Shown in pieces: positions 1 to 64,000 of a stretch of DNA of 64,000 nt. Every line of letters starts with the position of its first letter. Positions within the stretch are counted from its first letter, which is position 1. This stretch comes from an uncultured Porphyromonadaceae bacterium. Lineage in GTDB: Bacteria > Bacteroidota > Bacteroidia > Bacteroidales > Muribaculaceae. Below the pieces are notes generated by a model. It was not told the DNA's origin. It did not search any database and worked only from the letters and a program-made list of their open reading frames with translations. The DNA is taken from positions 1 through 64,000 of the forward strand of contig CAMWMR010000001.1 of assembly GCA_947175425.1 (NCBI GenBank). Reading direction: 5' to 3'. The translations under genes and the position numbers were made by a program.

Positions 1-50
1 GTTGCTGCGACATCACAAACGTATGACCCGTGAACGAACAGGACGATAAA

Positions 51-848
51 ATGAGCATGCGCACACCACAGGAAATTCTACAGGCTGCCACAGTGTCGGG
101 CAGCGCAAAAGCCGCCGCCCGCAAGAGCCGCGGCTTTTGGCCTTTAATGGCAGGCAGCGCTCTCGCAGGCGCTTATATCGCTCTTGGCGGAGTATTGTCA
201 ATCATCATCGGTTTCGGTTTCCCGGAATTCAGCGCCGCAAATCCCGGCTTGCAGCGATTGCTGAGCGGTATGGTATTTCCCATAGGTCTTATGCTTGTTG
301 TTGTGCTTGGAGCCGACCTTTTTACGGGAAACAACGCCTTGCTCATTCCTCCCATGTTCCGGGGGCAAGTGCGTCCCGGTGAAGTTTTGCTGAACTGGCT
401 GTTGGTATGGATTGGTAATTTTGCGGGAGCACTGCTGGTTGCCTACTTCCTTGTGTACCTTACAGGAATATGCTCGTCAGGCCCCTATCCTGCGGCTATT
501 GAAGGAATTGCAGCAGCAAAAACAAGCGCATCGCCATGGGTGGTGTTTCTTAAGGGAATAGGTGCAAACTGGTGTGTTTGTCTTGCCGTGTGGCTTGCAT
601 TGGGGGGCAAACGCCTTGGCGAAAAACTCCTTGCATGTGAAATTCCCGTGTTTGCATTTGTTGCACTGGGCTTCGAACACTGCGTAGCCAACATGTTTTT
701 CATTCCGTTGGCAATGATGCAGGGCTTCGAAATATCGGTAAGCGAACTTATGCTTGTTAATCTGCTGCCCGCTACCGTGGGCAATATTTTGGGCGGAGCG
801 CTTTTTGTCGGCGCTTCCCAGTACTATTTGTATAGAAATAATGGCTAA
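51..848 (+). CDS. Formate/nitrite transporter (FNT) family channel
   Basis: Probable pentameric inner-membrane channel for small monovalent anions such as formate or nitrite. The 265-residue product has the family's usual length and about six hydrophobic segments. It starts with a cytoplasmic helix (TPQEILQAA), followed by a Gly/Ala-rich first membrane helix and the LFTGNN-type re-entrant loop near residue 95, typical of FNT proteins. I chose the ATG at 51 because a purine-rich stretch (ggacgataaa) precedes it; a GTG at 30 would add seven residues. The gene overlaps the next by 8 bp, so the two are probably co-transcribed. Substrate cannot be read from sequence. The family call is firm and the substrate unknown. 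Confidence 0.88.
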   Translation: MSMRTPQEILQAATVSGSAKAAARKSRGFWPLMAGSALAGAYIALGGVLSIIIGFGFPEFSAANPGLQRLLSGMVFPIGLMLVVVLGADLFTGNNALLIPPMFRGQVRPGEVLLNWLLVWIGNFAGALLVAYFLVYLTGICSSGPYPAAIEGIAAAKTSASPWVVFLKGIGANWCVCLAVWLALGGKRLGEKLLACEIPVFAFVALGFEHCVANMFFIPLAMMQGFEISVSELMLVNLLPATVGNILGGALFVGASQYYLYRNNG

Positions 849-2706
849 TATACTCAATATAGAAAACCTTACCAAAAGTTACGGCGACAGGCTTCTGTTC
901 GGCGACTTGAACTTCGGTATTGAGCAAGGAGATAAAATTGGCGTGGTTGCCCGAAACGGCACCGGAAAAACAACTTTGTTGCGAATAATAGCAGGCGAAG
1001 AAGCCGCCGATAGCGGAACTGTAACATTTCGAGGGGGCACACGAGTGGCATTTTTGCCGCAACAACCTCATTTCAAACCGGGTCATTCAATTTTTGAAGC
1101 GGCTCTCGACAATCCTTCCGATCCCAAAGCCAAAGCAGTTAACGACTACAGCAAAGCGCTTGCATCAGGCGATGAGCTTGCCACTCAGGCGGCCTATCAT
1201 GCCATGGAGCAGGCCGGTGCATGGGATTATGAGGACAGGCTGCGTCAGGTTCTCACACAATTGGGCTTCAACAATCACAGCGAGGGTGTGGATCATCTCT
1301 CGGGTGGGCAGCGCAAGCGCCTGGCACTTGTGCGCCTTGTAATGAGCGAACCCGATTTTATTATACTCGACGAGCCCACCAATCATCTTGATATAAGTAC
1401 TATAGAGTGGCTTGAGGCATATCTTAAGCGTTCACGGGGCACCTTGCTTATGGTTACGCACGACCGTTATTTCTTGGATAGAGTATGCAGCAAGATTCTT
1501 GAACTCGACAATGCAAGTGCCTATATAACTCAAGGTAATTTTGCCATGTATCTGCGCCGGCGCGCCGAACGCATAGAGGCAATGGAAGCCGATGTTGCCC
1601 GTGCCCGTAACACTTTAAGGCGCGAGCAGGAATGGATGAGCCGGCAGCCTCAGGCTCGCGCAGGAAAAGCAAAATTCCGCATAGATAATTTCTACGACCT
1701 TAAAGAACGCGCACGCGGAGTGCGGCGTGAAGGAAACATAAGTCTCGATGCCAAATCATCGCGTATAGGGTCTAAAATTTTTGAAGCCGAAGGCGTGTGC
1801 AAACGCTTTGGTGATAAAATAATCCTTGACGATTTCAGCTATATCTTTGCAAAAGGCGAAAAGCTTGGTATTGTTGGAGTTAACGGTGTTGGCAAATCAA
1901 CCTTTATCAAGCTGCTGCAAGGTATAATAGCGCCCGACAGCGGTAAATGGAATCTTGGCGAAACAGTACGCTTCGGCTACTATAGTCAGGACGGCTTGAG
2001 TTTCGATAATAATAAACGGGTTATTGATGCCGTTACCGAGCTTGCCGAAGATATTGAACTGAAAGAAGGCGTGAGCATTGCTCCTATGCAGTATTTGCAG
2101 CGCTTTCTGTTCAGCCCTGCCGATCAACAGAAATATATTCATACCCTCAGTGGCGGCGAGCGCTGCCGTTTGCATCTTGCCACCGTTCTTATGGGACGTC
2201 CGAACTTCCTTATATTGGACGAGCCTACCAATGATTTGGATATCATAACATTGGGCATACTCGAGGAATATCTGTGCAAATTCGAAGGATGCGTTATTGT
2301 TATAAGTCACGACCGTTATTTCCTGGATAATATTGTGGATCATCTGTTCGTTATGGAAGGCGGCGGAACAATAAAGGATTTCCCGGGCAATTACAGTGAC
2401 TATCGCGCGTATCTTGAAGAACAGTCAGTGTCTATGCCTGCTGAAACTCCGGCTGCGAAACCTGCTCAACGGGCTACCGCAACACGACCTGAGCGAATGA
2501 GCTTTAAGGAACGCAAAGAATTCGAACTCCTTGAAAAAGAATTGGAAAGCCTTAATGCTGAAAAAGATTCGCTCGAGGAATTTTTTACTTCGGGAGAAAC
2601 TGCAAGTCCCGATGATTTCAATGCAAAGTCACAACGATTCTCGGAGTTGAAAGAGCTGATTGATGAGAAAGAACTGCGTTGGCTTGAACTCTCGGAAAAA
2701 CAATAG
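841..2706 (+). CDS. ABC-F family ATPase, Uup-like
   Basis: Soluble tandem-ATPase protein of the ABC-F class, which acts on ribosomes rather than in membrane transport. Two complete nucleotide-binding domains are visible: Walker A NGTGKTT with LSGGQRKRLAL and LDEPTNHLD in the first half, then NGVGKST with LSGGERCRLHL and LDEPTNDLD in the second. A charged linker rich in Arg/Glu lies between them. The C-terminus (about residues 550-621) is a Lys/Glu-rich coiled coil like that of Uup. No membrane segment is present. The start at 841 (MANILNIENL) begins inside the end of the upstream channel gene; the longer upstream frame reads through that gene and has no homology to the family. Exact ribosomal role is unknown. 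Confidence 0.9.
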   Translation: MANILNIENLTKSYGDRLLFGDLNFGIEQGDKIGVVARNGTGKTTLLRIIAGEEAADSGTVTFRGGTRVAFLPQQPHFKPGHSIFEAALDNPSDPKAKAVNDYSKALASGDELATQAAYHAMEQAGAWDYEDRLRQVLTQLGFNNHSEGVDHLSGGQRKRLALVRLVMSEPDFIILDEPTNHLDISTIEWLEAYLKRSRGTLLMVTHDRYFLDRVCSKILELDNASAYITQGNFAMYLRRRAERIEAMEADVARARNTLRREQEWMSRQPQARAGKAKFRIDNFYDLKERARGVRREGNISLDAKSSRIGSKIFEAEGVCKRFGDKIILDDFSYIFAKGEKLGIVGVNGVGKSTFIKLLQGIIAPDSGKWNLGETVRFGYYSQDGLSFDNNKRVIDAVTELAEDIELKEGVSIAPMQYLQRFLFSPADQQKYIHTLSGGERCRLHLATVLMGRPNFLILDEPTNDLDIITLGILEEYLCKFEGCVIVISHDRYFLDNIVDHLFVMEGGGTIKDFPGNYSDYRAYLEEQSVSMPAETPAAKPAQRATATRPERMSFKERKEFELLEKELESLNAEKDSLEEFFTSGETASPDDFNAKSQRFSELKELIDEKELRWLELSEKQ

Positions 2707-2707
2707 C

Positions 2708-4936
2708 ATGAAGCCATTTACATTGAGTATCCTTATGCTTGCGTCGGGACTTCCCGGGCTGTCTGCCGCCGAAACCGCTGCGACCGACACTCTTGGAGGC
2801 CACAAACTCCGCCCGCTCGAGGTTATGGGCATAAAGCAGGTGCCCGACGGAGGAGTTGCCGTTGAAGCTGTTACGAGAATTTCGGGAGCCGAAACCCGAC
2901 GGCTCGGTATAGAATCGGCAAAAGGAGTAAGTATAATCACGCCCAATTTCTACATGCCCGATTATGGCTCACGAATGACGTCGTCCATATATGTCCGCGG
3001 ACTTGGTGCCCGAATGGACCAGCCTGTTGTAGGGCTTTCGGTCGACAATATCCCGTATCTTAATAAAGATAATTACGATTTCGATGTTGCCGATATTGAA
3101 AGTATAGACATTTTGCGTGGCGCTCAATCGGTGCTTAACGGCCGTAACACAATGGGAGGCCAGATAAACGTGCGCACTTTCTCGCCATTGCGAACCAAAG
3201 GATTACGTGCAATGGCCGAGTTCGGTAGCGGAAATACCGGAAAAGCTGCCGTATCATATTACGGACAGTTCGGCAAAGTGCTGGGAATGAGTTTGGCAAC
3301 TCAGTTCAAACATTCCGACGGATATTTCAAAAATGAGTACGACGGACAGAAATTGGATAAGGAGAACTCCGGCTCAATGCGTTGGAAAACAGCATGGAAG
3401 CCTTCGGAAGCTTTTTCTATCACCAATACAGCTGTTTTGAGCCTCAACAGACAAGGCGGTTATCCCTACGAACGCGTTGCTACAGGAGAAATTTCTTATA
3501 ATGATGAATGTTCTTACAGACGTACCTCTGTTGCCGACGGACTCACCGTTGCCTGGGCGGGGAAAAGGGTAGTGGTGACTTCTCTCACATCGGTACAGTA
3601 CATGGACGACCGCATGGTTCTCGACCAGGATTTTACTCCCGAGCCATATTTCACTCTTACACAAGCACGAAAGGAGTGGGCTTTTACCGAAGATCTTTTT
3701 ACGCGTGGCAGTCGTGGCAAATATAGCTGGCTCGGAGGTGTGTTCGCTTTCGGCCGACGAACGTCTATGGGCGCTCCGGTTACGTTTAAGGATACCGGAA
3801 TAAGAATGCTTATCGAGCAACAACGCAACAATATAAATCCGTATTATCCCATAAGTTGGGATACACGTGAGTTCGTTCTTGACAGTGATTTCACACTTAC
3901 ATCCGGAGGGGTGGCTTTGTATCACGAAAGTACATGGACGCCGGGTAACTGGCGATTTGAGGCTGGCATTCGACTGGATGTGGAACATACCGCACTAAGC
4001 TACCACAACTTTACCGATACGGGATTTTCTACCAAAGAGTTGAATTCCGACGGTTCCTACTCCGATTACAACCATACCGATATACTCATTGATGACAGCG
4101 GCGCATTGGATGAAACATTTGTAGAATTCATGCCAAAATTCACCGCAAGCTACACTGCGGGAGATTTCAAACCGTACTTAACATTTTCCAAAGCTTATAA
4201 AACCGGCGGGTATAACACGCAGATGTTCAGCGATGTCCTGCAGCAGCGCATAATGGCTTCAATGGGTATTCCCGCCAATTATACCCTTGAGGAAATTGTT
4301 GCTTATAAACCCGAGCACAGTTTTAATTATGAAGCCGGTGTGCATTGGACACCGCAGGCGGTCAAGGCCGAAGCAGAACTCACATTGTTCTACATTGACT
4401 GCCGCAATCAACAGTTGACGGTTTTTCCGCCTGGCACCGTTACAGGGCGACTGATGACCAATGCCGGGCGTACACGCAATTATGGTCTTGAACTTTCTGC
4501 AAGCTATCATCCTTTCGATGAACTCATGCTGCGTGCCAGCTACGGTTATACAAATGCCACTTTCCGCTCCTATAACGATGGGCGGGCCGACTATCGCGGC
4601 AAACATGTTCCTTATGCCCCCGAGAACACTCTTTTTGCACAGATTATGTGGCAGGTGCCGCAGCTTCGTTTTCATGGAATAACTCCGGTATTGGATGTAA
4701 ATGCACGCTGTGCAGGCAAAATTTGGTGGAACGAAGCCAATACAATATCCCAACCCTTCTATTGCCTGCCCTCATGCTCTCTGATGTTTGACGCCGAATA
4801 CTGGAATTTGCGGCTTTGGTGCGAGAATATAAGCAATACGCATTACAGTACGTTCTATTTCATGTCTATAGGCAACGAATTTGTTCAGCGGGGAACTCCT
4901 CGCAGGTTCGGGGCAACTTTGCGAATAAAGATTTAA
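2708..4936 (+). CDS. TonB-dependent outer membrane receptor
   Basis: Outer-membrane active transporter powered by TonB. The 742-residue product starts with a signal peptide (MKPFTLSILMLASGLPGLSA). A plug domain follows at about residues 45-165, with VRGLGARMDQPVVGLSVDN and the typical IDILRGAQSVLNGRNTMGG ending. The rest forms a 22-strand-type barrel ending in an aromatic/basic strand (RRFGATLRIKI). It lacks the N-terminal carboxypeptidase-regulatory domain of SusC proteins, and no SusD partner is adjacent, so it is more like a siderophore or cofactor receptor. The gene begins one base after the ABC-F stop codon. Ligand is unknown; no riboswitch or metal-box was seen upstream. Confidence 0.88.
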   Translation: MKPFTLSILMLASGLPGLSAAETAATDTLGGHKLRPLEVMGIKQVPDGGVAVEAVTRISGAETRRLGIESAKGVSIITPNFYMPDYGSRMTSSIYVRGLGARMDQPVVGLSVDNIPYLNKDNYDFDVADIESIDILRGAQSVLNGRNTMGGQINVRTFSPLRTKGLRAMAEFGSGNTGKAAVSYYGQFGKVLGMSLATQFKHSDGYFKNEYDGQKLDKENSGSMRWKTAWKPSEAFSITNTAVLSLNRQGGYPYERVATGEISYNDECSYRRTSVADGLTVAWAGKRVVVTSLTSVQYMDDRMVLDQDFTPEPYFTLTQARKEWAFTEDLFTRGSRGKYSWLGGVFAFGRRTSMGAPVTFKDTGIRMLIEQQRNNINPYYPISWDTREFVLDSDFTLTSGGVALYHESTWTPGNWRFEAGIRLDVEHTALSYHNFTDTGFSTKELNSDGSYSDYNHTDILIDDSGALDETFVEFMPKFTASYTAGDFKPYLTFSKAYKTGGYNTQMFSDVLQQRIMASMGIPANYTLEEIVAYKPEHSFNYEAGVHWTPQAVKAEAELTLFYIDCRNQQLTVFPPGTVTGRLMTNAGRTRNYGLELSASYHPFDELMLRASYGYTNATFRSYNDGRADYRGKHVPYAPENTLFAQIMWQVPQLRFHGITPVLDVNARCAGKIWWNEANTISQPFYCLPSCSLMFDAEYWNLRLWCENISNTHYSTFYFMSIGNEFVQRGTPRRFGATLRIKI

Positions 4937-4997
4937 AAAAAATATACTCTCTGCCTCCGGAAAAATATGTTTCTGCGGCGTATAAAAAATAAAAGCC

Positions 4998-6887
4998 ATG
5001 ACTCAAGATTACAGCCAAATCATTCACGAAGAATCGGAAAAAGTATTTGCCATTATGGCTCCCCGAGTTACCGCCGAGGAACTGTTGAATATTCGCAAAG
5101 CCTTTGAACTGGCGCGGGAAGCGCACAGCACCCAAATGCGCAAGGGAGGCGAACCGTATATAATGCACCCCATTGCAGTTGCGCGTATTGTTGCCGAGGA
5201 TTTACAGCTTGGTGCCGAACCGGTAATGGCTGCATTCCTGCACGATGTCGTTGAGGATACCGACCACACTATCGATGAAATCCGCGATATGTTCGGCGAA
5301 GATGTCGCTTTTCTCGTAAGCGTTGTTACTAAAAAGATAAAGGACAAGTACGACGACTCTCTTCAGGTGGATAATTACCGCCAGATGCTCGATTCGGTGA
5401 AATACGATATCCGTGCCCTCCTTGTAAAGCTTGCCGACCGTCTTCACAATATGCGCACCCTTTCCGGCATAAGTCCCGACAAACAGATGAAAATTGCCGG
5501 AGAAACCGACTATTTCTATGCACCCCTTGCCAACCGTCTGGGCTTGTATAATGTGAAAACCGAGCTCGAGAACCTGAGTTTCCGTTTCCGATGTCCTCAC
5601 GATTACGATGAATTGTGCATGCTTATTTCCCGCGATGAAGAGGCTCAGCATCGCCGTCTCAGTGAATTCTGCGAGCAGATTCGAGCCGTCCTCAACGATG
5701 CAGGCATAAATGCCGGGGTGTTTGTCGAGTATCGTAAACCCTATAGCATCTGGCGCAAAATGCACAAATACGGCGATGATTTCAATCATTTGAAATATCG
5801 CCATTTCACCGAAATCATTTATGATACCCCCGAAGGAATGTCGGAAAAAGACATGGCATTGAAAATATACTCTGTCCTTACCGACCGTTTCCGTGAAAAG
5901 CCGGGTGGCATAACAAACTATATCGATTCCCCTAAAGAAAACGGCTATCAGAGTTTCCATGTTAAACTGCTTGCCGATTTCGGACGCTGGCAGGAAGTAC
6001 ACCTGAGCAGCCGGCGCATGGTAAGAAACTCAGCATTGGGTTGCGTGGCCGCACGCGATGAAGACGACAGTATAATCCGTTGGATTGAAAAATTCCGTTC
6101 CGTTCTGAGAGATATCGCTTTGCAGGGACGCGACGGTACCAATTTCATTGAAAAGGTTGTAAGAGCATTCTACAACGATGACATCATGACGTTTACACCT
6201 AAAGGCAAACCCGTGATTCTGCCTCAGCGGGCAACCGTACTGGACTTTGCATATGAAGTTTCCGATGCTTTGGGTGAAAAGGCAAAGTATGCGCGTATAA
6301 ATGGCTTCCTTTCTTCAATCAAAGCACCCCTGCGCCGTGGCGATGTTGTGGAAATATTTACGGATGAATTGTCTCATCCGCTTCCCGACTGGCTTGATGC
6401 AGCCACTACTTTCCGTGCCCGTAAAGCTGTGAGTGATTATCTTGCATCTTGTCCCGAACCCATATATGCTCGGTGTCCGCATTGCAACCCGATTCCGGGC
6501 GAGGAAATTGTGGGATTTAGAGGTGAAAACGGCAAAATAACATTGCACAAACGCGAGTGTGACGACGCTATAAGTCTGGCGTCCCGTCATGGCGACCGTA
6601 TAGTTTCAGTCGACTGGCTGCCCGACGACACTCTTTATAGTGAAACTATTGTTGTTACGGCAGTCGACCGTTACCACCTCTTTATTGATCTCGTTGACTG
6701 CATAACAAACCGTCTGCATCTCACAATGCAAAGTTTCAACACCGTAACAGCCGATAATATAGTGCGTTGCACAATTTCCTTCGGTGTGCACTCTTTCAAC
6801 GAACTGCAGTCGGTGATGAGCGACATTTCAACTATCGAGGGCGTGGATGAGGTCAAGCGCCTTTCATGTTCGGCAAATTTGCAATAA
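4998..6887 (+). CDS. RelA/SpoT homologue; hydrolase intact, synthetase degenerate
   Basis: Member of the (p)ppGpp synthetase/hydrolase family (629 residues). The N-terminal HD hydrolase domain is complete: H57, H82-D83, E86-D87 and D147 in KLADRLHNMRTL. The synthetase domain (about 235-360) has lost hallmark residues. The region equivalent to YDLLAIR reads LKYRHFTEIIYD, the PGRFKDYI segment reads PGGITNYI, and the EVQIRT motif reads EVHLSS. A TGS domain (about 398-455), a Cys-containing zinc-finger-like region (CPHCNPIPGEEIVGF) and a C-terminal ACT-like domain follow. I infer a mainly or solely ppGpp-degrading, SpoT-like enzyme. It lies 28 bp before the PorE-like gene and may be co-transcribed with it. 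Confidence 0.88.
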   Translation: MTQDYSQIIHEESEKVFAIMAPRVTAEELLNIRKAFELAREAHSTQMRKGGEPYIMHPIAVARIVAEDLQLGAEPVMAAFLHDVVEDTDHTIDEIRDMFGEDVAFLVSVVTKKIKDKYDDSLQVDNYRQMLDSVKYDIRALLVKLADRLHNMRTLSGISPDKQMKIAGETDYFYAPLANRLGLYNVKTELENLSFRFRCPHDYDELCMLISRDEEAQHRRLSEFCEQIRAVLNDAGINAGVFVEYRKPYSIWRKMHKYGDDFNHLKYRHFTEIIYDTPEGMSEKDMALKIYSVLTDRFREKPGGITNYIDSPKENGYQSFHVKLLADFGRWQEVHLSSRRMVRNSALGCVAARDEDDSIIRWIEKFRSVLRDIALQGRDGTNFIEKVVRAFYNDDIMTFTPKGKPVILPQRATVLDFAYEVSDALGEKAKYARINGFLSSIKAPLRRGDVVEIFTDELSHPLPDWLDAATTFRARKAVSDYLASCPEPIYARCPHCNPIPGEEIVGFRGENGKITLHKRECDDAISLASRHGDRIVSVDWLPDDTLYSETIVVTAVDRYHLFIDLVDCITNRLHLTMQSFNTVTADNIVRCTISFGVHSFNELQSVMSDISTIEGVDEVKRLSCSANLQ

Positions 6888-6915
6888 TGCTCTTGCCCGC
6901 GCGTTATAAAGTAAT

Positions 6916-8886
6916 ATGAAGTCTATTGTTTACCATTTGATAATTGCACTGCTTGTTGTTTCGATGGCAAGCTCATGCCGCGGTCCCAAACTGTCGGTAG
7001 CCGACGAACAGATGCAGAGAGGAGAGTACTTCGACGCCTCCAATACCTATAGGAAAATATACAACAAGCTTACAAAGCGTGAAGAACGTCCTTTGCGAGG
7101 TGAAGTAGCCTATAAAATGGCCGAGTGTCATCGTCGGCTAAATCAGTATGCACGTGCAGCGGCTGCCTATCAGAACGCCGCTCGATATGGATATGGCGAC
7201 TCCACCCTATACCTGCATCTGGGACAAATGTTGGCTGCCGACGGCAAATATGCTCCCGCTCTTAAAGCCTATTCCGACTATCTCGAATGGCGACCGGGCG
7301 ACCTGCTTGCCGAAAACGGAGCCGCCGGCGCACGTATAGCACTTGATAAAAGCGGGGCTACGCGTTATGTGGTAAAACAGGATAAATTATTCAACTCCCG
7401 TCGTTCCGATTATTCGCCCATGTACCTGGACAAATCAATGGAGCAAATTTACTTTACAACCACTAACGAGAAAGCTTCTGGTTCACGAAAAAGCGAAATA
7501 ACGGGTATGAAAAAGGGCGATATATGGTTTGCCACGAAGAATGAACGTGGTGAATGGAAACGCCCCGAGCCTGTTGAGGGTGAATTGAATACCGAAGTAG
7601 ACGAAGGAACTCCCGCATTCACTCCCGATGGAATGACAATGTATCTTAGCCGCGCGCGTCGTGAGCCTAATGCAAATACATCGGTAGAAATTTACACCTC
7701 ACAACGCTCCGATGCAAAATGGAGTGCGCCTCAAAAATTTGAAATAACTGCCGATACGGTTTCTGTATATGCGCATCCTGCCGTATCGCCCGACGGACAA
7801 TGGTTGTATTTTGCCTCCGATATGCCGGGCGGATTCGGCGGAATGGACATATGGCGTGTTAATCTTAAAGAGCGTCAAGGCTCGCTCGAAAATCTCGGCG
7901 AATGGATTAATACTCCCGGAAATGAAGTATTTCCTACTTTCCGTACCGATTCTGTTTTCTATTTCTCATCCGACGGACATCCCGGTTACGGTGCACTCGA
8001 TATTTTCCGTGCCGAGCAAACGCCCTCGGGGGGGTGGAGTGTGACGAATATGGGTACACCTGTCAATTCTTCGTCCGATGATTTCGGCATGACTTTCGGA
8101 CAAGGTGAATCGGGATTCTTCTCATCGAACCGAGGCGACAAACGAGGTTACGACCATATCTATTCTTTTGAACTGCCCGAACTTAAAATACTTATTTCCG
8201 GCTGGGTGCTCGATAAAGACGAAGAACCTGTTCCCAACGCGGTAATACGTATTGTGGGTAACGACGGCTCGAATCAAAAACAGATAGCTCGCCCCGACGG
8301 CTCTTTTTCGTTTCCGCTCGACAGAGGCGTAAGCTATGTAATGCTTGCCGGCGCAAAAGGTTATCTCAACTCAAAACAGGAATTCACCAGCGACATTGCC
8401 GAAGAAGATGCCGAATACGGCGTCGATTTCATTCTGGCATCTATTACAAAACCGGTGGTTGTGGATAATATATTCTATGATTTCGACCGTGCCACTCTTC
8501 GTCCCGAATCAAAGACCGCCCTCGATGAACTTGCTCAGGTTTTGCGTGATAATCCTAATGTAACCATAGAAATGGCATCACACACCGACCGTAAGGGAAG
8601 CCATGAGTATAACAACGATTTGTCATCTCGTCGGGCACGTTCGGTAATCGATTATCTTATATCCGTTGGAATCGCTCCCGAACGTCTGCAAAGTCATGGC
8701 TATGGAAAGACTCAGCCCAAGACAATAACAAAGAAGCTCGCCCGCGAATATCCTCAGTTCAAGGAAGGTGACGTCCTCACCGAAGAATATATACTCACTT
8801 TGTCGGAACCGGACCAGGAAGCGGCCGACCAGATTAACCGCCGAACCGAATTCCAGGTTCTTTCCATTGATTATCGCATGTTTTGA
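6916..8886 (+). CDS. PorE-like lipoprotein: TPR, PD40 propeller, CRD, OmpA_C
   Basis: Predicted outer-membrane lipoprotein of 656 residues that should bind peptidoglycan from the periplasmic side. The signal peptide ends at a lipobox-like MASSC with Cys21. It is followed by TPR-like helices (about 25-145), PD40/WD40-type beta-propeller repeats with S-x-D-G-x-x-hydrophobic-Y-F motifs (about 160-420), a carboxypeptidase-regulatory-like beta-sandwich (about 430-510), and an OmpA C-terminal domain with TDRKGSHEYN and LSSRRARSV. This domain order matches PorE of the type IX secretion system, although related proteins occur outside it. Several exported proteins in this window carry T9SS-like tails, which fits. 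The specific T9SS role is inference. Confidence 0.85.
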   Translation: MKSIVYHLIIALLVVSMASSCRGPKLSVADEQMQRGEYFDASNTYRKIYNKLTKREERPLRGEVAYKMAECHRRLNQYARAAAAYQNAARYGYGDSTLYLHLGQMLAADGKYAPALKAYSDYLEWRPGDLLAENGAAGARIALDKSGATRYVVKQDKLFNSRRSDYSPMYLDKSMEQIYFTTTNEKASGSRKSEITGMKKGDIWFATKNERGEWKRPEPVEGELNTEVDEGTPAFTPDGMTMYLSRARREPNANTSVEIYTSQRSDAKWSAPQKFEITADTVSVYAHPAVSPDGQWLYFASDMPGGFGGMDIWRVNLKERQGSLENLGEWINTPGNEVFPTFRTDSVFYFSSDGHPGYGALDIFRAEQTPSGGWSVTNMGTPVNSSSDDFGMTFGQGESGFFSSNRGDKRGYDHIYSFELPELKILISGWVLDKDEEPVPNAVIRIVGNDGSNQKQIARPDGSFSFPLDRGVSYVMLAGAKGYLNSKQEFTSDIAEEDAEYGVDFILASITKPVVVDNIFYDFDRATLRPESKTALDELAQVLRDNPNVTIEMASHTDRKGSHEYNNDLSSRRARSVIDYLISVGIAPERLQSHGYGKTQPKTITKKLAREYPQFKEGDVLTEEYILTLSEPDQEAADQINRRTEFQVLSIDYRMF

Positions 8887-8893
8887 TATTGAT

Positions 8894-9754
8894 ATGAAAT
8901 TCCGCACCGAAATAGGGAAAGTTGATATCCCCGTAGAGATTCGGCATTCCGTTCCGTTGCTCATGCTCGGCTCCTGTTTCACAGCTGAAATAGGAGCAAA
9001 GCTAAATATGGACGGTTTCGATGTAATGTATAATCCTTTCGGTGCGTTATATAATCCATGTTCAATTGCAAATTGCCTGCAGAGAGCTCTTGCCGGTGTC
9101 CCTTATGGTGACAACGATTTGAGAGAAGGGCCGCGCGGATGGCACTGTCTGGACTATTCCACCGTATTCAGCGGGGCGGATAGAAATAGTGTTATAGAGG
9201 CGATAGAAAAAACTCGCAGCGATATGGCCGCACAATTGCAGCGCAAACCTGTAGTATTTCTTACATTGGGCACTTCCTTTGTCTTTGAAGAAAAAACAAC
9301 AGGGCGTGTTGTGGGAAATTGCCATAAATTCCCCGCTTCGTACTTTACTCGCCGTCGCCTTGAACTGTCCGAAATCATTGAGGTTCTTTCCAAATGCATC
9401 GAACTTTTACTTGATGCGGGTGTTAATGAAATTGTGTTTACAGTCAGTCCCATACGGCATACTGCCGATGGCTTGCACGGTAACATGCTGAGCAAGTCCC
9501 TGCTGTTGTTGGCCGTGGAGGAAATGTGCTGTAAATTCCCTCATAAAGTATATTATTTTCCTGCTTTTGAAATATTATATGATGACTTGCGCGACTATAG
9601 ATTTTATGACTCCGACATGAAACATCCGTCGGAGGTTGCAGTAGATTATATATACAGTATTTTTTCGGAAACTTTTTTCAGTCCCGAAACGCGTGAGCGG
9701 GCCGGCATTGCACGGCGGAAATATCTTGCCTCGCAACACCGTCCCATTCTTTGA
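8894..9754 (+). CDS. GSCFA domain protein (SGNH-like)
   Basis: Cytoplasmic protein of 286 residues with the motif that names the GSCFA family (MLGSCFTAEIG near the N-terminus). Other family-like blocks are YNPFGALYNP, the central LTLGTSFVFE and the C-terminal DMKHPSEVAVDYIY. The fold is related to SGNH/GDSL hydrolases, but the physiological substrate is not established. I chose the ATG at 8894, 8 bp after the PorE-like stop codon, because the longer frame overlaps that gene and adds non-homologous residues. It is followed within 10 bp by the MurF-Alr gene, suggesting an envelope-related operon. Function beyond the family name is unknown. Confidence 0.85.
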   Translation: MKFRTEIGKVDIPVEIRHSVPLLMLGSCFTAEIGAKLNMDGFDVMYNPFGALYNPCSIANCLQRALAGVPYGDNDLREGPRGWHCLDYSTVFSGADRNSVIEAIEKTRSDMAAQLQRKPVVFLTLGTSFVFEEKTTGRVVGNCHKFPASYFTRRRLELSEIIEVLSKCIELLLDAGVNEIVFTVSPIRHTADGLHGNMLSKSLLLLAVEEMCCKFPHKVYYFPAFEILYDDLRDYRFYDSDMKHPSEVAVDYIYSIFSETFFSPETRERAGIARRKYLASQHRPIL

Positions 9755-9764
9755 CAATCACATT

Positions 9765-12182
9765 ATGAATCTTATGAATTTTTTTCCGAGCTACGTACGC
9801 TACGCATCCGATGACAGCGACGGGCTCAGGAATTATAAATACATTACAGCCGACAGCCGTTCGGTTTTCGATGCTCCGGAAACTCTTTTTGTTGCAATAA
9901 AAACAGCTTTGGCCGATGGACGCAAATACATTCCGGAGCTGTACGAAAAGGGGGTGAAAGCATTTATGGTTGAAGAAATACCGCCTGAATGCGCGGCTTT
10001 GGATGCCACCTTTTTTGTTGTCGATTCAATTCCCGAAGCCTTGCGCGGAATTGCCTGCGCACGAGTGAAAGGACAAAAGCACGGTTTGCTTATTACCGGT
10101 AGTGTTGGAAAAACAAAGCTTAAGGAACTACTTTTCACTGCATTGCAATTCAAACACAATGTGCGTAGAAGTCCGGGAAGCTGGAATTCTTCCATTGGTC
10201 TTCCCTTGGCTTTGTGGGATATGACCGACTGCAAAGAGCAGCCCGAATATATAATTTCGGAAGTAGGTATCGACGGGCCGGAACAAGCCGAGAAATATGC
10301 CGCTACTCTTGCCGGTTCTCATGAAGTCGCTTTCATAACCCCGGTAACCGGCGAACATGACGAGGCATTTGCTTCGCATGCCGAAAAAATTAAAGAAAAA
10401 ATCCGGCTTGCAAGTATTTGCAAAACGATATATTATGCCGATACCGATCCCGAAGTCGGGCGATATTTGCAGGAACTGACAGAAGATAGAAAAAAACAAG
10501 GCTTGCCCTGTCCCGATGTCGTCCCGGTTCAAAACACCGGCGTTTACCCGTCCATTTATCATGCAATGGCAGCTGCATATCTCAAGGATAAAGTCGATGT
10601 TAACTTATTGAGTTCAATTTCATTGGTTGAAACAAAGCGCGAGATAAGCAGCGAAGCTTTCGGCAATATCCTTGTGCGCGACCGCTTTACTCCCGATTTG
10701 CGTTCCTTAAGGGAGGCTTTGGATTTCATCCGCCGTCAAGCAACAAGCGCCTATCCCGTAACTCTTGTATTGGGCGATTTGCTGCATAAGGATGATATGA
10801 CAACCGAAGAACTTGTCGAACTCTATAATTCGGCGTTTGCCCTCGCACAAGGCTTCGGCGTAAAGAATATTATATGTATCAGCGACGAACTTGCCGAAAT
10901 ATCAAAGTTGCCGGGAGCCGATGTGCACCCCGGAATCGAGATTTGCGGACGAGTAGCCTCATATGCCGTAAGCCGTTACAATGCCGGCAAGCTGATTGCC
11001 AACTCTCATGTCCTGCTGTTCGGTATTCGTCAAGGCTCTTTCCTGGAATTGTCGGATGCAATGGAGAGTGCCTCGCACGATACCGTGCTTGAAGTAGACC
11101 TTGACGCTCTTGCCCATAACTATAATTTTTACAGGTCGCTGCTCCCTGCCGGAACCGGTATTGTTGCAATGGTAAAAGCTTCGGCCTATGGCATGGGTGC
11201 GATAGAAATAGGAAAAACTCTGCAAAGTATTGGCGCGGCAAGTCTTGCCGTGGCGGTGATAGAGGAGGGTATTGCATTGCGTGATGCCGGAATTACAATG
11301 CCTGTCATTGTTCTCAATCCGGTAACTAACCGTTACCCGGCCTTGTTTGCCGCGCGTCTTGAACCGGCGGTATTTTCGCTCGACGAACTTGACAAACTTG
11401 TGGAAGAAGCCGAAAATTACGGAACTTTTCAATATCCGGTACATATAAAACTGGATACAGGCATGCATCGCGTAGGTTTTCTCCAAAACCAGCTTAAGGA
11501 AGTTGCCGCGCGTCTTTCCCGCACAAACGCCGTAAAGGTCGCTTCGGTTTTTTCGCATCTTGCAACTGCCGATTGTCTTGATATGGACGATTATACCCTC
11601 GGCCAAATCAAGCTGTTCTCGGCCATGACCAAAGAGCTCTCGGAAGAGTTGGGCTATACCTTCAAACGTCATATTCTCAACACCGCCGGAATGATGCGCT
11701 TCTCCCGTACATGTGAGTATGAAATGGGACGATTGGGAATAGGTCTATACGGCATTTCTCCATACGACTCTCCTTTAGCAGCCTCGCTTCGTCCGGTAGC
11801 AAGTCTTTATTCTAGGATTGTATCGCTCAAACATTGGCCTGCAGGAACTCCGGTAGGTTATGGCTGCCGTGGAATTACCGATAAAGATTCCGTAATAGCT
11901 ACAGTTCCTATAGGCTACGCCGACGGTCTTGCACGTAATTTGAGCAGGGGAGCGTACTCATTCGGGATTAAAGGCGTTAAGTGTCCTATAATAGGGAATA
12001 TATGCATGGATCAATGTATGGTAGATGTAACTGCGGTTCCTGACGTGGCTATCGGCGACCGTGTTGAAATTTTTGGACCGGGAATGCCGGTAGAAAATAT
12101 TGCCGAAGTATTGGGAACTATACCATACGAAATTCTGACATCGGTTGCTCCGAGAGTAAAACGCGTTTATCTAAAACGATAA
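9765..12182 (+). CDS. MurF-alanine racemase fusion protein
   Basis: Two-domain cytoplasmic protein of 805 residues. The C-terminal part (about 438-805) is a PLP alanine racemase supplying D-alanine for peptidoglycan: the PLP lysine is K471 in MVKASAYGMG, and the catalytic Tyr lies in PIGYADGLAR. The N-terminal part (about 1-430) is MurF-like, with P-loop TGSVGKTKLK (111-120) and SPGSWNSSIGLPL (136-148). It departs from canonical MurF: GSNGKTT is changed, and the usual NDSYNSD/DxYNANP segment reads VRDRFTPD. The racemase should be active, but the ligase domain may not be. Fusions of this kind are common in Bacteroidota. The start at 9765 lies just after the GSCFA stop. Confidence 0.9.
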   Translation: MNLMNFFPSYVRYASDDSDGLRNYKYITADSRSVFDAPETLFVAIKTALADGRKYIPELYEKGVKAFMVEEIPPECAALDATFFVVDSIPEALRGIACARVKGQKHGLLITGSVGKTKLKELLFTALQFKHNVRRSPGSWNSSIGLPLALWDMTDCKEQPEYIISEVGIDGPEQAEKYAATLAGSHEVAFITPVTGEHDEAFASHAEKIKEKIRLASICKTIYYADTDPEVGRYLQELTEDRKKQGLPCPDVVPVQNTGVYPSIYHAMAAAYLKDKVDVNLLSSISLVETKREISSEAFGNILVRDRFTPDLRSLREALDFIRRQATSAYPVTLVLGDLLHKDDMTTEELVELYNSAFALAQGFGVKNIICISDELAEISKLPGADVHPGIEICGRVASYAVSRYNAGKLIANSHVLLFGIRQGSFLELSDAMESASHDTVLEVDLDALAHNYNFYRSLLPAGTGIVAMVKASAYGMGAIEIGKTLQSIGAASLAVAVIEEGIALRDAGITMPVIVLNPVTNRYPALFAARLEPAVFSLDELDKLVEEAENYGTFQYPVHIKLDTGMHRVGFLQNQLKEVAARLSRTNAVKVASVFSHLATADCLDMDDYTLGQIKLFSAMTKELSEELGYTFKRHILNTAGMMRFSRTCEYEMGRLGIGLYGISPYDSPLAASLRPVASLYSRIVSLKHWPAGTPVGYGCRGITDKDSVIATVPIGYADGLARNLSRGAYSFGIKGVKCPIIGNICMDQCMVDVTAVPDVAIGDRVEIFGPGMPVENIAEVLGTIPYEILTSVAPRVKRVYLKR

Positions 12183-12190
12183 AAATTTTG

Positions 12191-12198
12191 TAAATTTG
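12191..12198 (+). promoter_or_regulatory. Possible -7 element before ThiE-like gene
   Basis: TAAATTTG fits the Bacteroidota -7 consensus TAnnTTTG. It ends only 4 bp before the ATG at 12203, so transcription from it would start at or next to the start codon. No clear -33 TTG is found 19-20 bp upstream, so it may be chance. Confidence 0.35.
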
Positions 12199-12202
12199 CA
12201 TC

Positions 12203-12793
12203 ATGTTACAGATAAAAATTACCGTCAATGACAATTATTCAATCGCCGAGCAGGCTCAAATGGCTGTAGAAGCCGGCTGTGCCTGGCTGAGACTTGATGT
12301 TCCCGAACTTGATGAGGCCTTTGTGCGTGAGCAGGCTGCCGAGTTAATAACTCTTTGTCGCGAAAGCGGCGTAATCCTCACAATGGAGGGGCGTGCTGCG
12401 TTGGCTCGCGAACTCGGGATACACGGAGTGTTTGTTCCTGCCGATCAAAATGCAATCGCAGTGCGGAATGAATTCGGCCCCGAAGCGATTATCGGTACAG
12501 TAGCCGCATCGGCATCCTCTGCCGTAACTTTGAGTAAGGCCGATATCGATTTTCTTCAGTTCCCCCGTGATTTCAATGCCGAAGAAGCCGCAAAAGTTAT
12601 TGCCGACACGCGGAATGCCGGATGCGACATACCTTTTGTTGCCGAGACTTCGTATAAAGAATTTAACGATGAATTTGTCGCTGCAATGACAACGGCAGGT
12701 TTTGCCGGATTCGTGTCGGACGGTGACGTTTTTAATGTCGCCGACCCTGTTCGTGAAATTGAAAATATGCTCAGGCTCGTGCAAAAGTGGTGA
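12203..12793 (+). CDS. Thiamine-phosphate-synthase-like TIM-barrel protein
   Basis: Small soluble protein of 196 residues with the alternating strand/helix pattern of ThiE/TenI TIM barrels (AEQAQMAVEAGCAWLRLD, then ELGIHGVFVPAD, then IIGTVAAS). The ThiE catalytic signatures are not clear: the GVHLGQxD motif reads GVFVPADQ, and the phosphate-binding GPIFxTxTK block is missing. No other thiamine genes are nearby. It sits between the MurF-Alr gene and a membrane flippase-like gene. I would call the fold but not the reaction; it may be a non-catalytic or re-purposed relative. Confidence 0.65.
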   Translation: MLQIKITVNDNYSIAEQAQMAVEAGCAWLRLDVPELDEAFVREQAAELITLCRESGVILTMEGRAALARELGIHGVFVPADQNAIAVRNEFGPEAIIGTVAASASSAVTLSKADIDFLQFPRDFNAEEAAKVIADTRNAGCDIPFVAETSYKEFNDEFVAAMTTAGFAGFVSDGDVFNVADPVREIENMLRLVQKW

Positions 12794-12807
12794 ACGAATA
12801 GAGTGTT

Positions 12808-13833
12808 ATGGCGGGAGTACTGTTCAAAACATTATCACGGACCATCCTCCCGATAGTCCTGAGCATCGCTGTTGCTGCATGGCTTATTCATCGCGACATC
12901 GATATGGACACTTTACGTTCTATCCGCTTTGATGTACATACATTCATCGGACTGGCTTTTGCTTTGCTGTTTGTCGCCGGGCGTGATTTCGGACTTGCAT
13001 GGCGATTCCATATAATCGCCGACGGAGCCTTGTCGTGGAAGCGAGCTTTCCGAACCGACATAATGTGTGCGTTTACATCTGCCATAACACCGTCGGTTGT
13101 AGGAGGAAGCGCTTTGGCAATTTTTTATCTTAACAGGGAAGGAATTGCCGTTGGACGCGCCACATCGCTTACTTTAGCAACCTTGTTCATCGACGAGCTT
13201 TTCTTTGTCCTTTTCTGTCCGATTATTGTTCTTGTAGTGCCTTGGGAAAACCTGTTTGCCACAGCAGGCAGCGACGGTACATTCTTTGCCGGAATGGAAA
13301 TAGTTTTCCTGTTGGTTTATGCAGGTATCGTTATATGGACAGTCATTTTGTTTCTTGCAATCATAGCGCGTCCGCAAATGGTGCAACGAATAATGAAGCG
13401 CTTGTCAATGCTGAGAATACTTCGTCGTTTCCGCCGCAAATTGCATTCTATGGCCGATAATATGTCCAATACCGGTCAATGGATAAAAGGACGTCCGTGG
13501 AAATGGTGGCTTCGTGTTCTTGGCGCTACTGTCCTCTCGTGGTTCTCCCGTTATTTTGTTGTCAATGCGCTGTTTTGGGCTTTTGTCCCGGGATCTTCTC
13601 AACTGCTTGTCTTTGCCCGCCAATTTGTGGTGTGGGTAGTTCTAATGGTGAGCCCTACCCCCGGAGGAAGCGGCGTGAGCGAATGGCTGTTTGCAAACTA
13701 TTACGGCGACCTCATCGGCGATATCGGTATTGCTGCCGTAATTGCATTGGTGTGGCGCTTGTTCAGTTATTACATATATATAATAGGAGGTGCAGTTATG
13801 CTTCCTTCATACTTTAAATCTGAAAACTCATGA
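12808..13833 (+). CDS. LPG-synthase TM-domain / flippase-like membrane protein
   Basis: Integral inner-membrane protein of 341 residues with about seven or eight hydrophobic helices. It contains the SAITPSVVGGSALAIFYL block and the late MVSPTPGGSGVSEWL motif typical of the lysylphosphatidylglycerol synthase transmembrane family (UPF0104). The catalytic synthetase domain of MprF is absent, so it is not an aminoacyl-lipid synthase by itself; members of this type are often treated as putative lipid flippases. Its stop codon overlaps the NfeD start by 4 bp (ATGA), which implies translational coupling. Substrate is unknown. Confidence 0.8.
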   Translation: MAGVLFKTLSRTILPIVLSIAVAAWLIHRDIDMDTLRSIRFDVHTFIGLAFALLFVAGRDFGLAWRFHIIADGALSWKRAFRTDIMCAFTSAITPSVVGGSALAIFYLNREGIAVGRATSLTLATLFIDELFFVLFCPIIVLVVPWENLFATAGSDGTFFAGMEIVFLLVYAGIVIWTVILFLAIIARPQMVQRIMKRLSMLRILRRFRRKLHSMADNMSNTGQWIKGRPWKWWLRVLGATVLSWFSRYFVVNALFWAFVPGSSQLLVFARQFVVWVVLMVSPTPGGSGVSEWLFANYYGDLIGDIGIAAVIALVWRLFSYYIYIIGGAVMLPSYFKSENS

Positions 13834-15161
13834 AAACTCTCCGCTTTTTTCTTGTTACACTGCTTATACTTACCGGTATTTCGTTTGCAAATGCCCAAAA
13901 GGTTTATGTACTGCCTGTAGAATCGGAAATTGACCTCAGTATCTTTCACCATTTCAAAAAAGGAATGGCTCAGGCAAAGGAAACAGGAGCCGACATAATT
14001 ATATTGAGGATGAACACTTACGGAGGCGCTGTGGATGCAGCCGACTCAATACGTACAGCCCTGTTACGCAGCCAAATCCCCACAGTTGCTTTTGTGGATG
14101 TCAATGCCGCATCTGCAGGCGCTCTCATAGCATTGGCATGCGACAGCGTGTACATGTCGCCTGCTGCATCAATGGGCTCGGCTACCGTAGTCAACGGAGC
14201 CGGAGAACCTATGCCGGCTAAATATCAGTCGTATATGAGTACAATTATGCGGGCAACTGCGGAACATCACGGAAAAGTAATGGACGGAGACTCTTTACGC
14301 TGGCGCAGGTCGCCCGATATAGCCGCTTCTATGGTAAATCCGGAAGTCTCAGTGTCGCTTACATCCTCTCAGGCAGTAGAGTGCGGATATGCCGAAGGTA
14401 TAGCACCCGACCTTGAAGCGCTGCTGGCCGATTTGCAGATGAGCGGTGCCTATGTGGAATATTATAACAGTTCGCTTTCCGATGATATTATTGGTTTCTT
14501 GTCCTCGGCGGCGGTGCGGGCGGTACTTATAATGTTAATCCTCGGCGGAATATACATGGAAATGCACACTCCGGGGCTGGGATTTGCCGGTGCGGTCTCG
14601 ACTGTCGCTGCCGTGCTGTATTTTCTTCCCTTGTTTATTGTCGGCAGCGTGCCGGCGTGGGTAATTATTTGCTTTGTACTCGGAATAGTTCTCATAGCGT
14701 TAGAAATTTTTGTAATCCCCGGATTCGGTGTGTGCGGAATAGCCGGTATCGTAGGCGTGGTAATGGCTCTGGCCGGAGGAATGCTCTCGGCCGACAGCGT
14801 TACAGGTTTCGATATCTCCGCTGTCGGACGAGCCGTAATAACTGTTTTTGCAGGTGGAGTAATGGCTCTTGCTCTTGTCCTGTATCTCACATCGTCGCAC
14901 GGCCCCAAAATATTCCGACGTCATTCCGAACTGATGACCGAGCTCAGTGTTGCCGACGGATTCATCGGAGTTGATATGTCTCCTAAAAAGTATGTCGGAC
15001 AGCTTGCCGTATCGGTAACAGTACTTCGTCCTGCCGGAAAAATCGAAATCGGCGGTAATATTTTTGATGCTGTTTCCACAGGCGAATTTATCGGAGCCGG
15101 CAAACAGGTGAAAATTCTGCGTTACGAAAACGCTCAACTATACGTAAGTGAACATGAATAA
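13830..15161 (+). CDS. NfeD family membrane-bound ClpP-class serine protease
   Basis: Long-form NfeD protein of 443 residues. A signal peptide (about 1-22, ending ANA) precedes a ClpP-like protease domain (about 24-205). In that domain NTYGGAVDAADSI lines the active site, S95 in NAASAGALIA is the likely nucleophile, and a Lys in the following helix is the probable base. Four to five membrane helices follow (about 220-350), then a C-terminal OB-fold-like NfeD domain. Known relatives are membrane-bound proteases linked to stomatin-like partners, but no stomatin gene is in the window. The gene overlaps the flippase-like gene by 4 bp and kdsB by 8 bp. Confidence 0.88.
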   Translation: MKTLRFFLVTLLILTGISFANAQKVYVLPVESEIDLSIFHHFKKGMAQAKETGADIIILRMNTYGGAVDAADSIRTALLRSQIPTVAFVDVNAASAGALIALACDSVYMSPAASMGSATVVNGAGEPMPAKYQSYMSTIMRATAEHHGKVMDGDSLRWRRSPDIAASMVNPEVSVSLTSSQAVECGYAEGIAPDLEALLADLQMSGAYVEYYNSSLSDDIIGFLSSAAVRAVLIMLILGGIYMEMHTPGLGFAGAVSTVAAVLYFLPLFIVGSVPAWVIICFVLGIVLIALEIFVIPGFGVCGIAGIVGVVMALAGGMLSADSVTGFDISAVGRAVITVFAGGVMALALVLYLTSSHGPKIFRRHSELMTELSVADGFIGVDMSPKKYVGQLAVSVTVLRPAGKIEIGGNIFDAVSTGEFIGAGKQVKILRYENAQLYVSEHE

Positions 15162-15921
15162 AAAATTTATAGGGATAATTCCTGCTCGATACGCATCGAC
15201 CCGCTTTCCCGGCAAGCCGCTTGCCATGCTTGGGAATATGCCGGTTATAGAGCATGTGTATCGCCGGGTTGCATCGGTTCTTGATAATGTTATTGTTGCT
15301 ACCGATGACGACCGTATTAAAGATGTAGTGGAAGGTTTCGGCGGTTGCGCTATTATGACCTCCTCCAATCATCAAAGCGGTACCGACCGTTGCAGAGAAG
15401 CAGTGGAAAAATCAGGAACAGATGCCGATATTGTTATAAATATTCAGGGCGACGAGCCTTTTATAGCTCCTTCGCAGCTCGAACAGCTCATGCAGTGTTT
15501 TAACGATGAGGAAGTGAAAATAGCATCCTTGGCCCGACGATTCGATGCCGAAAAAGGTTTTGATGCGCTGTTCGACCCAAATCTCGTTAAAGTGGTTATG
15601 GACGACAAGATGAATGCGTTGTATTTCTCACGTTCCATAATTCCTTATGTTCGCAGTTGCGACTGGAAAAAATGGCTCGAGGCTGCAACATTTCATACCC
15701 ATGTGGGACTTTATGCCTTCCGTAAGGAAACACTGAATGAGATTGCCGCGCTTGAACGATCCTCGCTGGAAATTGCCGAATCGCTTGAGCAGTTGCGCTG
15801 GCTCCAGAATGGCTATAAAATACGCATGGCAATTACAGATGAGCCTACAATAGGAATTGACACGCCTGCCGATTTGGAGGCCGCTATTGAATATTTAAAT
15901 GCCGGAGCTAATCATGAGTGA
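15154..15921 (+). CDS. kdsB: 3-deoxy-manno-octulosonate cytidylyltransferase
   Basis: KdsB activates Kdo with CTP to give CMP-Kdo for lipopolysaccharide core synthesis in the cytoplasm. The 255-residue protein has the family's usual length and motifs: IPARYASTRFPGKPLA at the N-terminus, ATDDDRI, SGTDRCREA and NIQGDEPF, plus the late IGIDTPADLEAA. The ATG at 15154 is preferred over a GTG two codons earlier because it gives the normal MNKKFIGIIPAR start. It overlaps nfeD by 8 bp and the M16 gene by 8 bp, so all three are probably translated from one message. Confidence 0.95.
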   Translation: MNKKFIGIIPARYASTRFPGKPLAMLGNMPVIEHVYRRVASVLDNVIVATDDDRIKDVVEGFGGCAIMTSSNHQSGTDRCREAVEKSGTDADIVINIQGDEPFIAPSQLEQLMQCFNDEEVKIASLARRFDAEKGFDALFDPNLVKVVMDDKMNALYFSRSIIPYVRSCDWKKWLEAATFHTHVGLYAFRKETLNEIAALERSSLEIAESLEQLRWLQNGYKIRMAITDEPTIGIDTPADLEAAIEYLNAGANHE

Positions 15922-17197
15922 GGTTCCCGACCGTAGCAAAGCCCCCGAGACTTATGAATTCGGGAATCTTGAGTTGCCGCTTGTTGAGCCTCTAAGACTT
16001 GACAATGGAACAACTCTGTTTGTTATAAACGGCGGCGACCAGCCTGTATGTCGCCTTAGCATACACATAGATGGCGGCAGAGCGGAGCTTGGGCCGGCTG
16101 AGGGGCAACTCTTGGTTTCCCAGTTCGCTGAGGGCAGCGAAAACTATTCGGCTGAGGAGATTGCCGAGTTGTTCGATTTTAACGGCGCCCGTTTTGCAAA
16201 GCGACTTGTGGCTCACAGTATTCAGTTGGAACTGGGAGTCCTTACACCGCGTCTTGCAGCTTTGTTGCCGGTTTTGAAAGATATTATTTGTGCACCGCTT
16301 TTTTTGCCCGAACGTCTTGACGTGGCAAAGAAACGCGCTATTGCCGTACTTCGGCAGAATCATGCCGATTCGTCGTTTGTGTCGGAGGAAGTTTTGAATA
16401 CTCTTGTACATGGTCGCGGACATCCGTTTGCCGACCGACTGACTGAGGAAAATATCGAGGCTGTAGACTCTCAGACTCTTAAAAACCGACATCTCAAGCT
16501 GATAAATCCTGCGAACATAAAAGCTTATCTGTCGGGCGCTTTTGGGAAAGAGGAAATTGACGCTGTAAAGAATTTCCTCGCTTCAATACCTGCTATTGGT
16601 CATGGTGTTGAGAGGAAAATTGTACCGGCTACGCCTCATAAAGCTCCTTGGATAGAGAGAGTTGATTACCCTCAGGGCTTTCAGCAGTCAATATCGATAG
16701 GTATTCCTGTAATAGGTAGAAATCATCCCGATTTCATCCCCTTGCGTCTCGCCGTAATGGCTCTCGGCGGATATTTCGGCAGCCGTCTTAACATGAATAT
16801 CCGAGAAGAAAAAGGCCTTACCTATGGAATTCATGCATGGCTCTCGGCAAACATTGACAATGCCTATGTTTGCATATCGGCCCGCTGCGACAAGTCGTAC
16901 ACCGACACGGTTTTAGAAGAGGTAAAAAATGAATTGCGAGCTTTGGCCGACAATCCTCCGAGCGGTGAAGAGCTGAGGAAACTCAAACTGTTCGAAATGT
17001 CGTGTCTTGCCGAGATTCTTGACACGCCTGCTGCCATATCGTCGCACTATGAAATGCGCGATTTGGTAGGTACTCCCGAGAACTATTTTAATGAGCAGCA
17101 GCGTATAACACAGGCGTTACAGCCGGAAACCATTGCCGACATTGCAAAGAAATATCTGGATCCCGACAGAATACTTACTGTAATTGCAGGCGTTTAG
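15914..17197 (+). CDS. M16-family peptidase homologue lacking the zinc motif
   Basis: Protein of 427 residues with the two-domain M16B architecture but no HxxEH zinc site. The expected position in GPAEGQLLVSQFAEG (about 60-74) has no His-x-x-Glu-His. The C-terminal half keeps the conserved arginine/tyrosine substrate-binding region (GSRLNMNIREEKGLTYGI). In heterodimeric M16 enzymes, one subunit supplies zinc and the other this R/Y region, so this is probably a non-catalytic partner subunit. No zinc-binding partner gene is in the window. No signal peptide is seen. It starts within the end of kdsB (8-bp overlap). Function is inferred from the family only. Confidence 0.85.
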   Translation: MSEVPDRSKAPETYEFGNLELPLVEPLRLDNGTTLFVINGGDQPVCRLSIHIDGGRAELGPAEGQLLVSQFAEGSENYSAEEIAELFDFNGARFAKRLVAHSIQLELGVLTPRLAALLPVLKDIICAPLFLPERLDVAKKRAIAVLRQNHADSSFVSEEVLNTLVHGRGHPFADRLTEENIEAVDSQTLKNRHLKLINPANIKAYLSGAFGKEEIDAVKNFLASIPAIGHGVERKIVPATPHKAPWIERVDYPQGFQQSISIGIPVIGRNHPDFIPLRLAVMALGGYFGSRLNMNIREEKGLTYGIHAWLSANIDNAYVCISARCDKSYTDTVLEEVKNELRALADNPPSGEELRKLKLFEMSCLAEILDTPAAISSHYEMRDLVGTPENYFNEQQRITQALQPETIADIAKKYLDPDRILTVIAGV

Positions 17198-17248
17198 AAA
17201 CACTTATTCACATTTTTAGACGCATAATTTCAAAAATTTTTGTTTACT

Positions 17249-17267
17249 TTGCAGTCGCAAACTGCAA
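17249..17267. repeat. Inverted repeat in pfp promoter region
   Basis: TTGCAGT and ACTGCAA form a 7-bp perfect dyad with a 5-bp spacer, directly overlapping a -7-like TTACTTTG (17244-17251) upstream of the phosphofructokinase gene. It could be an operator or a 5' mRNA stem. No regulator is identified. Confidence 0.4.
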
Positions 17268-17292
17268 TAATTAACGATACTATCATAACACA

Positions 17293-18936
17293 ATGAAAAA
17301 AAGTGCTTTACAAAAAGCCCGTGCAGCTTATCAGCCCAAACTTCCTATTGCGCTGACAGGCCCCGTTAAAGTTGTTGAAGGACGTCCTACCGAATCAGTA
17401 GCCGACCAGGCTGCTATCAAGGCTCTGTTCCCCAACACCTATGGTCTCCCTGAAATTCGCTTCGAAAAGAACAACACTCCCGCACCCGGTAAACCCGTTA
17501 ACGTTGGCGTAATACTCTCCGGCGGTCAGGCTCCCGGCGGCCACAACGTGATTTGCGGTATTTTCGACGGCATTAAAAAAATTCATCGCGACAGCCGACT
17601 CTTCGGCTTCCTCATGGGTCCCCAGGGCCTGGTAGAGCACCGCTACATTGAACTCACCGCTCCCATTATCGATGAGTACCGCAATACCGGCGGTTTCGAC
17701 ATCATCGGTTCCGGACGTACCAAACTCGAAAAGAAAGATCAGTTCGACAAAGGTCTTGAAATTATCCGCGAACTCGGTATTTCAGCGCTCGTTATTGTTG
17801 GTGGCGACGACTCCAACACAAATGCCGCTATCCTTGCCGAATACTACAAAGCAAACAACACCGGCGTTCAGGTAATAGGCTGCCCCAAAACTATCGACGG
17901 CGACCTCAAGAACGATGTTATTGAAACTTCTTTCGGCTTTGACACCGCAACCAAAGTTTACTCCGAAGTTATCGGCAACATCCAGCGCGACTGTAACTCC
18001 GCTAAAAAATACTGGCACTTCATCAAACTCATGGGTCGTTCCGCAAGCCACATCGCACTTGAATGCGCCCTGCAGACTCAGCCCAACGTTTGCCTCATCA
18101 GCGAGGAAATTGAAGCCAAAAATATGAGCCTCAACGATGTTGTTGCTTACATTGCCGATATTGTGGCTACCCGTGCTGCCGACGGCAACAACTTCGGCAC
18201 TGTGCTTATTCCCGAAGGTCTCATCGAATTCATCCCCGAAATCAAACGTCTTATCGGTGAACTCAACGAACTCCTCGGCGCAAACAAAGAAGTAGTAGCC
18301 GGAATGTCGGCCGACCAGCTCACCGAATTCATCTTCGGACATCTTTCGCCCGAAAGCATCGCAGTTCTCAAGTCGCTGCCCCAGGATGTCGCTCGCCAGC
18401 TTATGTTGGATCGTGACCCGCACGGAAACGTTCAGGTATCCCTCATTGAAACCGAAAAACTTCTCAGCGGAATGGTTAAAGAAAAACTGCAGGCAAACAA
18501 TGACTTCGCTGCTTGCGGTGGCAAATTCTCACCCCTCCACCACTTCTTCGGTTACGAAGGCCGTTGCGCCGACCCCTCCAACTTTGATGCCGACTACTGC
18601 TACGCACTCGGATACAACGCATCGGCTCTTATCAACGCAGGTGTAACAGGTTACATGTCGTCAATCCGTAATCTTGTTAAACCCGCAGTACAGTGGATTC
18701 CCGGCGGTATACCCATCACAATGATGATGAATATCGAACGCCGTAATGCCGAGGATAAGCCTGTTATTCAAAAAGCTCTCGTTCGTCTCGACGGCGCTCC
18801 CTTCCTCAAATTTGCAGAACAGCGCGACGACTGGAGCCACAACACCTGCTACATCTATCCCGGCCCCATTCAGTACTTTGGACCGGCAGAAGTATGCGAC
18901 CAGCCCTCTATGACTCTCAAATACGAGCATAAATAA
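17293..18936 (+). CDS. pfp: Diphosphate-fructose-6-phosphate 1-phosphotransferase
   Basis: PPi-dependent phosphofructokinase, which reversibly phosphorylates fructose-6-phosphate in glycolysis using pyrophosphate rather than ATP. The 547-residue length fits the long PFP group. Diagnostic motifs are GGDDSNTN (171-178), where the Asp after GGD marks PPi specificity, and PKTIDGDL with T200-D204. MGRSASHIALECALQT is the sugar-phosphate region. Codon use is visibly C-ending and regular compared with neighbours, suggesting high expression. It is monocistronic: a promoter-like region precedes it and a terminator hairpin follows at 18969-19005. Confidence 0.95.
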   Translation: MKKSALQKARAAYQPKLPIALTGPVKVVEGRPTESVADQAAIKALFPNTYGLPEIRFEKNNTPAPGKPVNVGVILSGGQAPGGHNVICGIFDGIKKIHRDSRLFGFLMGPQGLVEHRYIELTAPIIDEYRNTGGFDIIGSGRTKLEKKDQFDKGLEIIRELGISALVIVGGDDSNTNAAILAEYYKANNTGVQVIGCPKTIDGDLKNDVIETSFGFDTATKVYSEVIGNIQRDCNSAKKYWHFIKLMGRSASHIALECALQTQPNVCLISEEIEAKNMSLNDVVAYIADIVATRAADGNNFGTVLIPEGLIEFIPEIKRLIGELNELLGANKEVVAGMSADQLTEFIFGHLSPESIAVLKSLPQDVARQLMLDRDPHGNVQVSLIETEKLLSGMVKEKLQANNDFAACGGKFSPLHHFFGYEGRCADPSNFDADYCYALGYNASALINAGVTGYMSSIRNLVKPAVQWIPGGIPITMMMNIERRNAEDKPVIQKALVRLDGAPFLKFAEQRDDWSHNTCYIYPGPIQYFGPAEVCDQPSMTLKYEHK

Positions 18937-18968
18937 GCAATTCACTACTTCCAAAATATCAGCTTGCC

Positions 18969-19015
18969 AAGGGCGGAGTACCTCTTATGTGGTGTCTCCG
19001 TCCTTGTTTTGTTTT
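18969..19015 (+). terminator. Intrinsic terminator after pfp
   Basis: AAGGGCGGAG (18969-18978) pairs with CTCCGTCCTT (18996-19005) with one G-U, followed by a T-rich stretch (GTTTTGTTTT). It lies 33 bp past the pfp stop codon. Confidence 0.7.
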
Positions 19016-19043
19016 GACAATTGGCGCTTTTTTTGTAGTTTTG
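19013..19043 (+). promoter_or_regulatory. Bacteroidota-type promoter for LysM gene
   Basis: TTTG at 19013-19016 and TAGTTTTG at 19036-19043, separated by 19 bp, match the -33/-7 consensus. The start codon lies 20 bp downstream, so the leader would be very short. Confidence 0.7.
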
Positions 19044-19062
19044 CAACCAAATCCAAGCTATA

Positions 19063-20493
19063 ATGAAGTTTATTGCAAAACAAATACTTGCCTCCTGTAT
19101 TGCTGCGGCTTTGGCTTGCTCGGCAATGGCATTGGACCTCCCGGTTAAAACCATAGGAGGTAAAAAATACTTTTATTATAAAATAAAGAAAAACGAATCG
19201 TTGTACGGTATTTCCAAAGAAACAGGAATATCAACAACCGACATAGTAAAGTACAATCCCGATGCGGCCGGACGTCTCAAAAAGGATAAATATCTGTATT
19301 TCCCCTACGATGACTTCGCAACCGATGAAACGGACCAAGACGCCGAGCTAACTGTAGCTCAGGCGCCTCAGGAAGAATTGGCTCCGCGCATCTCGCTGAT
19401 ATTGCCTTTCGGGCTTGCGTCGGCTGAAAAATCAAGAACAAACAACCTTGCGCTGGATTTTTACAAAGGCTTTCTTCTTGCTGCCGATACTCTTAAAAAC
19501 CGTGAAGGAAAAATTGATATATACGCTTTCGACTCGGAAGAACCCGGCAAGACTTTTGAAAGCATTCTCGCCGATAGTGCCGTTATGAATTCATCGGTGA
19601 TTATAGTCCCCGATAACGCCGCTTATATAAAGACTGCAGCCTTGGCAATGAACGGTAAAAAGCCCAAAGTGCTCAATGTGTTCAATGTGCCCGATTCGTT
19701 GTATCTCACCGAGGAATCGCTCATACAGGGCAATATTCCACAACATGCCATGTACAAGCTTGCCGTGCAGGGAATGATGGAGCAATGGCCCGATGCTGTG
19801 CCCGTGGTGTTGCGTAACTTGCAGGGGCGAAACGAAAAAGAAGCTTTTGTAACGTATATGACCTCGGCTTACAATGAGAAAGGCGTGCAGCCCATTGTAA
19901 TTGAATACGACGGCAGCCTCTTGACATCGAATTTGGAGCAAATTCCTCTTGTTCCGGGCTCTAAGTATGTATTCGTGCCTTCATCGGGTTCCTTGGCCGA
20001 ATTCAACAAGTTTGCTTTTGTGCTCAAGGCTTTCAAAGATCGTGTTACAGCCGAGGCCGAAAGCGATTATTCTGTAGAACCTGTTGAAATTGGTATTCTC
20101 GGCTATCCCGACTGGACAGTATTCCGAGGAGATGCCTTGGAAACAATGCACAGGCTCAACGTTTGTGTATACTCCCGCTTCTTTGATAATTTCAACAGTT
20201 TCGACGTCAAATGTCTTAACGACGCATTCACAAGCTGGTATGGAGAGGAGATAATGGAAAGTGTACCGTCGCAGGCTTTGTTAGGCTACGATTTCGGATG
20301 CTATATTATTAAAAATATCCATTACCATAGCGGAGAATTTACCCCGGCCTCCGGCGATATTTTCCGAGGTCTGCAATCCGCGTTTTACTTTGAAAGTGCC
20401 GGCAAAGGATATTGCAACGACGCTTTGTATTTTATCAACTACGGCTCCGGTAATGCCGTTAACGCACGAGTGCTATGCGATTACGGCAATTGA
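19063..20493 (+). CDS. LysM domain protein with periplasmic-binding-like domain
   Basis: Exported protein of 476 residues. The signal peptide (about 1-23, ending AMA) is followed by a LysM peptidoglycan-binding domain (about 38-85; KIKKNESLYGISKETGIS, then IVKYNPDA). The remaining ~370 residues alternate strands and helices like a type 1 periplasmic-binding/ANTAR-type fold (ISLILPFG, then LALDFYKGFLLAADTL). Such LysM plus binding-like proteins are common in Bacteroidales, where they are presumed to sit in the periplasm on the cell wall. Its end overlaps the PorT-like gene by 19 bp. Ligand and role are unknown. Confidence 0.8.
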   Translation: MKFIAKQILASCIAAALACSAMALDLPVKTIGGKKYFYYKIKKNESLYGISKETGISTTDIVKYNPDAAGRLKKDKYLYFPYDDFATDETDQDAELTVAQAPQEELAPRISLILPFGLASAEKSRTNNLALDFYKGFLLAADTLKNREGKIDIYAFDSEEPGKTFESILADSAVMNSSVIIVPDNAAYIKTAALAMNGKKPKVLNVFNVPDSLYLTEESLIQGNIPQHAMYKLAVQGMMEQWPDAVPVVLRNLQGRNEKEAFVTYMTSAYNEKGVQPIVIEYDGSLLTSNLEQIPLVPGSKYVFVPSSGSLAEFNKFAFVLKAFKDRVTAEAESDYSVEPVEIGILGYPDWTVFRGDALETMHRLNVCVYSRFFDNFNSFDVKCLNDAFTSWYGEEIMESVPSQALLGYDFGCYIIKNIHYHSGEFTPASGDIFRGLQSAFYFESAGKGYCNDALYFINYGSGNAVNARVLCDYGN

Positions 20494-21158
20494 TTCTTTC
20501 GGCAGCTTTGGCGCTCGGCGCCCTTGGGGCAGCAGGGCAGACGCACTATAAACCTCACATCAGCATTGGAGGCCGTGCCGGTGTGAGCATGGCGGAAATG
20601 TCGTTTTCACCGTCGGTAAAGCAGTCGTGGAATCTTGCAAGTACAGGCGCGTTTACATTCCGGTATACCGAGGAAAAATTATTCGGATTTATCGCTGAAC
20701 TCGGTTGGTGCCAGCGTGGCTGGAGAGAGAATTACGAAGAGCTGCCCTTCAGCTATTCCCGAACCTTGACATACCTGCAACTGCCGGTGCTGACGCATAT
20801 TTATTTCGGTTCTCCAAGAGCTAAAGCATTTATAAATCTCGGACCGCAAATAGATTTTCTTATCGGCTCATCCATAAGCGCCAATTTCGACTATCGCAAC
20901 ACCGCCGCCATTCCCGACTATCCTAAAACGCGACAGACCGAACAATTGTATGCCGATGTAAGCAATAAATTCGATTACGGAATTTCAGCGTCAGCCGGAG
21001 GCGAATTCTACATATCGCCACGTAATTCGTTGGTATTGGAAGCCCGCTTCTATTTTGGATTGGGTAATATTTTCCCTGCCTCCAAAGCCGATACCTTCAG
21101 TGCCTCGCGCAATATGTCGCTGGAATTCACATTAGGCTATAACTTCCGGCTTAAATAA
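20475..21158 (+). CDS. PorT-family outer membrane beta-barrel protein
   Basis: Predicted eight-stranded outer-membrane barrel of 227 residues. A signal peptide (ending AAGQ) is followed by alternating amphipathic strands (ISIGGRAGVSMAEM, YLQLPVLTHIYF, NLGPQIDFLIG) and a C-terminal strand ending FTLGYNFRLK. The FIAELGWCQRGW and YLQLPVL patterns are typical of the PorT/OMP_b-brl_2 group, whose prototype acts in type IX secretion; most relatives have no known function. Translation is probably coupled to the LysM gene (19-bp overlap). Its 3' end overlaps the convergent glycosylase gene by 8 bp. Confidence 0.78.
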   Translation: MRLRQLILSAALALGALGAAGQTHYKPHISIGGRAGVSMAEMSFSPSVKQSWNLASTGAFTFRYTEEKLFGFIAELGWCQRGWRENYEELPFSYSRTLTYLQLPVLTHIYFGSPRAKAFINLGPQIDFLIGSSISANFDYRNTAAIPDYPKTRQTEQLYADVSNKFDYGISASAGGEFYISPRNSLVLEARFYFGLGNIFPASKADTFSASRNMSLEFTLGYNFRLK

Positions 21159-21756
21159 GCCCGGGGCATCTTCCGTCCAGAAATTTACGGTAGACTTCGG
21201 CCTTTTTCTCTACTGCAAGCGGGTAGGCACGCGAGGTCGACGGAACTCGCCATATCTCTATTTTTCGTCCGTCGGCCCTTTCCCATATTGTGAATGCTCC
21301 TATGTCGGGAATTGCAGTCCCGGTAATTTGAGCGAGCGTTTCGGCTGCTTTTAAGCCCGTAGTAGCTATTCGCTCCAGATGCGGAAGTTTCTCAATTATT
21401 TCGTCAAGATTAACCGGCTCTACAATTTCAAGAAATTTATCGGAGGCATTTCCTGCCAGCCTGCGTATTTTCAAGCCTGTGTCCGAAAGTGCTATGCCTT
21501 CGGCCGCAAGCATATTTTTTATTTCCGCTTCTTTGTAGCCTCGGTGTTCTTTATCAATAAAGTAATCTGCATCGTCATGAAAAATCAGCCCCATGACTCT
21601 ATAGAAGTCATTAGTGCGGTTGGGGTAGTAAAAATCCATGGCATGCCTTTTCTTGGCAGGAGGAAAACTTCCGAGAAACATAACTCGCGAGCCCTCCGGA
21701 AGCCAAGGTTTCCATGGATGAATTTCAATTGGAGTTGAACAATTATTGCTTGTCAT
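21151..21756 (-). CDS. Uracil-DNA glycosylase family protein
   Basis: Cytoplasmic protein of 201 residues with the fold pattern of the UDG/MUG superfamily. The N-terminal block VMFLGSFPPAKKR occupies the place of the catalytic G-x-x-P loop, followed by MDFYYPNRTNDFYRVMG. A late WRVPSTSRAYPL segment corresponds to the (H/N)PSP-type minor-groove loop. These proteins remove uracil or mismatched bases in DNA repair; substrate for this subgroup is not certain. It is transcribed alone, convergent with the PorT-like gene and divergent from the polysaccharide export genes. Confidence 0.78.
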   Translation of the reverse strand: MTSNNCSTPIEIHPWKPWLPEGSRVMFLGSFPPAKKRHAMDFYYPNRTNDFYRVMGLIFHDDADYFIDKEHRGYKEAEIKNMLAAEGIALSDTGLKIRRLAGNASDKFLEIVEPVNLDEIIEKLPHLERIATTGLKAAETLAQITGTAIPDIGAFTIWERADGRKIEIWRVPSTSRAYPLAVEKKAEVYRKFLDGRCPGLI

Positions 21757-21806
21757 AGGTTATAAGTTCATATCACGGTATATAAATGTGCCCGTGGCGT
21801 TTTAAG

Positions 21807-21837
21807 TTGCAAATTTAAGAAAAAATAGCTAACTTTG
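21807..21837 (+). promoter_or_regulatory. Promoter for wza-wzc operon
   Basis: TTG at 21807-21809 and TAACTTTG at 21830-21837 with a 20-bp spacer match the Bacteroidota -33/-7 pattern. The leader to the first ATG at 21894 is about 50 nt and A-rich just before the start codon. Confidence 0.7.
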
Positions 21838-21893
21838 CACCCGCATCACAAACACGCATAAATTAAAGAAAAAGAACATCATATTATACGAAG

Positions 21894-22745
21894 ATGAAAA
21901 TTATAAAGCTTACGCTTATGAGCTTTGCCGTGGCAGCTATAACTTTGTCAAGTTGCTCGGCGCCTAAAAAGGTTCCTTATTTAGTGGATGCCGACCGAAT
22001 TCCACCCGAAGTGCTTTCGGCAACAAGCTCCGTTGCCGACCCTATACTCACAGTAGGGGACTTGCTTAACATTGAAGTGACCGGCGTGAACATGGCTGCC
22101 ATGGCACCCTTTAATAAAGGCAAGTATATCGATACGGAGGGAAAAATAGGTACTATTTCGCGTACCAGCAATTCGTATAATCAAACAGGTCTTGAAGTTT
22201 CTACCGAGTACTATCTTGTTAATGCCGACGGATGTATCGAATTTCCTATTATTGGAAAAATCCGCGTTGCAGGACTAACCAAAGCACAAGTGGCATCGGA
22301 AATATGCGATGCAATTTACCCCAAATATGTTACTGAAAAGCCGTCGGTCGACATCCGTTTGATGAACTTCCGCGTAACAGTTGCCGGAGCTGTGAAGTCG
22401 CCGGGCGTTTATCAGTCTAAAAATGAACGTATGACCTTTCTGGAAGCTATTTCAATGGCCGGAGACCTGGACATTAAAGGCGACCGTGAAAATATTTTCC
22501 TTTACCGCACGAACCCCGACGGTACCCGCGAGGTACATAAGCTTAATATACACGACCGCAGCTTCCTTCTGTCGCCCTACTATACATTGCAGCAGAACGA
22601 TTACATATATGTTCAGCCTAATAAGTCGATGCGTCAGAATGCTTGGCAAATGAACCCGGCGGTAGCTTCCACAATAACCATTGTCGGTGGCATGTCGTCG
22701 CTTGCATCACTTGTTATCGGTATTGTTAACCTCACAAAGAATTAA
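21894..22745 (+). CDS. Wza-like polysaccharide export lipoprotein
   Basis: Outer-membrane polysaccharide exporter of 283 residues. The signal peptide ends at LSSC (Cys about 21), a lipoprotein site. The Poly_export domain (about 45-135; LTVGDLLNIEVTG, then GCIEFPIIGKIRVAGLTKAQV) is followed by a SLBB domain (FRVTVAGAVKSPGVYQ). A hydrophobic C-terminal segment (ASLVIGIVNL) matches the membrane helix of Wza-type exporters. It forms an operon with the downstream Wzc-like kinase 8 bp away, the usual pair for capsule or exopolysaccharide secretion. No glycosyltransferase genes are present, so the exported polymer cannot be named. Confidence 0.88.
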   Translation: MKIIKLTLMSFAVAAITLSSCSAPKKVPYLVDADRIPPEVLSATSSVADPILTVGDLLNIEVTGVNMAAMAPFNKGKYIDTEGKIGTISRTSNSYNQTGLEVSTEYYLVNADGCIEFPIIGKIRVAGLTKAQVASEICDAIYPKYVTEKPSVDIRLMNFRVTVAGAVKSPGVYQSKNERMTFLEAISMAGDLDIKGDRENIFLYRTNPDGTREVHKLNIHDRSFLLSPYYTLQQNDYIYVQPNKSMRQNAWQMNPAVASTITIVGGMSSLASLVIGIVNLTKN

Positions 22746-22753
22746 TAGTTGAT

Positions 22754-25126
22754 ATGTCCGACGAAAACCGTGAGATAAACAACAGCGAGGAAGCTTTTGA
22801 TACCACAGGCTTGCTGCTCGCTTTTCTTGAGAACTGGAAATGGTTCGTTCTCAGTGCTGTAATCTGTATTATCGCAGCCTATTTTTACATAGCATCCCAG
22901 ATTCCCGTATATCGCGTGGACGCCTCAATTTATCTTAGCGAGGATAACAACAGTTCCCGAAATACTTTTAATCTGGACGCTGCCGACCCGATGGTGGCTC
23001 TCAAAAATTATATCGACGAAACGGAACTCGAGGTTCTTAAGTCGCGTAACAATGTAATCAAGATTGTCGATTCGCTGAATCTGTCATACTCCTATTATCA
23101 AGTAGGGACTCTGCGTGATACTCCACTCTATGAGAACAACGCCATCGAAGCCCGCATGGATTCAGCGGCTTTGGTAAATCTCAAGAGTCCTATAACAATT
23201 CTTGTAAAAGAAAGCTCCGAGAACCGCTACGATGTGGATGTAAAAACATCTTTCGAAGGCGTTAAGGAGCATAAAGAGTTCAATGATGTGGAATTCCCGC
23301 TCCAGCTCGAACTTTCACATGGAAACGTAACTCTTTCGCGTTCTGCCGTTATTCCCAATTTCGAAGGAACGGAACGGATTGTAATTGAAAGCCCCAGGAG
23401 TGCAGCCTCCAAGCTGTCGGCATCCTTAAGTATTGAATTTGCCAAAAATTCAATGAAAATTATTCGCTTGAGCCTGCTTACCGATGTAAAACAGCGTGGT
23501 ATGGATATTATTGACGCGCTGTTGGATTTCTATAACCGCGACATTATTGAAGACAAGAACCGTTCGGCGGTTCAGACAGAAGCGTTTATTCTTGACCGCC
23601 TTGTAATGATCTCCGGTGAACTTCGCGATGTTGAGAACCGTCTGCAGGCTTATCGTCAGGCTCATAATGTCACCAATATCGATGCTCAGGCAAATCTTAA
23701 CCTGAGCCTTCAGAGTACCTACGAACAGCAAATGGCAAGTAACGAAGCCGATATGGCGATACTCGACGAAATCGAACGCATTGTTTCTTCCGCCGATACA
23801 TACGAAGCCTTGCCCGATGCAGTTAATAACTCTTCCATCTCTCAGAGCATTCAGCAGTACAACCAGAAAGTCGGTCGCCTTAACCGTACTTTGGAAGGCT
23901 CCACTCCCGACAATCCTCTGGTGCGCAGTATGCAGGATGAACTTTCGCGCGACAAGGTGCGAATCATTCAATCGCTTGCCACTTCGCGTCGAAATCTTAC
24001 AACTAAACGCAATTCAATCCGCAACCTTGAGAACCGCAGTTCAGGCCAACTCGCGTCGACTCCTACCGTTGACAAGGGGCTTCAGGAAATTTTCCGTGAA
24101 CAGCAGGTAAAAGTCAATATCTACACCTTCCTTCTGCAGCGTCGCGAAGAAATCGCGCTCCAAAAAACATTGGCTACCAACACCGCCCGACTCATCGACG
24201 ACCCTATCGGTACCGGCCCTGTATCTCCTCGCCGCATGTTGATTTTTATAGGTGCTTTCCTCGTCGGACTGCTTATTCCTGCCGGTGTAATATTCCTCCG
24301 CCGCCAACTATTCCCTACATTCAGTGACCAGGAAGAATTGCAGCGCCTCACAAAAGTTCCTGTACTCGGCGAAATTTGTGCCGCCGGAAGCACTAAAGGA
24401 AAAGAAATTGTTGTGGGCGAAAATGTTTCCACTCCAATAGCCGAACTCTTCCGCCTTTTACGTAATAATATCTCGTTCACCCGTTCGGGAATCGACAGCA
24501 AGGTTCTGCTCCTCACTTCGGCCATTTCCGGTGAAGGTAAAACCTTTGTGTCCACCAACCTTGCAATGACATATGCTCTCATGGGCAAAAAAGTTGTCGT
24601 TGTCGGTATGGACCTTCGCCGTCCCATGCTGGCACACCGTTTCGGTTTCTCCAACCAGAAGGGTGTTACCACTTTCCTCTCGGGACAGGAAACCAACATC
24701 GATGAATTAATTATCCGTTCAAACGATAATCCGAACCTTTATGTTCTCCCCGCCGGCCCCGTTCCCCCGAATCCTAACGAACTTCTTATGTCGGCGAATA
24801 TGGGACGATTAATGTCGCAGCTGCGCAACTCGTTCGATTACATTATAATTGACTCCGCTCCTATCGGTGTGATTTCGGATACTTTCCTCATTACACGTCA
24901 CAGCGATCTCCAGCTGTATGTTTCGCGTGCCAACTTCTCTACCAAGACAAGTCTTAAGGTTCTCCACAGTGCAATTGCAAGCAATAAGTTCTCTTCGGTT
25001 TACATAGTACTCAACGGGGTGGACATGGCTTCCAATTCGTACACCTACCGTCGCTACGGCGAGTACCGATATGGCCGAAAGAATCAAACCTACGGCTATG
25101 GATACGATTCAAAAAATACAGACTAA
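22754..25126 (+). CDS. Wzc-like polysaccharide chain-length tyrosine autokinase
   Basis: Inner-membrane co-polymerase and BY-kinase of 790 residues. The N-terminal Wzz domain is flanked by membrane helices at about 32-50 and 490-512. Its periplasmic part includes a long coiled coil (about 280-440) and a GNVR-like region. The cytoplasmic kinase has Walker A SGEGKTFVST (about 590-600), Walker A' VVVVGMDLRRP and Walker B YIIIDSAPIG. The C-terminus is a tyrosine cluster (YRRYGEYRYGRKNQTYGYGY), the expected autophosphorylation tail. With the Wza-like protein it should control export and length of a surface polysaccharide. A strong terminator follows directly. Confidence 0.92.
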   Translation: MSDENREINNSEEAFDTTGLLLAFLENWKWFVLSAVICIIAAYFYIASQIPVYRVDASIYLSEDNNSSRNTFNLDAADPMVALKNYIDETELEVLKSRNNVIKIVDSLNLSYSYYQVGTLRDTPLYENNAIEARMDSAALVNLKSPITILVKESSENRYDVDVKTSFEGVKEHKEFNDVEFPLQLELSHGNVTLSRSAVIPNFEGTERIVIESPRSAASKLSASLSIEFAKNSMKIIRLSLLTDVKQRGMDIIDALLDFYNRDIIEDKNRSAVQTEAFILDRLVMISGELRDVENRLQAYRQAHNVTNIDAQANLNLSLQSTYEQQMASNEADMAILDEIERIVSSADTYEALPDAVNNSSISQSIQQYNQKVGRLNRTLEGSTPDNPLVRSMQDELSRDKVRIIQSLATSRRNLTTKRNSIRNLENRSSGQLASTPTVDKGLQEIFREQQVKVNIYTFLLQRREEIALQKTLATNTARLIDDPIGTGPVSPRRMLIFIGAFLVGLLIPAGVIFLRRQLFPTFSDQEELQRLTKVPVLGEICAAGSTKGKEIVVGENVSTPIAELFRLLRNNISFTRSGIDSKVLLLTSAISGEGKTFVSTNLAMTYALMGKKVVVVGMDLRRPMLAHRFGFSNQKGVTTFLSGQETNIDELIIRSNDNPNLYVLPAGPVPPNPNELLMSANMGRLMSQLRNSFDYIIIDSAPIGVISDTFLITRHSDLQLYVSRANFSTKTSLKVLHSAIASNKFSSVYIVLNGVDMASNSYTYRRYGEYRYGRKNQTYGYGYDSKNTD

Positions 25127-25133
25127 ATAAAAA

Positions 25134-25158
25134 ATCGGGCAAACGCCCGATTTTTTTT
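25134..25158 (+). terminator. Intrinsic terminator after wzc
   Basis: ATCGGGC and GCCCGAT form a perfect 7-bp stem (extended by A-T pairs) around an AAAC loop, followed by eight T. It begins 8 bp after the kinase stop codon and closes the two-gene export operon. Confidence 0.92.
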
Positions 25159-25207
25159 GCGCCGGATTAACCGTAAAGGTTTTTCGGCTTTTTTTATTTC
25201 CGAAACA

Positions 25208-25249
25208 TCTATTATTGCATTTCGGGACGGTTTTTGCCATAATAATAGA
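25208..25249. repeat. 9-bp inverted repeat upstream of recombinase gene
   Basis: TCTATTATT (25208-25216) and AATAATAGA (25241-25249) are perfect inverted copies with a 24-bp spacer, in the non-coding stretch between the wzc terminator and the recombinase start. It could be a recombinase or repressor binding site. I saw no second copy elsewhere nearby. Confidence 0.45.
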
Positions 25250-25273
25250 AAACGGTCAATTAAATTCTTTACT

Positions 25274-26476
25274 ATGGCAAGTATTAAAATTAAATTCAGG
25301 CCTTCGTCGGTTGCCGGACGAGAAGGCTCTATCTTTTACCAGATAATCCATGCGCGGTGTGTCCGACAACTGCTCACGGATTATAAAGTGTTCCCAACGG
25401 AGTGGGACGAACGACGCTCTGCATTGATTACAACACCTGCAAGCCTCCGCAAAACAACCGTGCTTGCAATTCGCGAGTGCGTACGGTGGGATATGGAACG
25501 TCTTAACAGGATTTGCAAAAAAATGGACATGCGTGGGATTGAATACACATCCGATGACGTCGTTGATGAATTCCAGCGATATGCAAGGGAATATTCGCTG
25601 TTCAATTTCATGGAAGGCATAATAGTACGGCTACGGCTTGATGATAAAATCCGTACTTCCGAAACCTATAAGTCGGCGCTGAACAGTTTCCGTACTTTCC
25701 GATGCGGCGAAGATATAATGCTCGATTCTATGGACTCTGTAGTAATGGAATCCTACGAATCGTGGTTGAAAAAACGAGGCGTCGCACCAAACACAATCTC
25801 CTTTTACACGCGTATCCTCCGTGCGGTATATAATCGTGCCGTCGAGCAGGAAATAATAGAGAAACGTAATCTCTTCAAACATGTATATACGGGAATCGAC
25901 AAAACGGTGAAGCGGGCATTGCCACTTGCGGCAATCAAGAAAATAAAAGTTCTCGATTTGACATTTTCGCCTGTACTTGATTACGCGCGCGATATGTTCC
26001 TTATGAGTTTTTACCTGAGGGGAATGAGTTTTATCGACATGGCTTTTCTAAAGAAAAGCGACCTTAAAGACGGCTATGTAGTTTACCGCCGCAGGAAAAC
26101 CGGACAGCGTCTTATTATAGAATGGACTGTTGAAATGCAAAATCTGCTTGACAAATATCCTTGCAACGAGACGGTGTACCTGTTGCCAATCATCCGAAAA
26201 AATGAAATCAACGAACGCTCGGCATATAGAAATGCCGGATATAACATTAATCACAGCCTGAAAAAAATAGCATGCATGGTAGGCGTTTCAATTCCCTTGA
26301 CACTATACGTCGCACGCCACAGCTGGGCGTCGGCTGCTAAAGCCAAAGGTATTCCCGTGAGTGTGATTTCCGAAGGAATGGGCCATAACAGCGAGAGTAC
26401 CACTAATATTTATCTTGCCAGTCTTGACACATCTGTGGTGGATAGGGCAAATCAAATTATTCTCACATCATTGTAA
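25274..26476 (+). CDS. Tyrosine recombinase (site-specific integrase)
   Basis: DNA-breaking recombinase of 400 residues. An N-terminal arm-binding-like domain (about 1-90) and a SAM-like core-binding domain (about 110-205; FNFMEGIIVRLR, then YESWLKKRGVAPNTI) precede the catalytic domain. Catalytic residues visible are R249 (LRGMSF), R348 and H349 (ARHSWA), H371 (GMGHNS) and nucleophile Y380. The His of the usual HxxR box is Tyr345, a variant common in Bacteroidota enzymes. I chose the ATG at 25274 because upstream codons run into the terminator. No other mobile-element genes adjoin it, so it may be a DNA invertase for surface-gene control or a relic. Confidence 0.9.
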   Translation: MASIKIKFRPSSVAGREGSIFYQIIHARCVRQLLTDYKVFPTEWDERRSALITTPASLRKTTVLAIRECVRWDMERLNRICKKMDMRGIEYTSDDVVDEFQRYAREYSLFNFMEGIIVRLRLDDKIRTSETYKSALNSFRTFRCGEDIMLDSMDSVVMESYESWLKKRGVAPNTISFYTRILRAVYNRAVEQEIIEKRNLFKHVYTGIDKTVKRALPLAAIKKIKVLDLTFSPVLDYARDMFLMSFYLRGMSFIDMAFLKKSDLKDGYVVYRRRKTGQRLIIEWTVEMQNLLDKYPCNETVYLLPIIRKNEINERSAYRNAGYNINHSLKKIACMVGVSIPLTLYVARHSWASAAKAKGIPVSVISEGMGHNSESTTNIYLASLDTSVVDRANQIILTSL

Positions 26477-26505
26477 TTGTAGCAGGCAAGCTCCTATAAA
26501 GCAAA

Positions 26506-26527
26506 CGCCCGGGTAAATCCCCGGGCG
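26506..26527. terminator. Hairpin between convergent recombinase and beta-helix genes
   Basis: CGCCCGGG and CCCGGGCG form an 8-bp stem around a short loop in the 75-bp gap between two convergent genes. Flanking T or A tracts are weak, so it is only a probable bidirectional terminator. Confidence 0.5.
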
Positions 26528-26551
26528 CTCGCAGAAACGAATGAAAGAGTA

Positions 26552-29500
26552 TTAAATTACAATCTTGACGGAGTATTCACCGGCAACTGCAATATATATG
26601 CCCGAGGGAAGATTCGTGGAATATGTGTAGTTGTCGGAATCTACATATATGCGTTTAACAAGTAATCCTGCGACATTGTGTATATTTACGGTGTAACCGG
26701 CCAAGCCATTAATAACAATTGTATGATTTTCGGCATGAATTGATGTACCGGCAACCGCTGTGCTTGTTATACCGGTAAGTTCCTGATTTTCGTAGGCGCC
26801 TATGGTCGGGAATTCGGAGTGACGGTCGTTGCCCGCCATGTCGGAGCTTACTTCATTGAGTTTTGTACCCATAAAAGCGAGCTGCTTGTTGCTTTCGCTT
26901 GTAGGACGTCCGTCAGAATCCAGTTCAACATCATGGAAAACAGGACTTTCCGAAGCCCCTACCGCGCTGTTCCAGCCATTGAAGTCTACATACTCAGAGT
27001 TGAGTTTCGCGAAAGTTCCTGTTGCTCGCGACAATGAGCCGTGAGCGGCAGGGTAGTTGTTGGTTAACAGTTTAACTCCGGTAATGGCAGAATTATCTGT
27101 ACGATAAATAACTCCTGCTCCCGTATTTTGGAGAATATTGTTGGCTATTGTAAGATTTTTATAGTCCTTTGAACCAAAGTATATTACACAAGCTTTGTCA
27201 TTTTGGGCATAATCGCAGTTTATGAAACAGGTATTATGAGCTACTGTCACATCACCGTCCCAGGCGAGGCTGAAATTCTTGATGCTTAGCGCTTCGGCCT
27301 CGCCGTTTCCACGGTTGTTGATGTTTATATAATTATTGGAAATAATGTTTGTACCTGCAAAAGATGTAAGATTGATGCCGAAAACCTGAAGTATAGGGCG
27401 ACCGATAAATATGTCGGCGGCATCAACATCGGCAAGTATGGTATTGCCGTTGATATTTACATTTCCATATGTTCCATCAATGTTTATCCCTTGATAACTC
27501 CATACATTCTGCGGTGTGGCCTCACGCCCGAAGTACATCGAGTTGTTGCATATGCTTATATTATCGGTATAACGCATCTCGATATGATTGCACTGACCTT
27601 CGAAATAACAATTTTGTATGGAAATTCCATTGCTGCATGTATAGTTTTCATTGCTGAGCATTACACCGTAGTTGCCATTCATGAATACACAGTTGGCAAG
27701 GCTTATCCTGTCGTTGGACTGTGCATTTTCCAAATACATGATACGTATGTTTGTAGTGGAATAATTCATGGACTGACCTGTGAAAAACTCATTCGACACA
27801 AAGCAGCCGTCCATGGTGAAGTCGCAAGCTCCGTCGCGCAGCAGCACAGCATTTATCGGGCCGTTTTCCTGCGATACTATGGAAATATCACGGAAAGAAA
27901 CGCCTGCTACATTGTCTACTGTAACAACGCCTTTCATTGCCGCCCAATTACTGTTGTAATCGGGAAGATTCTCCTCGTAATTGTTGTAAACTATAGCCAC
28001 GGCTTCATAGTCGCCGTCCTCTCCGGCAAAAGTAATTGTGTTCATGGACGATGCGCCCTCAATGCCGGTTATATTCACACGCTCGTTATATTCGCCGGCC
28101 ATAACAGCGAAGTATACCGGGCCGTCGATACTGCGTTCCTGCATTGCGGCAACCGCAGCGCTGAATGAAGTGAAATCGCCTGAAGTGCCAATTGTATATT
28201 CTCCGTGCATGGGTGCGTTTGTATCCTCGGCGTATTCAAAAGCGCCGATAGTGGGAGCCGAAGCCCTTTCCGTACCTTCTATATCTGTTGTTACCCCGCC
28301 TATGGATACGCCTTTACCTGCAAGTGCGGCAAAGGTCGGCTCATCGGGGCGACAGCTCTCGTCAATTACATCAAAGGTTCCGGTAAAGGAAGTATTATCC
28401 GAAGGATAATCGGATACCCATTCGTCGAAGTCTTTAAAAAGACGAGCGGTTGAATACTGGTAAAAAGCAGTTCCCGAGTAAGAATATGCGTTATTGCTGA
28501 AGGACACACCGGTTACAGAAGTTCCCGCTGCGAGAAATGAGCGGTATACCGAGCCTTTGCCTTTGTTTATGAACAGATTGTTCGTAAACGAAACATTATT
28601 CATCTGTGCGGCTCCAAAGTATACAATGCTCGAGTTGTTTGATCCGTCCCACATTTCACCCGTTTCTTCAAGCACGGCAGTGTTATTGGCTACAATGATT
28701 TTTCCGTAATTGGTAGTCGGCAGCTTGAGGAAAGCCGAGGAGTATGCTCCGCCATTTACAACATGACAGGTATTGTTTGCAATAAACCCGGTGACTGCCT
28801 GGCCTGCCACGGCATTAATCATAGTCGAGCCATAGTAATAAGTGGCGTCCTCAACAACATTGGAACTGAAAGTATTTCTTATGATGTTGAATTCTCCGCC
28901 GGTATTGGTGAGGCTTATTCCGGTGTAACTGCCCAAACGAGTAGAAAAGAAACTGTTGTCGGCAATCGAAATATTCGAAATGCGAGAGAAGCTTACACCG
29001 TAGTTGCCCTCTTCGAAGCTGCAACCGCTTATTTCAATTCCTTCGGCATTTACAGTCCCGTTGCGATTCGTAAGATATACCTGTGTATCGCCGCCACTGA
29101 TTCGGGTATTGACAAGGGTAAAATAATTTGCCGGCAAATTATTCACAGTGGGCAGGCATATGGGATAGAAATAATTTCCCGAGTAGTCGTTGGACGGTTT
29201 TGTCGCCGATTCCAGATTACAGTCTCTTACTGTGCAGTATTCCGCTCCGTTCTTAAGCAGGAAAATGTCGAGAGGACCGTTTTCAGGTGTAATGAAATTC
29301 AGTCCGCTGAAAGTAAAATAGTCTGCTCCGTCCAAAGTTATGATTGCAGAAGCATCCGCAAGATTGGCAGCATAGTTCTGGACGGATGAACGGGTGGCGG
29401 AGGTTAATGTAACTTCGTCACCTTCAATAGCTTCAAAAGTTATAGTGTTAATTGCGCTTGCTCCGGGGACAGAGTTAAATATAACTTGCTCGTTATATGT

Positions 29501-29704
29501 TCCTCCTTCTACTTGAAAAGTTACCGGCCCGGAAACGCCCGACTGAACGAGTGCCGAGGCCACTTCGGAGAATGTTTTGTACTCTCCGTTGGCTCCGATT
29601 GTAAAGGTTCCCGATAACGCTCCGGCCTGCGCCGAGAGTGTGCTCGTGGCTGCCGTTGTTAGCATTATGCTTACTGCGGCAATGTTTAATTGCTTTAATT
29701 TCAT
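26552..29704 (-). CDS. Double beta-helix exported protein with T9SS-like C-terminus
   Basis: Large secreted protein of 1050 residues, last gene of the riboswitch operon. A signal peptide (about 1-25, ending LSAQ) is followed by two homologous ~470-residue right-handed beta-helix units. The first begins GTFTIGANGEYKTFSEVASA (about 30) and the second GEYTIGTSGDFTSFSAAVAA (about 498). Both continue with G-x-Y-N-E-x-V and a conserved NTITF. The coils are Asn-rich (repeated N-N-x-F/Y, G-N-Y-G-V). The last ~75 residues (VNIHNVAGLLVKR, then LPSGIYIAVAG) resemble a type A T9SS sorting domain. Only 33 bp separate it from the upstream gene. Beta-helices often bind or cleave carbohydrate, but no catalytic motif is recognised. 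Confidence 0.82.
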   Translation of the reverse strand: MKLKQLNIAAVSIMLTTAATSTLSAQAGALSGTFTIGANGEYKTFSEVASALVQSGVSGPVTFQVEGGTYNEQVIFNSVPGASAINTITFEAIEGDEVTLTSATRSSVQNYAANLADASAIITLDGADYFTFSGLNFITPENGPLDIFLLKNGAEYCTVRDCNLESATKPSNDYSGNYFYPICLPTVNNLPANYFTLVNTRISGGDTQVYLTNRNGTVNAEGIEISGCSFEEGNYGVSFSRISNISIADNSFFSTRLGSYTGISLTNTGGEFNIIRNTFSSNVVEDATYYYGSTMINAVAGQAVTGFIANNTCHVVNGGAYSSAFLKLPTTNYGKIIVANNTAVLEETGEMWDGSNNSSIVYFGAAQMNNVSFTNNLFINKGKGSVYRSFLAAGTSVTGVSFSNNAYSYSGTAFYQYSTARLFKDFDEWVSDYPSDNTSFTGTFDVIDESCRPDEPTFAALAGKGVSIGGVTTDIEGTERASAPTIGAFEYAEDTNAPMHGEYTIGTSGDFTSFSAAVAAMQERSIDGPVYFAVMAGEYNERVNITGIEGASSMNTITFAGEDGDYEAVAIVYNNYEENLPDYNSNWAAMKGVVTVDNVAGVSFRDISIVSQENGPINAVLLRDGACDFTMDGCFVSNEFFTGQSMNYSTTNIRIMYLENAQSNDRISLANCVFMNGNYGVMLSNENYTCSNGISIQNCYFEGQCNHIEMRYTDNISICNNSMYFGREATPQNVWSYQGINIDGTYGNVNINGNTILADVDAADIFIGRPILQVFGINLTSFAGTNIISNNYININNRGNGEAEALSIKNFSLAWDGDVTVAHNTCFINCDYAQNDKACVIYFGSKDYKNLTIANNILQNTGAGVIYRTDNSAITGVKLLTNNYPAAHGSLSRATGTFAKLNSEYVDFNGWNSAVGASESPVFHDVELDSDGRPTSESNKQLAFMGTKLNEVSSDMAGNDRHSEFPTIGAYENQELTGITSTAVAGTSIHAENHTIVINGLAGYTVNIHNVAGLLVKRIYVDSDNYTYSTNLPSGIYIAVAGEYSVKIVI

Positions 29705-29737
29705 TGATTTAAATGAAGTGTAGTTGTGTGATAATGT

Positions 29738-31183
29738 TTATCGTATAATAATTTTCTTGAATTGTTGACCTCTTTTCTCAATGTATATCCCTGCTTTTTC
29801 CGGCTTTTTGCTGCCAAAGTAAATGCCTTGGATTGAAAAATATTGTGTGTCGACTTCTTCTGCACTGTCGGGCAAAACAGTGACGCTGCCGCTTTGCTGT
29901 TCGGGAAAGAATGGCAACGATGGAAACCAGTAGTTCTCAATCATCGGGTATTCGGCAATAATCTTGCCATCGCTCGAATAGCGGCGTGTAATGTATGCAG
30001 TTGATTGATTGTCGTGATACAGCGAACAGTATATCTCTCCGCTGACAGGGTGAGGGCGCATGGAGCAGCCGTAAATATGCCAGTTGTTACCGTCCTCGCC
30101 GGTATCAATGAGTTTGCCGAATGTATGGGATGTATAGTTATATTTCCATATTATATCGCCGCCGAACCATCGGTCGCCTCCTCGCCAATAAATTTCATCA
30201 AGGAGAGGAGAGGATGAAAACGTATCGGGAGTCCATGCATACCATGAGCTTGCCGGAGCCTGAATATCGGCGGGAATACTTATTGGAGTGACATCCAATG
30301 AATAAGGGTTTATCTTAAACACGACAGGAAAACTTTCGCCCGTTCCGTTTATGTTTGCCGATAACGATGCCCATACAGTTCCGCTGCGATCGGTAATTAC
30401 AGCTCCCACGCCGGGGGCGCATTCTTCCAAGCTTGCATAGCCGGCTTCTATATCTTCCAAATCTTCAACTGTTGGTTGCCACAGATTCGAATCCATGAGA
30501 GCTTTTGCTATAGATACCGTTGTTTCCAAAGAGTCGTCGGTCGGGTCTATAACCAGTATACCGGAGCTTTGATGTGCTGCAAATACTCGGTCTGCGCTCA
30601 AAACCATTGTCCCGGTCTGTCCGTGATAGAGTGCCGAACCCGGATTTATGGACGGCAATGAATTATCGCCGGCATTTGGATTGTCGGTACCGGGAATTTT
30701 TCGGATAACGGACATCGATTCCAAATTCAGTACCCAAATACCGTTGGAACTGCTCACATACCCTTTTTGGGAATCTATGCCAAGAAATGCACGCCCGTCG
30801 CACATAGCACCGCTGTCGTCTATTTTTTCTATTTGGGCAAGAACCGAAAGAGTTTTTGCATCAGCTACGGTAATTCGTCCGCCCGTAACTGTTGAGCCCG
30901 GATCCTTTGCCTGTTTTGAAATAAAATAAATACGGTTGCCGTAGATTGCGGCATATTGTGTTGTGCATCCGAGTTCATAGCCCGGATTTTCCTTTTGGAA
31001 AGCGCGATAGGTCCAATATGCTCCGTCTGTCGCCTCGGGATTGAGATGGTTCACAGTAGAATTGTGATGTCCGTACCAATCCTCATTTACAATAAAAACA
31101 CCTTTGGTATAGTCAACTTCAGCGTAGACATTGCCGCATATCAAGGCCGAAAGAACAAGTACGGAAATACGATGTTTTTTCAT
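29738..31183 (-). CDS. DUF5074-type beta-propeller exported protein
   Basis: Exported protein of 481 residues, third gene of the riboswitch operon. The signal peptide (MKKHRISVLVLSALICGNVYA) appears to be SPI type, since the Cys lacks a proper lipobox. The body (about 28-430) has the NEDWYGHHN start and repeated blade-like segments (VADAKTLSVLAQI, then VLNLESMSVIRKIPG, then VIDPTDDSLETTVSI) of a YncE/DUF5074 propeller. It ends in a short sorting-like tail (YFSIQGIYFG, then AGIYIEKRGQQFKKIIIR). I infer similarity to the B12-binding surface propeller BtuG from fold and riboswitch control. The start at 31183 overlaps the upstream stop by 4 bp, so translation is coupled. Confidence 0.82.
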   Translation of the reverse strand: MKKHRISVLVLSALICGNVYAEVDYTKGVFIVNEDWYGHHNSTVNHLNPEATDGAYWTYRAFQKENPGYELGCTTQYAAIYGNRIYFISKQAKDPGSTVTGGRITVADAKTLSVLAQIEKIDDSGAMCDGRAFLGIDSQKGYVSSSNGIWVLNLESMSVIRKIPGTDNPNAGDNSLPSINPGSALYHGQTGTMVLSADRVFAAHQSSGILVIDPTDDSLETTVSIAKALMDSNLWQPTVEDLEDIEAGYASLEECAPGVGAVITDRSGTVWASLSANINGTGESFPVVFKINPYSLDVTPISIPADIQAPASSWYAWTPDTFSSSPLLDEIYWRGGDRWFGGDIIWKYNYTSHTFGKLIDTGEDGNNWHIYGCSMRPHPVSGEIYCSLYHDNQSTAYITRRYSSDGKIIAEYPMIENYWFPSLPFFPEQQSGSVTVLPDSAEEVDTQYFSIQGIYFGSKKPEKAGIYIEKRGQQFKKIIIR

Positions 31184-34100
31184 TTTACTGTAATTTTTGA
31201 AGAGGATTGTCCGCATACTGCAACATATACACCGGGCATGAAATCGACTGTTTGGCTGTACAAATCGTCGGCGGGTATGAGTTTAAGTACGTTTACTCCG
31301 GTAACAGAATAGATGTTGACTTCCTTGCCAAGGCAATTATCACAAACCAGTTGTCCCGAGTTGTATACTATTCGAGGTGTCTTGCTTTCAGGAGCTTCGG
31401 CGCTTGTAAGATTGTGGACAGTTACAGGAATCACTGTATCGCTTACTCGTCCTCCCGAGTAACTGCGCAGAGTAAACTCCGAACTTCCTTCTTTATTTGG
31501 AATAACAGTAAGCCGCTTGCCTTCGAGGCGTACACTTGCTGCAGGTTCTTCATTGTCGTAAACCAATGGAGTATCTATAATCTCAAAGCGTATGTTAGCG
31601 TCAATTCCGGAAGGGTCACTGACGAGTTCCGCAAGATTTAATTCAAGAGGCTCGTAGGGCTTATAGAAATTAATCTCGTCTATATCGTGCTCAACAACAT
31701 TTTCGTGTTGAGGGAAAACCGGTGTGGCGGGGAACCAATAGTAGCGTCGGGCTTCAATCTCGTTGTCAAGTCTGCCTGTTTTTACATCTACAAAATTATA
31801 ATAGGTGTAGCTGTAGAGAGAACTGCCGGAGAAAGTTGAGGCATAAACCCACTGTCCGGTCGCATCGTTATATGCCCCCGTTCCATATGGGCTGTCGGTG
31901 TAATTGGAGCTGAGGAACGGCAAGCTGCGACCGGCATGGGTATAAATTAGCTGTTTCTGTTTTGTATCGATGTTATATGAATAGAGCGATTTTCCACTCA
32001 TCCAATAAAGAATGTTTTCTTTTTTTGCGGCGCTGAAACTTGTGGATCGCCAAGTATCCCATGAACATGTGATGTACACATTTTCAACGGTTTCAAGTTC
32101 CTCGAGACTTTCGGCGTCATAACAAACAAGGCGGTTGCCGTCCTGTGCAACCCATATATTTCCATCCATGCTTTGCACTATGCCATGAGGTGTGCAGGGT
32201 AGTATTGTGACGAATTTGTCAGTAGCCACGTCAATTACCACAACACCTGTGCCCTGAAGCAAAACAAACAGATGTTCGGGAGTACATACCATATCTCCGA
32301 ATTGTTTTGAATAGAGATCCGATGAATCCATGCCCTCAATTTCAATATCAACGGCATTGCCGAGAACATGGGTGTTGAAATAGTAAGGGGTTATGGCATG
32401 AGCCGCTCCAAGGTATATTTTTTCGTGATTGGCTCCGGCACATGCACGGCCGTCTCCGTTGACACTTGTAAGGCTGAATTCCCGTTTAAGAGTGTTTGCA
32501 TCGGCTTGAACCATACATCCGCCTCCGTTATTTCGCTTGTCTCCCTTGTCGTTCGCCTGTTTGGACATTATAAACAGTTTGTCGCCCCATACGGTGCCGT
32601 ATTGCGATGTCGCGCCCAAAGCCTGCCACGGGTTATGCGCCTCGTATACTCGATACTTGATCCTCCCGTCGTTTCCTATAAAATTAATTGAACCGTTAGT
32701 GTGGGTGTACCAGTCCTCGTTCAACCACAGAAATCCTTCGCGATATTCATTTTGCAAAGCGGGAGTACGGTCCGGGGTATCAACCATTACTCGATAAACA
32801 GGGCTTACGACTTCGGAACCATCGGTAGCTTTCAATTGTAAAGTAAAAGTTCCCGTTTTGTGAGTTACGAGTTCGGGATAGCGGGGGAGTGTGTAGCCAT
32901 ATGCAGTCACTGTATACGTTGAAGCGATTGTGTTGTCGCTGATTATAACATCGAAATCCTTTTGCTCTGCATTTTCCGGCAGGATAAGCGGCTTGAGCCC
33001 AAGTATACCCATGTAAGGAATATGGATATAGCCGTCGTTGTCTGTCGGCTCCTCTAAGGTGATTGATGTTACGGGATTGGCAGGAGTGACATTTACAACA
33101 AAACTTGCACGTATGGTATTGTCGGCATCATATATTGCCGTAATAGTTGATTTTCCCGGAGCGCAGCCCGTAACTGTTCCATTGTTGTCAACTTTGGCAA
33201 TGGTCGCATTGGAACTTGTCCATGTGAATTTTAGATAGCTTGCATCGGCCGGTACGGGTTCCGGAGCAATTGTGGAGCTTTGGCCGCATACAATATCTGT
33301 TTCGGCCTGAGAGAAGCTTATTGAAGTGAGCGGAATACGAGGTCCCGAGACTGTAATGGCGAGCTTGGCGTTTATTGACGGAAGCGCCGTTGCACTTGCC
33401 GTAAGTGTGGCAGTTCCCGGTCGTAAAGGAGTGATAATTCCTGTATTTTCATCAAATGAAACGGAGTTACTGCCCGTAAGAGTATATTTAACAGGCTCTG
33501 CCATTGCCTGTTCCGTAGAATATCCTTGGGCTGCTGTACGAATCAGATTTGTTTCAAAGTCTTCGCCCAAAGGAAGATTTATCTCCGACGGGACATAGCT
33601 TAATGCCGCCAGCGCACAATCCACTTTTTTAACGGTTATAGTACCCATAAATGGTGCAACGGGACTTGTGGAGCTTCCATAATACTTTGTGCCGTTTTTA
33701 TAGCTGACCATAACATTTACCGAGCCTTCGGCTTTAGGAACAATCGTATGCCACAAAGATTTAGCATTTGCCGGAGAACCCGCAGTGGCTGCTGTTCCGA
33801 GTTTGTTGCTTGTGGTAAGCACATTTGTGTTTGATGTTACAATGCGGTTCGGATTATTGCCTGTTCCGGGCGCTGCAGTTGTGGTTGCAGCCTTATAGGC
33901 TACGATATGGAAAGGAAGCGCCGCTTCTGTGTCCGAGCTTAGAATCTCCATGTCGGGAATGTAACAGCCGAGCGAGCTTTCATCGGAATATTCGGGCGCA
34001 TAGAATACGTAGGGCAAATCTCCCGCAGGTAAATCTCCTCCGAATTCTATATGAAGAATATCTCCGGACATCATTACTTCGTCCATGTCAACTTCGCCCG

Positions 34101-34578
34101 TAATACCGTTTCTTTCAATGAAGAAGTGCCAGGAAACATTATCGGATTCTACCTGCCACTTGTCGCTGTCGTAAGTCGATGTCAGAGTAGAGTAGGAATC
34201 GGTTTCCAGCTGCCCGTCGGTGAGAGTAAGGTACGAGCCGTTCAGTTTTGGACGTGCATTGTGATTTCGTCGGAGATAAACTGCGAAACTCAATGCTTTC
34301 AGCTCATTGTTGGCAGTAACTGCGAAAACGCGCACGTCCTCCTTGGCAAGTGTCTGCAAAGCCTGGCGCGGAGTAGTCTGTCCAGCGAATCTGTATCCCC
34401 ATACAATGTTGTCGATGTTATGCAGATGATCGGGCTGCGTTTCGTTCCATTTGACAATTATAGCCGAAGTTGCATCGCCGGCTCCGACGTAATGACGGAT
34501 TTTTGAAAAATCGACCGTCTTAGCCGACGATGACAACGCGGCAACGCAGAAAAATATAATAATGAAAAACTTATTCAT
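31180..34578 (-). CDS. Multi-domain surface protein: WGYRF module, Ig-like, DUF5074 propeller
   Basis: Exported protein of 1132 residues, second gene of the riboswitch operon. After an SPI signal peptide (about 1-19) comes an N-terminal module (about 22-240) with WGYRFAG at 60-66, shared with the first gene's product. Three Ig-like/BIG2-type domains follow (about 300-600; LTSISFSQAETDIVCGQSS, then VTGCAPGKSTITAIY). The DUF5074 propeller (about 610-950) contains LNEDWYTHTNGS, paralogous to NEDWYGHHN in the third gene. A further Ig-like region and a sorting-like tail (VNIYSVTGVNVLKL, then PGVYVAVCG) end it. It overlaps the preceding gene by 8 bp. I infer a surface corrinoid-binding role, untested. 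Confidence 0.82.
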   Translation of the reverse strand: MNKFFIIIFFCVAALSSSAKTVDFSKIRHYVGAGDATSAIIVKWNETQPDHLHNIDNIVWGYRFAGQTTPRQALQTLAKEDVRVFAVTANNELKALSFAVYLRRNHNARPKLNGSYLTLTDGQLETDSYSTLTSTYDSDKWQVESDNVSWHFFIERNGITGEVDMDEVMMSGDILHIEFGGDLPAGDLPYVFYAPEYSDESSLGCYIPDMEILSSDTEAALPFHIVAYKAATTTAAPGTGNNPNRIVTSNTNVLTTSNKLGTAATAGSPANAKSLWHTIVPKAEGSVNVMVSYKNGTKYYGSSTSPVAPFMGTITVKKVDCALAALSYVPSEINLPLGEDFETNLIRTAAQGYSTEQAMAEPVKYTLTGSNSVSFDENTGIITPLRPGTATLTASATALPSINAKLAITVSGPRIPLTSISFSQAETDIVCGQSSTIAPEPVPADASYLKFTWTSSNATIAKVDNNGTVTGCAPGKSTITAIYDADNTIRASFVVNVTPANPVTSITLEEPTDNDGYIHIPYMGILGLKPLILPENAEQKDFDVIISDNTIASTYTVTAYGYTLPRYPELVTHKTGTFTLQLKATDGSEVVSPVYRVMVDTPDRTPALQNEYREGFLWLNEDWYTHTNGSINFIGNDGRIKYRVYEAHNPWQALGATSQYGTVWGDKLFIMSKQANDKGDKRNNGGGCMVQADANTLKREFSLTSVNGDGRACAGANHEKIYLGAAHAITPYYFNTHVLGNAVDIEIEGMDSSDLYSKQFGDMVCTPEHLFVLLQGTGVVVIDVATDKFVTILPCTPHGIVQSMDGNIWVAQDGNRLVCYDAESLEELETVENVYITCSWDTWRSTSFSAAKKENILYWMSGKSLYSYNIDTKQKQLIYTHAGRSLPFLSSNYTDSPYGTGAYNDATGQWVYASTFSGSSLYSYTYYNFVDVKTGRLDNEIEARRYYWFPATPVFPQHENVVEHDIDEINFYKPYEPLELNLAELVSDPSGIDANIRFEIIDTPLVYDNEEPAASVRLEGKRLTVIPNKEGSSEFTLRSYSGGRVSDTVIPVTVHNLTSAEAPESKTPRIVYNSGQLVCDNCLGKEVNIYSVTGVNVLKLIPADDLYSQTVDFMPGVYVAVCGQSSSKITVK

Positions 34579-35575
34579 TGTCGCGAATTAATATTTTATA
34601 ATAGTTGGAACCTTGTTTTACAATGTATAAACCCTTGCGATTCGGGCGGCACGGGCGCCCCGATATGTCATAGTATTCTTTGGGCTGGTCACAATCCGTG
34701 GAGACCGGACTTGTTATAATGTCGGTTATGTTATCATCATCGCTGTCGAAATCGAAATGGTGATAGTCAATTTCCTTATAAAGTGATGTGTGGGGGATGT
34801 AACCGTCCGGAACATCGGAGTCTCGCTGTAAAAATGTGAAACAGAGAGCCACAACCGAGCCGTTCTCTACGGGCAGGGAACTTATACCTACTCCGGAGAA
34901 TGAGAGCCTGCGCAGATTCTCTCCACCATGCCAGAGTGCCCAAAAGCCATCGTACCAGCCCGATTGCCAATAAAGGTCCTGATAAGCGAACATTCTGAAA
35001 TCTTCACAACCCCAATGGTCGTAGTCATATGCCGGGTAACCGTACGCCGGATAATTCAGCGGATGTTCAATAACGTGAGTATTCCGTGCTTCATCAATAG
35101 CGTCAGTACATATTTGAGGAGTGTCGTATCCCGGACGCCCTTCGCCGAACCACTGAAAAGACACTTTACCGTCGTTTCGGGCGCCGTCGAAGTCATATTC
35201 AATCATATCCAGAGCTTCGTGTTCGTAGCTGAAAGCCGCTCCGCAAAATGTATATCCCAATTCACCGGTATTTTGCAGCATTACATCAAGGTCATGACTC
35301 GCCGAGGCAATATCGCGAATCATCTGTTCGGCACTTACAGTACCTGAGAACCGATACCCCCAGGCATAAGCGACCGGGGAAGCAATGTAATCTTCGTAAT
35401 CTGCCACAGTTGAATCGAACTGAATGACAAGTGCGGCAGTATTCTCGCCTTCGCCGGCAAATCGTTCCAGTTTGTCCCATTCAAGCAAGTACAGTTCCGC
35501 GCGAGTGCAGGGAGTTATGCCTGCTATAAAAAGTAGCGCGCAAAATAATTTATTGTTTATAAATGACATAAGCAT
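34571..35575 (-). CDS. Exported protein with WGYRF module, first gene of B12 operon
   Basis: Secreted or surface protein of 334 residues, first gene after the cobalamin riboswitch. The signal peptide ends about residue 26 (CTRA). One module follows (about 28-265) with GEGENTAALVIQFD and WGYRFSG at 72-78, clearly homologous to the N-terminus of the next protein. It is rich in Tyr, Trp and Asp (YPAYGYPAYDYDHWG). After an acidic linker (FDFDSDDDNITD), it ends in a sorting-like tail (YYDISGRPCRPNRKGLYIVK). No enzyme motif is seen. An in-frame ATG at 35569 is an alternative start. The riboswitch suggests a role in cobalamin or corrinoid acquisition. Confidence 0.8.
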   Translation of the reverse strand: MLMSFINNKLFCALLFIAGITPCTRAELYLLEWDKLERFAGEGENTAALVIQFDSTVADYEDYIASPVAYAWGYRFSGTVSAEQMIRDIASASHDLDVMLQNTGELGYTFCGAAFSYEHEALDMIEYDFDGARNDGKVSFQWFGEGRPGYDTPQICTDAIDEARNTHVIEHPLNYPAYGYPAYDYDHWGCEDFRMFAYQDLYWQSGWYDGFWALWHGGENLRRLSFSGVGISSLPVENGSVVALCFTFLQRDSDVPDGYIPHTSLYKEIDYHHFDFDSDDDNITDIITSPVSTDCDQPKEYYDISGRPCRPNRKGLYIVKQGSNYYKILIRDNE

Positions 35576-35598
35576 ACCATTGCATTAATGATTGACAC

Positions 35599-35634
35599 AA
35601 AAAAATCCCCGTTCAGCATGCCGCCGGACGGGGA
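35599..35634 (-). terminator. Intrinsic terminator in riboswitch leader
   Basis: On the minus strand, TCCCCGT pairs with ACGGGGA across a 15-nt loop, followed by seven T. It lies between the cobalamin aptamer and the first start codon, so it can act as the expression platform. No T tract follows on the plus strand, so it faces the operon only. Confidence 0.82.
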
Positions 35635-35654
35635 AATGGTATGAATAAATACGA

Positions 35655-35673
35655 TGGGAACATAATGTACCCA
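35655..35673. repeat. 19-bp imperfect palindrome in riboswitch leader
   Basis: TGGGAACATAATGTACCCA reads nearly the same on both strands, with one mismatched pair. It lies between the aptamer and the terminator, so it could be part of the antiterminator, an extra stem or an operator. Confidence 0.4.
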
Positions 35674-35729
35674 ACGAATTTTGTCATTAATAAATACCAT
35701 AGCCCATAATCCCGCAGGCTTTTTCAGGG

Positions 35730-35935
35730 GGTGATAACAAGGCCGGTATTCTGACTCGTTTCGGCTTCGCGACGCCTTCTCGGGGAAGTCCCAATGACTT
35801 TATGTCGCGAGCTTGTTTTGAAACTTACAGCAGCGGGTACTGTTGTGGATTTTCACCACATTCCCTAAAGCGGCAGAATGAATCTTCCGCTTTTCCCATG
35901 GCACCACCTCTGTGGTTCGGGAACCTTGTAACACC
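35730..35935 (-). ncRNA. Cobalamin riboswitch
   Basis: A full AdoCbl-class aptamer is read on the minus strand. The conserved core AGGGAATGTGGTGAAAATCC (35866-35847) is followed by CCGCTGCTGTAA, then ACTTCCCCGAGAAGG, and the B12 box GTCAGAATACCGGCC (35755-35741). A closing helix P1 is formed by GGTGTTACAAGG (35935-35924) and CCTTGTTATCACC (35742-35730). It precedes a terminator and the four-gene surface-protein operon, which should be turned off when cobalamin is plentiful. Confidence 0.95.
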
Positions 35936-35936
35936 G

Positions 35937-35967
35937 CAAAGGTAGGTATAATATTCCGAATGACAAA
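35937..35967 (-). promoter_or_regulatory. Promoter of the cobalamin-riboswitch operon
   Basis: On the minus strand, TTTG (35967-35964) and TACCTTTG (35944-35937) are 19 bp apart, an exact match to the Bacteroidota -33/-7 arrangement. Transcription would begin about where aptamer helix P1 begins. Confidence 0.82.
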
Positions 35968-36036
35968 AAAGATGGAGTAAAAAGCGAAAAATAACTTTAA
36001 TTTTGTCAAATTGCCATTTTTATTGCTTTTTATGGC

Positions 36037-36044
36037 TATCTTTG
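36037..36044 (+). promoter_or_regulatory. -7 element of ptb-buk promoter
   Basis: TATCTTTG fits TAnnTTTG, about 60 bp before the ptb start. A matching -33 at normal spacing is not clear. It is divergent from the riboswitch promoter about 90 bp away. Confidence 0.55.
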
Positions 36045-36105
36045 CATGCAGATGCCGGCACAACGGGATTACCGCAAATAACCGGCGTATCTAAAACTGT
36101 TAAAT

Positions 36106-37011
36106 ATGATTACACGACTGACACAAATCGTAGACGAAGCCCGCAAACGCGGTCGCAAACGTCTTGCCGTTGCTTTTGGCAATGATTCCCACACTCTTAG
36201 TGCCGTGTACAAGGCATGGGAAGAAGGCTTGGTTGAACCCACTGTATATGGCGATAAAGCCGAAATACTAAGGGTATGTAAAGAGGAAGGCTTCGACCCC
36301 ACGGTATTCTCTGTTGTAGATGAAAAAAACGATGTGCGGTGTGTTGAACTGGCCGTTGCGCTGGTTGCAAGCGGTGGTGCCGATGTACTGATGAAAGGAC
36401 TGGTTTCCACCGATAAATACATGCGTGGAATCCTCAACAAAGAAGCCGGTCTGTTTCCCCCCAAGGGTACTCTAAGCCATGTTTCTGTGGTTGAACTTCC
36501 CGGTCGCGAGAAGTTGCTCTGTGTGGCCGATGTGGCGGTTATCCCCGCTCCCGATTTCAAACAAAAAATGCAATTGGTTAAATATCTCACCACTATTGCC
36601 AATTCATTAGGTGTTGAAATGCCGCGTATTGCGGCCATTGCTCCGTCCGAGCAGGTACTTCCTGCCGTACCGTCTTCCACCGAAGGTGCTTTGCTGGCAA
36701 AGATGGCCGATCGCGGGCAGCTTGGCAAGCTTGTTCTTGACGGACCCTTGTCGTTGGACGTAGCGTTATATAAGGAAGCCGCTATAGAAAAGAAAGTAAA
36801 AGGCTCGCAGGTTGCCGGTGAAGCCGACTGTCTCCTTTTCCCGAATATAGAATCGGGTAACGTTTTCTTTAAGTCGGCAACTCACTTCGGCGGAGCGGAA
36901 ATAGCTGCAATTGTAGTGGGTACACGTGTTCCGTGCGTGCTTACTTCGCGTGGCGATACTCCGCGAACAAAGCTGTACTCCATAGCACTTGCATGCTTGC
37001 AGGTTAAATAA
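36106..37011 (+). CDS. ptb: Phosphate butyryltransferase
   Basis: Ptb converts butyryl-CoA (or a branched short-chain acyl-CoA) and phosphate to the acyl phosphate. The 301-residue protein has the PTA/PTB fold: GGADVLMKGLVSTDKYMR for phosphate/CoA contact, GTLSHVSVVELPG, and the C-terminal PNIESGNVFFK followed by GTRVPCVLTSRGDTP typical of the family. The length fits Ptb, being shorter than multi-domain Pta. The adjacent butyrate kinase gene 10 bp downstream supports the assignment over phosphate acetyltransferase. Together they make ATP from butyryl-type CoA esters. True substrate chain length is uncertain. Confidence 0.9.
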   Translation: MITRLTQIVDEARKRGRKRLAVAFGNDSHTLSAVYKAWEEGLVEPTVYGDKAEILRVCKEEGFDPTVFSVVDEKNDVRCVELAVALVASGGADVLMKGLVSTDKYMRGILNKEAGLFPPKGTLSHVSVVELPGREKLLCVADVAVIPAPDFKQKMQLVKYLTTIANSLGVEMPRIAAIAPSEQVLPAVPSSTEGALLAKMADRGQLGKLVLDGPLSLDVALYKEAAIEKKVKGSQVAGEADCLLFPNIESGNVFFKSATHFGGAEIAAIVVGTRVPCVLTSRGDTPRTKLYSIALACLQVK

Positions 37012-37021
37012 CGTATCGGTT

Positions 37022-38242
37022 ATGGCCTACAAGATATTAGCTATTAATCCTGGTTCTACCTCCACCAAAATTGCCGTCTATACCGACGACCACCCCGATT
37101 TTACTCTTTCCATAGATCATGCGCCCGAGGATCTTGCTCAATTTGCAAGTGTGGTGGAACAGTATAACTGGCGTAAAGATTTAATTGAAACGGCTCTTGC
37201 TGATAACGGAATAAACATTCGCGATTTTTCCGCCATTATTGGCAGAGGAGGGATTGTAAGCCCCATAGAAAGCGGCGTATACGAAGTTAACGATGACCTT
37301 GTGTACGATCTGCAGCGGGCTCGTATGCAGCACGCTTCAAACCTAGGAGGCCTGATAGCCCGCGATATCGCCGATGAAATAGGTGTAAAGGCCTATATTG
37401 CCGATCCTGTAGTGGTGGATGAAATGATGCCATATGCAAGAATAAGCGGTCTTCCCGAGCTCCCTCGCGAATCGGTGTTCCATGCACTTAACCAAAAAGC
37501 TGTTGCAAGGCTGTTTGCAAAAGAGAACGGCAAGAATTACGAGGATCTTAACCTTATTGTATGCCACATGGGTGGCGGTTGCACCGTGAGTGCCCACCGG
37601 CGCGGGCGAGTCGTGGATACGACAAATGCTCTTGACGGATGCGGCCCGTTCTCGCCCGAACGTTCAGGCTCATTGCCTCCCGGACCGCTGATTCATCTGT
37701 GTTTCAGCGGAAAATATACCGAAGAAGAACTTATTAAAAAGGTTCATGGGGCCGGCGGACTTGTTGCGCATCTCGGAACAACATCTGTTCCCGAAGTGCT
37801 CGACAGAATCCAGAATCACGATTTGCATGCCATGCTCGTTCTCCGCGCAATGTGTTATACCATTTGCAAGGAGATTGGCTCGATGGCTGTGGCAATGAAA
37901 GGCGATGTGGATGCCATTCTGCTTACAGGTGGCATTGCGCACAGCAAGCGTGTGACCGATTTCATTGCCGACCATGTGGCCTATATAGCGCCTATTTATG
38001 TATATCCGGGTGAAAATGAGTTACGTGCATTGGCAGGAAATGCTCTTGCCGTGCTTCGTGGAGAACGCATACCAAAGGAATACAAACGAGAGGCCTACGA
38101 CGACCCCTCACAGATTAATAATGTGGAGCGTCCCTCCAAGCTGCGCGATGCCCTTCTCGGCATAATCAATCCTCAGGCGAATGCAAAACCGCTTTCCGCA
38201 ATACGTCAGTATCTGCGCAAGTGGAGCAAGACCCGTAAATAA
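37022..38242 (+). CDS. buk: Butyrate kinase
   Basis: ASKHA-superfamily acid kinase of 406 residues, converting acyl phosphate plus ADP to the acid plus ATP. The phosphate-binding N-terminal motif is ILAINPGSTSTKIAVY. GRGGIVSPIESGVYEVN, HMGGGCTVSAHRRGRVVD and the C-terminal ILLTGGIAHSKRV are standard Buk features. The start at 37022 (MAYKIL) follows ptb by 10 bp; an upstream in-frame Met lies inside ptb and is unlikely. The C-terminus is about 45 residues longer than minimal Buk and basic (RKWSKTRK). A stem-loop follows at 38248-38278. Confidence 0.92.
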   Translation: MAYKILAINPGSTSTKIAVYTDDHPDFTLSIDHAPEDLAQFASVVEQYNWRKDLIETALADNGINIRDFSAIIGRGGIVSPIESGVYEVNDDLVYDLQRARMQHASNLGGLIARDIADEIGVKAYIADPVVVDEMMPYARISGLPELPRESVFHALNQKAVARLFAKENGKNYEDLNLIVCHMGGGCTVSAHRRGRVVDTTNALDGCGPFSPERSGSLPPGPLIHLCFSGKYTEEELIKKVHGAGGLVAHLGTTSVPEVLDRIQNHDLHAMLVLRAMCYTICKEIGSMAVAMKGDVDAILLTGGIAHSKRVTDFIADHVAYIAPIYVYPGENELRALAGNALAVLRGERIPKEYKREAYDDPSQINNVERPSKLRDALLGIINPQANAKPLSAIRQYLRKWSKTRK

Positions 38243-38247
38243 TAAAT

Positions 38248-38278
38248 TCTCCCCGGCAATTATATACTGTCGGGGAGA
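38248..38278 (+). terminator. Stem-loop after buk
   Basis: TCTCCCCG and CGGGGAGA form a perfect 8-bp stem with a 15-nt loop, 6 bp past the buk stop codon. No T tract follows, so termination is uncertain. Confidence 0.5.
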
Positions 38279-38307
38279 GTATCTTACATAGTACAGGTAG
38301 CCCGCCA

Positions 38308-38856
38308 ATGGGCAAATTCGTCAGAACAATTTTCAACTTTTCTCAAGTCTACCGGATGCATATTCGCGAATTCGAACGTAATTTCAAGTCATTATATCTT
38401 CCTCTCGGAATGTACGCATTAAGGCTGACAAGGGATCCGGATATCGCGGAAGACCTTGTTCAGGAGGCTTTTGTACGAGCGTGGGAGTTGATGAAGGAGG
38501 GGAAAGAAATATCCGCTTTCAAAGCATGGATGTATCGTTGTGTACATAATTCCTGCATTGACCGTATGCGTTGTAATAGCAGTTGTTTGCCTATTCTCGA
38601 GAACTTTGATGTGGAGCAGGAAGATATTGATACTTCCGAACGCGATGCAGCCGTATGGAAAGCCATCGATGAGCTTCCGGAACGTTGTCGCCACATTTTC
38701 TTGATGAGCAAACGCGACGGATTGAGTAACGAGGAAATTGCAGTTGAGTTGGGACTATCGGTTAAAACAGTCAAAAACCAGCTAACCAAAGCTTTGAGCC
38801 GATTGCGGGAATCGCTCGGCAAAGGACGTAAACCGTTTTTTCTTCCTTTTTTGTAA
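38308..38856 (+). CDS. ECF-type RNA polymerase sigma factor
   Basis: Alternative sigma factor of up to 182 residues. Region 2 contains LGMYALRLTRDPDIAEDLVQ and AWMYRCVHNSCIDRMR. Region 4 contains LPERCRHIFLMSKRDGLSNE and the helix-turn-helix NEEIAVELGLSVKTVKNQL. The group is that of Bacteroidota FecI-like sigmas controlled by FecR-like anti-sigmas and TonB receptors. The downstream genes fit this: barrel protein, short anti-sigma, STN-type receptor and DUF4249 lipoprotein. The ATG at 38356 (MHIREFERN) matches the usual N-terminus and is a strong alternative start. The last 42 codons lie in a 364-bp tandem duplication, so a second copy of the C-terminus exists at 39095-39220. Confidence 0.9.
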   Translation: MGKFVRTIFNFSQVYRMHIREFERNFKSLYLPLGMYALRLTRDPDIAEDLVQEAFVRAWELMKEGKEISAFKAWMYRCVHNSCIDRMRCNSSCLPILENFDVEQEDIDTSERDAAVWKAIDELPERCRHIFLMSKRDGLSNEEIAVELGLSVKTVKNQLTKALSRLRESLGKGRKPFFLPFL

Positions 38857-39458
38857 AAAAATTGATTTTGGAGTAGGACTTTTGGGCTTTCATTCCGTCA
38901 CAAGGATAGAAACAAACAATAAACCTTGTCACATGAAGCTTAAATTATTACTTCCGGCGCTATCCTTGCTCGCAGCAATGTGTGCCGATGCGCGAATGCC
39001 CGAGAAAGGCTATCGCGGTTTTGTTGAAAACAGTATCGATTTCCGTAAAGAACCGGGATTCTTCAAGGATATTAATGCCTTGTACTCCGGATTTGAGGAA
39101 ATTGCAGTTGAGTTGGGACTATCGGTTAAAACAGTCAAAAACCAGCTAACCAAAGCTTTGAGCCGATTGCGGGAATCGCTCGGCAAAGGACGTAAACCGT
39201 TTTTTCTTCCTTTTTTGTAAAAAAATTGATTTTGGAGTAGGACTTTTGGGCTTTCATTCCGTCACAAGGATAGAAACAAACAATAAACCTTGTCACATGA
39301 AGCTTAAATTATTACTTCCGGCGCTATCCTTGCTCGCAGCAATGTGTGCCGATGCGCGAATGCCCGAGAAAGGCTATCGCGGTTTTGTTGAAAACAGTAT
39401 CGATTTCCGTAAAGAACCGGGATTCTTCAAGGATATTAATGCCTTGTACTCCGGATTT
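38731..39458 (+). repeat. Exact 364-bp tandem duplication
   Basis: Two head-to-tail copies, 38731-39094 and 39095-39458, look base-for-base identical by eye. Each runs from inside region 4 of the sigma gene, through the intergenic stretch, to about codon 54 of the barrel-protein gene. Bases flanking the outer ends and the joint share no microhomology. Either a very recent duplication or an assembly artefact would explain perfect identity. Confidence 0.95.
38933..39220 (+). pseudogene. Chimeric ORF created by the tandem duplication
   Basis: This 95-codon frame starts with the signal peptide and first ~54 codons of the barrel protein (MKLKLLLPALSLLAAMCADA), then runs in frame into the last 42 codons of the sigma factor (EEIAVELGLSVKTVKNQL and on). 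The parent genes remain intact on each side. The product would be an exported signal peptide joined to a DNA-binding helix-turn-helix, which makes no evident sense. I therefore treat it as a duplication by-product rather than a gene. Confidence 0.85.
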
Positions 39459-39854
39459 ACAACTTCGCACGGTTACCAGATTAACCAAATGTTTTTTGTA
39501 GGCGCCGGTCTGGGGGTTGAATACAGTAATAACATGGAAAACTGGTATATCCCCCTGTTTTTGCAAGGACGTGCCGATTTCAAATTCGGCAAATTCACTC
39601 CTTTCGGCGATATCCGCTTCGGTTATAACCTGTCACAAGGCACGGGTATATACTTCTCACCTTCCGTAGGCTATCGTTTTAACTGGGGACGAAAAGTTGG
39701 AATAAATGTTGGAGCAGGAATGAGTCTCATGGGGTACTCCGTGGAGATGTATACTGTTGGAATTGGTCAGGATGGTTACGCCACTTACCAATATCTTGGC
39801 ACAAAGCATAAGGTGAAGCCTAATTTCAGTTTCAGGGTAGGAATCGACTTTTAA
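39297..39854 (+). CDS. Outer membrane beta-barrel protein in sigma-factor locus
   Basis: Small predicted outer-membrane barrel of 185 residues. The signal peptide ends at about residue 18-20 (MCADA). Alternating strands follow, such as QINQMFFVGAGLGVEYS, FTPFGDIRFGYNL and YFSPSVGYRFNW, and it closes with FSFRVGIDF, a typical last strand. The ATG at 39297 gives a normal signal peptide; the longer TTG-initiated frame is rejected. Its first ~54 codons are in the tandem duplication. It sits between the sigma gene and the anti-sigma-like gene (3 bp before the latter), so it may be part of the regulated envelope response. Function is unknown. Confidence 0.8.
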   Translation: MKLKLLLPALSLLAAMCADARMPEKGYRGFVENSIDFRKEPGFFKDINALYSGFTTSHGYQINQMFFVGAGLGVEYSNNMENWYIPLFLQGRADFKFGKFTPFGDIRFGYNLSQGTGIYFSPSVGYRFNWGRKVGINVGAGMSLMGYSVEMYTVGIGQDGYATYQYLGTKHKVKPNFSFRVGIDF

Positions 39855-39856
39855 GC

Positions 39857-40309
39857 ATGGATAAAGATAAAAACATGGAGTTCGTGGTGAAGAACTATCG
39901 CCATGGAGCTTTCGATACGTGCAAAGCGTGGGCAAGTCTCGGAATTTTCGGTTTCCGTAAACCATCGGTAATGAAGATTGCCGGTATAGTAGCACTGCTG
40001 ATTGCAGTGACGGCAACTGCAGCTATCGTTCTCAGAAATAATGTGTTTACGGGCAACGAAACCGAGAGTGCGGGAAGTCCCTCGGTTTCGGAAGAAACGG
40101 TAATTGCTACCGTTGCACCGGTTGATTTCGATAATACACCGCTCACGGAGGTGATTGAGAAAGTAAATGCTGTTTATGGAGTGCATATAACTAATTTGCC
40201 TGCAAATGCCGGAGAGTATCGCCTTACACTTCATTATGAAGGTTCTGCCGATAATCTTGTGGCGACCATAAACGAATTGCTTGGTATTGAACTTGAAATA
40301 GAGGAATGA
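39857..40309 (+). CDS. Miniature FecR-like anti-sigma protein (DUF4974 only)
   Basis: Single-pass inner-membrane protein of 150 residues. A short cytoplasmic N-terminus (VKNYRHGAFDTCKAW) resembles the sigma-binding start of FecR-type anti-sigma factors. A membrane helix follows at about 40-59. The periplasmic part (about 88-150) matches the DUF4974 pattern (VDFDNTPLTEVIEKVNAVYG). The central FecR domain of about 100 residues is missing, so this is a reduced form. Its stop overlaps the receptor start by 4 bp (ATGA). DUF4974 and STN domains are thought to meet in the periplasm, so it probably relays receptor state to the sigma factor. Confidence 0.75.
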   Translation: MDKDKNMEFVVKNYRHGAFDTCKAWASLGIFGFRKPSVMKIAGIVALLIAVTATAAIVLRNNVFTGNETESAGSPSVSEETVIATVAPVDFDNTPLTEVIEKVNAVYGVHITNLPANAGEYRLTLHYEGSADNLVATINELLGIELEIEE

Positions 40310-42747
40310 AACGTTTTGTTTTAGCTGCAACGCTTGTCGCTGCCGGTGCTTTTGGAGCAATAGCCCAAAAAGTGACAATAGAGGCTCATGACTTGCCGGC
40401 CTCCGACGTGTTTCGCGATATTATGCAGCAGACAGGAAAAAATTTTATATATTCCACAGATCTTCTTCAAGATTACAGAGTTTCTGTAACTGCTAAAGAC
40501 AAGCCTTTGCGCAAAGTGCTGCAATCGATGTTTGCCGGCAGTGATATAGAATTCAAAATAAAGGGTAAGGATGTGATGCTAAGACGTCGCCGCCGGAAAG
40601 TTGAATCTGTCACACAAAGCAATCGCGCTGATACGGTAGTGAATTATGTTGCCGCACCTACCCAACTGGAGGAATTGGTGGTTGTATCGCGTTTGGAAGC
40701 TCCCGATGTTAGTACAGCCGAGATAGGTGCTGAAAAAATAACCGCCAAGGAAATATCATCGGTTCCCGTCCTTCTTGGAGAGGCCGATGTGTTGAAAGCT
40801 TTGCATATGCAACCCGGTGTGCAAGAAAGCGCCGAAGGAATGGCTGGAATGCATGTGCATGGAGGCGGAGCCGATGAAAATATGTGCATGCTGGATAATA
40901 TACCGCTATACCAGGTGAATCATTTTGCCGGATTGTTTTCGGCATTCAATGTGGATGCAATACGATATATAGATTTTTTCAAATCGTCTATTCCCGCCAA
41001 GTACGACGGACGCCTGTCATCGTTTCTTGATGTAAGGACAAAGAACGGGAATCCCGATGGACATCACGGTTCAATCAAACTTGGTCTTACTTCTGGAGCT
41101 TTGAATATCAACGGCCCGATCGGGAAGGCAACGACTTATTCCGTGGCCATGAGGCGTTCGTGGTACGATGTGCTTACAATTCCGTTTCTTGCCCTCATTA
41201 ATTCGGCACAGGATGAGAAAATCACTTTCGCTTATTCCTTTATGGATTTGAATGCAAAGGTAAATCATCGGTTCAGCAGTTCTTCATCGGCTTATGTCAG
41301 CGTGTATTTCGGTGACGATTATCTGCGTTCCGGCTCCAAGGATACTTTCGACGGTGATGCGTACTATTTTGGCTCCGATGACCAATACAAATTCCATTGG
41401 GGCAATCTTGTTACTCAGGCAGGAGTTATACATAATTTCAGCTCTACTCTTAATGGAGAATTCACAGCCGCGTTTACCAAATATTTCTCGAAAATGAAAA
41501 AGGATGAATATTCTTCCGAAAAATACAATGGAAACCTTATTACATCCACACGAGCCAAGGCTTCGACGTCCAATGATATTGATGATCTGATTGCCAAAGC
41601 TGATTTTTATTGGAATCCCTCGGAGAAGACACATGTTAAATTCGGAGCTGCTTATACTCTCCACAACTTTCTTCCTGCCAATACTGTAACGGAAAGTACT
41701 GTCGATAATGTTCATACCGAAGTGCGCGATTCTTCCCGGACTTACAAGGCAAGTGAGCTTAACGCTTATATTGAGGATGACTGGCGCATAAGCAAAAAAA
41801 TCAGGGCAAATATAGGTGTGCATGCCTCTCTTTTTCATATTGACGGGAAAAGTCATTTCGGAATTTCTCCGCGAGCTTCAATAAGTTTCCGCCCTTCAAA
41901 GGACTGGGCTTTTAAAGCTGCCTACAGTACTACAACGCAATATGTGCATCAGCTCGTTAGAAGCTATCTTGCATTGCCGACCGACAAATGGATTCCGGTC
42001 TCAGGTAATTTGAAGCCGCAAAGAGCATATAAAGTTGCAGTAGGTGCTTATTGGAGTATAGCCGGGGGAAATTATACATTGTCGGCTGAAGCATATCATA
42101 AGCAGATGAGGAATTTGATTGACTATTGCGACGAGTACTATTTGAATCCTCCAATGGAATTCTGGAATGAACGACTCACAACAGGTAAAGGTACTTCGAA
42201 AGGTCTGGACCTGAAATTTGAAAAGGTATTCGGAAAATTCACCGGACATATTGCTTACTCGTTGGCCTGGGCCGACAGATTTTTCCCTGAGAAAAACAAC
42301 GGACGTCCTTTTCCGGCACGATTCGACAACCGGCATTCCATTAATATTCTGATGAATTGGAAAATAAATTCAAAGGTGGAAATTAATGCGGCATGGACCG
42401 GACACTCGGGAAACCGAATTACCTTGCTGTCGCAAAATTGGTCGACACCCGACTTCGGGCCGGATTTCAACTATTCGGAAGCAACTCTTAAAGCTCCGAT
42501 TAATAATTTTCGACTGCCTTTCTATCATCGTCTTGATCTTGGTCTGCTGGTTCGCAATCGCCGCGGATTCTGGAATTTCGGCTTGTATAATGCTTATTGC
42601 CATAAGAATGCGGTCTTTGTGACTCACGGAACAAAACGAGAAATCGTAAACACTCCCGGTGGTGTGGCAATAAATTATAAACCCGTTTTCAAAAAGGTTT
42701 CCTTGCTTCCGATAATACCTTCAATTTCATATACATGGCAATTCTAA
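40306..42747 (+). CDS. TonB-dependent receptor with STN signalling domain
   Basis: Outer-membrane receptor/transducer of 813 residues. After the signal peptide (1-20, ending AIA) comes an STN domain (about 22-93; VTIEAHDLPASDVFRDIM) of the kind used by FecA-type transducers. A basic linker (RRRRRK) leads to the plug (about 128-250; LGEADVLKALHMQPGVQ, then GGGADENMCMLDNIPLY) and a barrel ending PSISYTWQF. It overlaps the anti-sigma gene by 4 bp and the DUF4249 gene by 13 bp. Ligand is unknown, but the locus looks like a cell-surface signalling and uptake system. Confidence 0.9.
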   Translation: MKRFVLAATLVAAGAFGAIAQKVTIEAHDLPASDVFRDIMQQTGKNFIYSTDLLQDYRVSVTAKDKPLRKVLQSMFAGSDIEFKIKGKDVMLRRRRRKVESVTQSNRADTVVNYVAAPTQLEELVVVSRLEAPDVSTAEIGAEKITAKEISSVPVLLGEADVLKALHMQPGVQESAEGMAGMHVHGGGADENMCMLDNIPLYQVNHFAGLFSAFNVDAIRYIDFFKSSIPAKYDGRLSSFLDVRTKNGNPDGHHGSIKLGLTSGALNINGPIGKATTYSVAMRRSWYDVLTIPFLALINSAQDEKITFAYSFMDLNAKVNHRFSSSSSAYVSVYFGDDYLRSGSKDTFDGDAYYFGSDDQYKFHWGNLVTQAGVIHNFSSTLNGEFTAAFTKYFSKMKKDEYSSEKYNGNLITSTRAKASTSNDIDDLIAKADFYWNPSEKTHVKFGAAYTLHNFLPANTVTESTVDNVHTEVRDSSRTYKASELNAYIEDDWRISKKIRANIGVHASLFHIDGKSHFGISPRASISFRPSKDWAFKAAYSTTTQYVHQLVRSYLALPTDKWIPVSGNLKPQRAYKVAVGAYWSIAGGNYTLSAEAYHKQMRNLIDYCDEYYLNPPMEFWNERLTTGKGTSKGLDLKFEKVFGKFTGHIAYSLAWADRFFPEKNNGRPFPARFDNRHSINILMNWKINSKVEINAAWTGHSGNRITLLSQNWSTPDFGPDFNYSEATLKAPINNFRLPFYHRLDLGLLVRNRRGFWNFGLYNAYCHKNAVFVTHGTKREIVNTPGGVAINYKPVFKKVSLLPIIPSISYTWQF

Positions 42748-43754
42748 AAAAAATATACTATCTACTGTTTTGTTGCGCACTTTCGGGGTGCTACACCGAT
42801 TTTTATCCTGATATTGAAAGTACCCCGGTGTTGTGTATGAATTCGTTGGTTACTGCCGATGAATCAATAGATGTGGAACTTAGCCGGACATGGCTGTATA
42901 CTGATGAAGCCGGGGCGGAGAACAACTCTGTTTCCGATGCTTCGGTGAGTATTACAGTAAACGGCCATTCGGCGGTTGACGATTATATCCCTGCCGAGGG
43001 TGACTGCGTGCGCTTAAAGGCTATGAGCCCTAAATACGGGACGGCCGAGGCGGAAGTAGTTGTCCCTGCAAAGGTAAATGTTACAGGTGTGAGCTTTAAA
43101 CCGAATATTACCAATATGAGTTTCTATGAGTTTGAAGGCGTCTCATACGGCTATGTCATGTTCGACTATATGCTCGACATAACAATTGCCGACAGTTCCT
43201 ACGATATAGATTTCTTCCATTATTCCTGCAAAGGTGTGGATAATAATGTTTCGGATTTTCTTGAATCCGAAACGGGACTGAACATAAATATCGGTACTTT
43301 GAAGTACGAGGCGGAACCTGTTTTCGGAGAACATATCGATGCTTTTGACTCTGTAATGGGCGCGGATGCTTACGGGTTCACTTATTTTACTGATCGCAGT
43401 TTTCAAGGTAAAAGCTATACATTGCATTTGGTTTATTCCAATGCAAGCGTGCACTTTGCATCTGCAAACGGTAATATTGAGAATCAATTGAATTTTGAAC
43501 TTGAGATAACTATGGATGCGGTTTCGGAGAGTATATACAAGTATGCACTCTGGCAATGGCAATGGTATTCGGGATTCCTCGGCGATATGGGCGATATTGG
43601 CTTGGCCGATCCTCTATGGGGATACAGCAACGTAACTACCGGAGCCGGAGTTGTGGGCGCAAAAACATCCCGAAAATTCATAATTGATCTTCGGGAGATG
43701 CTTTACGAAGCATTGCAAAACGTTGAAATGCCGGAATTACCGCCTTTTATGTAG
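42735..43754 (+). CDS. DUF4249 domain lipoprotein
   Basis: Predicted lipoprotein of 339 residues. The signal peptide ends at ALSGC (Cys about 18), and the mature part has the DUF4249 features: PVLCMNSLVTADESIDVELSRTW at the start, a VSITVNG Ig-like strand set, and a late segment around the fourth quarter rich in aromatic residues (YALWQWQWYSG). DUF4249 lipoproteins are usually encoded right after TonB receptors in Bacteroidota and are presumed surface partners, like SusD in place but not in sequence. It overlaps the receptor gene by 13 bp. No function is established. Confidence 0.85.
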   Translation: MAILKKIYYLLFCCALSGCYTDFYPDIESTPVLCMNSLVTADESIDVELSRTWLYTDEAGAENNSVSDASVSITVNGHSAVDDYIPAEGDCVRLKAMSPKYGTAEAEVVVPAKVNVTGVSFKPNITNMSFYEFEGVSYGYVMFDYMLDITIADSSYDIDFFHYSCKGVDNNVSDFLESETGLNINIGTLKYEAEPVFGEHIDAFDSVMGADAYGFTYFTDRSFQGKSYTLHLVYSNASVHFASANGNIENQLNFELEITMDAVSESIYKYALWQWQWYSGFLGDMGDIGLADPLWGYSNVTTGAGVVGAKTSRKFIIDLREMLYEALQNVEMPELPPFM

Positions 43755-43756
43755 CG

Positions 43757-44956
43757 CTATTTTATTGCGGCAAGTCCTCCGAGGGCAGTTTCTTTGTAAA
43801 GAGAAGGAATGTCGTGCCCGGTTTGCTTCATAACCTCGACAATGCGGTCGAAATCAACGCTGTGTCGTCCGTCCGAGAAAGCTGCGTATAAGTTGGCATC
43901 CAAAGCTCGGGCGGCGGCATAGGCGTTGCGTTCAATACATGGAATCTGCACGAGGCCGCAAACGGGGTCGCAGGTAAGTCCAAGGTGGTGCTCAAGACCC
44001 ATTTCGGCGGAATATTCTATCTGTGCGACAGTTCCTCCGAACAGCTGAGAGGCTGCTGCTGCTGCCATTGCGCATGCGACGCCAACTTCGCCCTGGCATC
44101 CTACTTCAGCTCCGGATACCGATGCATTGTGTTTTACCACATTGCCGAAAAGTCCCGCTGTTGCAAGCGCTCTCAGAATACGTTTTTCACTGAAACCTTT
44201 TGAATGGTGCAGATGATAGAGAACGGCAGGGACAATTCCGCAGGAACCGCATGTGGGAGCTGTTACAATCAGTCCGCCGGAAGCATTTTCTTCCGATACC
44301 GCCAAAGCGTATGCGTATACCAGTCCTCGGCTTTTCAGCGATTTGTTATATCCCTCGGCATGCACATAGTAGCTTACCGCTTTTCGCCGCACGCCGAGAC
44401 CTCCGGGCAATACGCCCTCGGCTTCGATTCCACGTTCTACAGCAGCTTTCATCACTTTCCACACTTCGGCGAGATAGTCCCATATTTCAGCGCCCTCGCA
44501 TTCATCCACGTATTCCCAGTAGCTTGTGCCTTTCTTTTCACATTCGGCCTGAATGTCCTTGATACGGGTGAGGGGATAAATGGCGGGGCCGGAGCTGCGG
44601 GGCTGTCCTTCCTCTACAATGTCACCGCCTCCTACCGAGTATAATGTGCGGGAGTCGATGATATTTCCGGCTTCATCGAGAGCTTCGAATGTCATTCCGT
44701 TTGTATGGAAGGGGAGAACCGTTTCGGGTTTCCATACTATTTCGGCAGGAGCTACCGGAGAGAGTTCCTGTAATATTGCCTGATCGGTGAGGTGGCCTTT
44801 ACCGGTAGCTGCAAGTGCACCGTATAATGTTACACGGAAATCTTTGGCTGCATTGCGGTTTTTATCGGCAAAAAGTCCGGCTGCTTTGCGGGGTCCCATT
44901 GTATGAGAACTCGATGGTCCGTGACCGATTTTATATATCTGACGTATGGATTCCAT
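43757..44956 (-). CDS. sdaA: L-serine ammonia-lyase, iron-sulfur type
   Basis: Single-chain L-serine dehydratase of 399 residues, deaminating serine to pyruvate. The N-terminal beta domain begins with IYKIGHGPSSSHTMGP. The alpha domain carries cysteines for an oxygen-sensitive [4Fe-4S] cluster, visible in APTCGSCGIVPAVLYH, and in VGCQGEVGVACAM and DPVCGLVQIPCIERNA. The length matches the fused beta-alpha form. It starts directly at the tamB stop (one shared base), so the two may be co-transcribed. Its stop is 2 bp from the convergent DUF4249 gene. Confidence 0.93.
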   Translation of the reverse strand: MESIRQIYKIGHGPSSSHTMGPRKAAGLFADKNRNAAKDFRVTLYGALAATGKGHLTDQAILQELSPVAPAEIVWKPETVLPFHTNGMTFEALDEAGNIIDSRTLYSVGGGDIVEEGQPRSSGPAIYPLTRIKDIQAECEKKGTSYWEYVDECEGAEIWDYLAEVWKVMKAAVERGIEAEGVLPGGLGVRRKAVSYYVHAEGYNKSLKSRGLVYAYALAVSEENASGGLIVTAPTCGSCGIVPAVLYHLHHSKGFSEKRILRALATAGLFGNVVKHNASVSGAEVGCQGEVGVACAMAAAAASQLFGGTVAQIEYSAEMGLEHHLGLTCDPVCGLVQIPCIERNAYAAARALDANLYAAFSDGRHSVDFDRIVEVMKQTGHDIPSLYKETALGGLAAIK

Positions 44957-47900
44957 TATTCGTTATTGTTAGGAGGAGTTTGTTCAATATTGTTTTCAAT
45001 GCTGTCGGCGGGAACACTGTCGGCTTGCGCCTCTTTGTTCTTCCGCAGGAACGAGAAGAAGCTGTCGAAATCACGACGGAACATTATGCCGAGACCTTGT
45101 GTAGTTTGCGCCGTGCGTACATAGTAGTTTCTGTCGTTATATCGGTTGTAAGCTTTCAGTCGCCAAGAACCGCGTTTGTTCAGAAGATACTCAATGTCGA
45201 AATCACCGATAAACTGGTTTGTGTTGAGGGTTTTGTCGCGATACCCGAAATTACCGTTGAATAGAAGCCGGTTGTTCAGGAGCCGGCTGCTGAGGGCAAC
45301 GTCAACCTCAACATCGGAGAAGTCGCCGCGGTCGCTGCGGAGGTTTGGAGCAATGCTCCAGTTGTCGCTGAGTTTGCCCAGCATATTTCCCAACTGGCTT
45401 GATATTGTGGACGAAGCAACCGAGAACAGTTCACTTCCCTTGGTTGTGGAAGCCATGTAGTCGGGAGTGTAGAACCGATTAAGAGCCAACAGGTAAATAA
45501 TCTGGCGGTTCATCATATCGGAAGTACTTACAATTGAGCGTACTTTGCGGTAAGTATCGGAGGTTAGAGTCGGGAATTCAAGGTCGAAATCAATGGAGGG
45601 CTGACGTATATCACCGCTGACATTCATAATGGCATATACCGGAACATTTGTGCGGGCAATATCTTTGTCCTGTTGGAAAGATTCGTCAAGGTCGGTGAGA
45701 TTTGCATTTGTTGCGTAGTAGGCCGAGAGTTTTGTCTTTACACCGTAGGGGTCGCCGTCGAACTGAATCTCGCTGCCTTCCTTAATGATGAAGTCTTTTA
45801 TAATTATGTCTTGCAGAGTGAAACGGTAGCTGCCGCTTGAAAGAACATATTTTCCCCATATGCTGAGGTCGTTGTTGTCGGAGTGATATGCCATGTGCAG
45901 AGTACCGTTGCCGAGGGCTTTAATCTCGTCGCCGCCTGCGGGGTCCATCACAAGAGTCATGGCGGCATCTTTGTTGATATCCACTTTAATGTCCATATTA
46001 TAGACCGAAGGAGCTTCTTCGGCCGCATCCTGCAAGCCTTGCTTGAGCTCGCGAACCACCGAAGGAGTGTCGTCGCGGTCGATTACGGGAATGCGAAGAG
46101 AGTCGGGCGTTACGTCTCTGAATGTAAGGAATGAGTAGTCTTCGGCATCCAGTCGGTCGGACAGGACAAAAGTAAAGTTGGATTTAGGAGCGGTTGCCAT
46201 GTCCACATTGATATTTACGACGCCCGGAGCACCGGTTACCGACGCGCGTCCGTTGCCGTAAATTGTGCCGTACCAGTCGGGATTTTGCCGAGGAGTTATA
46301 TTGTAGCTCAGGAAATCGCGTGCTTCGGTGATATCGAAGCGGAAAGTGGGCGCTTTAAAGAATGTATGGCCTACAAAACCGTTGAGTTTGGCAGTGTGGC
46401 CTTCGCTGTCTCTGATTACAATGTTGTCGAGTCGGATTCTCCCCGGACGCAGATGCACACTGTCGGTAGCTGTGTAGGAACAGCCTGTAAAGTCGATATT
46501 CAGTTTAACGTTATCGGCAAAAATATCTCCTTCAAGGTCAATTTCCTTGAAGGTGCCGAATAGCCTGCATTTTCCCGAGGCTCGTCCGCTTATATCTCTG
46601 GCGAAAGCCTCCATGAAGGGTTTGAGAAATCCTACAGGGATACTGTCGGCCATGAAATTTATATCCAGCGACTCGGAGAGCGGGAAAATGTAACCGTTTA
46701 TGCGCGAGTGTTTACCCTCGAATCCCGTAATAGCCGCATCCAAAGAAAAACCTTGCTTTTCGTTATCCCATCCGGCAACAATATCGGCATTGCCTATAGG
46801 GCATCGGTTGTATCCGATTGAATCCACATGCAAACCGGGACAGTGTAACATCGGCGTTTTGGATAACAGATTTTTTGCCGTGAAAACGCCTGTGGTTCGG
46901 CCGCTTATCAATGCCTTGTCAATTTCAAGAGTCTCAAAAATAGGAAGCAGAGAAACTTTGCGGAGATCAATGGCGAGACTGTCGGATTCGTCGGTGCCGA
47001 CAAAACCGTCTATGGAGATTCGCTGCGAACCGGTATCAAGTACAAAGTCATCGACATGTACCCGGTTATAATCCATAGTTATTGTTGATGAATCGATTTT
47101 CCAAGTGTCGTCACCGAAGTTGATGGTTCCGGGCATGATGTTGAACACAGCTTCCACAGGGAATGCAGCACCTTCGGGTTTGTTCATTGACAGAAGTTGA
47201 GAAGCAAGATCAATAGTGCCATTGATGGGAATGAGGCGGTCGATAGCCCAGTCGGTGTGAGTGCTTATTCTATTGTCGGCGATTTGCAGGAGTGTGCTCA
47301 GCGCCATGTCGCCTTTTTTGGTAGGGAATTGGGCGGTAGCGTAAACTGATGCACAGGGAGCTGTAATGTCCATTTGCGCAAAAGCGCATATGCTTTCCAG
47401 CACTTTATCGCCTTGGCGCAAATATGGAACATCCACATTCAGTGCAGTGTACCCGCTCCGGCTGTCGACTTTTCCCGAAACAGTGGCGGGATAAACAAGC
47501 GCGAAATTGATATTGAAGAATTTAGTAAGAGGCTCCGACGGCTTAAGAGTAAATTCAAAATTGAAATCATTATATTCCGACAGCTCGTGTTTTTCGAGAT
47601 TGTGCCGTGCTTTGTTGCTCTGTGCGAGTGCCGGCATGAAGTGCGATACTTCGTGCCTCAATTCATCTATGAGAGTGGGAAAATAGTAATGGCCTTTAAG
47701 AGCGCCGTCAATATAATCGGAGTTAATGCGAATTTCGGGCAGATAACCTGTTGGTATGGCTTCTGCATAAAAACGGTTGATAGTGAACGCGGGTCCGTTT
47801 TCAGAGACCCAGCGGACATCGCTGAGTTCTATGTTTCCGGCAAGACTCTTGACGTCGGTATTAGTTACGGACGCTTCCACGTTTGCTCCGAAACGGTAGC

Positions 47901-49521
47901 CTTTGTGTGATTTGTCGAAACCTAAAGTATAAAAATCAACATTCCGGAGAGTTGCTGTTACGTTGAACGCCGGGTCGCCGTTTAATTTGTTATAAAGGGC
48001 ATACAAACGTACATCTGCGGCCGAGTCGGCCAGCTGAAATTCGAGGGAGGCTTCTTCGGCTTGGGGCATGTCAAGAATAAGCCTTCCTCCGGTATATGAG
48101 TAGTTGTTAAAGTCGAAACGACTGATATCGGCTTTAAGTGATGCTTCAAGCAGCTGTTTCCCAAAAGTTGCTACACCTTGGAAATTTGCATCCACAATTC
48201 CAAGCTTGGAGTTGTTGCATATCTGTCCTAAATCGAGATTTTCGGAAATGAGTTCCGCCACAACTTTTGTGAGGTTCCCGTTACGTCGGTATGCACCGTT
48301 GACAGCCAGTTCTCCGAAAGAACCGTCGGCCGACAGACGGGCCGTTCCGTTATTTATCGTTCCGGAAGCATCAATGTTCAATCGAAGGGCCGGAACGCGC
48401 GAAAGCGTTGACGAGGCACGTTTGTCAAATTCGGTTGCGAAAGAAGCGAGCTTGCTGCCATTGATAGCGATGGAACTGTTTTCGAAGCTGTATGAGAGAC
48501 TGTCGGGATTATTAAGATTATATATTGCACCAGCAAGGTCTACTCTGACAGCATTGTCATTGTCGTCGGAAAGAGTGAAGTCGCGCAAAAGAATGTGGCG
48601 TGTTGAGCCTTCGCCGTCGAAATAGAAATTGAAACGGGTATCTATTCCGGCAGTTTGGGGAATAAAGGCGCTTAAATCGGGCGGATAAATATAGTTTTCG
48701 TCTTCGGTTGCGGCATTGAAAGTTGCCGACGCAAGCGCCTGGGCAATATTTCTGCGGCCTGAGTAACTAAGCTCGATGGGTTTGAGGTGTAGCTGTGAAT
48801 TGGGTAGAATAAGTGTGAAATCGTTTAGTTTTGCAAGTTCCGGTGCGAGCAAAAGACTGAACGAAATTTTGTCAATAGAAAACCCGCTTCGTTCATTAAG
48901 CGAAAGGTGGTCGAGATGAATCTCGTAGGTGTTGTTGCTGATTTGCGGAATGTAAGCATTTACTGCGAGATTCTCGACTGTTATGTGATTTGGGCAGAAA
49001 CGTCCTGAGTCGGGCGGGGCCGCTGAAAGCACATCGTAGCTTGCTTTACCGTTGCGCACAATAACAGTGTTAATGCCAAACGAAAATGAGCTGTTGCTGT
49101 TATTCCCGTTTCCTTTAAGACGTTCGATAACAGGGGAAATGTTGAGAGGAGCGCCTATACTGTCGCGATAAATCTTAAGGTTCAGACCGTCAACAAGCGC
49201 ATAATCAAGCATGAGTTTTCGTGAGCGTAGCAGTGTTGTTAGCTCGAATCCGGCGCTTACGGTAGATATTCCGGCAACGGTATCTCCGTTAATACATAAA
49301 TTTATGTCGTTTATGCTTAGCCGGTTGAACGGGTGGAAACGGACTGAGTTTATTGAGACATCGGCACCAAGCAAACGAGTAAGCTCAGACTCCGCACGGG
49401 TTCGTACTGCTTCTCTTACCGGATCAACGGATAATAATACATAAAATGCTGCCGGCAGTCCGACTGCCAACAGCAAAAGCGCTGAAACGATAGCTCTAAA
49501 TATTTTCCAGAATACTCTCAC
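44956..49521 (-). CDS. tamB: TamB-family envelope bridge protein
   Basis: Very long periplasm-spanning protein of 1521 residues, with an N-terminal membrane anchor (about 8-30) and repetitive beta-strands forming an AsmA/TamB-like groove. Such proteins bring lipids between the two membranes or aid outer-membrane protein assembly. The C-terminal DUF490 domain (about 1220-1490) is recognisable from SIWGKYVLSSGSYRFTLQ and the following IKEGSEIQFDGDPYG. The tail is acidic and Asn/Pro-rich. No TamA gene is in the window. It sits downstream of malQ after a 10-bp stem-loop (49537-49568). Confidence 0.85.
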   Translation of the reverse strand: MRVFWKIFRAIVSALLLLAVGLPAAFYVLLSVDPVREAVRTRAESELTRLLGADVSINSVRFHPFNRLSINDINLCINGDTVAGISTVSAGFELTTLLRSRKLMLDYALVDGLNLKIYRDSIGAPLNISPVIERLKGNGNNSNSSFSFGINTVIVRNGKASYDVLSAAPPDSGRFCPNHITVENLAVNAYIPQISNNTYEIHLDHLSLNERSGFSIDKISFSLLLAPELAKLNDFTLILPNSQLHLKPIELSYSGRRNIAQALASATFNAATEDENYIYPPDLSAFIPQTAGIDTRFNFYFDGEGSTRHILLRDFTLSDDNDNAVRVDLAGAIYNLNNPDSLSYSFENSSIAINGSKLASFATEFDKRASSTLSRVPALRLNIDASGTINNGTARLSADGSFGELAVNGAYRRNGNLTKVVAELISENLDLGQICNNSKLGIVDANFQGVATFGKQLLEASLKADISRFDFNNYSYTGGRLILDMPQAEEASLEFQLADSAADVRLYALYNKLNGDPAFNVTATLRNVDFYTLGFDKSHKGYRFGANVEASVTNTDVKSLAGNIELSDVRWVSENGPAFTINRFYAEAIPTGYLPEIRINSDYIDGALKGHYYFPTLIDELRHEVSHFMPALAQSNKARHNLEKHELSEYNDFNFEFTLKPSEPLTKFFNINFALVYPATVSGKVDSRSGYTALNVDVPYLRQGDKVLESICAFAQMDITAPCASVYATAQFPTKKGDMALSTLLQIADNRISTHTDWAIDRLIPINGTIDLASQLLSMNKPEGAAFPVEAVFNIMPGTINFGDDTWKIDSSTITMDYNRVHVDDFVLDTGSQRISIDGFVGTDESDSLAIDLRKVSLLPIFETLEIDKALISGRTTGVFTAKNLLSKTPMLHCPGLHVDSIGYNRCPIGNADIVAGWDNEKQGFSLDAAITGFEGKHSRINGYIFPLSESLDINFMADSIPVGFLKPFMEAFARDISGRASGKCRLFGTFKEIDLEGDIFADNVKLNIDFTGCSYTATDSVHLRPGRIRLDNIVIRDSEGHTAKLNGFVGHTFFKAPTFRFDITEARDFLSYNITPRQNPDWYGTIYGNGRASVTGAPGVVNINVDMATAPKSNFTFVLSDRLDAEDYSFLTFRDVTPDSLRIPVIDRDDTPSVVRELKQGLQDAAEEAPSVYNMDIKVDINKDAAMTLVMDPAGGDEIKALGNGTLHMAYHSDNNDLSIWGKYVLSSGSYRFTLQDIIIKDFIIKEGSEIQFDGDPYGVKTKLSAYYATNANLTDLDESFQQDKDIARTNVPVYAIMNVSGDIRQPSIDFDLEFPTLTSDTYRKVRSIVSTSDMMNRQIIYLLALNRFYTPDYMASTTKGSELFSVASSTISSQLGNMLGKLSDNWSIAPNLRSDRGDFSDVEVDVALSSRLLNNRLLFNGNFGYRDKTLNTNQFIGDFDIEYLLNKRGSWRLKAYNRYNDRNYYVRTAQTTQGLGIMFRRDFDSFFSFLRKNKEAQADSVPADSIENNIEQTPPNNNE

Positions 49522-49536
49522 TAATAAGATTATGAA

Positions 49537-49568
49537 CGGGATACCGACAGAAAAATGCCGGTATCCCG
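49537..49568 (-). terminator. Stem-loop between malQ and tamB
   Basis: CGGGATACCG and CGGTATCCCG form a perfect 10-bp stem with a 12-nt loop, past the malQ stop on the minus strand. No T tract follows, so it could equally be an mRNA-processing or partial-termination stem. Confidence 0.5.
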
Positions 49569-49582
49569 CCGTTTATGAGTGT

Positions 49583-52252
49583 TTAGCGGCCCGAATGCTC
49601 GATTTTGCCGCGCAGGTAGTTGTTAAAGTCTTTGTTACTTATCAAATCCTCAAGAGTGAGGTGCATGCGATAACGCCAGTAATGACGGGAATTCGCCGGT
49701 ACGTTGATTTGTTCTTCAAGAGGATTCTCGCGACGTATTGATCCGTCGATCGAGAGCCAATCCTGAAGAGGCAGGATACACAGCATTGAAGGCGAGCTGA
49801 GATGCAGGTCTATAATCTTGTCGCAAACCCAAGGTTCGGCGAAGTAAGGTGCAGCACCTCCTTCGTGCAGTACTTCGTTGAAGAACTGCTGGGTAGCGGC
49901 ACGGTTTTCTTCCCACCATTGGCGTATGCCTCCCATGTCGTGTGTAGAGGTTGTGCATACCGAATAGTAAGGATAGTTCCAGGTATTGCCGAATTTGGTA
50001 GTGGGATCCTTGGGCATGCGCTGTATTTCCAAAGCCAGAATTTCGAGCTGCGACATAACGGCAGGGACGCAAGCGGGAATCATACCAAGGTCCTCGGCGC
50101 ATACGAGCATATCGGTAGAGTTTATGAGCGGCGGCAGTTTCCACATGGCTTTTCCGTACCAGAAGTCGTTGTGACGACGGTAGTAGAAATCGTTGTAGAG
50201 ACGGTCGAAGCACCAGCGTTCATAGTCGTTGAGAGAACGATATATATATGTGTACTGAGCCGAGATGCGGGGATGATATTTTCCTTTTTGTTCCGGGTCT
50301 TCTATGAAGAGTACTTCGTCAAGCAGTCCTGTGAGTCCGTTGCACAAAGCTGTATTTTTTTCATCTTTGGGCAGCTTGGCAAAGTGTTCGGCAATTTTTC
50401 GCTGAGAGTCGAACTCGGGCTTGAGCATGTGCCGTCCACCCCCTAAATTGGTCATGTATACGGATACGGCTTCGGCGGTATATTGTCCGAAGAAATCACC
50501 GATAAAATAGTCCATGATATAGGGTTTGGTCTGGCGGTCGACGTCAATCCAGAAGTCATAATTATACCTCATTTCGTCCACTGAGTAGGGCAGAGCGGGG
50601 TTGAAGTATCCGAGGAGACCGTGAACAGCATCGATAGGAATTTGCCATATGCGGAAGAAACCGAGTACATGGTCGATTCGGTAGGCGTCGAAAAATTCGG
50701 CCATTTTACCGAAACGGGCTTTCCACCAGGCAAAACCGTCTTTGTTCATTTCTTCCCAGTTATAGGTCGGGAATCCCCAGTTTTGACCGAGAACGGAGAA
50801 ATCATCCGGTGGAGCGCCGGCCTGACAGTCCATGTTGAAAAGACGTGTGTCTACCCACGCATCGGCACTTGTACGGGAAATTCCAATGGGAACATCGCCT
50901 TTGAGGGCTATGCCACGGGAATTTGCGTACTCGTGAACATGACGCATCTGTTTATCGAGGTGGAACTGGATGTAGCACACATAGTCGATTTCCAGAGGGT
51001 TTTCTGTAACTACTTTGTTCAGAACTTCGGGCGAGAAGTTGGCATATTCTCCCCATTTTGAAAAGTCGGGGGTGCCGAATTTATCGCGCAGAGTGCAGAA
51101 AGCGGCATATGGTGTCAGCCAATGTTTGTTACGTTCGACAAAATCCTTATATTCGGAGCTTGCGAGAGTCTTTTTCCCTTCGCGATCGAAAACTTCGCGA
51201 GTATATTGATTTTTAAGGGCGTTAGCCTTTTCGTAGTCAATTTCTTTGAGCGCGTTGAGTTTTGCAGCTTCCTGAGCGTAGTAGTCCATACGTTTTTTAG
51301 GAAGCGAGCCAAGCTCGTTAACGCGAAGATACATGGGGTGCAATGCAAATGTGCTGTTTGCATTGTAGGGGTACGAATCGGTCCATGTATGTGTCATGGT
51401 TGTGTCGTTGATAGGCAGAATCTGAATGAATGTCTGCTTTGTGTCAACGGCCCAGTCGACAAGCTTTTTAAGGTCGTAGAAGTCGCCAACGCCCATATCT
51501 TCGTTGCTTCTGAGAGAGAATACGGGGATTGCGGTTCCTGCGCCTCTCCAAAGCGACTGCTCGTTTATGAAGCGGAGGCCGGCAATAACGGTTGCTTCCT
51601 TGGGTCGTGCGCTAATGCCTACGCGACGGTTTTCGCCGCCTTCCCATGAAACCTCTTTTCCGCTTTCGTTGTCGATAATGAGAAACTTGAACTGGGTATC
51701 GGGCCCGATAGAAGTTGAAGGAACGGCAACTTGCCATACAGGGAACATGGCATTGCTCATTTTCAAAGCTTTTTCGGCATTCCATTTACCGAGGCTCTCG
51801 GAGCTTCCTGATATTGCAACCGACATGTTTTTGGGAACCATAGGGGCTGCGACACTGAAAATTGTGAGAGCTGTGTCGGCTTCGACTTTTTTATCGGTGG
51901 CCGCGTGGCTGCAGATACATTCGGTGAAAGCTTTTGAGTAGTAAGGCTTGTCGAACGGCTGATCCTGCCAACGGTCGTAGATACAGCATTTATCAAGATT
52001 TTGCGCCGGTGTGAAAGAGTTTCCGTGCCCCCATTCGTTTTTAATTTCACCGTTATCGTGGCGGACAAAATATCGGTATTTGAAGCCGGAAGCGGCCGGG
52101 ACATCAATTTCAGCCGACCATTTGTCATCACCTTCCAAAGTGAGCTTTACGGCTTTGGCATAATCGTTTGAGCCAAGAGCCGGAATATCGCCTACAATGT
52201 AGACCGATTCCCCCCAATTGGTGCGGTAATCAATATTGAAGATAAGCTTCAT
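49583..52252 (-). CDS. malQ: 4-alpha-glucanotransferase with two starch-binding domains
   Basis: GH77 disproportionating enzyme of 889 residues that transfers alpha-1,4-glucan segments in maltodextrin/glycogen metabolism. Two N-terminal CBM20 starch-binding domains (about 1-90 and 125-215; SVYIVGDIPALGSND and MSVAISGSSESLGKWN) precede the GH77 barrel. Active-site motifs are FDAYRIDHVLGFFRIWQIP (nucleophile Asp), VCAEDLGMIP (acid/base Glu) and STHDM. This CBM20-CBM20-GH77 layout matches plant DPE2-type enzymes, not the short bacterial MalQ. No signal peptide is seen, so it is cytoplasmic. A well-matched promoter lies upstream (52333-52362). Confidence 0.92.
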   Translation of the reverse strand: MKLIFNIDYRTNWGESVYIVGDIPALGSNDYAKAVKLTLEGDDKWSAEIDVPAASGFKYRYFVRHDNGEIKNEWGHGNSFTPAQNLDKCCIYDRWQDQPFDKPYYSKAFTECICSHAATDKKVEADTALTIFSVAAPMVPKNMSVAISGSSESLGKWNAEKALKMSNAMFPVWQVAVPSTSIGPDTQFKFLIIDNESGKEVSWEGGENRRVGISARPKEATVIAGLRFINEQSLWRGAGTAIPVFSLRSNEDMGVGDFYDLKKLVDWAVDTKQTFIQILPINDTTMTHTWTDSYPYNANSTFALHPMYLRVNELGSLPKKRMDYYAQEAAKLNALKEIDYEKANALKNQYTREVFDREGKKTLASSEYKDFVERNKHWLTPYAAFCTLRDKFGTPDFSKWGEYANFSPEVLNKVVTENPLEIDYVCYIQFHLDKQMRHVHEYANSRGIALKGDVPIGISRTSADAWVDTRLFNMDCQAGAPPDDFSVLGQNWGFPTYNWEEMNKDGFAWWKARFGKMAEFFDAYRIDHVLGFFRIWQIPIDAVHGLLGYFNPALPYSVDEMRYNYDFWIDVDRQTKPYIMDYFIGDFFGQYTAEAVSVYMTNLGGGRHMLKPEFDSQRKIAEHFAKLPKDEKNTALCNGLTGLLDEVLFIEDPEQKGKYHPRISAQYTYIYRSLNDYERWCFDRLYNDFYYRRHNDFWYGKAMWKLPPLINSTDMLVCAEDLGMIPACVPAVMSQLEILALEIQRMPKDPTTKFGNTWNYPYYSVCTTSTHDMGGIRQWWEENRAATQQFFNEVLHEGGAAPYFAEPWVCDKIIDLHLSSPSMLCILPLQDWLSIDGSIRRENPLEEQINVPANSRHYWRYRMHLTLEDLISNKDFNNYLRGKIEHSGR

Positions 52253-52332
52253 AAGACGAGTAAAAGTATGATATTTAGAGTATTAAGATGATTCATACAT
52301 TTGATAGCTCCAAAAGTGGTGCTAACATGTTA

Positions 52333-52362
52333 CAAAATTACCAATTAATTGCACAATGCCAA
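52333..52362 (-). promoter_or_regulatory. Promoter for malQ
   Basis: On the minus strand, TTG (52362-52360) and TAATTTTG (52340-52333) are 19 bp apart, matching the Bacteroidota -33/-7 pattern. The leader to the ATG at 52252 is about 75 nt. Confidence 0.7.
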
Positions 52363-52369
52363 CGGAATT

Positions 52370-52415
52370 AAGAAAAATTAAGGCGCGCCATGGCTGTATG
52401 CCGTGGTCGCGCCTT
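52370..52415 (-). terminator. Intrinsic terminator after clpC
   Basis: A 14-bp near-perfect stem built on AAGGCGCG and CGCGCCTT with inner CCA/TGG pairs is followed on the minus strand by a T-rich tract (TAATTTTTCTT). It separates clpC from malQ. Confidence 0.75.
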
Positions 52416-52435
52416 TGAGATAAAAGCTGTGTATA

Positions 52436-55018
52436 TTATTGTTGCGGAGTTTTGTCGGAACTGATTATGTGGGCAACTATGCGAGCCTTGTCATTGTCGT
52501 AGTCTACAATAATTTCATCGCCTTCGTTCACTTTGTTGGCCAATAGCAGCTCGGCGAGTTCGTCTTCGAGATACTTTTGAATGGCACGTTTGAGAGGTCG
52601 GGCTCCGTACTGTACATCGCATCCTTTCGATGCAATGAAGTTTTTGGCTTCATCGGTTATTGTAACGGAGTATCCGAGACCCGACATTCGTTTGAAGAAG
52701 CCGGCAAGCTCGATATCGATAATCTTGAAGATGGCATCTTTGTCGAGAGTTTCAAAAATTATCACATCGTCGATACGGTTAAGAAATTCGGGCGAAAATG
52801 CTTTGTTCAATGCTTTTGTGAGCACGCCGTGAGAATATTCTCTGTTGACTTCTCGGGTATTGAAGCCCACGCCGCTTCCGAACTCCTTTAACTGACGGGT
52901 GCCGACGTTGGAGGTCATGATTATTATTGTATTCTTGAAATCGATACGTCGTCCGAGGCTGTCGGTCAATCGTCCTTCATCCATAACCTGGAGTAAAAGA
53001 TTGAATACATCGGGATGAGCCTTTTCGATTTCATCAAGAAGGACGACAGAGTAGGGGCGTCGGCGTACGCGTTCGGTTAATTGTCCGCCTTCTTCGTATC
53101 CTACATATCCGGGAGGCGCACCGATGAGGCGCGACACGCTGAATTTTTCCATGTATTCGCTCATGTCTATGCGGATAAGAGTGTCGGCGGAGTCGAACAG
53201 ATATTCTGCCAACCGTTTTGCAAGCAAGGTTTTGCCAACACCTGTCGGGCCGAGGAACATGAATGTGCCAATGGGTTTGTTAGGATCTTTCAGGCCAAGA
53301 CGATTGCGCTGTATAGCCTTAACAATCTTTGCAATAGCTTCGTCTTGCCCTACAACGGAACCTTTCAGGCTCGGACCCATTTCGAGCAGGCGCAAACCTT
53401 CGGCTTTAGCAATTCGCTGTACAGGGACGCCGGTCATCATTGCGACAACTTCGGCAACTTTATCAGCGTCGACTGTTTCCCGGTTTTGCTTCAGACTTTC
53501 TTCCCACTGCGTGCGAGCCTTTTCCAATTCGGCATTGATTTCGACGGCTCTGTCGCGCAGGCGCGAAGCCTGAGTAAAGTCGTGACGTTGAGCCGCCGCA
53601 ACTTTACCGGCAGTGGTTTCGGCCAATTCGTTTTCGAGTTTTTCGATTTCGGCAGGTACTTCAATGTTTGTCACTTTCACGCGCGATCCGGCTTCGTCGA
53701 GAGCATCAATGGCCTTATCGGGGAAGTTGCGGTCGGTAATGTAGCGGTCGGTTAGTTTTACGCAAGCTTCGAGAGCGTCCTGAGTATATGTAACTCCATG
53801 ATGCTCTTCGTATCGCGGTTTGATGTTGTTGAGAATTGTAAGCGTTTCTTCGGTGCTTGTAGGCTCAACCATAACTTTTTGGAAGCGTCGTTCCAAAGCT
53901 CCGTCTTTTTCGATATTCACACGATATTCGTCGAGTGTTGTTGCGCCGATGCATTGGATTTCTCCACGGGCAAGAGCGGGTTTGAGAAGATTGGCGGCGT
54001 CCATAGAGCCCTGGGCGTTTCCGGCACCTACTATTGTGTGAATTTCGTCGATAAACAGAATAATGTCGGGCGATTTGCTCAACTCATTCAGTATAGCTTT
54101 TATGCGTTCTTCGAATTCACCTCTGTATTTTGTGCCGGCCACAATAGAGGCCATGTCGAGCGATACAACCCTTTTATTGAAAAGGATGCGGGAAACTTTC
54201 CGTTGAACAATCCGAAGAGCTAAACCTTCCACGATGGCCGACTTGCCGACTCCCGGTTCACCTATGAGTACGGGATTGTTCTTTTTACGTCGGCTGAGAA
54301 TTTGTGCAAGGCGTTCGATTTCGGTTTCGCGGCCGACAACGGGGTCGAGGCGGCCTTCTTCGGCAGCCTTGGTCATGTCGTTACCGAATTTGTCGAGCAT
54401 TGGAGTGTCGGCTTTTCCCGAACGGCGGAATTTACCCTGCATACCTGACTTTGAGCTCTCGGAAGAGGATGTGTCCGATTGGGGGCGATCCATGGTTGTG
54501 CCGTCGTCATCGTCTTTTTCCTTGGAAGGACCTTCGTCGCTGTCCGACTCCTCGGCTGTGTCGGCTGCTTTGGGCTCGCCTTTAAGCTGACGGGCAATAG
54601 AGTCGTAGGTGAGTCCTGCGCTGAAGAACGGGCCGAAAACACTCATGTTGCCCACTTCGCGGCTGTGAAGCAGGGACAGAAGCAGATGTTCCGGCTCGAC
54701 AAACTGCGCTTTCATATATCGAGCTTCAATAATTGCAAGCTTAATAATTAAGGTGAGGGTGCGGTTAAAATAATCCACATCTTTACCGTCGGTGGCTTCC
54801 GGCTCGTATAGAGCCAAATCCAATTGTGTGCGCAGCTCGCGGAGCTTGTCCGCGCCTACAACATTCTCGAGCAAAACCGCGGTGGGCGTGCCCTCTTTGC
54901 ATAGCTCAAGCAGGAGATGAGCCGGCATGACAGTTGGGTTGTTGTGCGCCGTGCACTGAGTGCGCAGACCATCGATAAGCTCTTGAGCTGCTTTAGTGTA
55001 TTTTTGGCTGTTTTCCAT
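52436..55018 (-). CDS. clpC: ClpC-type AAA+ unfoldase
   Basis: Class I Clp ATPase of 860 residues for protein unfolding, normally feeding ClpP. The N-domain (about 1-150) is followed by a long acidic low-complexity linker (about 155-205; rich in Glu, Asp, Ser). AAA1 has Walker [14 protein letters not shown] and [12 protein letters not shown] short middle domain (about 430-500) carries a UVR-like [18 protein letters not shown]2 has Walker [14 protein letters not shown]. The short middle domain favours ClpC over ClpB, whose M-domain is about twice as long. The acidic linker is longer than in standard ClpC. An LGF-type ClpP loop was not checked. Confidence 0.9.
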
Positions 55019-55202
55019 AATTCTCTCTTAAGCATTAAAGGCCGAAGCCGGATAGGTGATGAAACTTGCAATAATCGTGCCAAAGTTTGTCTGATAGCAA
55101 TGTCGGACAGTTTGGCAGTCGGTTTACTATATTAATAATTGTTCAGGGAGGCTTTTTGTTCAAAAGATATATATTATATACGTGTAATTCGGATTTTTTT
55201 CG

Positions 55203-55210
55203 TACCTTTG
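55203..55210 (+). promoter_or_regulatory. -7 element for gyrA
   Basis: TACCTTTG fits TAnnTTTG, 90 bp upstream of the gyrA ATG in the 282-bp divergent gap between clpC and gyrA. A -33 TTG at standard spacing is not evident. I see nothing else of note in the gap. Confidence 0.55.
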
Positions 55211-55300
55211 TATGAAATTTGCCAATGGCTCGTGCGTGTATATTCTCCCATGGAGATGTGGCGTGCGTTGTTAACGGCTTGAAACACATTCTTTAATAGC

Positions 55301-57877
55301 ATGTTGGAAGACGACCGCATTTTTAAAATCAATATTGAAAATGAAATGAAGACGGCCTACATCGACTATTCAATGTCGGTGATAGTGTCGCGCGCCCTTC
55401 CCGATGTACGCGACGGAATGAAACCTGTACACCGCAGGGTTCTGTTCGGTATGAACGAAATGGGCAATACAAGTAACAAACCTCATAAGAAATCGGCAAA
55501 CTGTGTCGGAGAGGTTATGGGTAAGTACCATCCCCATGGAGACTCTTCCATTTACGGAACTGTCGCCCGTATGGCTCAGTGGTGGTCGTTGCGCCACACT
55601 CTTGTGGATGGCCACGGAAACTTCGGTTCTATCGATGGCGACTCTCCGGCCGCCATGCGTTACACCGAAGTGCGTCTTGACCCGCTGGGAGAGGAAATGC
55701 TTCGTGATATAGATGCAGATACTGTTGATTTTCAGCGAAATTACGACAATACCCGTAATGAGCCGGTTGTATTGCCGACCCGTTTCCCGAATCTGCTTGT
55801 AAATGGTGCTTCGGGTATTGCTGTGGGTATGGCAACCAACATGCCTCCTCACAACCTTACCGAGTCGATTGCCGCATGTATTGCACTGCTTGACAATCCC
55901 GAGCTTGAGATATCCGATTTGCAGAAGTTTGTGCTCGCTCCCGACTTCCCCACCGGAGGCATAATTTATGGATATGACGGCGTGCGTGAAGCTTATGAAA
56001 CCGGTCGCGGACGTATACTTATCCGTGCAAAGGCCGAAATTGAACAGAAAGGCGATCACGAACTTATTGTAGTTACCGAAATCCCTTATGGAGTAAACCG
56101 CGCCGAGCTTATCAAGAATATTGCCGAGCTTGTGGTTGAAAAGAAGCTTGAGGGTATTACTAATATCAACGACGAGAGTGACCGCGACGGCATGCGTATT
56201 GTTATCACTCTCAAATCGGACGCCAATGCGCGCGTTGTGCTTAACAAGCTTTATAAGATGACTGCCATGCAGTCGTCGTTCAGTGTTAATAATGTGGCGC
56301 TGGTTAACGGACGTCCGAAAACGCTTAACCTGAAAGAACTTATTCAGTCGTTTAACGACCACCGCCGCGAAGTGGTGACTCGTCGTACTCGCTTCGAGCT
56401 GCGCAAAGCCCGCGAACGTGCACATATTCTGGAAGGACTGATGATTGCCGTTCAGAATATCGATGAGGTAATTGCCATTATCAAGGCTTCCAAAACAGCC
56501 GATGAGGCACGCTCTGCACTTGCAGAACGTTTCGGCCTCAGCGATGCACAGACTCAGGCAATAGTCGACATGCGTCTGCGCGCGCTCACAAACCTTGCCG
56601 TTGACGAACTCCGCCGCGATATCGACTCCATACACAAGCGTATCGAGGAATTGGAACTTATTCTCGCCGATGAAAATGTTCTTCGCGAACTTATTAAAAG
56701 CGAATTGCGCGAGATAAGCGACAAATACGGCGATGCACGCCGCACGCAAATCGACTACGCTGCAGGAAACTTCAACGCCGTCGATTTCTATGCCGACGAC
56801 GACATGATTATTACCATTTCCCACTTGGGTTATATTAAATGTACTCCGCTTGCCGAGTTCCGTGCTCAAAATCGAGGCGGTATGGGAGCTCGAGGTTCTG
56901 TTACCCGTGACGGCGATTTCATAGAACATATTTATACTGCATCCATGCACAACTACATGCTTTTCTTCACCGACAAAGGCCTTGTGTATAAGATGCGTGT
57001 CTATGAACTCCCCGAAGGCGGTAAAAACGGTAAAGGCCGCGCACTCCAGAATCTTCTTAATATTGAGCCCGGTGATTCTGTTCGTGCATTTATCCGTGTC
57101 AAGGATTTGGACAATGCCGAATTTGCAAGCTCGCATTATCTTGTATTCGCAACCCGTCAGGGACTTATTAAAAAAACCGTTCTTTCGGAATATGCCCGTG
57201 TCCTTGCCAAGGGTAAAAAAGCCATTATCATCCGTCCTGGTGACAGCCTGATTGGCGTTGAGCTGACAGATGGAAACAGCGAAATTCTCATGGCCAACCG
57301 TCACGGACGCGCCATACGTTTCCACGAGGGAGATTTGCGCGCAATGGGACGAGTGAGCACCGGTGTTCGAGGCATGCGTATTGACGAAGACGGCGACGAT
57401 GCCGTAATCGGTCTTATAGCCATGCCTGAGAATACAGAAAATAATGTGCTTGTTCTTTCGCAGAACGGTTACGGTAAACGTTCTCTGCTTGATTCATATC
57501 GACTCACCAAACGCGGCGCTATGGGCGTTAGAACAATGTCGATAACCGAAAAGACCGGTGAACTTGTAGCCTTTGAAAGCGTTAATGATGAGAACGACTT
57601 GGTTATTATCAATAAATCCGGCGTTCTTATCCGAGTTCATGTTGCCGATATACGCGTTATGGGACGCGCCACTCAAGGCGTCCGAATCATCAATCTTTCC
57701 AAACGAGGCGATTCTATCGCATCGGTATGCTGCGTGGATGCCGATCCGGAGGAAGAAGTTGCTGAAATAGCTCCCGATGCCGAAGAACTTCCAGAACTCA
57801 CCGAAAGCGAGCTTGCAGCCGTTGAGGAAGTTGAAGAATCCGAGGATGACGCAACGACAGAAGAAACCGAAGAATAG
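55301..57877 (+). CDS. gyrA: DNA gyrase subunit A
   Basis: Type IIA topoisomerase breakage-rejoining subunit of 858 residues. The catalytic tyrosine is Y121 ([11 protein letters not shown]). The C-terminal DNA-wrapping propeller carries a GyrA-box-like [10 protein letters not shown], which favours GyrA over ParC. The quinolone region reads [19 protein letters not shown]: Ser82 equals E. coli Ser83, and Gly86 occupies the E. coli Asp87 position. The tail is strongly acidic ([17 protein letters not shown] and on). It is divergent from clpC and followed 31 bp later by a TPR gene. Gyrase function is certain; natural drug sensitivity cannot be read off. Confidence 0.95.
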
Positions 57878-57908
57878 TTAATTAACTAACCTAAACCGAT
57901 ATACCCAA

Positions 57909-59120
57909 ATGAAAAAGATTTCGTTATTGGCATTGGGCCTTGTATTTGCATTCGGAGCAAATGCCCAGATGTCTGTGGTGAAAGAGGCCGAAAAGGCTAT
58001 GAAAGGCGGCGAATCCGCCGAAAAGGTAGTTGCTGTCATCACTCCTGCCTTTACAAATCCCGAAACAAAGGATCTTGCCCAAACCTGGTTTGTGCCCGGA
58101 AAAGCTTCTTTGAACGATTACAAGCAATTCATCGGCTGGAAGTCGGTGGGTAAAGATGTGGACGATGTAAAAATGTCCAATCTGCTCCTCGATGCCTACA
58201 AATACTATACAACCGCTTTCCCTCTGGATTCGCTGCCCGATGCAAAAGGCAAAGTGAAACCCAAGTACTCCAAAGAAATGGTTAACGATTTGGCCGGTCT
58301 TGTGGGAGACTTCACCAATGCCGGTGTTTACCTGTATAAGGCAAACGATTACAAAGGCGCTTACCGTGCATGGGAAATTGTAGCGGAAATGACCGAAATG
58401 CCTGCTGTTGCAAAGGCTCTCGGACAATATATGCCCGGCGATACAGCACTTGCCGAAATTGCATATAACCGCGCACTTGCCGCATGGCAGATTGAGGACT
58501 ATCCCAAGGCTCTTGATGCATTCCTCTATGCCAAGAATCATGGGTTCCAAAACAAAACATTCTATCTGCAGGCAATCCAGATGGCATCGAATGTAGGTGC
58601 TCAGGACACATTGCTCGCACTCGCACAGGAAGCCCTTCCTCTTTATGGTAAAGAAGAACCTGCTTTCATGGGACAGATTGTGAACTACTACCTGCAGAAG
58701 AAAGATTACGAGAATGCAGCCGCTACCATTGACGCAGCCATTCAGGACGATCCCGCCAATGCTCAGTATTATGTTGTGAAGGGTGTTCTTCTTGAAGAAC
58801 GCGATGACGAAGCAGGCGCAAAGGTTGCTTATACCAAGGCTACCGAGCTGGATTCGGAAAACGCTCAGGCACAGTACAATCTCGGCCGTATGATTTATAA
58901 CGAAGCATACCGACTGAGTGACAACGCTCCCGCTGCCCAGGCAGAATATGATGCTTTCTTTGCCGAGAAAGTTGAACCTCTGCTCAAGCAGGCTGCCGAT
59001 GTTTTCGAACATGCCTACGATCTCGACCAGGATAATCCCGATACCCTTAAATATCTTGAAAACATCTACTACAGCCTCCGCGACGAAGCCAAGCTGCAGG
59101 ATGTTCAGAACCGTAAATAA
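57909..59120 (+). CDS. Exported TPR-repeat protein
   Basis: Exported protein of 403 residues with a signal peptide (MKKISLLALGLVFAFGANAQ) and tetratricopeptide repeats over most of its length. Clear units are GAYRAWEIVAEMTEMPAVAK, YENAAATIDAAIQDDPANAQ and GAKVAYTKATELDSENAQ. No lipobox or catalytic motif is seen, so it probably acts in the periplasm as a protein-interaction scaffold. It is 31 bp downstream of gyrA and may share its transcript. An intrinsic terminator follows. Confidence 0.82.
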   Translation: MKKISLLALGLVFAFGANAQMSVVKEAEKAMKGGESAEKVVAVITPAFTNPETKDLAQTWFVPGKASLNDYKQFIGWKSVGKDVDDVKMSNLLLDAYKYYTTAFPLDSLPDAKGKVKPKYSKEMVNDLAGLVGDFTNAGVYLYKANDYKGAYRAWEIVAEMTEMPAVAKALGQYMPGDTALAEIAYNRALAAWQIEDYPKALDAFLYAKNHGFQNKTFYLQAIQMASNVGAQDTLLALAQEALPLYGKEEPAFMGQIVNYYLQKKDYENAAATIDAAIQDDPANAQYYVVKGVLLEERDDEAGAKVAYTKATELDSENAQAQYNLGRMIYNEAYRLSDNAPAAQAEYDAFFAEKVEPLLKQAADVFEHAYDLDQDNPDTLKYLENIYYSLRDEAKLQDVQNRK

Positions 59121-59141
59121 ATTTTTCCGTAAAGGAACGTG

Positions 59142-59168
59142 AAAAAGCCGGCTTGTCCGGCTTTTTTT
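59142..59168 (+). terminator. Intrinsic terminator after TPR gene
   Basis: AAAAAGCCGG and CCGGCTTTTT form a perfect 10-bp stem with a CTTGT loop, ending in a run of T. It closes the gyrA-TPR unit. Confidence 0.9.
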
Positions 59169-59179
59169 ATGCTCTTTTA

Positions 59180-59211
59180 TTTGTCAGTTGGCTAAATATT
59201 AATTACTTTTG
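59180..59211 (+). promoter_or_regulatory. Promoter for mutA-mutB
   Basis: TTTG at 59180-59183 and TACTTTTG at 59204-59211, 20 bp apart, match the Bacteroidota -33/-7 elements. The leader to the mutA ATG is about 100 nt and shows no cobalamin aptamer. Confidence 0.68.
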
Positions 59212-59315
59212 TGCGTTGCTTGGGCTTCTTGTTGAGGTTCCGGGCAAAAACCTTGAATCTTAGTGTAACTGATACTGAAACATACACGATATCTTATACC
59301 GATATTTTAAACAAT

Positions 59316-61160
59316 ATGGCAGAAAATAATGAAAGATTGTTCGACCAGTTTCCCGAGGTTAGCTATGCAGAATGGCGTGCCAAGGTAGAAGCCGACCTTA
59401 AAGGTGCCGACTTCGACAAGAAATTGGTCTGGCGCACAAACGAAGGCTTTAATGTACAGCCCGTATATCGCGCCGAAGACATTGAGGGACTGAAAACTAC
59501 CGATTCTCTCCCCGGTCAATTTCCTTTTGTTCGCGGAACCCGCACCGACAACGACTGGCTTTCCCGTCAGGATATAGTTGCCGAAACTCCGGCACAGGCT
59601 AATGAAATTGCCCGAGATGTGCTTACCAAAGGCATTAACTCTCTTGGTTTCAAAGTGGCTGAAAGCGCCGACCTTGCAGTTCTGCTTGAAGGAATAGACC
59701 TTTCTAAAGTTGAAATCAATATCTCCTGCTGTCCCGGTAAGGTTCTTGCCGTGGCAGAAGAACTTGTGAAACTTGTAAAGGCTTGCAATGCCGAAACCAC
59801 TTTCCGCGGTTCAATTGCCTATAATCCGCTCAAGCGTCAGTTCAAACATGGCGTTGAAGGTGTTGATACCGAAGCTATGGTGAAAACTGCTTGCAGCCTT
59901 CTTGATATTGTAGCTACTGTGCCCGCCCTTCGTTGCCTTGCTGTTGATTCCGATATTCTTGGCAATGCCGGCGCATTCATCTATCAGGAGCTTGGCTACG
60001 CTCTTGCATGGGGTGCCGCATGGTTGACCGCTCTTACCGATGCAGGCCGCAGTGCCGATGAAGTTGCCGCACGCATTAAATTCAATATGTGCGTTTCGTC
60101 CAACTTCTTCATGGAAATCGCCAAGTTCCGCGCAGCCCGCATGCTATGGGCACAGATTGTAGAACAGTACAAGCCCGAGAATCTTGACGTTACCAAGATG
60201 ATGGTAAATGCCACAACTTCTCGTTTCAATCAGACGATATACGATGCTCATGTAAATCTGCTTCGCAGCCAAACCGAGACTTTCTCGGCTTGTGTTGCCG
60301 GTGTTGATTCCATCGTTGTAACTCCGTTTGACGCTCCTTATAAAACTCCCGATGCTTTCTCGGAACGCATAGCCCGCAACCAGCAGTTCCTCCTTAAGGA
60401 AGAAAGTCACATGGATAAAGTTGTCGACCCTGCAGGTGGCAGCTATTATGTGGAAACTCTCACAGTGGCAATTGCCAACGAGGCTTGGAAACTGTTCCTT
60501 GCAACTGAGGAAAACGGCGGCTTCTTTGCAAATGTCGGCAACGGCAATGTACAAAAAGCTGTGAACGAGTCGTGTGCAAAACGTCACACCGATGTAGCGC
60601 GTCGTAAAGAAATTCTTTTGGGTACCAATCAGTTCCCCAACATCAATGAGTTTGCTGCCGACAAGATTGAAACTACCGGCTGCAAATGCTGCTGCTCACA
60701 GGAAAAAGGCCCCAACGCCCTTAGCATGAAACGCGCGGCTACCGATTTCGAGGAATTGCGTCTTGCCACCGAAGCTGCCGCTAAACGCCCGAAAGTGTTT
60801 ATGCTCACCATCGGCAACCTTGCAATGCGTTTGGCTCGTGCTCAGTTCTCGACAAATTTCTTCGGTTGCGCCGGATACGAAATTATTGACAATCTTGGCT
60901 TCGATAGCGTTGAACAAGGTGTAGACGCTGCTCTTGAAAAAGGTGCCGACGTAATTGTTCTGTGCTCTTCCGATGACGAGTATGCCGAACTTGCACCCGC
61001 AGCATTCAAATATCTTGACGGTCGTGCCGAATTTGTGGTTGCAGGCGCGCCTGCATGTACCGACGACCTAAAGGCTGTCGGAATCAACGACTTCGTTCAC
61101 GTTCGTTGCAATGTATTGGAAACTCTGCGTGACTTTAACAATCGCCTGTTGAACAAATAA
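59316..61160 (+). CDS. mutA: Methylmalonyl-CoA mutase small subunit
   Basis: Non-catalytic beta chain (614 residues) of the heterodimeric adenosylcobalamin enzyme that interconverts succinyl-CoA and R-methylmalonyl-CoA, a step of propionate formation. It has the mutase TIM-barrel features (FPEVSYAEWRAKVEADLKG, then PFVRGTRTDNDWLSRQD, VDPAGGSYYVETLT) and a C-terminal cobalamin-domain fold without the DxHxxG cobalt-ligand motif, as expected of MutA. A cysteine cluster GCKCCCSQ (C456, C458-C460) lies between the two domains. The start at 59316 (MAENNERLF) gives the normal N-terminus; upstream codons overlap the promoter. mutB follows 17 bp later. Confidence 0.95.
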   Translation: MAENNERLFDQFPEVSYAEWRAKVEADLKGADFDKKLVWRTNEGFNVQPVYRAEDIEGLKTTDSLPGQFPFVRGTRTDNDWLSRQDIVAETPAQANEIARDVLTKGINSLGFKVAESADLAVLLEGIDLSKVEINISCCPGKVLAVAEELVKLVKACNAETTFRGSIAYNPLKRQFKHGVEGVDTEAMVKTACSLLDIVATVPALRCLAVDSDILGNAGAFIYQELGYALAWGAAWLTALTDAGRSADEVAARIKFNMCVSSNFFMEIAKFRAARMLWAQIVEQYKPENLDVTKMMVNATTSRFNQTIYDAHVNLLRSQTETFSACVAGVDSIVVTPFDAPYKTPDAFSERIARNQQFLLKEESHMDKVVDPAGGSYYVETLTVAIANEAWKLFLATEENGGFFANVGNGNVQKAVNESCAKRHTDVARRKEILLGTNQFPNINEFAADKIETTGCKCCCSQEKGPNALSMKRAATDFEELRLATEAAAKRPKVFMLTIGNLAMRLARAQFSTNFFGCAGYEIIDNLGFDSVEQGVDAALEKGADVIVLCSSDDEYAELAPAAFKYLDGRAEFVVAGAPACTDDLKAVGINDFVHVRCNVLETLRDFNNRLLNK

Positions 61161-61177
61161 ATCCCAGCCGTTAAACT

Positions 61178-63313
61178 ATGAAACCCGATTTTAAAAATAT
61201 CGATATTGTGGCCGGGATAAACGGCCCGGCACCCAAAGCTGCCGCTGTTGAGGATTGGACTACCCCGGAACTTATCCCCGTTAAACCTGTATATACCAAA
61301 AACGACCTCGAGGGACTGGAACACCTTAATTACATGTCGGGTATTCCTCCATTCCTGCGTGGCCCGTACAGCGCAATGTACCCCCTGCGCCCCTGGACAA
61401 TACGCCAGTATGCCGGATTCTCTACTGCTGCCGAATCCAACGCATTCTACCGTCGTAACCTTGCCTCCGGCCAGAAAGGCCTTTCGGTTGCGTTTGACCT
61501 TGCAACACACCGAGGATACGATGCCGACCACGAACGTGTTGTAGGCGACGTAGGTAAAGCAGGTGTGTCTATCTGCTCGCTCGATGATATGAAAGTACTC
61601 TTCGACGGTATTCCCCTGAATAAGATGTCCGTGTCCATGACAATGAACGGTGCGGTACTTCCCGTACTTGCATTCTATATCAATGCCGGCCTTGAACAGG
61701 GTGCCAAGCTTGAGGAAATGGCAGGTACCATTCAGAATGACATTCTTAAGGAATTCATGGTGCGTAACACATATATTTACCCGCCGGAATTCTCCATGCG
61801 TATTATTGCCGATATTTTCGAGTACACTTCGCAGAATATGCCCAAGTTCAACTCAATCTCAATCTCCGGTTACCACATGCAGGAAGCCGGCGCGACTTGT
61901 GATATTGAGCTTGCATACACTCTTGCCGACGGTCTTGAATACCTCCGTGCCGGTGTAAACGCAGGAATGGACATCGATTCGTTCGCTCCGCGTCTGTCGT
62001 TCTTCTGGGCTATCGGCATGAATTATTTCATGGAAGTTGCCAAGATGCGTGCAGCCCGTATGCTTTGGGCTAAGATTGTAAAGCAGTTCAATCCCAAGAA
62101 CCCGAAATCGCTTGCTCTTCGCACTCACAGCCAGACATCCGGCTGGTCGCTCACCGAGCAAGATCCGTTTAACAATGTTGGTCGTACATGTATTGAAGCT
62201 ATGGGCGCGGCATTGGGTCACACCCAGAGCCTCCATACCAATGCACTTGACGAGGCCATTGCGCTTCCCACCGATTTTTCGGCACGTATTGCCCGTAATA
62301 CCCAGATTTACATCCAGGAAGAAACTCAGGTTACCCGTGCAATCGACCCCTGGGGCGGTTCCTACTATGTGGAAGCTCTCACAAACGAAATTGCACACCG
62401 TGCATGGGAACATATCCAGGAAATCGAGAAACTCGGCGGTATGGCCAAGGCTATCGAAACCGGTCTTCCCAAACTGCGTATTGAAGAAGCATCCGCTCGT
62501 ACACAGGCTCGTATCGACTCCGGTCGTCAGACTATTGTGGGCATTAACAAATATCGTCTCGAACACGAGGATCCCATCGATATTCTTGAAATTGACAATA
62601 CCGAAGTTCGTCGCGAACAGATTGAACGCCTCAACGACGTTAAAGCTCATCGTGATGAAGCCAAGGTTAAAGAAGCACTTAAGGCCATTACCGAGTGTGT
62701 TAAGACCAAGGAAGGCAATCTGCTTGACCTTGCTGTAAAAGCAGCCGGCCTGCGTGCTACTCTTGGAGAAATTTCCGATGCCTGCGAAGAAGTTGTAGGC
62801 CGTTATAAAGCTGTAATACGAACAATATCAGGAGTGTACTCAAGCGAAACTAAAGAAGACCCCGAATTCCTCCGCGCCCGTCAGATGTGCGAGGAATTTG
62901 CAAAACGCGAAGGCCGTCAGCCTCGTATTATGATTGCAAAAATGGGACAGGACGGTCACGACCGCGGTGCCAAGGTTGTTGCCACCGGTTATGCCGACTG
63001 TGGATTCGATGTTGACATGGGTCCCTTGTTCCAGACTCCCGCCGAAGCCGCTCGTCAGGCAGTGGAAAATGACGTTCATATTTTGGGCGTTTCCTCATTG
63101 GCTGCCGGTCACAAGACTCTTATCCCTCAGGTTATTGCCGAACTTAAGAAACTCGGCCGTGAGGATATCCTTGTAACTGCCGGAGGTGTAATACCTGCTC
63201 AGGATTACGACTTCCTTTACAAGGCCGGTGTTGCCGCTATTTTCGGCCCCGGTACACGTATTCCGGTATCGGCTATAAAAATGCTCGAAATCCTCAATGA
63301 GGATGCAGAATAA
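61178..63313 (+). CDS. mutB: Methylmalonyl-CoA mutase large subunit
   Basis: Catalytic alpha chain of 711 residues. The barrel has [20 protein letters not shown], the substrate-contact [15 protein letters not shown] and [15 protein letters not shown]. The C-terminal cobalamin domain carries DGHDRG at 592-597, with His594 the likely lower axial ligand to cobalt. [12 protein letters not shown] and [13 protein letters not shown] complete the B12 fold. With MutA it forms the vitamin-B12-dependent mutase of the succinate-to-propionate route. Two hairpins downstream (63325-63350 and 63361-63393) end the operon. No epimerase or decarboxylase gene lies in the window. Confidence 0.97.
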
Positions 63314-63324
63314 TATTCCCCCCG

Positions 63325-63350
63325 AACCTGCCCTTTAAATAGGGCGGGTT
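63325..63350 (+). other. Hairpin after mutB
   Basis: AACCTGCCCT and AGGGCGGGTT pair over 10 bp with one G-U and a short TTAAAT loop. No T tract follows directly. It precedes a better terminator. Confidence 0.55.
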
Positions 63351-63360
63351 CTCATCCCGG

Positions 63361-63398
63361 AGACGATGCTTGTCGTGACGACGCGCATCGTCTTTTTT
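63361..63398 (+). terminator. Intrinsic terminator after mutB
   Basis: AGACGATGC and GCATCGTCT form a 9-bp perfect stem followed by a run of T. It lies between mutB and the convergent hemW fragment. Confidence 0.82.
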
Positions 63399-63409
63399 AT
63401 TTTATGATT

Positions 63410-64000
63410 TTACAGGATAAACAAGTCGCGAATTACTGCGTCGCTTAAAAGCCAGTGCTCTTCGGGGATAAAAATTCTTTCGCATTCCAAGCGCAAAATC
63501 CCTCGATGCAATGTGGATTGCGCATTTGCTAAAATGCATTTACGCGCTTTCTCCGGCAAATCTTCCAAGTCGAGACCTTTTGCTGTTCTCAGCGAAATCA
63601 TTATTGTGTCATTAATGCGGTCGGTTTCGGTTTCCTCATCAACCAAAGCAGCCGTTTCCGGAGATTGGAGGTATTGCTTGATGTCGCCCGGAACATATCT
63701 GCGCTGTCCGTCGCAACCGAGGCTGTGCGCCCCGGGACCAAGTCCGAGATATGGGGTGCCATCCCAATAAGCCGAATTATGCTGCGACCGGAATCCGTCT
63801 AAAGCAAAATTTGAAATCTCGTAATGATTGAATCCTGCATTGGCGGTGTAATCGCACAGCGTCCGGTACATGTTGTTTATTGTTTCATCGGACGCTTCTT
63901 TGACAATACCCTGTTTTCTCCGTTGCCAAAGTACTGTGCCTTCTTCAAAACTGAGGCAGTAGGCCGATATGTGCTGTACACCGCTTTCGATAAGTTTGGA
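63410..64000 (-). CDS. hemW: HemW-like radical SAM protein (3' part, runs off window)
   Basis: C-terminal part of a coproporphyrinogen-III-oxidase-like/HemW protein. The reading frame is open from the window edge, so the gene starts beyond 64000 and the radical-SAM CxxxCxxC half is not visible. The edge region has HISAYCLSFEEGT, equivalent to the family's HISxYxLxxExGT. The remainder has HYEISNFAL, HNSAYWDGTPYLGLGPGAHS and the C-terminal HemW domain (DTIMISLRTAKGLDL). HemW proteins deliver haem to respiratory enzymes and are often misnamed HemN. The internal Met at 63871 is not the true start. Confidence 0.88.
   Translation of the reverse strand, partial: SKLIESGVQHISAYCLSFEEGTVLWQRRKQGIVKEASDETINNMYRTLCDYTANAGFNHYEISNFALDGFRSQHNSAYWDGTPYLGLGPGAHSLGCDGQRRYVPGDIKQYLQSPETAALVDEETETDRINDTIMISLRTAKGLDLEDLPEKARKCILANAQSTLHRGILRLECERIFIPEEHWLLSDAVIRDLFIL

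Follow-up and report, generated by a model that had tools for sequence, protein, structure and literature searches.

The DNA analysed here (the window, 64 kb in all) carries a minus-strand operon whose first three products, P1, P2 and P3, are considered, with a probability of roughly two in three, to form the part of a gut bacterium's B12 uptake system that is exported to capture cobamides, a reading drawn from sequence comparisons and predicted structures. These proteins would probably catch B12 outside the cell and be made when B12 is scarce.

Operon organisation and regulation

The four genes of the operon, P1 to P4, are closely packed (Table 1). The ORFs of P1 and P2 overlap by 8 bp, P3 likely starts at an in-frame ATG at 31183, which gives a protein of 481 aa with a typical signal peptide and an overlap of 4 bp with P2 (37 bp when counted from the upstream ATG), and P3 is separated from P4 by 33 bp. 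The tight coupling described in the initial annotation was thus found again, its 4-bp overlap presuming the P3 start at 31183. Directly next to the operon, on its 3' side, lies an integrase (25157-26476); no evidence was found that it moved the module.

Table 1. Features of the P1-P4 operon (window coordinates)
Feature	Position	Strand	Evidence or description
Promoter TTTG-N19-TAnnTTTG	35937..35967	(-)	exact match
Cobalamin riboswitch aptamer	35723..35943	(-)	RF00174, 83.9 bits, positions 1-189 of 189
Intrinsic terminator, between aptamer and P1	35599..35633	(-)	hairpin + 7 T, -18.7 kcal/mol
P1, 334 aa	34571..35575	(-)	signal peptide, transcobalamin-beta-domain-like domain with helical insert, type IX tail; ORF, homologues, model, fold comparison
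P1 domain matching transcobalamin/intrinsic factor beta-domains	34829..35452	(-)	residues 42-249 (model numbering one less)
P1 C-terminal type IX sorting-like tail	34574..34687	(-)	hhalign 95.8% to the host genome's TIGR04183 tails
P2, 1132 aa	31180..34578	(-)	P1-like N-terminal segment, Ig-like Big_2, DUF5074 propeller, type IX tail; ORF and domain matches
P2 Big_2 Ig-like domain	33127..33327	(-)	56.6 bits
P2 DUF5074 propeller	31711..32739	(-)	276 bits; best PDB match BtuK1 9s6c, 3.5e-9
P3, 492 aa	29738..31216	(-)	DUF5074 propeller with type IX tail; ORF and domain matches
P3 DUF5074 propeller	29903..31105	(-)	347 bits
P3 type IX sorting-like tail	29741..29896	(-)	hhalign 96.6%
P4, 1050 aa	26552..29704	(-)	repeat protein with type IX tail; ORF
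P4 type IX tail (TIGR04183/DUF6383)	26555..26725	(-)	24.3 bits in six-frame genome search, cut-off 23

The operon is preceded by the complete cobalamin aptamer, promoter and terminator that had been annotated initially, and all three are upheld. Indeed, (i) the aptamer is matched over its full length, well above the Rfam gathering score of 31.5 bits, and nothing else in the window reaches an Rfam gathering score, (ii) the promoter corresponds exactly to TTTG-N19-TAnnTTTG, which we take to be the Bacteroides promoter consensus and which occurs twice in the window against 0.26 matches expected (a count of 2 is attained in 2 of 100 shuffles), and (iii) a strong hairpin followed by a run of seven T, although not listed by a generic terminator scan of the window, is likely the OFF switch of the operon. 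Regulation of P1-P3 by cobalamin is therefore supported at the level of sequence.

P4 is probably co-transcribed with P1-P3 across the 33-bp gap. Its tail scores 27.6 bits against DUF6383 and, in a whole-protein scan, 17.7 bits against TIGR04183, below the cut-off. A role of P4 as a B12 protein was rejected: it is found in none of 80 related B12 loci (the best 80 of 144), and its relatives (E 1e-20) occur in 12 other genomes of the 149 of the family, none of them among the 31 that carry P1. Of the four-protein B12 operon proposed at first, P1-P3 thus remain, while P4 is a repeat protein for which no further link to B12 was found.

Propellers of P2 and P3

Both propellers lie far above the DUF5074 cut-off of 27.2 bits. 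When Foldseek's top 1000 matches of P3 were re-aligned with VIA-align, BtuK1, BtuG1-3 and BT1487 ranked ahead of any protein without a link to B12, and profile matches also support P3. The two BtuG-like propellers of the initial annotation are thus supported by fold and profile matches, though in both sequence and fold the closest protein is BtuK1 of Bacteroides thetaiotaomicron (BT_1486, PDB 9s6c), nearer than BtuG. BtuK1 is a predicted lipoprotein, whereas P2 and P3 end in type IX tails, and P2 contains, beyond its propeller, an N-terminal domain and an Ig-like domain. This N-terminal domain aligns with P1 over its first block alone (97.9%, against 0.6% for the second block). BtuG1-3 are distant in sequence (hhalign 44% and 15%) from the propeller proteins of the operon, which, moreover, lack a lipobox and belong to a genome that carries a BtuG of its own. 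Another accessory B12 binder of riboswitch loci, BtuJ (DUF4465), is often found near PF16819 (DUF5074) genes, according to PMC13398666; it has a jelly-roll fold and is a predicted lipoprotein in B. thetaiotaomicron, and a Pfam scan gave no DUF4465 match in P1-P4.

P1 and the transcobalamin-type fold

P1 was likewise matched above cut-off neither by DUF4465/BtuJ nor by any other Pfam domain; a precomputed PF28005 assignment exists for some of its homologues and is absent from the Pfam scans run here. At the sequence level (Pfam, PDB), no match to cobalamin carriers was obtained. In the comparison of the P1 model with known structures, however, mammalian cobalamin carriers fill the 14 best VIA rows and, together with 3u7z, the first 17 Foldseek rows, with a best Foldseek E of only 0.19. 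The model also contains a beta-hairpin after the helix, a feature given in PMC1796856 as the mark of the transcobalamin-like SLBB clade. P1 is thus predicted to fold like the beta-domain of transcobalamin and intrinsic factor, a domain that was missed when the two propellers, which stand, were taken as the B12-type proteins of the operon. P1 differs from the transcobalamin, intrinsic factor and haptocorrin beta-domains in its low identity (9-14%, with no sequence-profile match), in a helical insert some 80 residues long, with the conserved motifs GYPAYDYDxW / GWYxGYW, and in its type IX tail, and it lacks the alpha/alpha toroid of the carriers. In the same 2007 survey, as far as its excerpt goes, the clade comprised animals, low-GC Gram-positives, planctomycetes and euryarchaea (PMC1796856).

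BtuK1 binds cobalamin; BtuK2, which resembles it, does not, and no binding was seen for BtuL, which promotes vesicle release (PMC12751083). P1-P3 could similarly belong to the B12 regulon and, without binding cobamides, serve vesicle release, scaffolding or adhesion; the Ig-like domain of P2 speaks for this. It is unlikely, as the structure nearest to P3 is the cobalamin-binding BtuK1, P1 resembles another cobalamin-binding fold, and the company of these genes is maintained in five further families.

Type IX tails and export machinery

In the type IX route, PorU removes the C-terminal tail and then fixes the protein to the surface or releases it. The tails of the operon were compared by hhalign with 17 of the 22 TIGR04183 tails of the host genome (P4's own and four others were left out, and four of those used fall short of the curated cut-off). 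Values for P1 and P3 are given in Table 1, P2 reaches 98.0% and P4 81.1%, against 1.5, 0.1 and 0.3% for the tails of BtuG, BtuH and BtuB. No lipobox was detected in the first 40 residues of P1-P4 by a crude pattern, and their N-termini look like signal peptides by eye, in keeping with the earlier view that none of the four appears to be a lipoprotein and that all have sorting-like C-termini. The components sought in the host genome, as had been suggested, are all encoded above cut-offs: PorV (505.8 bits), PorU (494.1 bits) and SprA/Sov (618.4 bits).

Taken singly, the P1-P3 tails are below the TIGR04183 cut-off, as is that of a P1-type protein from another locus, L207 (18.0 against 23), and three genomes, out of the 31 with P1, gave no Sov match, two of these three being 95-99% complete. 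The tails might then not be type IX signals, and the proteins would be periplasmic or surface-exposed by other means; this is quite unlikely. The tails of two P3-type proteins from outside the family and of two BtuH proteins exceed the curated cut-offs. In one genome in which Sov was not found (G245), the N-termini of the P1 and propeller homologues resemble those of lipoproteins, and their C-termini match no tail. The crude lipobox pattern, which detects 65 of 68 BtuG and 42 of 70 BtuH, occurs in 10 of 66 P1, 2 of 72 P2 and 2 of 73 P3 homologues. Lipobox and tail were not shown to exclude each other in the P1 family (no association, p 0.66, in a crude test with 132 of 134 proteins scored). 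Of six proteins scored with both, at least three (P0244, P0250, P0253) seem to owe this to a spurious tail match, and in P0032 a lipobox seems to have been missed. A literature search of titles and abstract beginnings, with subscription papers mostly outside its scope, yielded no type-IX-exported B12 binder among the matches listed.

Homologous loci in relatives

The P1 search matched 73 of the 149 family genomes at E 1e-3, of which 31 were kept at 3.9e-29 or better; the 42 others match mostly through the common C-terminal tail alone and in some cases through a short N-terminal or middle stretch. A cobalamin riboswitch precedes P1 on its contig and strand in 26 of these 31 genomes, and in the other five the contig ends upstream. 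In relatives, the P1-P3-type genes follow btuB-btuG-btuH in one operon, an arrangement seen in most of those with uncut loci. btuH is present in 74 of 80 named-genome loci (the best 80 of 144, a set overlapping the 31 P1 genomes); of the six others, five are truncated where the sequence ends, and in the last, L120, P1-P2-P3 are immediately preceded by a riboswitch of their own. A riboswitch search covering 14 loci, with 74 of the 80 named loci outside it, found the element in five; the nine misses comprise eight loci of the genus with short flanks (L172-L179) and L105, which starts inside btuB. BtuH is directly upstream in seven of those eight genus loci, and the sequence of L178 does not reach it. 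Two loci run on into PF01497-FecCD-ABC genes (L052 by Pfam, L045 by ORF sizes alone).

A wider search matched 27 of 295 genomes at 1e-10 (two in the family). All seven loci examined, the best outside the family and belonging to five other GTDB families, contain P1-type genes, a cobalamin riboswitch, btuB, btuG and btuH, and three have a second riboswitch directly before the P1-type gene. In L210, the BtuG and BtuH ORFs are overlain by a longer antisense ORF.

Surface propellers may also bind siderophores, as reported for XusB (PMC13142918), and SLBB domains may bind various ligands (PMC1796856), so that P1 and the propellers might catch another scarce ligand needed alongside B12, such as a corrinoid precursor, another tetrapyrrole or a siderophore. 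With BtuB, BtuG, BtuH and a cobalamin riboswitch in the loci, this is very unlikely. BtuG2 is itself described as binding cobinamide (PMC10404256), and capture of a corrinoid precursor is therefore compatible with the cobamide-capture reading.

B12 machinery elsewhere in the host genome

The initial annotation saw no BtuB or BtuCDF-type genes, which is true of the 64-kb window, where btuB, btuG, btuH and a FecCD/ABC pair are absent, but all of these are present in the host genome, the first three on other contigs. The host BtuB (432 bits to BtuB1 of B. thetaiotaomicron), and BtuG with BtuH, are under two further cobalamin riboswitches. The self-sufficient "surface-only" corrinoid trap without a dedicated transporter, suggested by the lack of btuB in the operon and its neighbours, can scarcely be right because these genes sit elsewhere in the genome and form one operon with P1-P3 in most relatives with uncut loci. 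It is proposed that an ancestral operon was broken in the host genome into three riboswitch units, one with P1-P3 alone and P4 behind them.

Proposed function and significance

From the computed features (riboswitch, conserved operon, fold resemblances, tails and presence of the export machinery), we infer regulation, export and capture. When cobalamin is scarce, the riboswitch would let transcription pass the terminator, and when it is plentiful transcription would stop. P1-P3 would be carried through the inner membrane by Sec and through the outer one by type IX secretion (Sov/PorV), and, following the general scheme of this route, PorU would cut off the tail before surface fixing or release. 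Their folds and the genes around them suggest that P3 and the propeller of P2 could bind corrinoids as BtuK1 does, and that P1 could do so through its transcobalamin-beta-domain-like fold; the cobamide would then be handed to BtuG/BtuH and BtuB and on to the inner-membrane ABC importer. More tentatively, Bacteroidales with type IX secretion may have a second, lipid-free route of surface cobamide capture. Its cargo would combine BtuK-like propellers with a Bacteroidota branch of the transcobalamin/intrinsic-factor beta-domain not described before, and the secretion machinery of each host would decide whether a module carries a lipid anchor or a type IX tail. Released copies could then be extracellular corrinoid carriers, likened, if this is true, to haemophores and to the human gut carriers.

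B12 is an object of competition that shapes gut communities. In the available text of the cited literature, those accessory B12 binders that are described for B. thetaiotaomicron are lipoproteins, and a link between type IX export and B12 capture appears not to have been found earlier within the literature searched. If the reading is true, type IX export would be a second mode of displaying B12 binders, in Muribaculaceae and in further families, and the orphan domain of P1 would become a likely cobamide binder and a bacterial counterpart, within B12 operons, of the domain that holds B12 in animal carriers.

Cobalamin-controlled units of the genome

The initial annotation placed a complete cobalamin aptamer, with promoter and terminator, ahead of a four-ORF minus-strand operon, and all of these elements are present (Table). 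An exact TTTG-N19-TAnnTTTG match, which we take from the Bacteroides consensus to be a promoter, is followed on the minus strand by the aptamer, the terminator and the closely spaced ORFs P1 to P4. In Pfam, P2 and P3 contain DUF5074 propellers and P1 matches no family over the cut-off; P4, whose C-terminus is a DUF6383/type IX tail, appears to be a local addition. In the flanking DNA, the duplication at 38308-39854 is either a tandem duplication or an assembly artefact.

Contig 1 of a 2.5 Mb genome in 64 contigs (G000) carries the window, and a genome-wide search found three cobalamin riboswitches. Close relatives of its proteins and loci bear names that indicate Muribaculaceae. The sole FecCD (BtuC-type) match is on contig C17, next to an ORF reading by eye as an ABC ATPase. 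Since the BtuG/BtuH and BtuB units have their own riboswitches and FecCD lies on C17, the genome has three cobalamin-controlled units, of which the window operon is one, and this operon is not a stand-alone system; the surface-only system first proposed is thus contradicted. A fourth DUF5074 match lies outside the three riboswitch loci.

Features of the window and of other contigs of its genome
Feature	Location	Strand	Remarks
Promoter	35967-35937	-	pattern match
Cobalamin aptamer		-	full length, 83.9 bits
Terminator	35633-35599	-	hairpin with 7 T
P1-P4 (riboswitch unit 1)	35575-26552	-	window operon
Riboswitch unit 2	C16		aptamer, BtuG lipoprotein, PKD-BtuH lipoprotein
Riboswitch unit 3	C20		aptamer ahead of BtuB (432 bits to B. 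theta BtuB1)
Wza- and Wzc-like (polysaccharide export) ORFs	21894-25126		two, by eye; precede recombinase
Tyrosine recombinase	25157-26476	+	PF13102, PF00589; abuts operon 3' end
Phosphate butyryltransferase- and butyrate kinase-like ORFs	36106-38242	+	two, by eye; divergent from riboswitch promoter
Direct duplication	38308-39854	+	ORF 38882-39220 = N-terminus of 39246-39854 plus C-terminus of 38308-38856
Fourth DUF5074 match	G000:C7:2769-3359	-	45.5 bits, 395-aa frame

Gene order among relatives

Clear P1 homologues number 31 among 149 family genomes, 42 weaker matches being left out; 19 lie in frames no longer than 388 aa, and the other 12 make up the N-terminal part of P2-type frames at least 984 aa long. 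A cobalamin riboswitch lies upstream on the same strand and contig in 26 of the 31, at 148 to 10,883 bases, and the contig ends upstream of the other five. Among the best 80 of 144 named-genome loci, many from the same genomes as the 31 homologues, the order BtuB-BtuG-BtuH-P1-P2-P3 is found in 52, P2 precedes P1 in five and BtuH is included in 74. Five of the six loci without BtuH are cut by sequence ends, and the sixth (L120) repeats the arrangement seen in the window, with a 90-bit riboswitch directly before P1-P2-P3. Downstream of P3, locus L052 carries PF01497, FecCD, ABC and DUF2284 genes (Pfam), and L045 has further genes matching these by ORF size alone. In another relative, an Rfam FopS sRNA (RF04319; L117:16699-16765) lies directly 3' of the B12 operon. 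A clear P1 occurs in 16 of the 49 genomes of the genus; as BtuH is kept just upstream in 7 of 8 loci examined, the split B12 operon of the window's genome is probably a derived state.

When 295 genomes of the order were searched with a profile, 27 matched at 1e-10. In all of the best seven loci outside the family, from five GTDB families, P1-type genes sit with a cobalamin aptamer (10 in total), btuB, btuG and btuH. A second riboswitch stands ahead of the P1-type gene in L210 and L211 and, within the L212 cluster, directly before a gene combining a P1 domain and a propeller; a P1-type gene heading its own riboswitch unit thus recurs in at least three families.

Type IX tails and lipid anchors

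The sorting-like C-termini initially described on all four proteins were borne out by comparison with tails from 17 of the 22 TIGR04183 matches in the genome, all from other proteins: tail profiles of P1, P2 and P3 (60-74 sequences each) gave 95.8, 98.0 and 96.6%, the P4 tail 81.1%, and the BtuG, BtuH and BtuB tails from the same loci 1.5, 0.1 and 0.3%. A simple tail pattern was found in P1 (63/65), P2-type (66/73) and P3 (68/72) proteins, and in none of the BtuG (0/69), BtuH (0/72) or BtuB (0/64) proteins. Taken singly, the window's P1-P3 tails fall below the curated tail-model cut-off; such models are passed by P3-type proteins in loci L207 and L212 and by BtuH in L207 and L209, and failed by the L207 P1-type protein. 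The machinery proteins Sov, PorU and PorV, a search for which had been proposed, are all encoded in the window's genome. Sov was found in 28 of the 31 genomes with P1; of the three without a match, two are 95-99% complete, which speaks either against strict dependence or for gaps.

In genome G245, Sov had no match, and the homologues of P1 and of the propellers begin like lipoproteins and gave no tail match. The reverse is seen in L207, L208 and L209, where BtuH starts unlike a lipoprotein and bears a tail (the latter by eye in L208). This BtuH, with a sorting tail replacing the lipobox, occurs in two other GTDB families. Together, these sequences suggest that the same modules may use either anchor, lipid or type IX; a wider, crude lipobox-versus-tail test across the P1 family did not support an anchor swap.

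Proposed function

Computation showed the riboswitch, the company the genes keep, the resemblance in fold and the tails, and the best-supported reading is that P1-P3 form a cobamide-capture module. Its way of working would resemble that of BtuK and BtuG: P1 would act like one half of the animal B12 carriers, and P2 and P3 are BtuK-like propellers by membership, but without a lipid anchor. B12 shortage would switch the module on, and P1-P3 would be exported via type IX, bind cobamide and hand it to the BtuG-BtuB pump.
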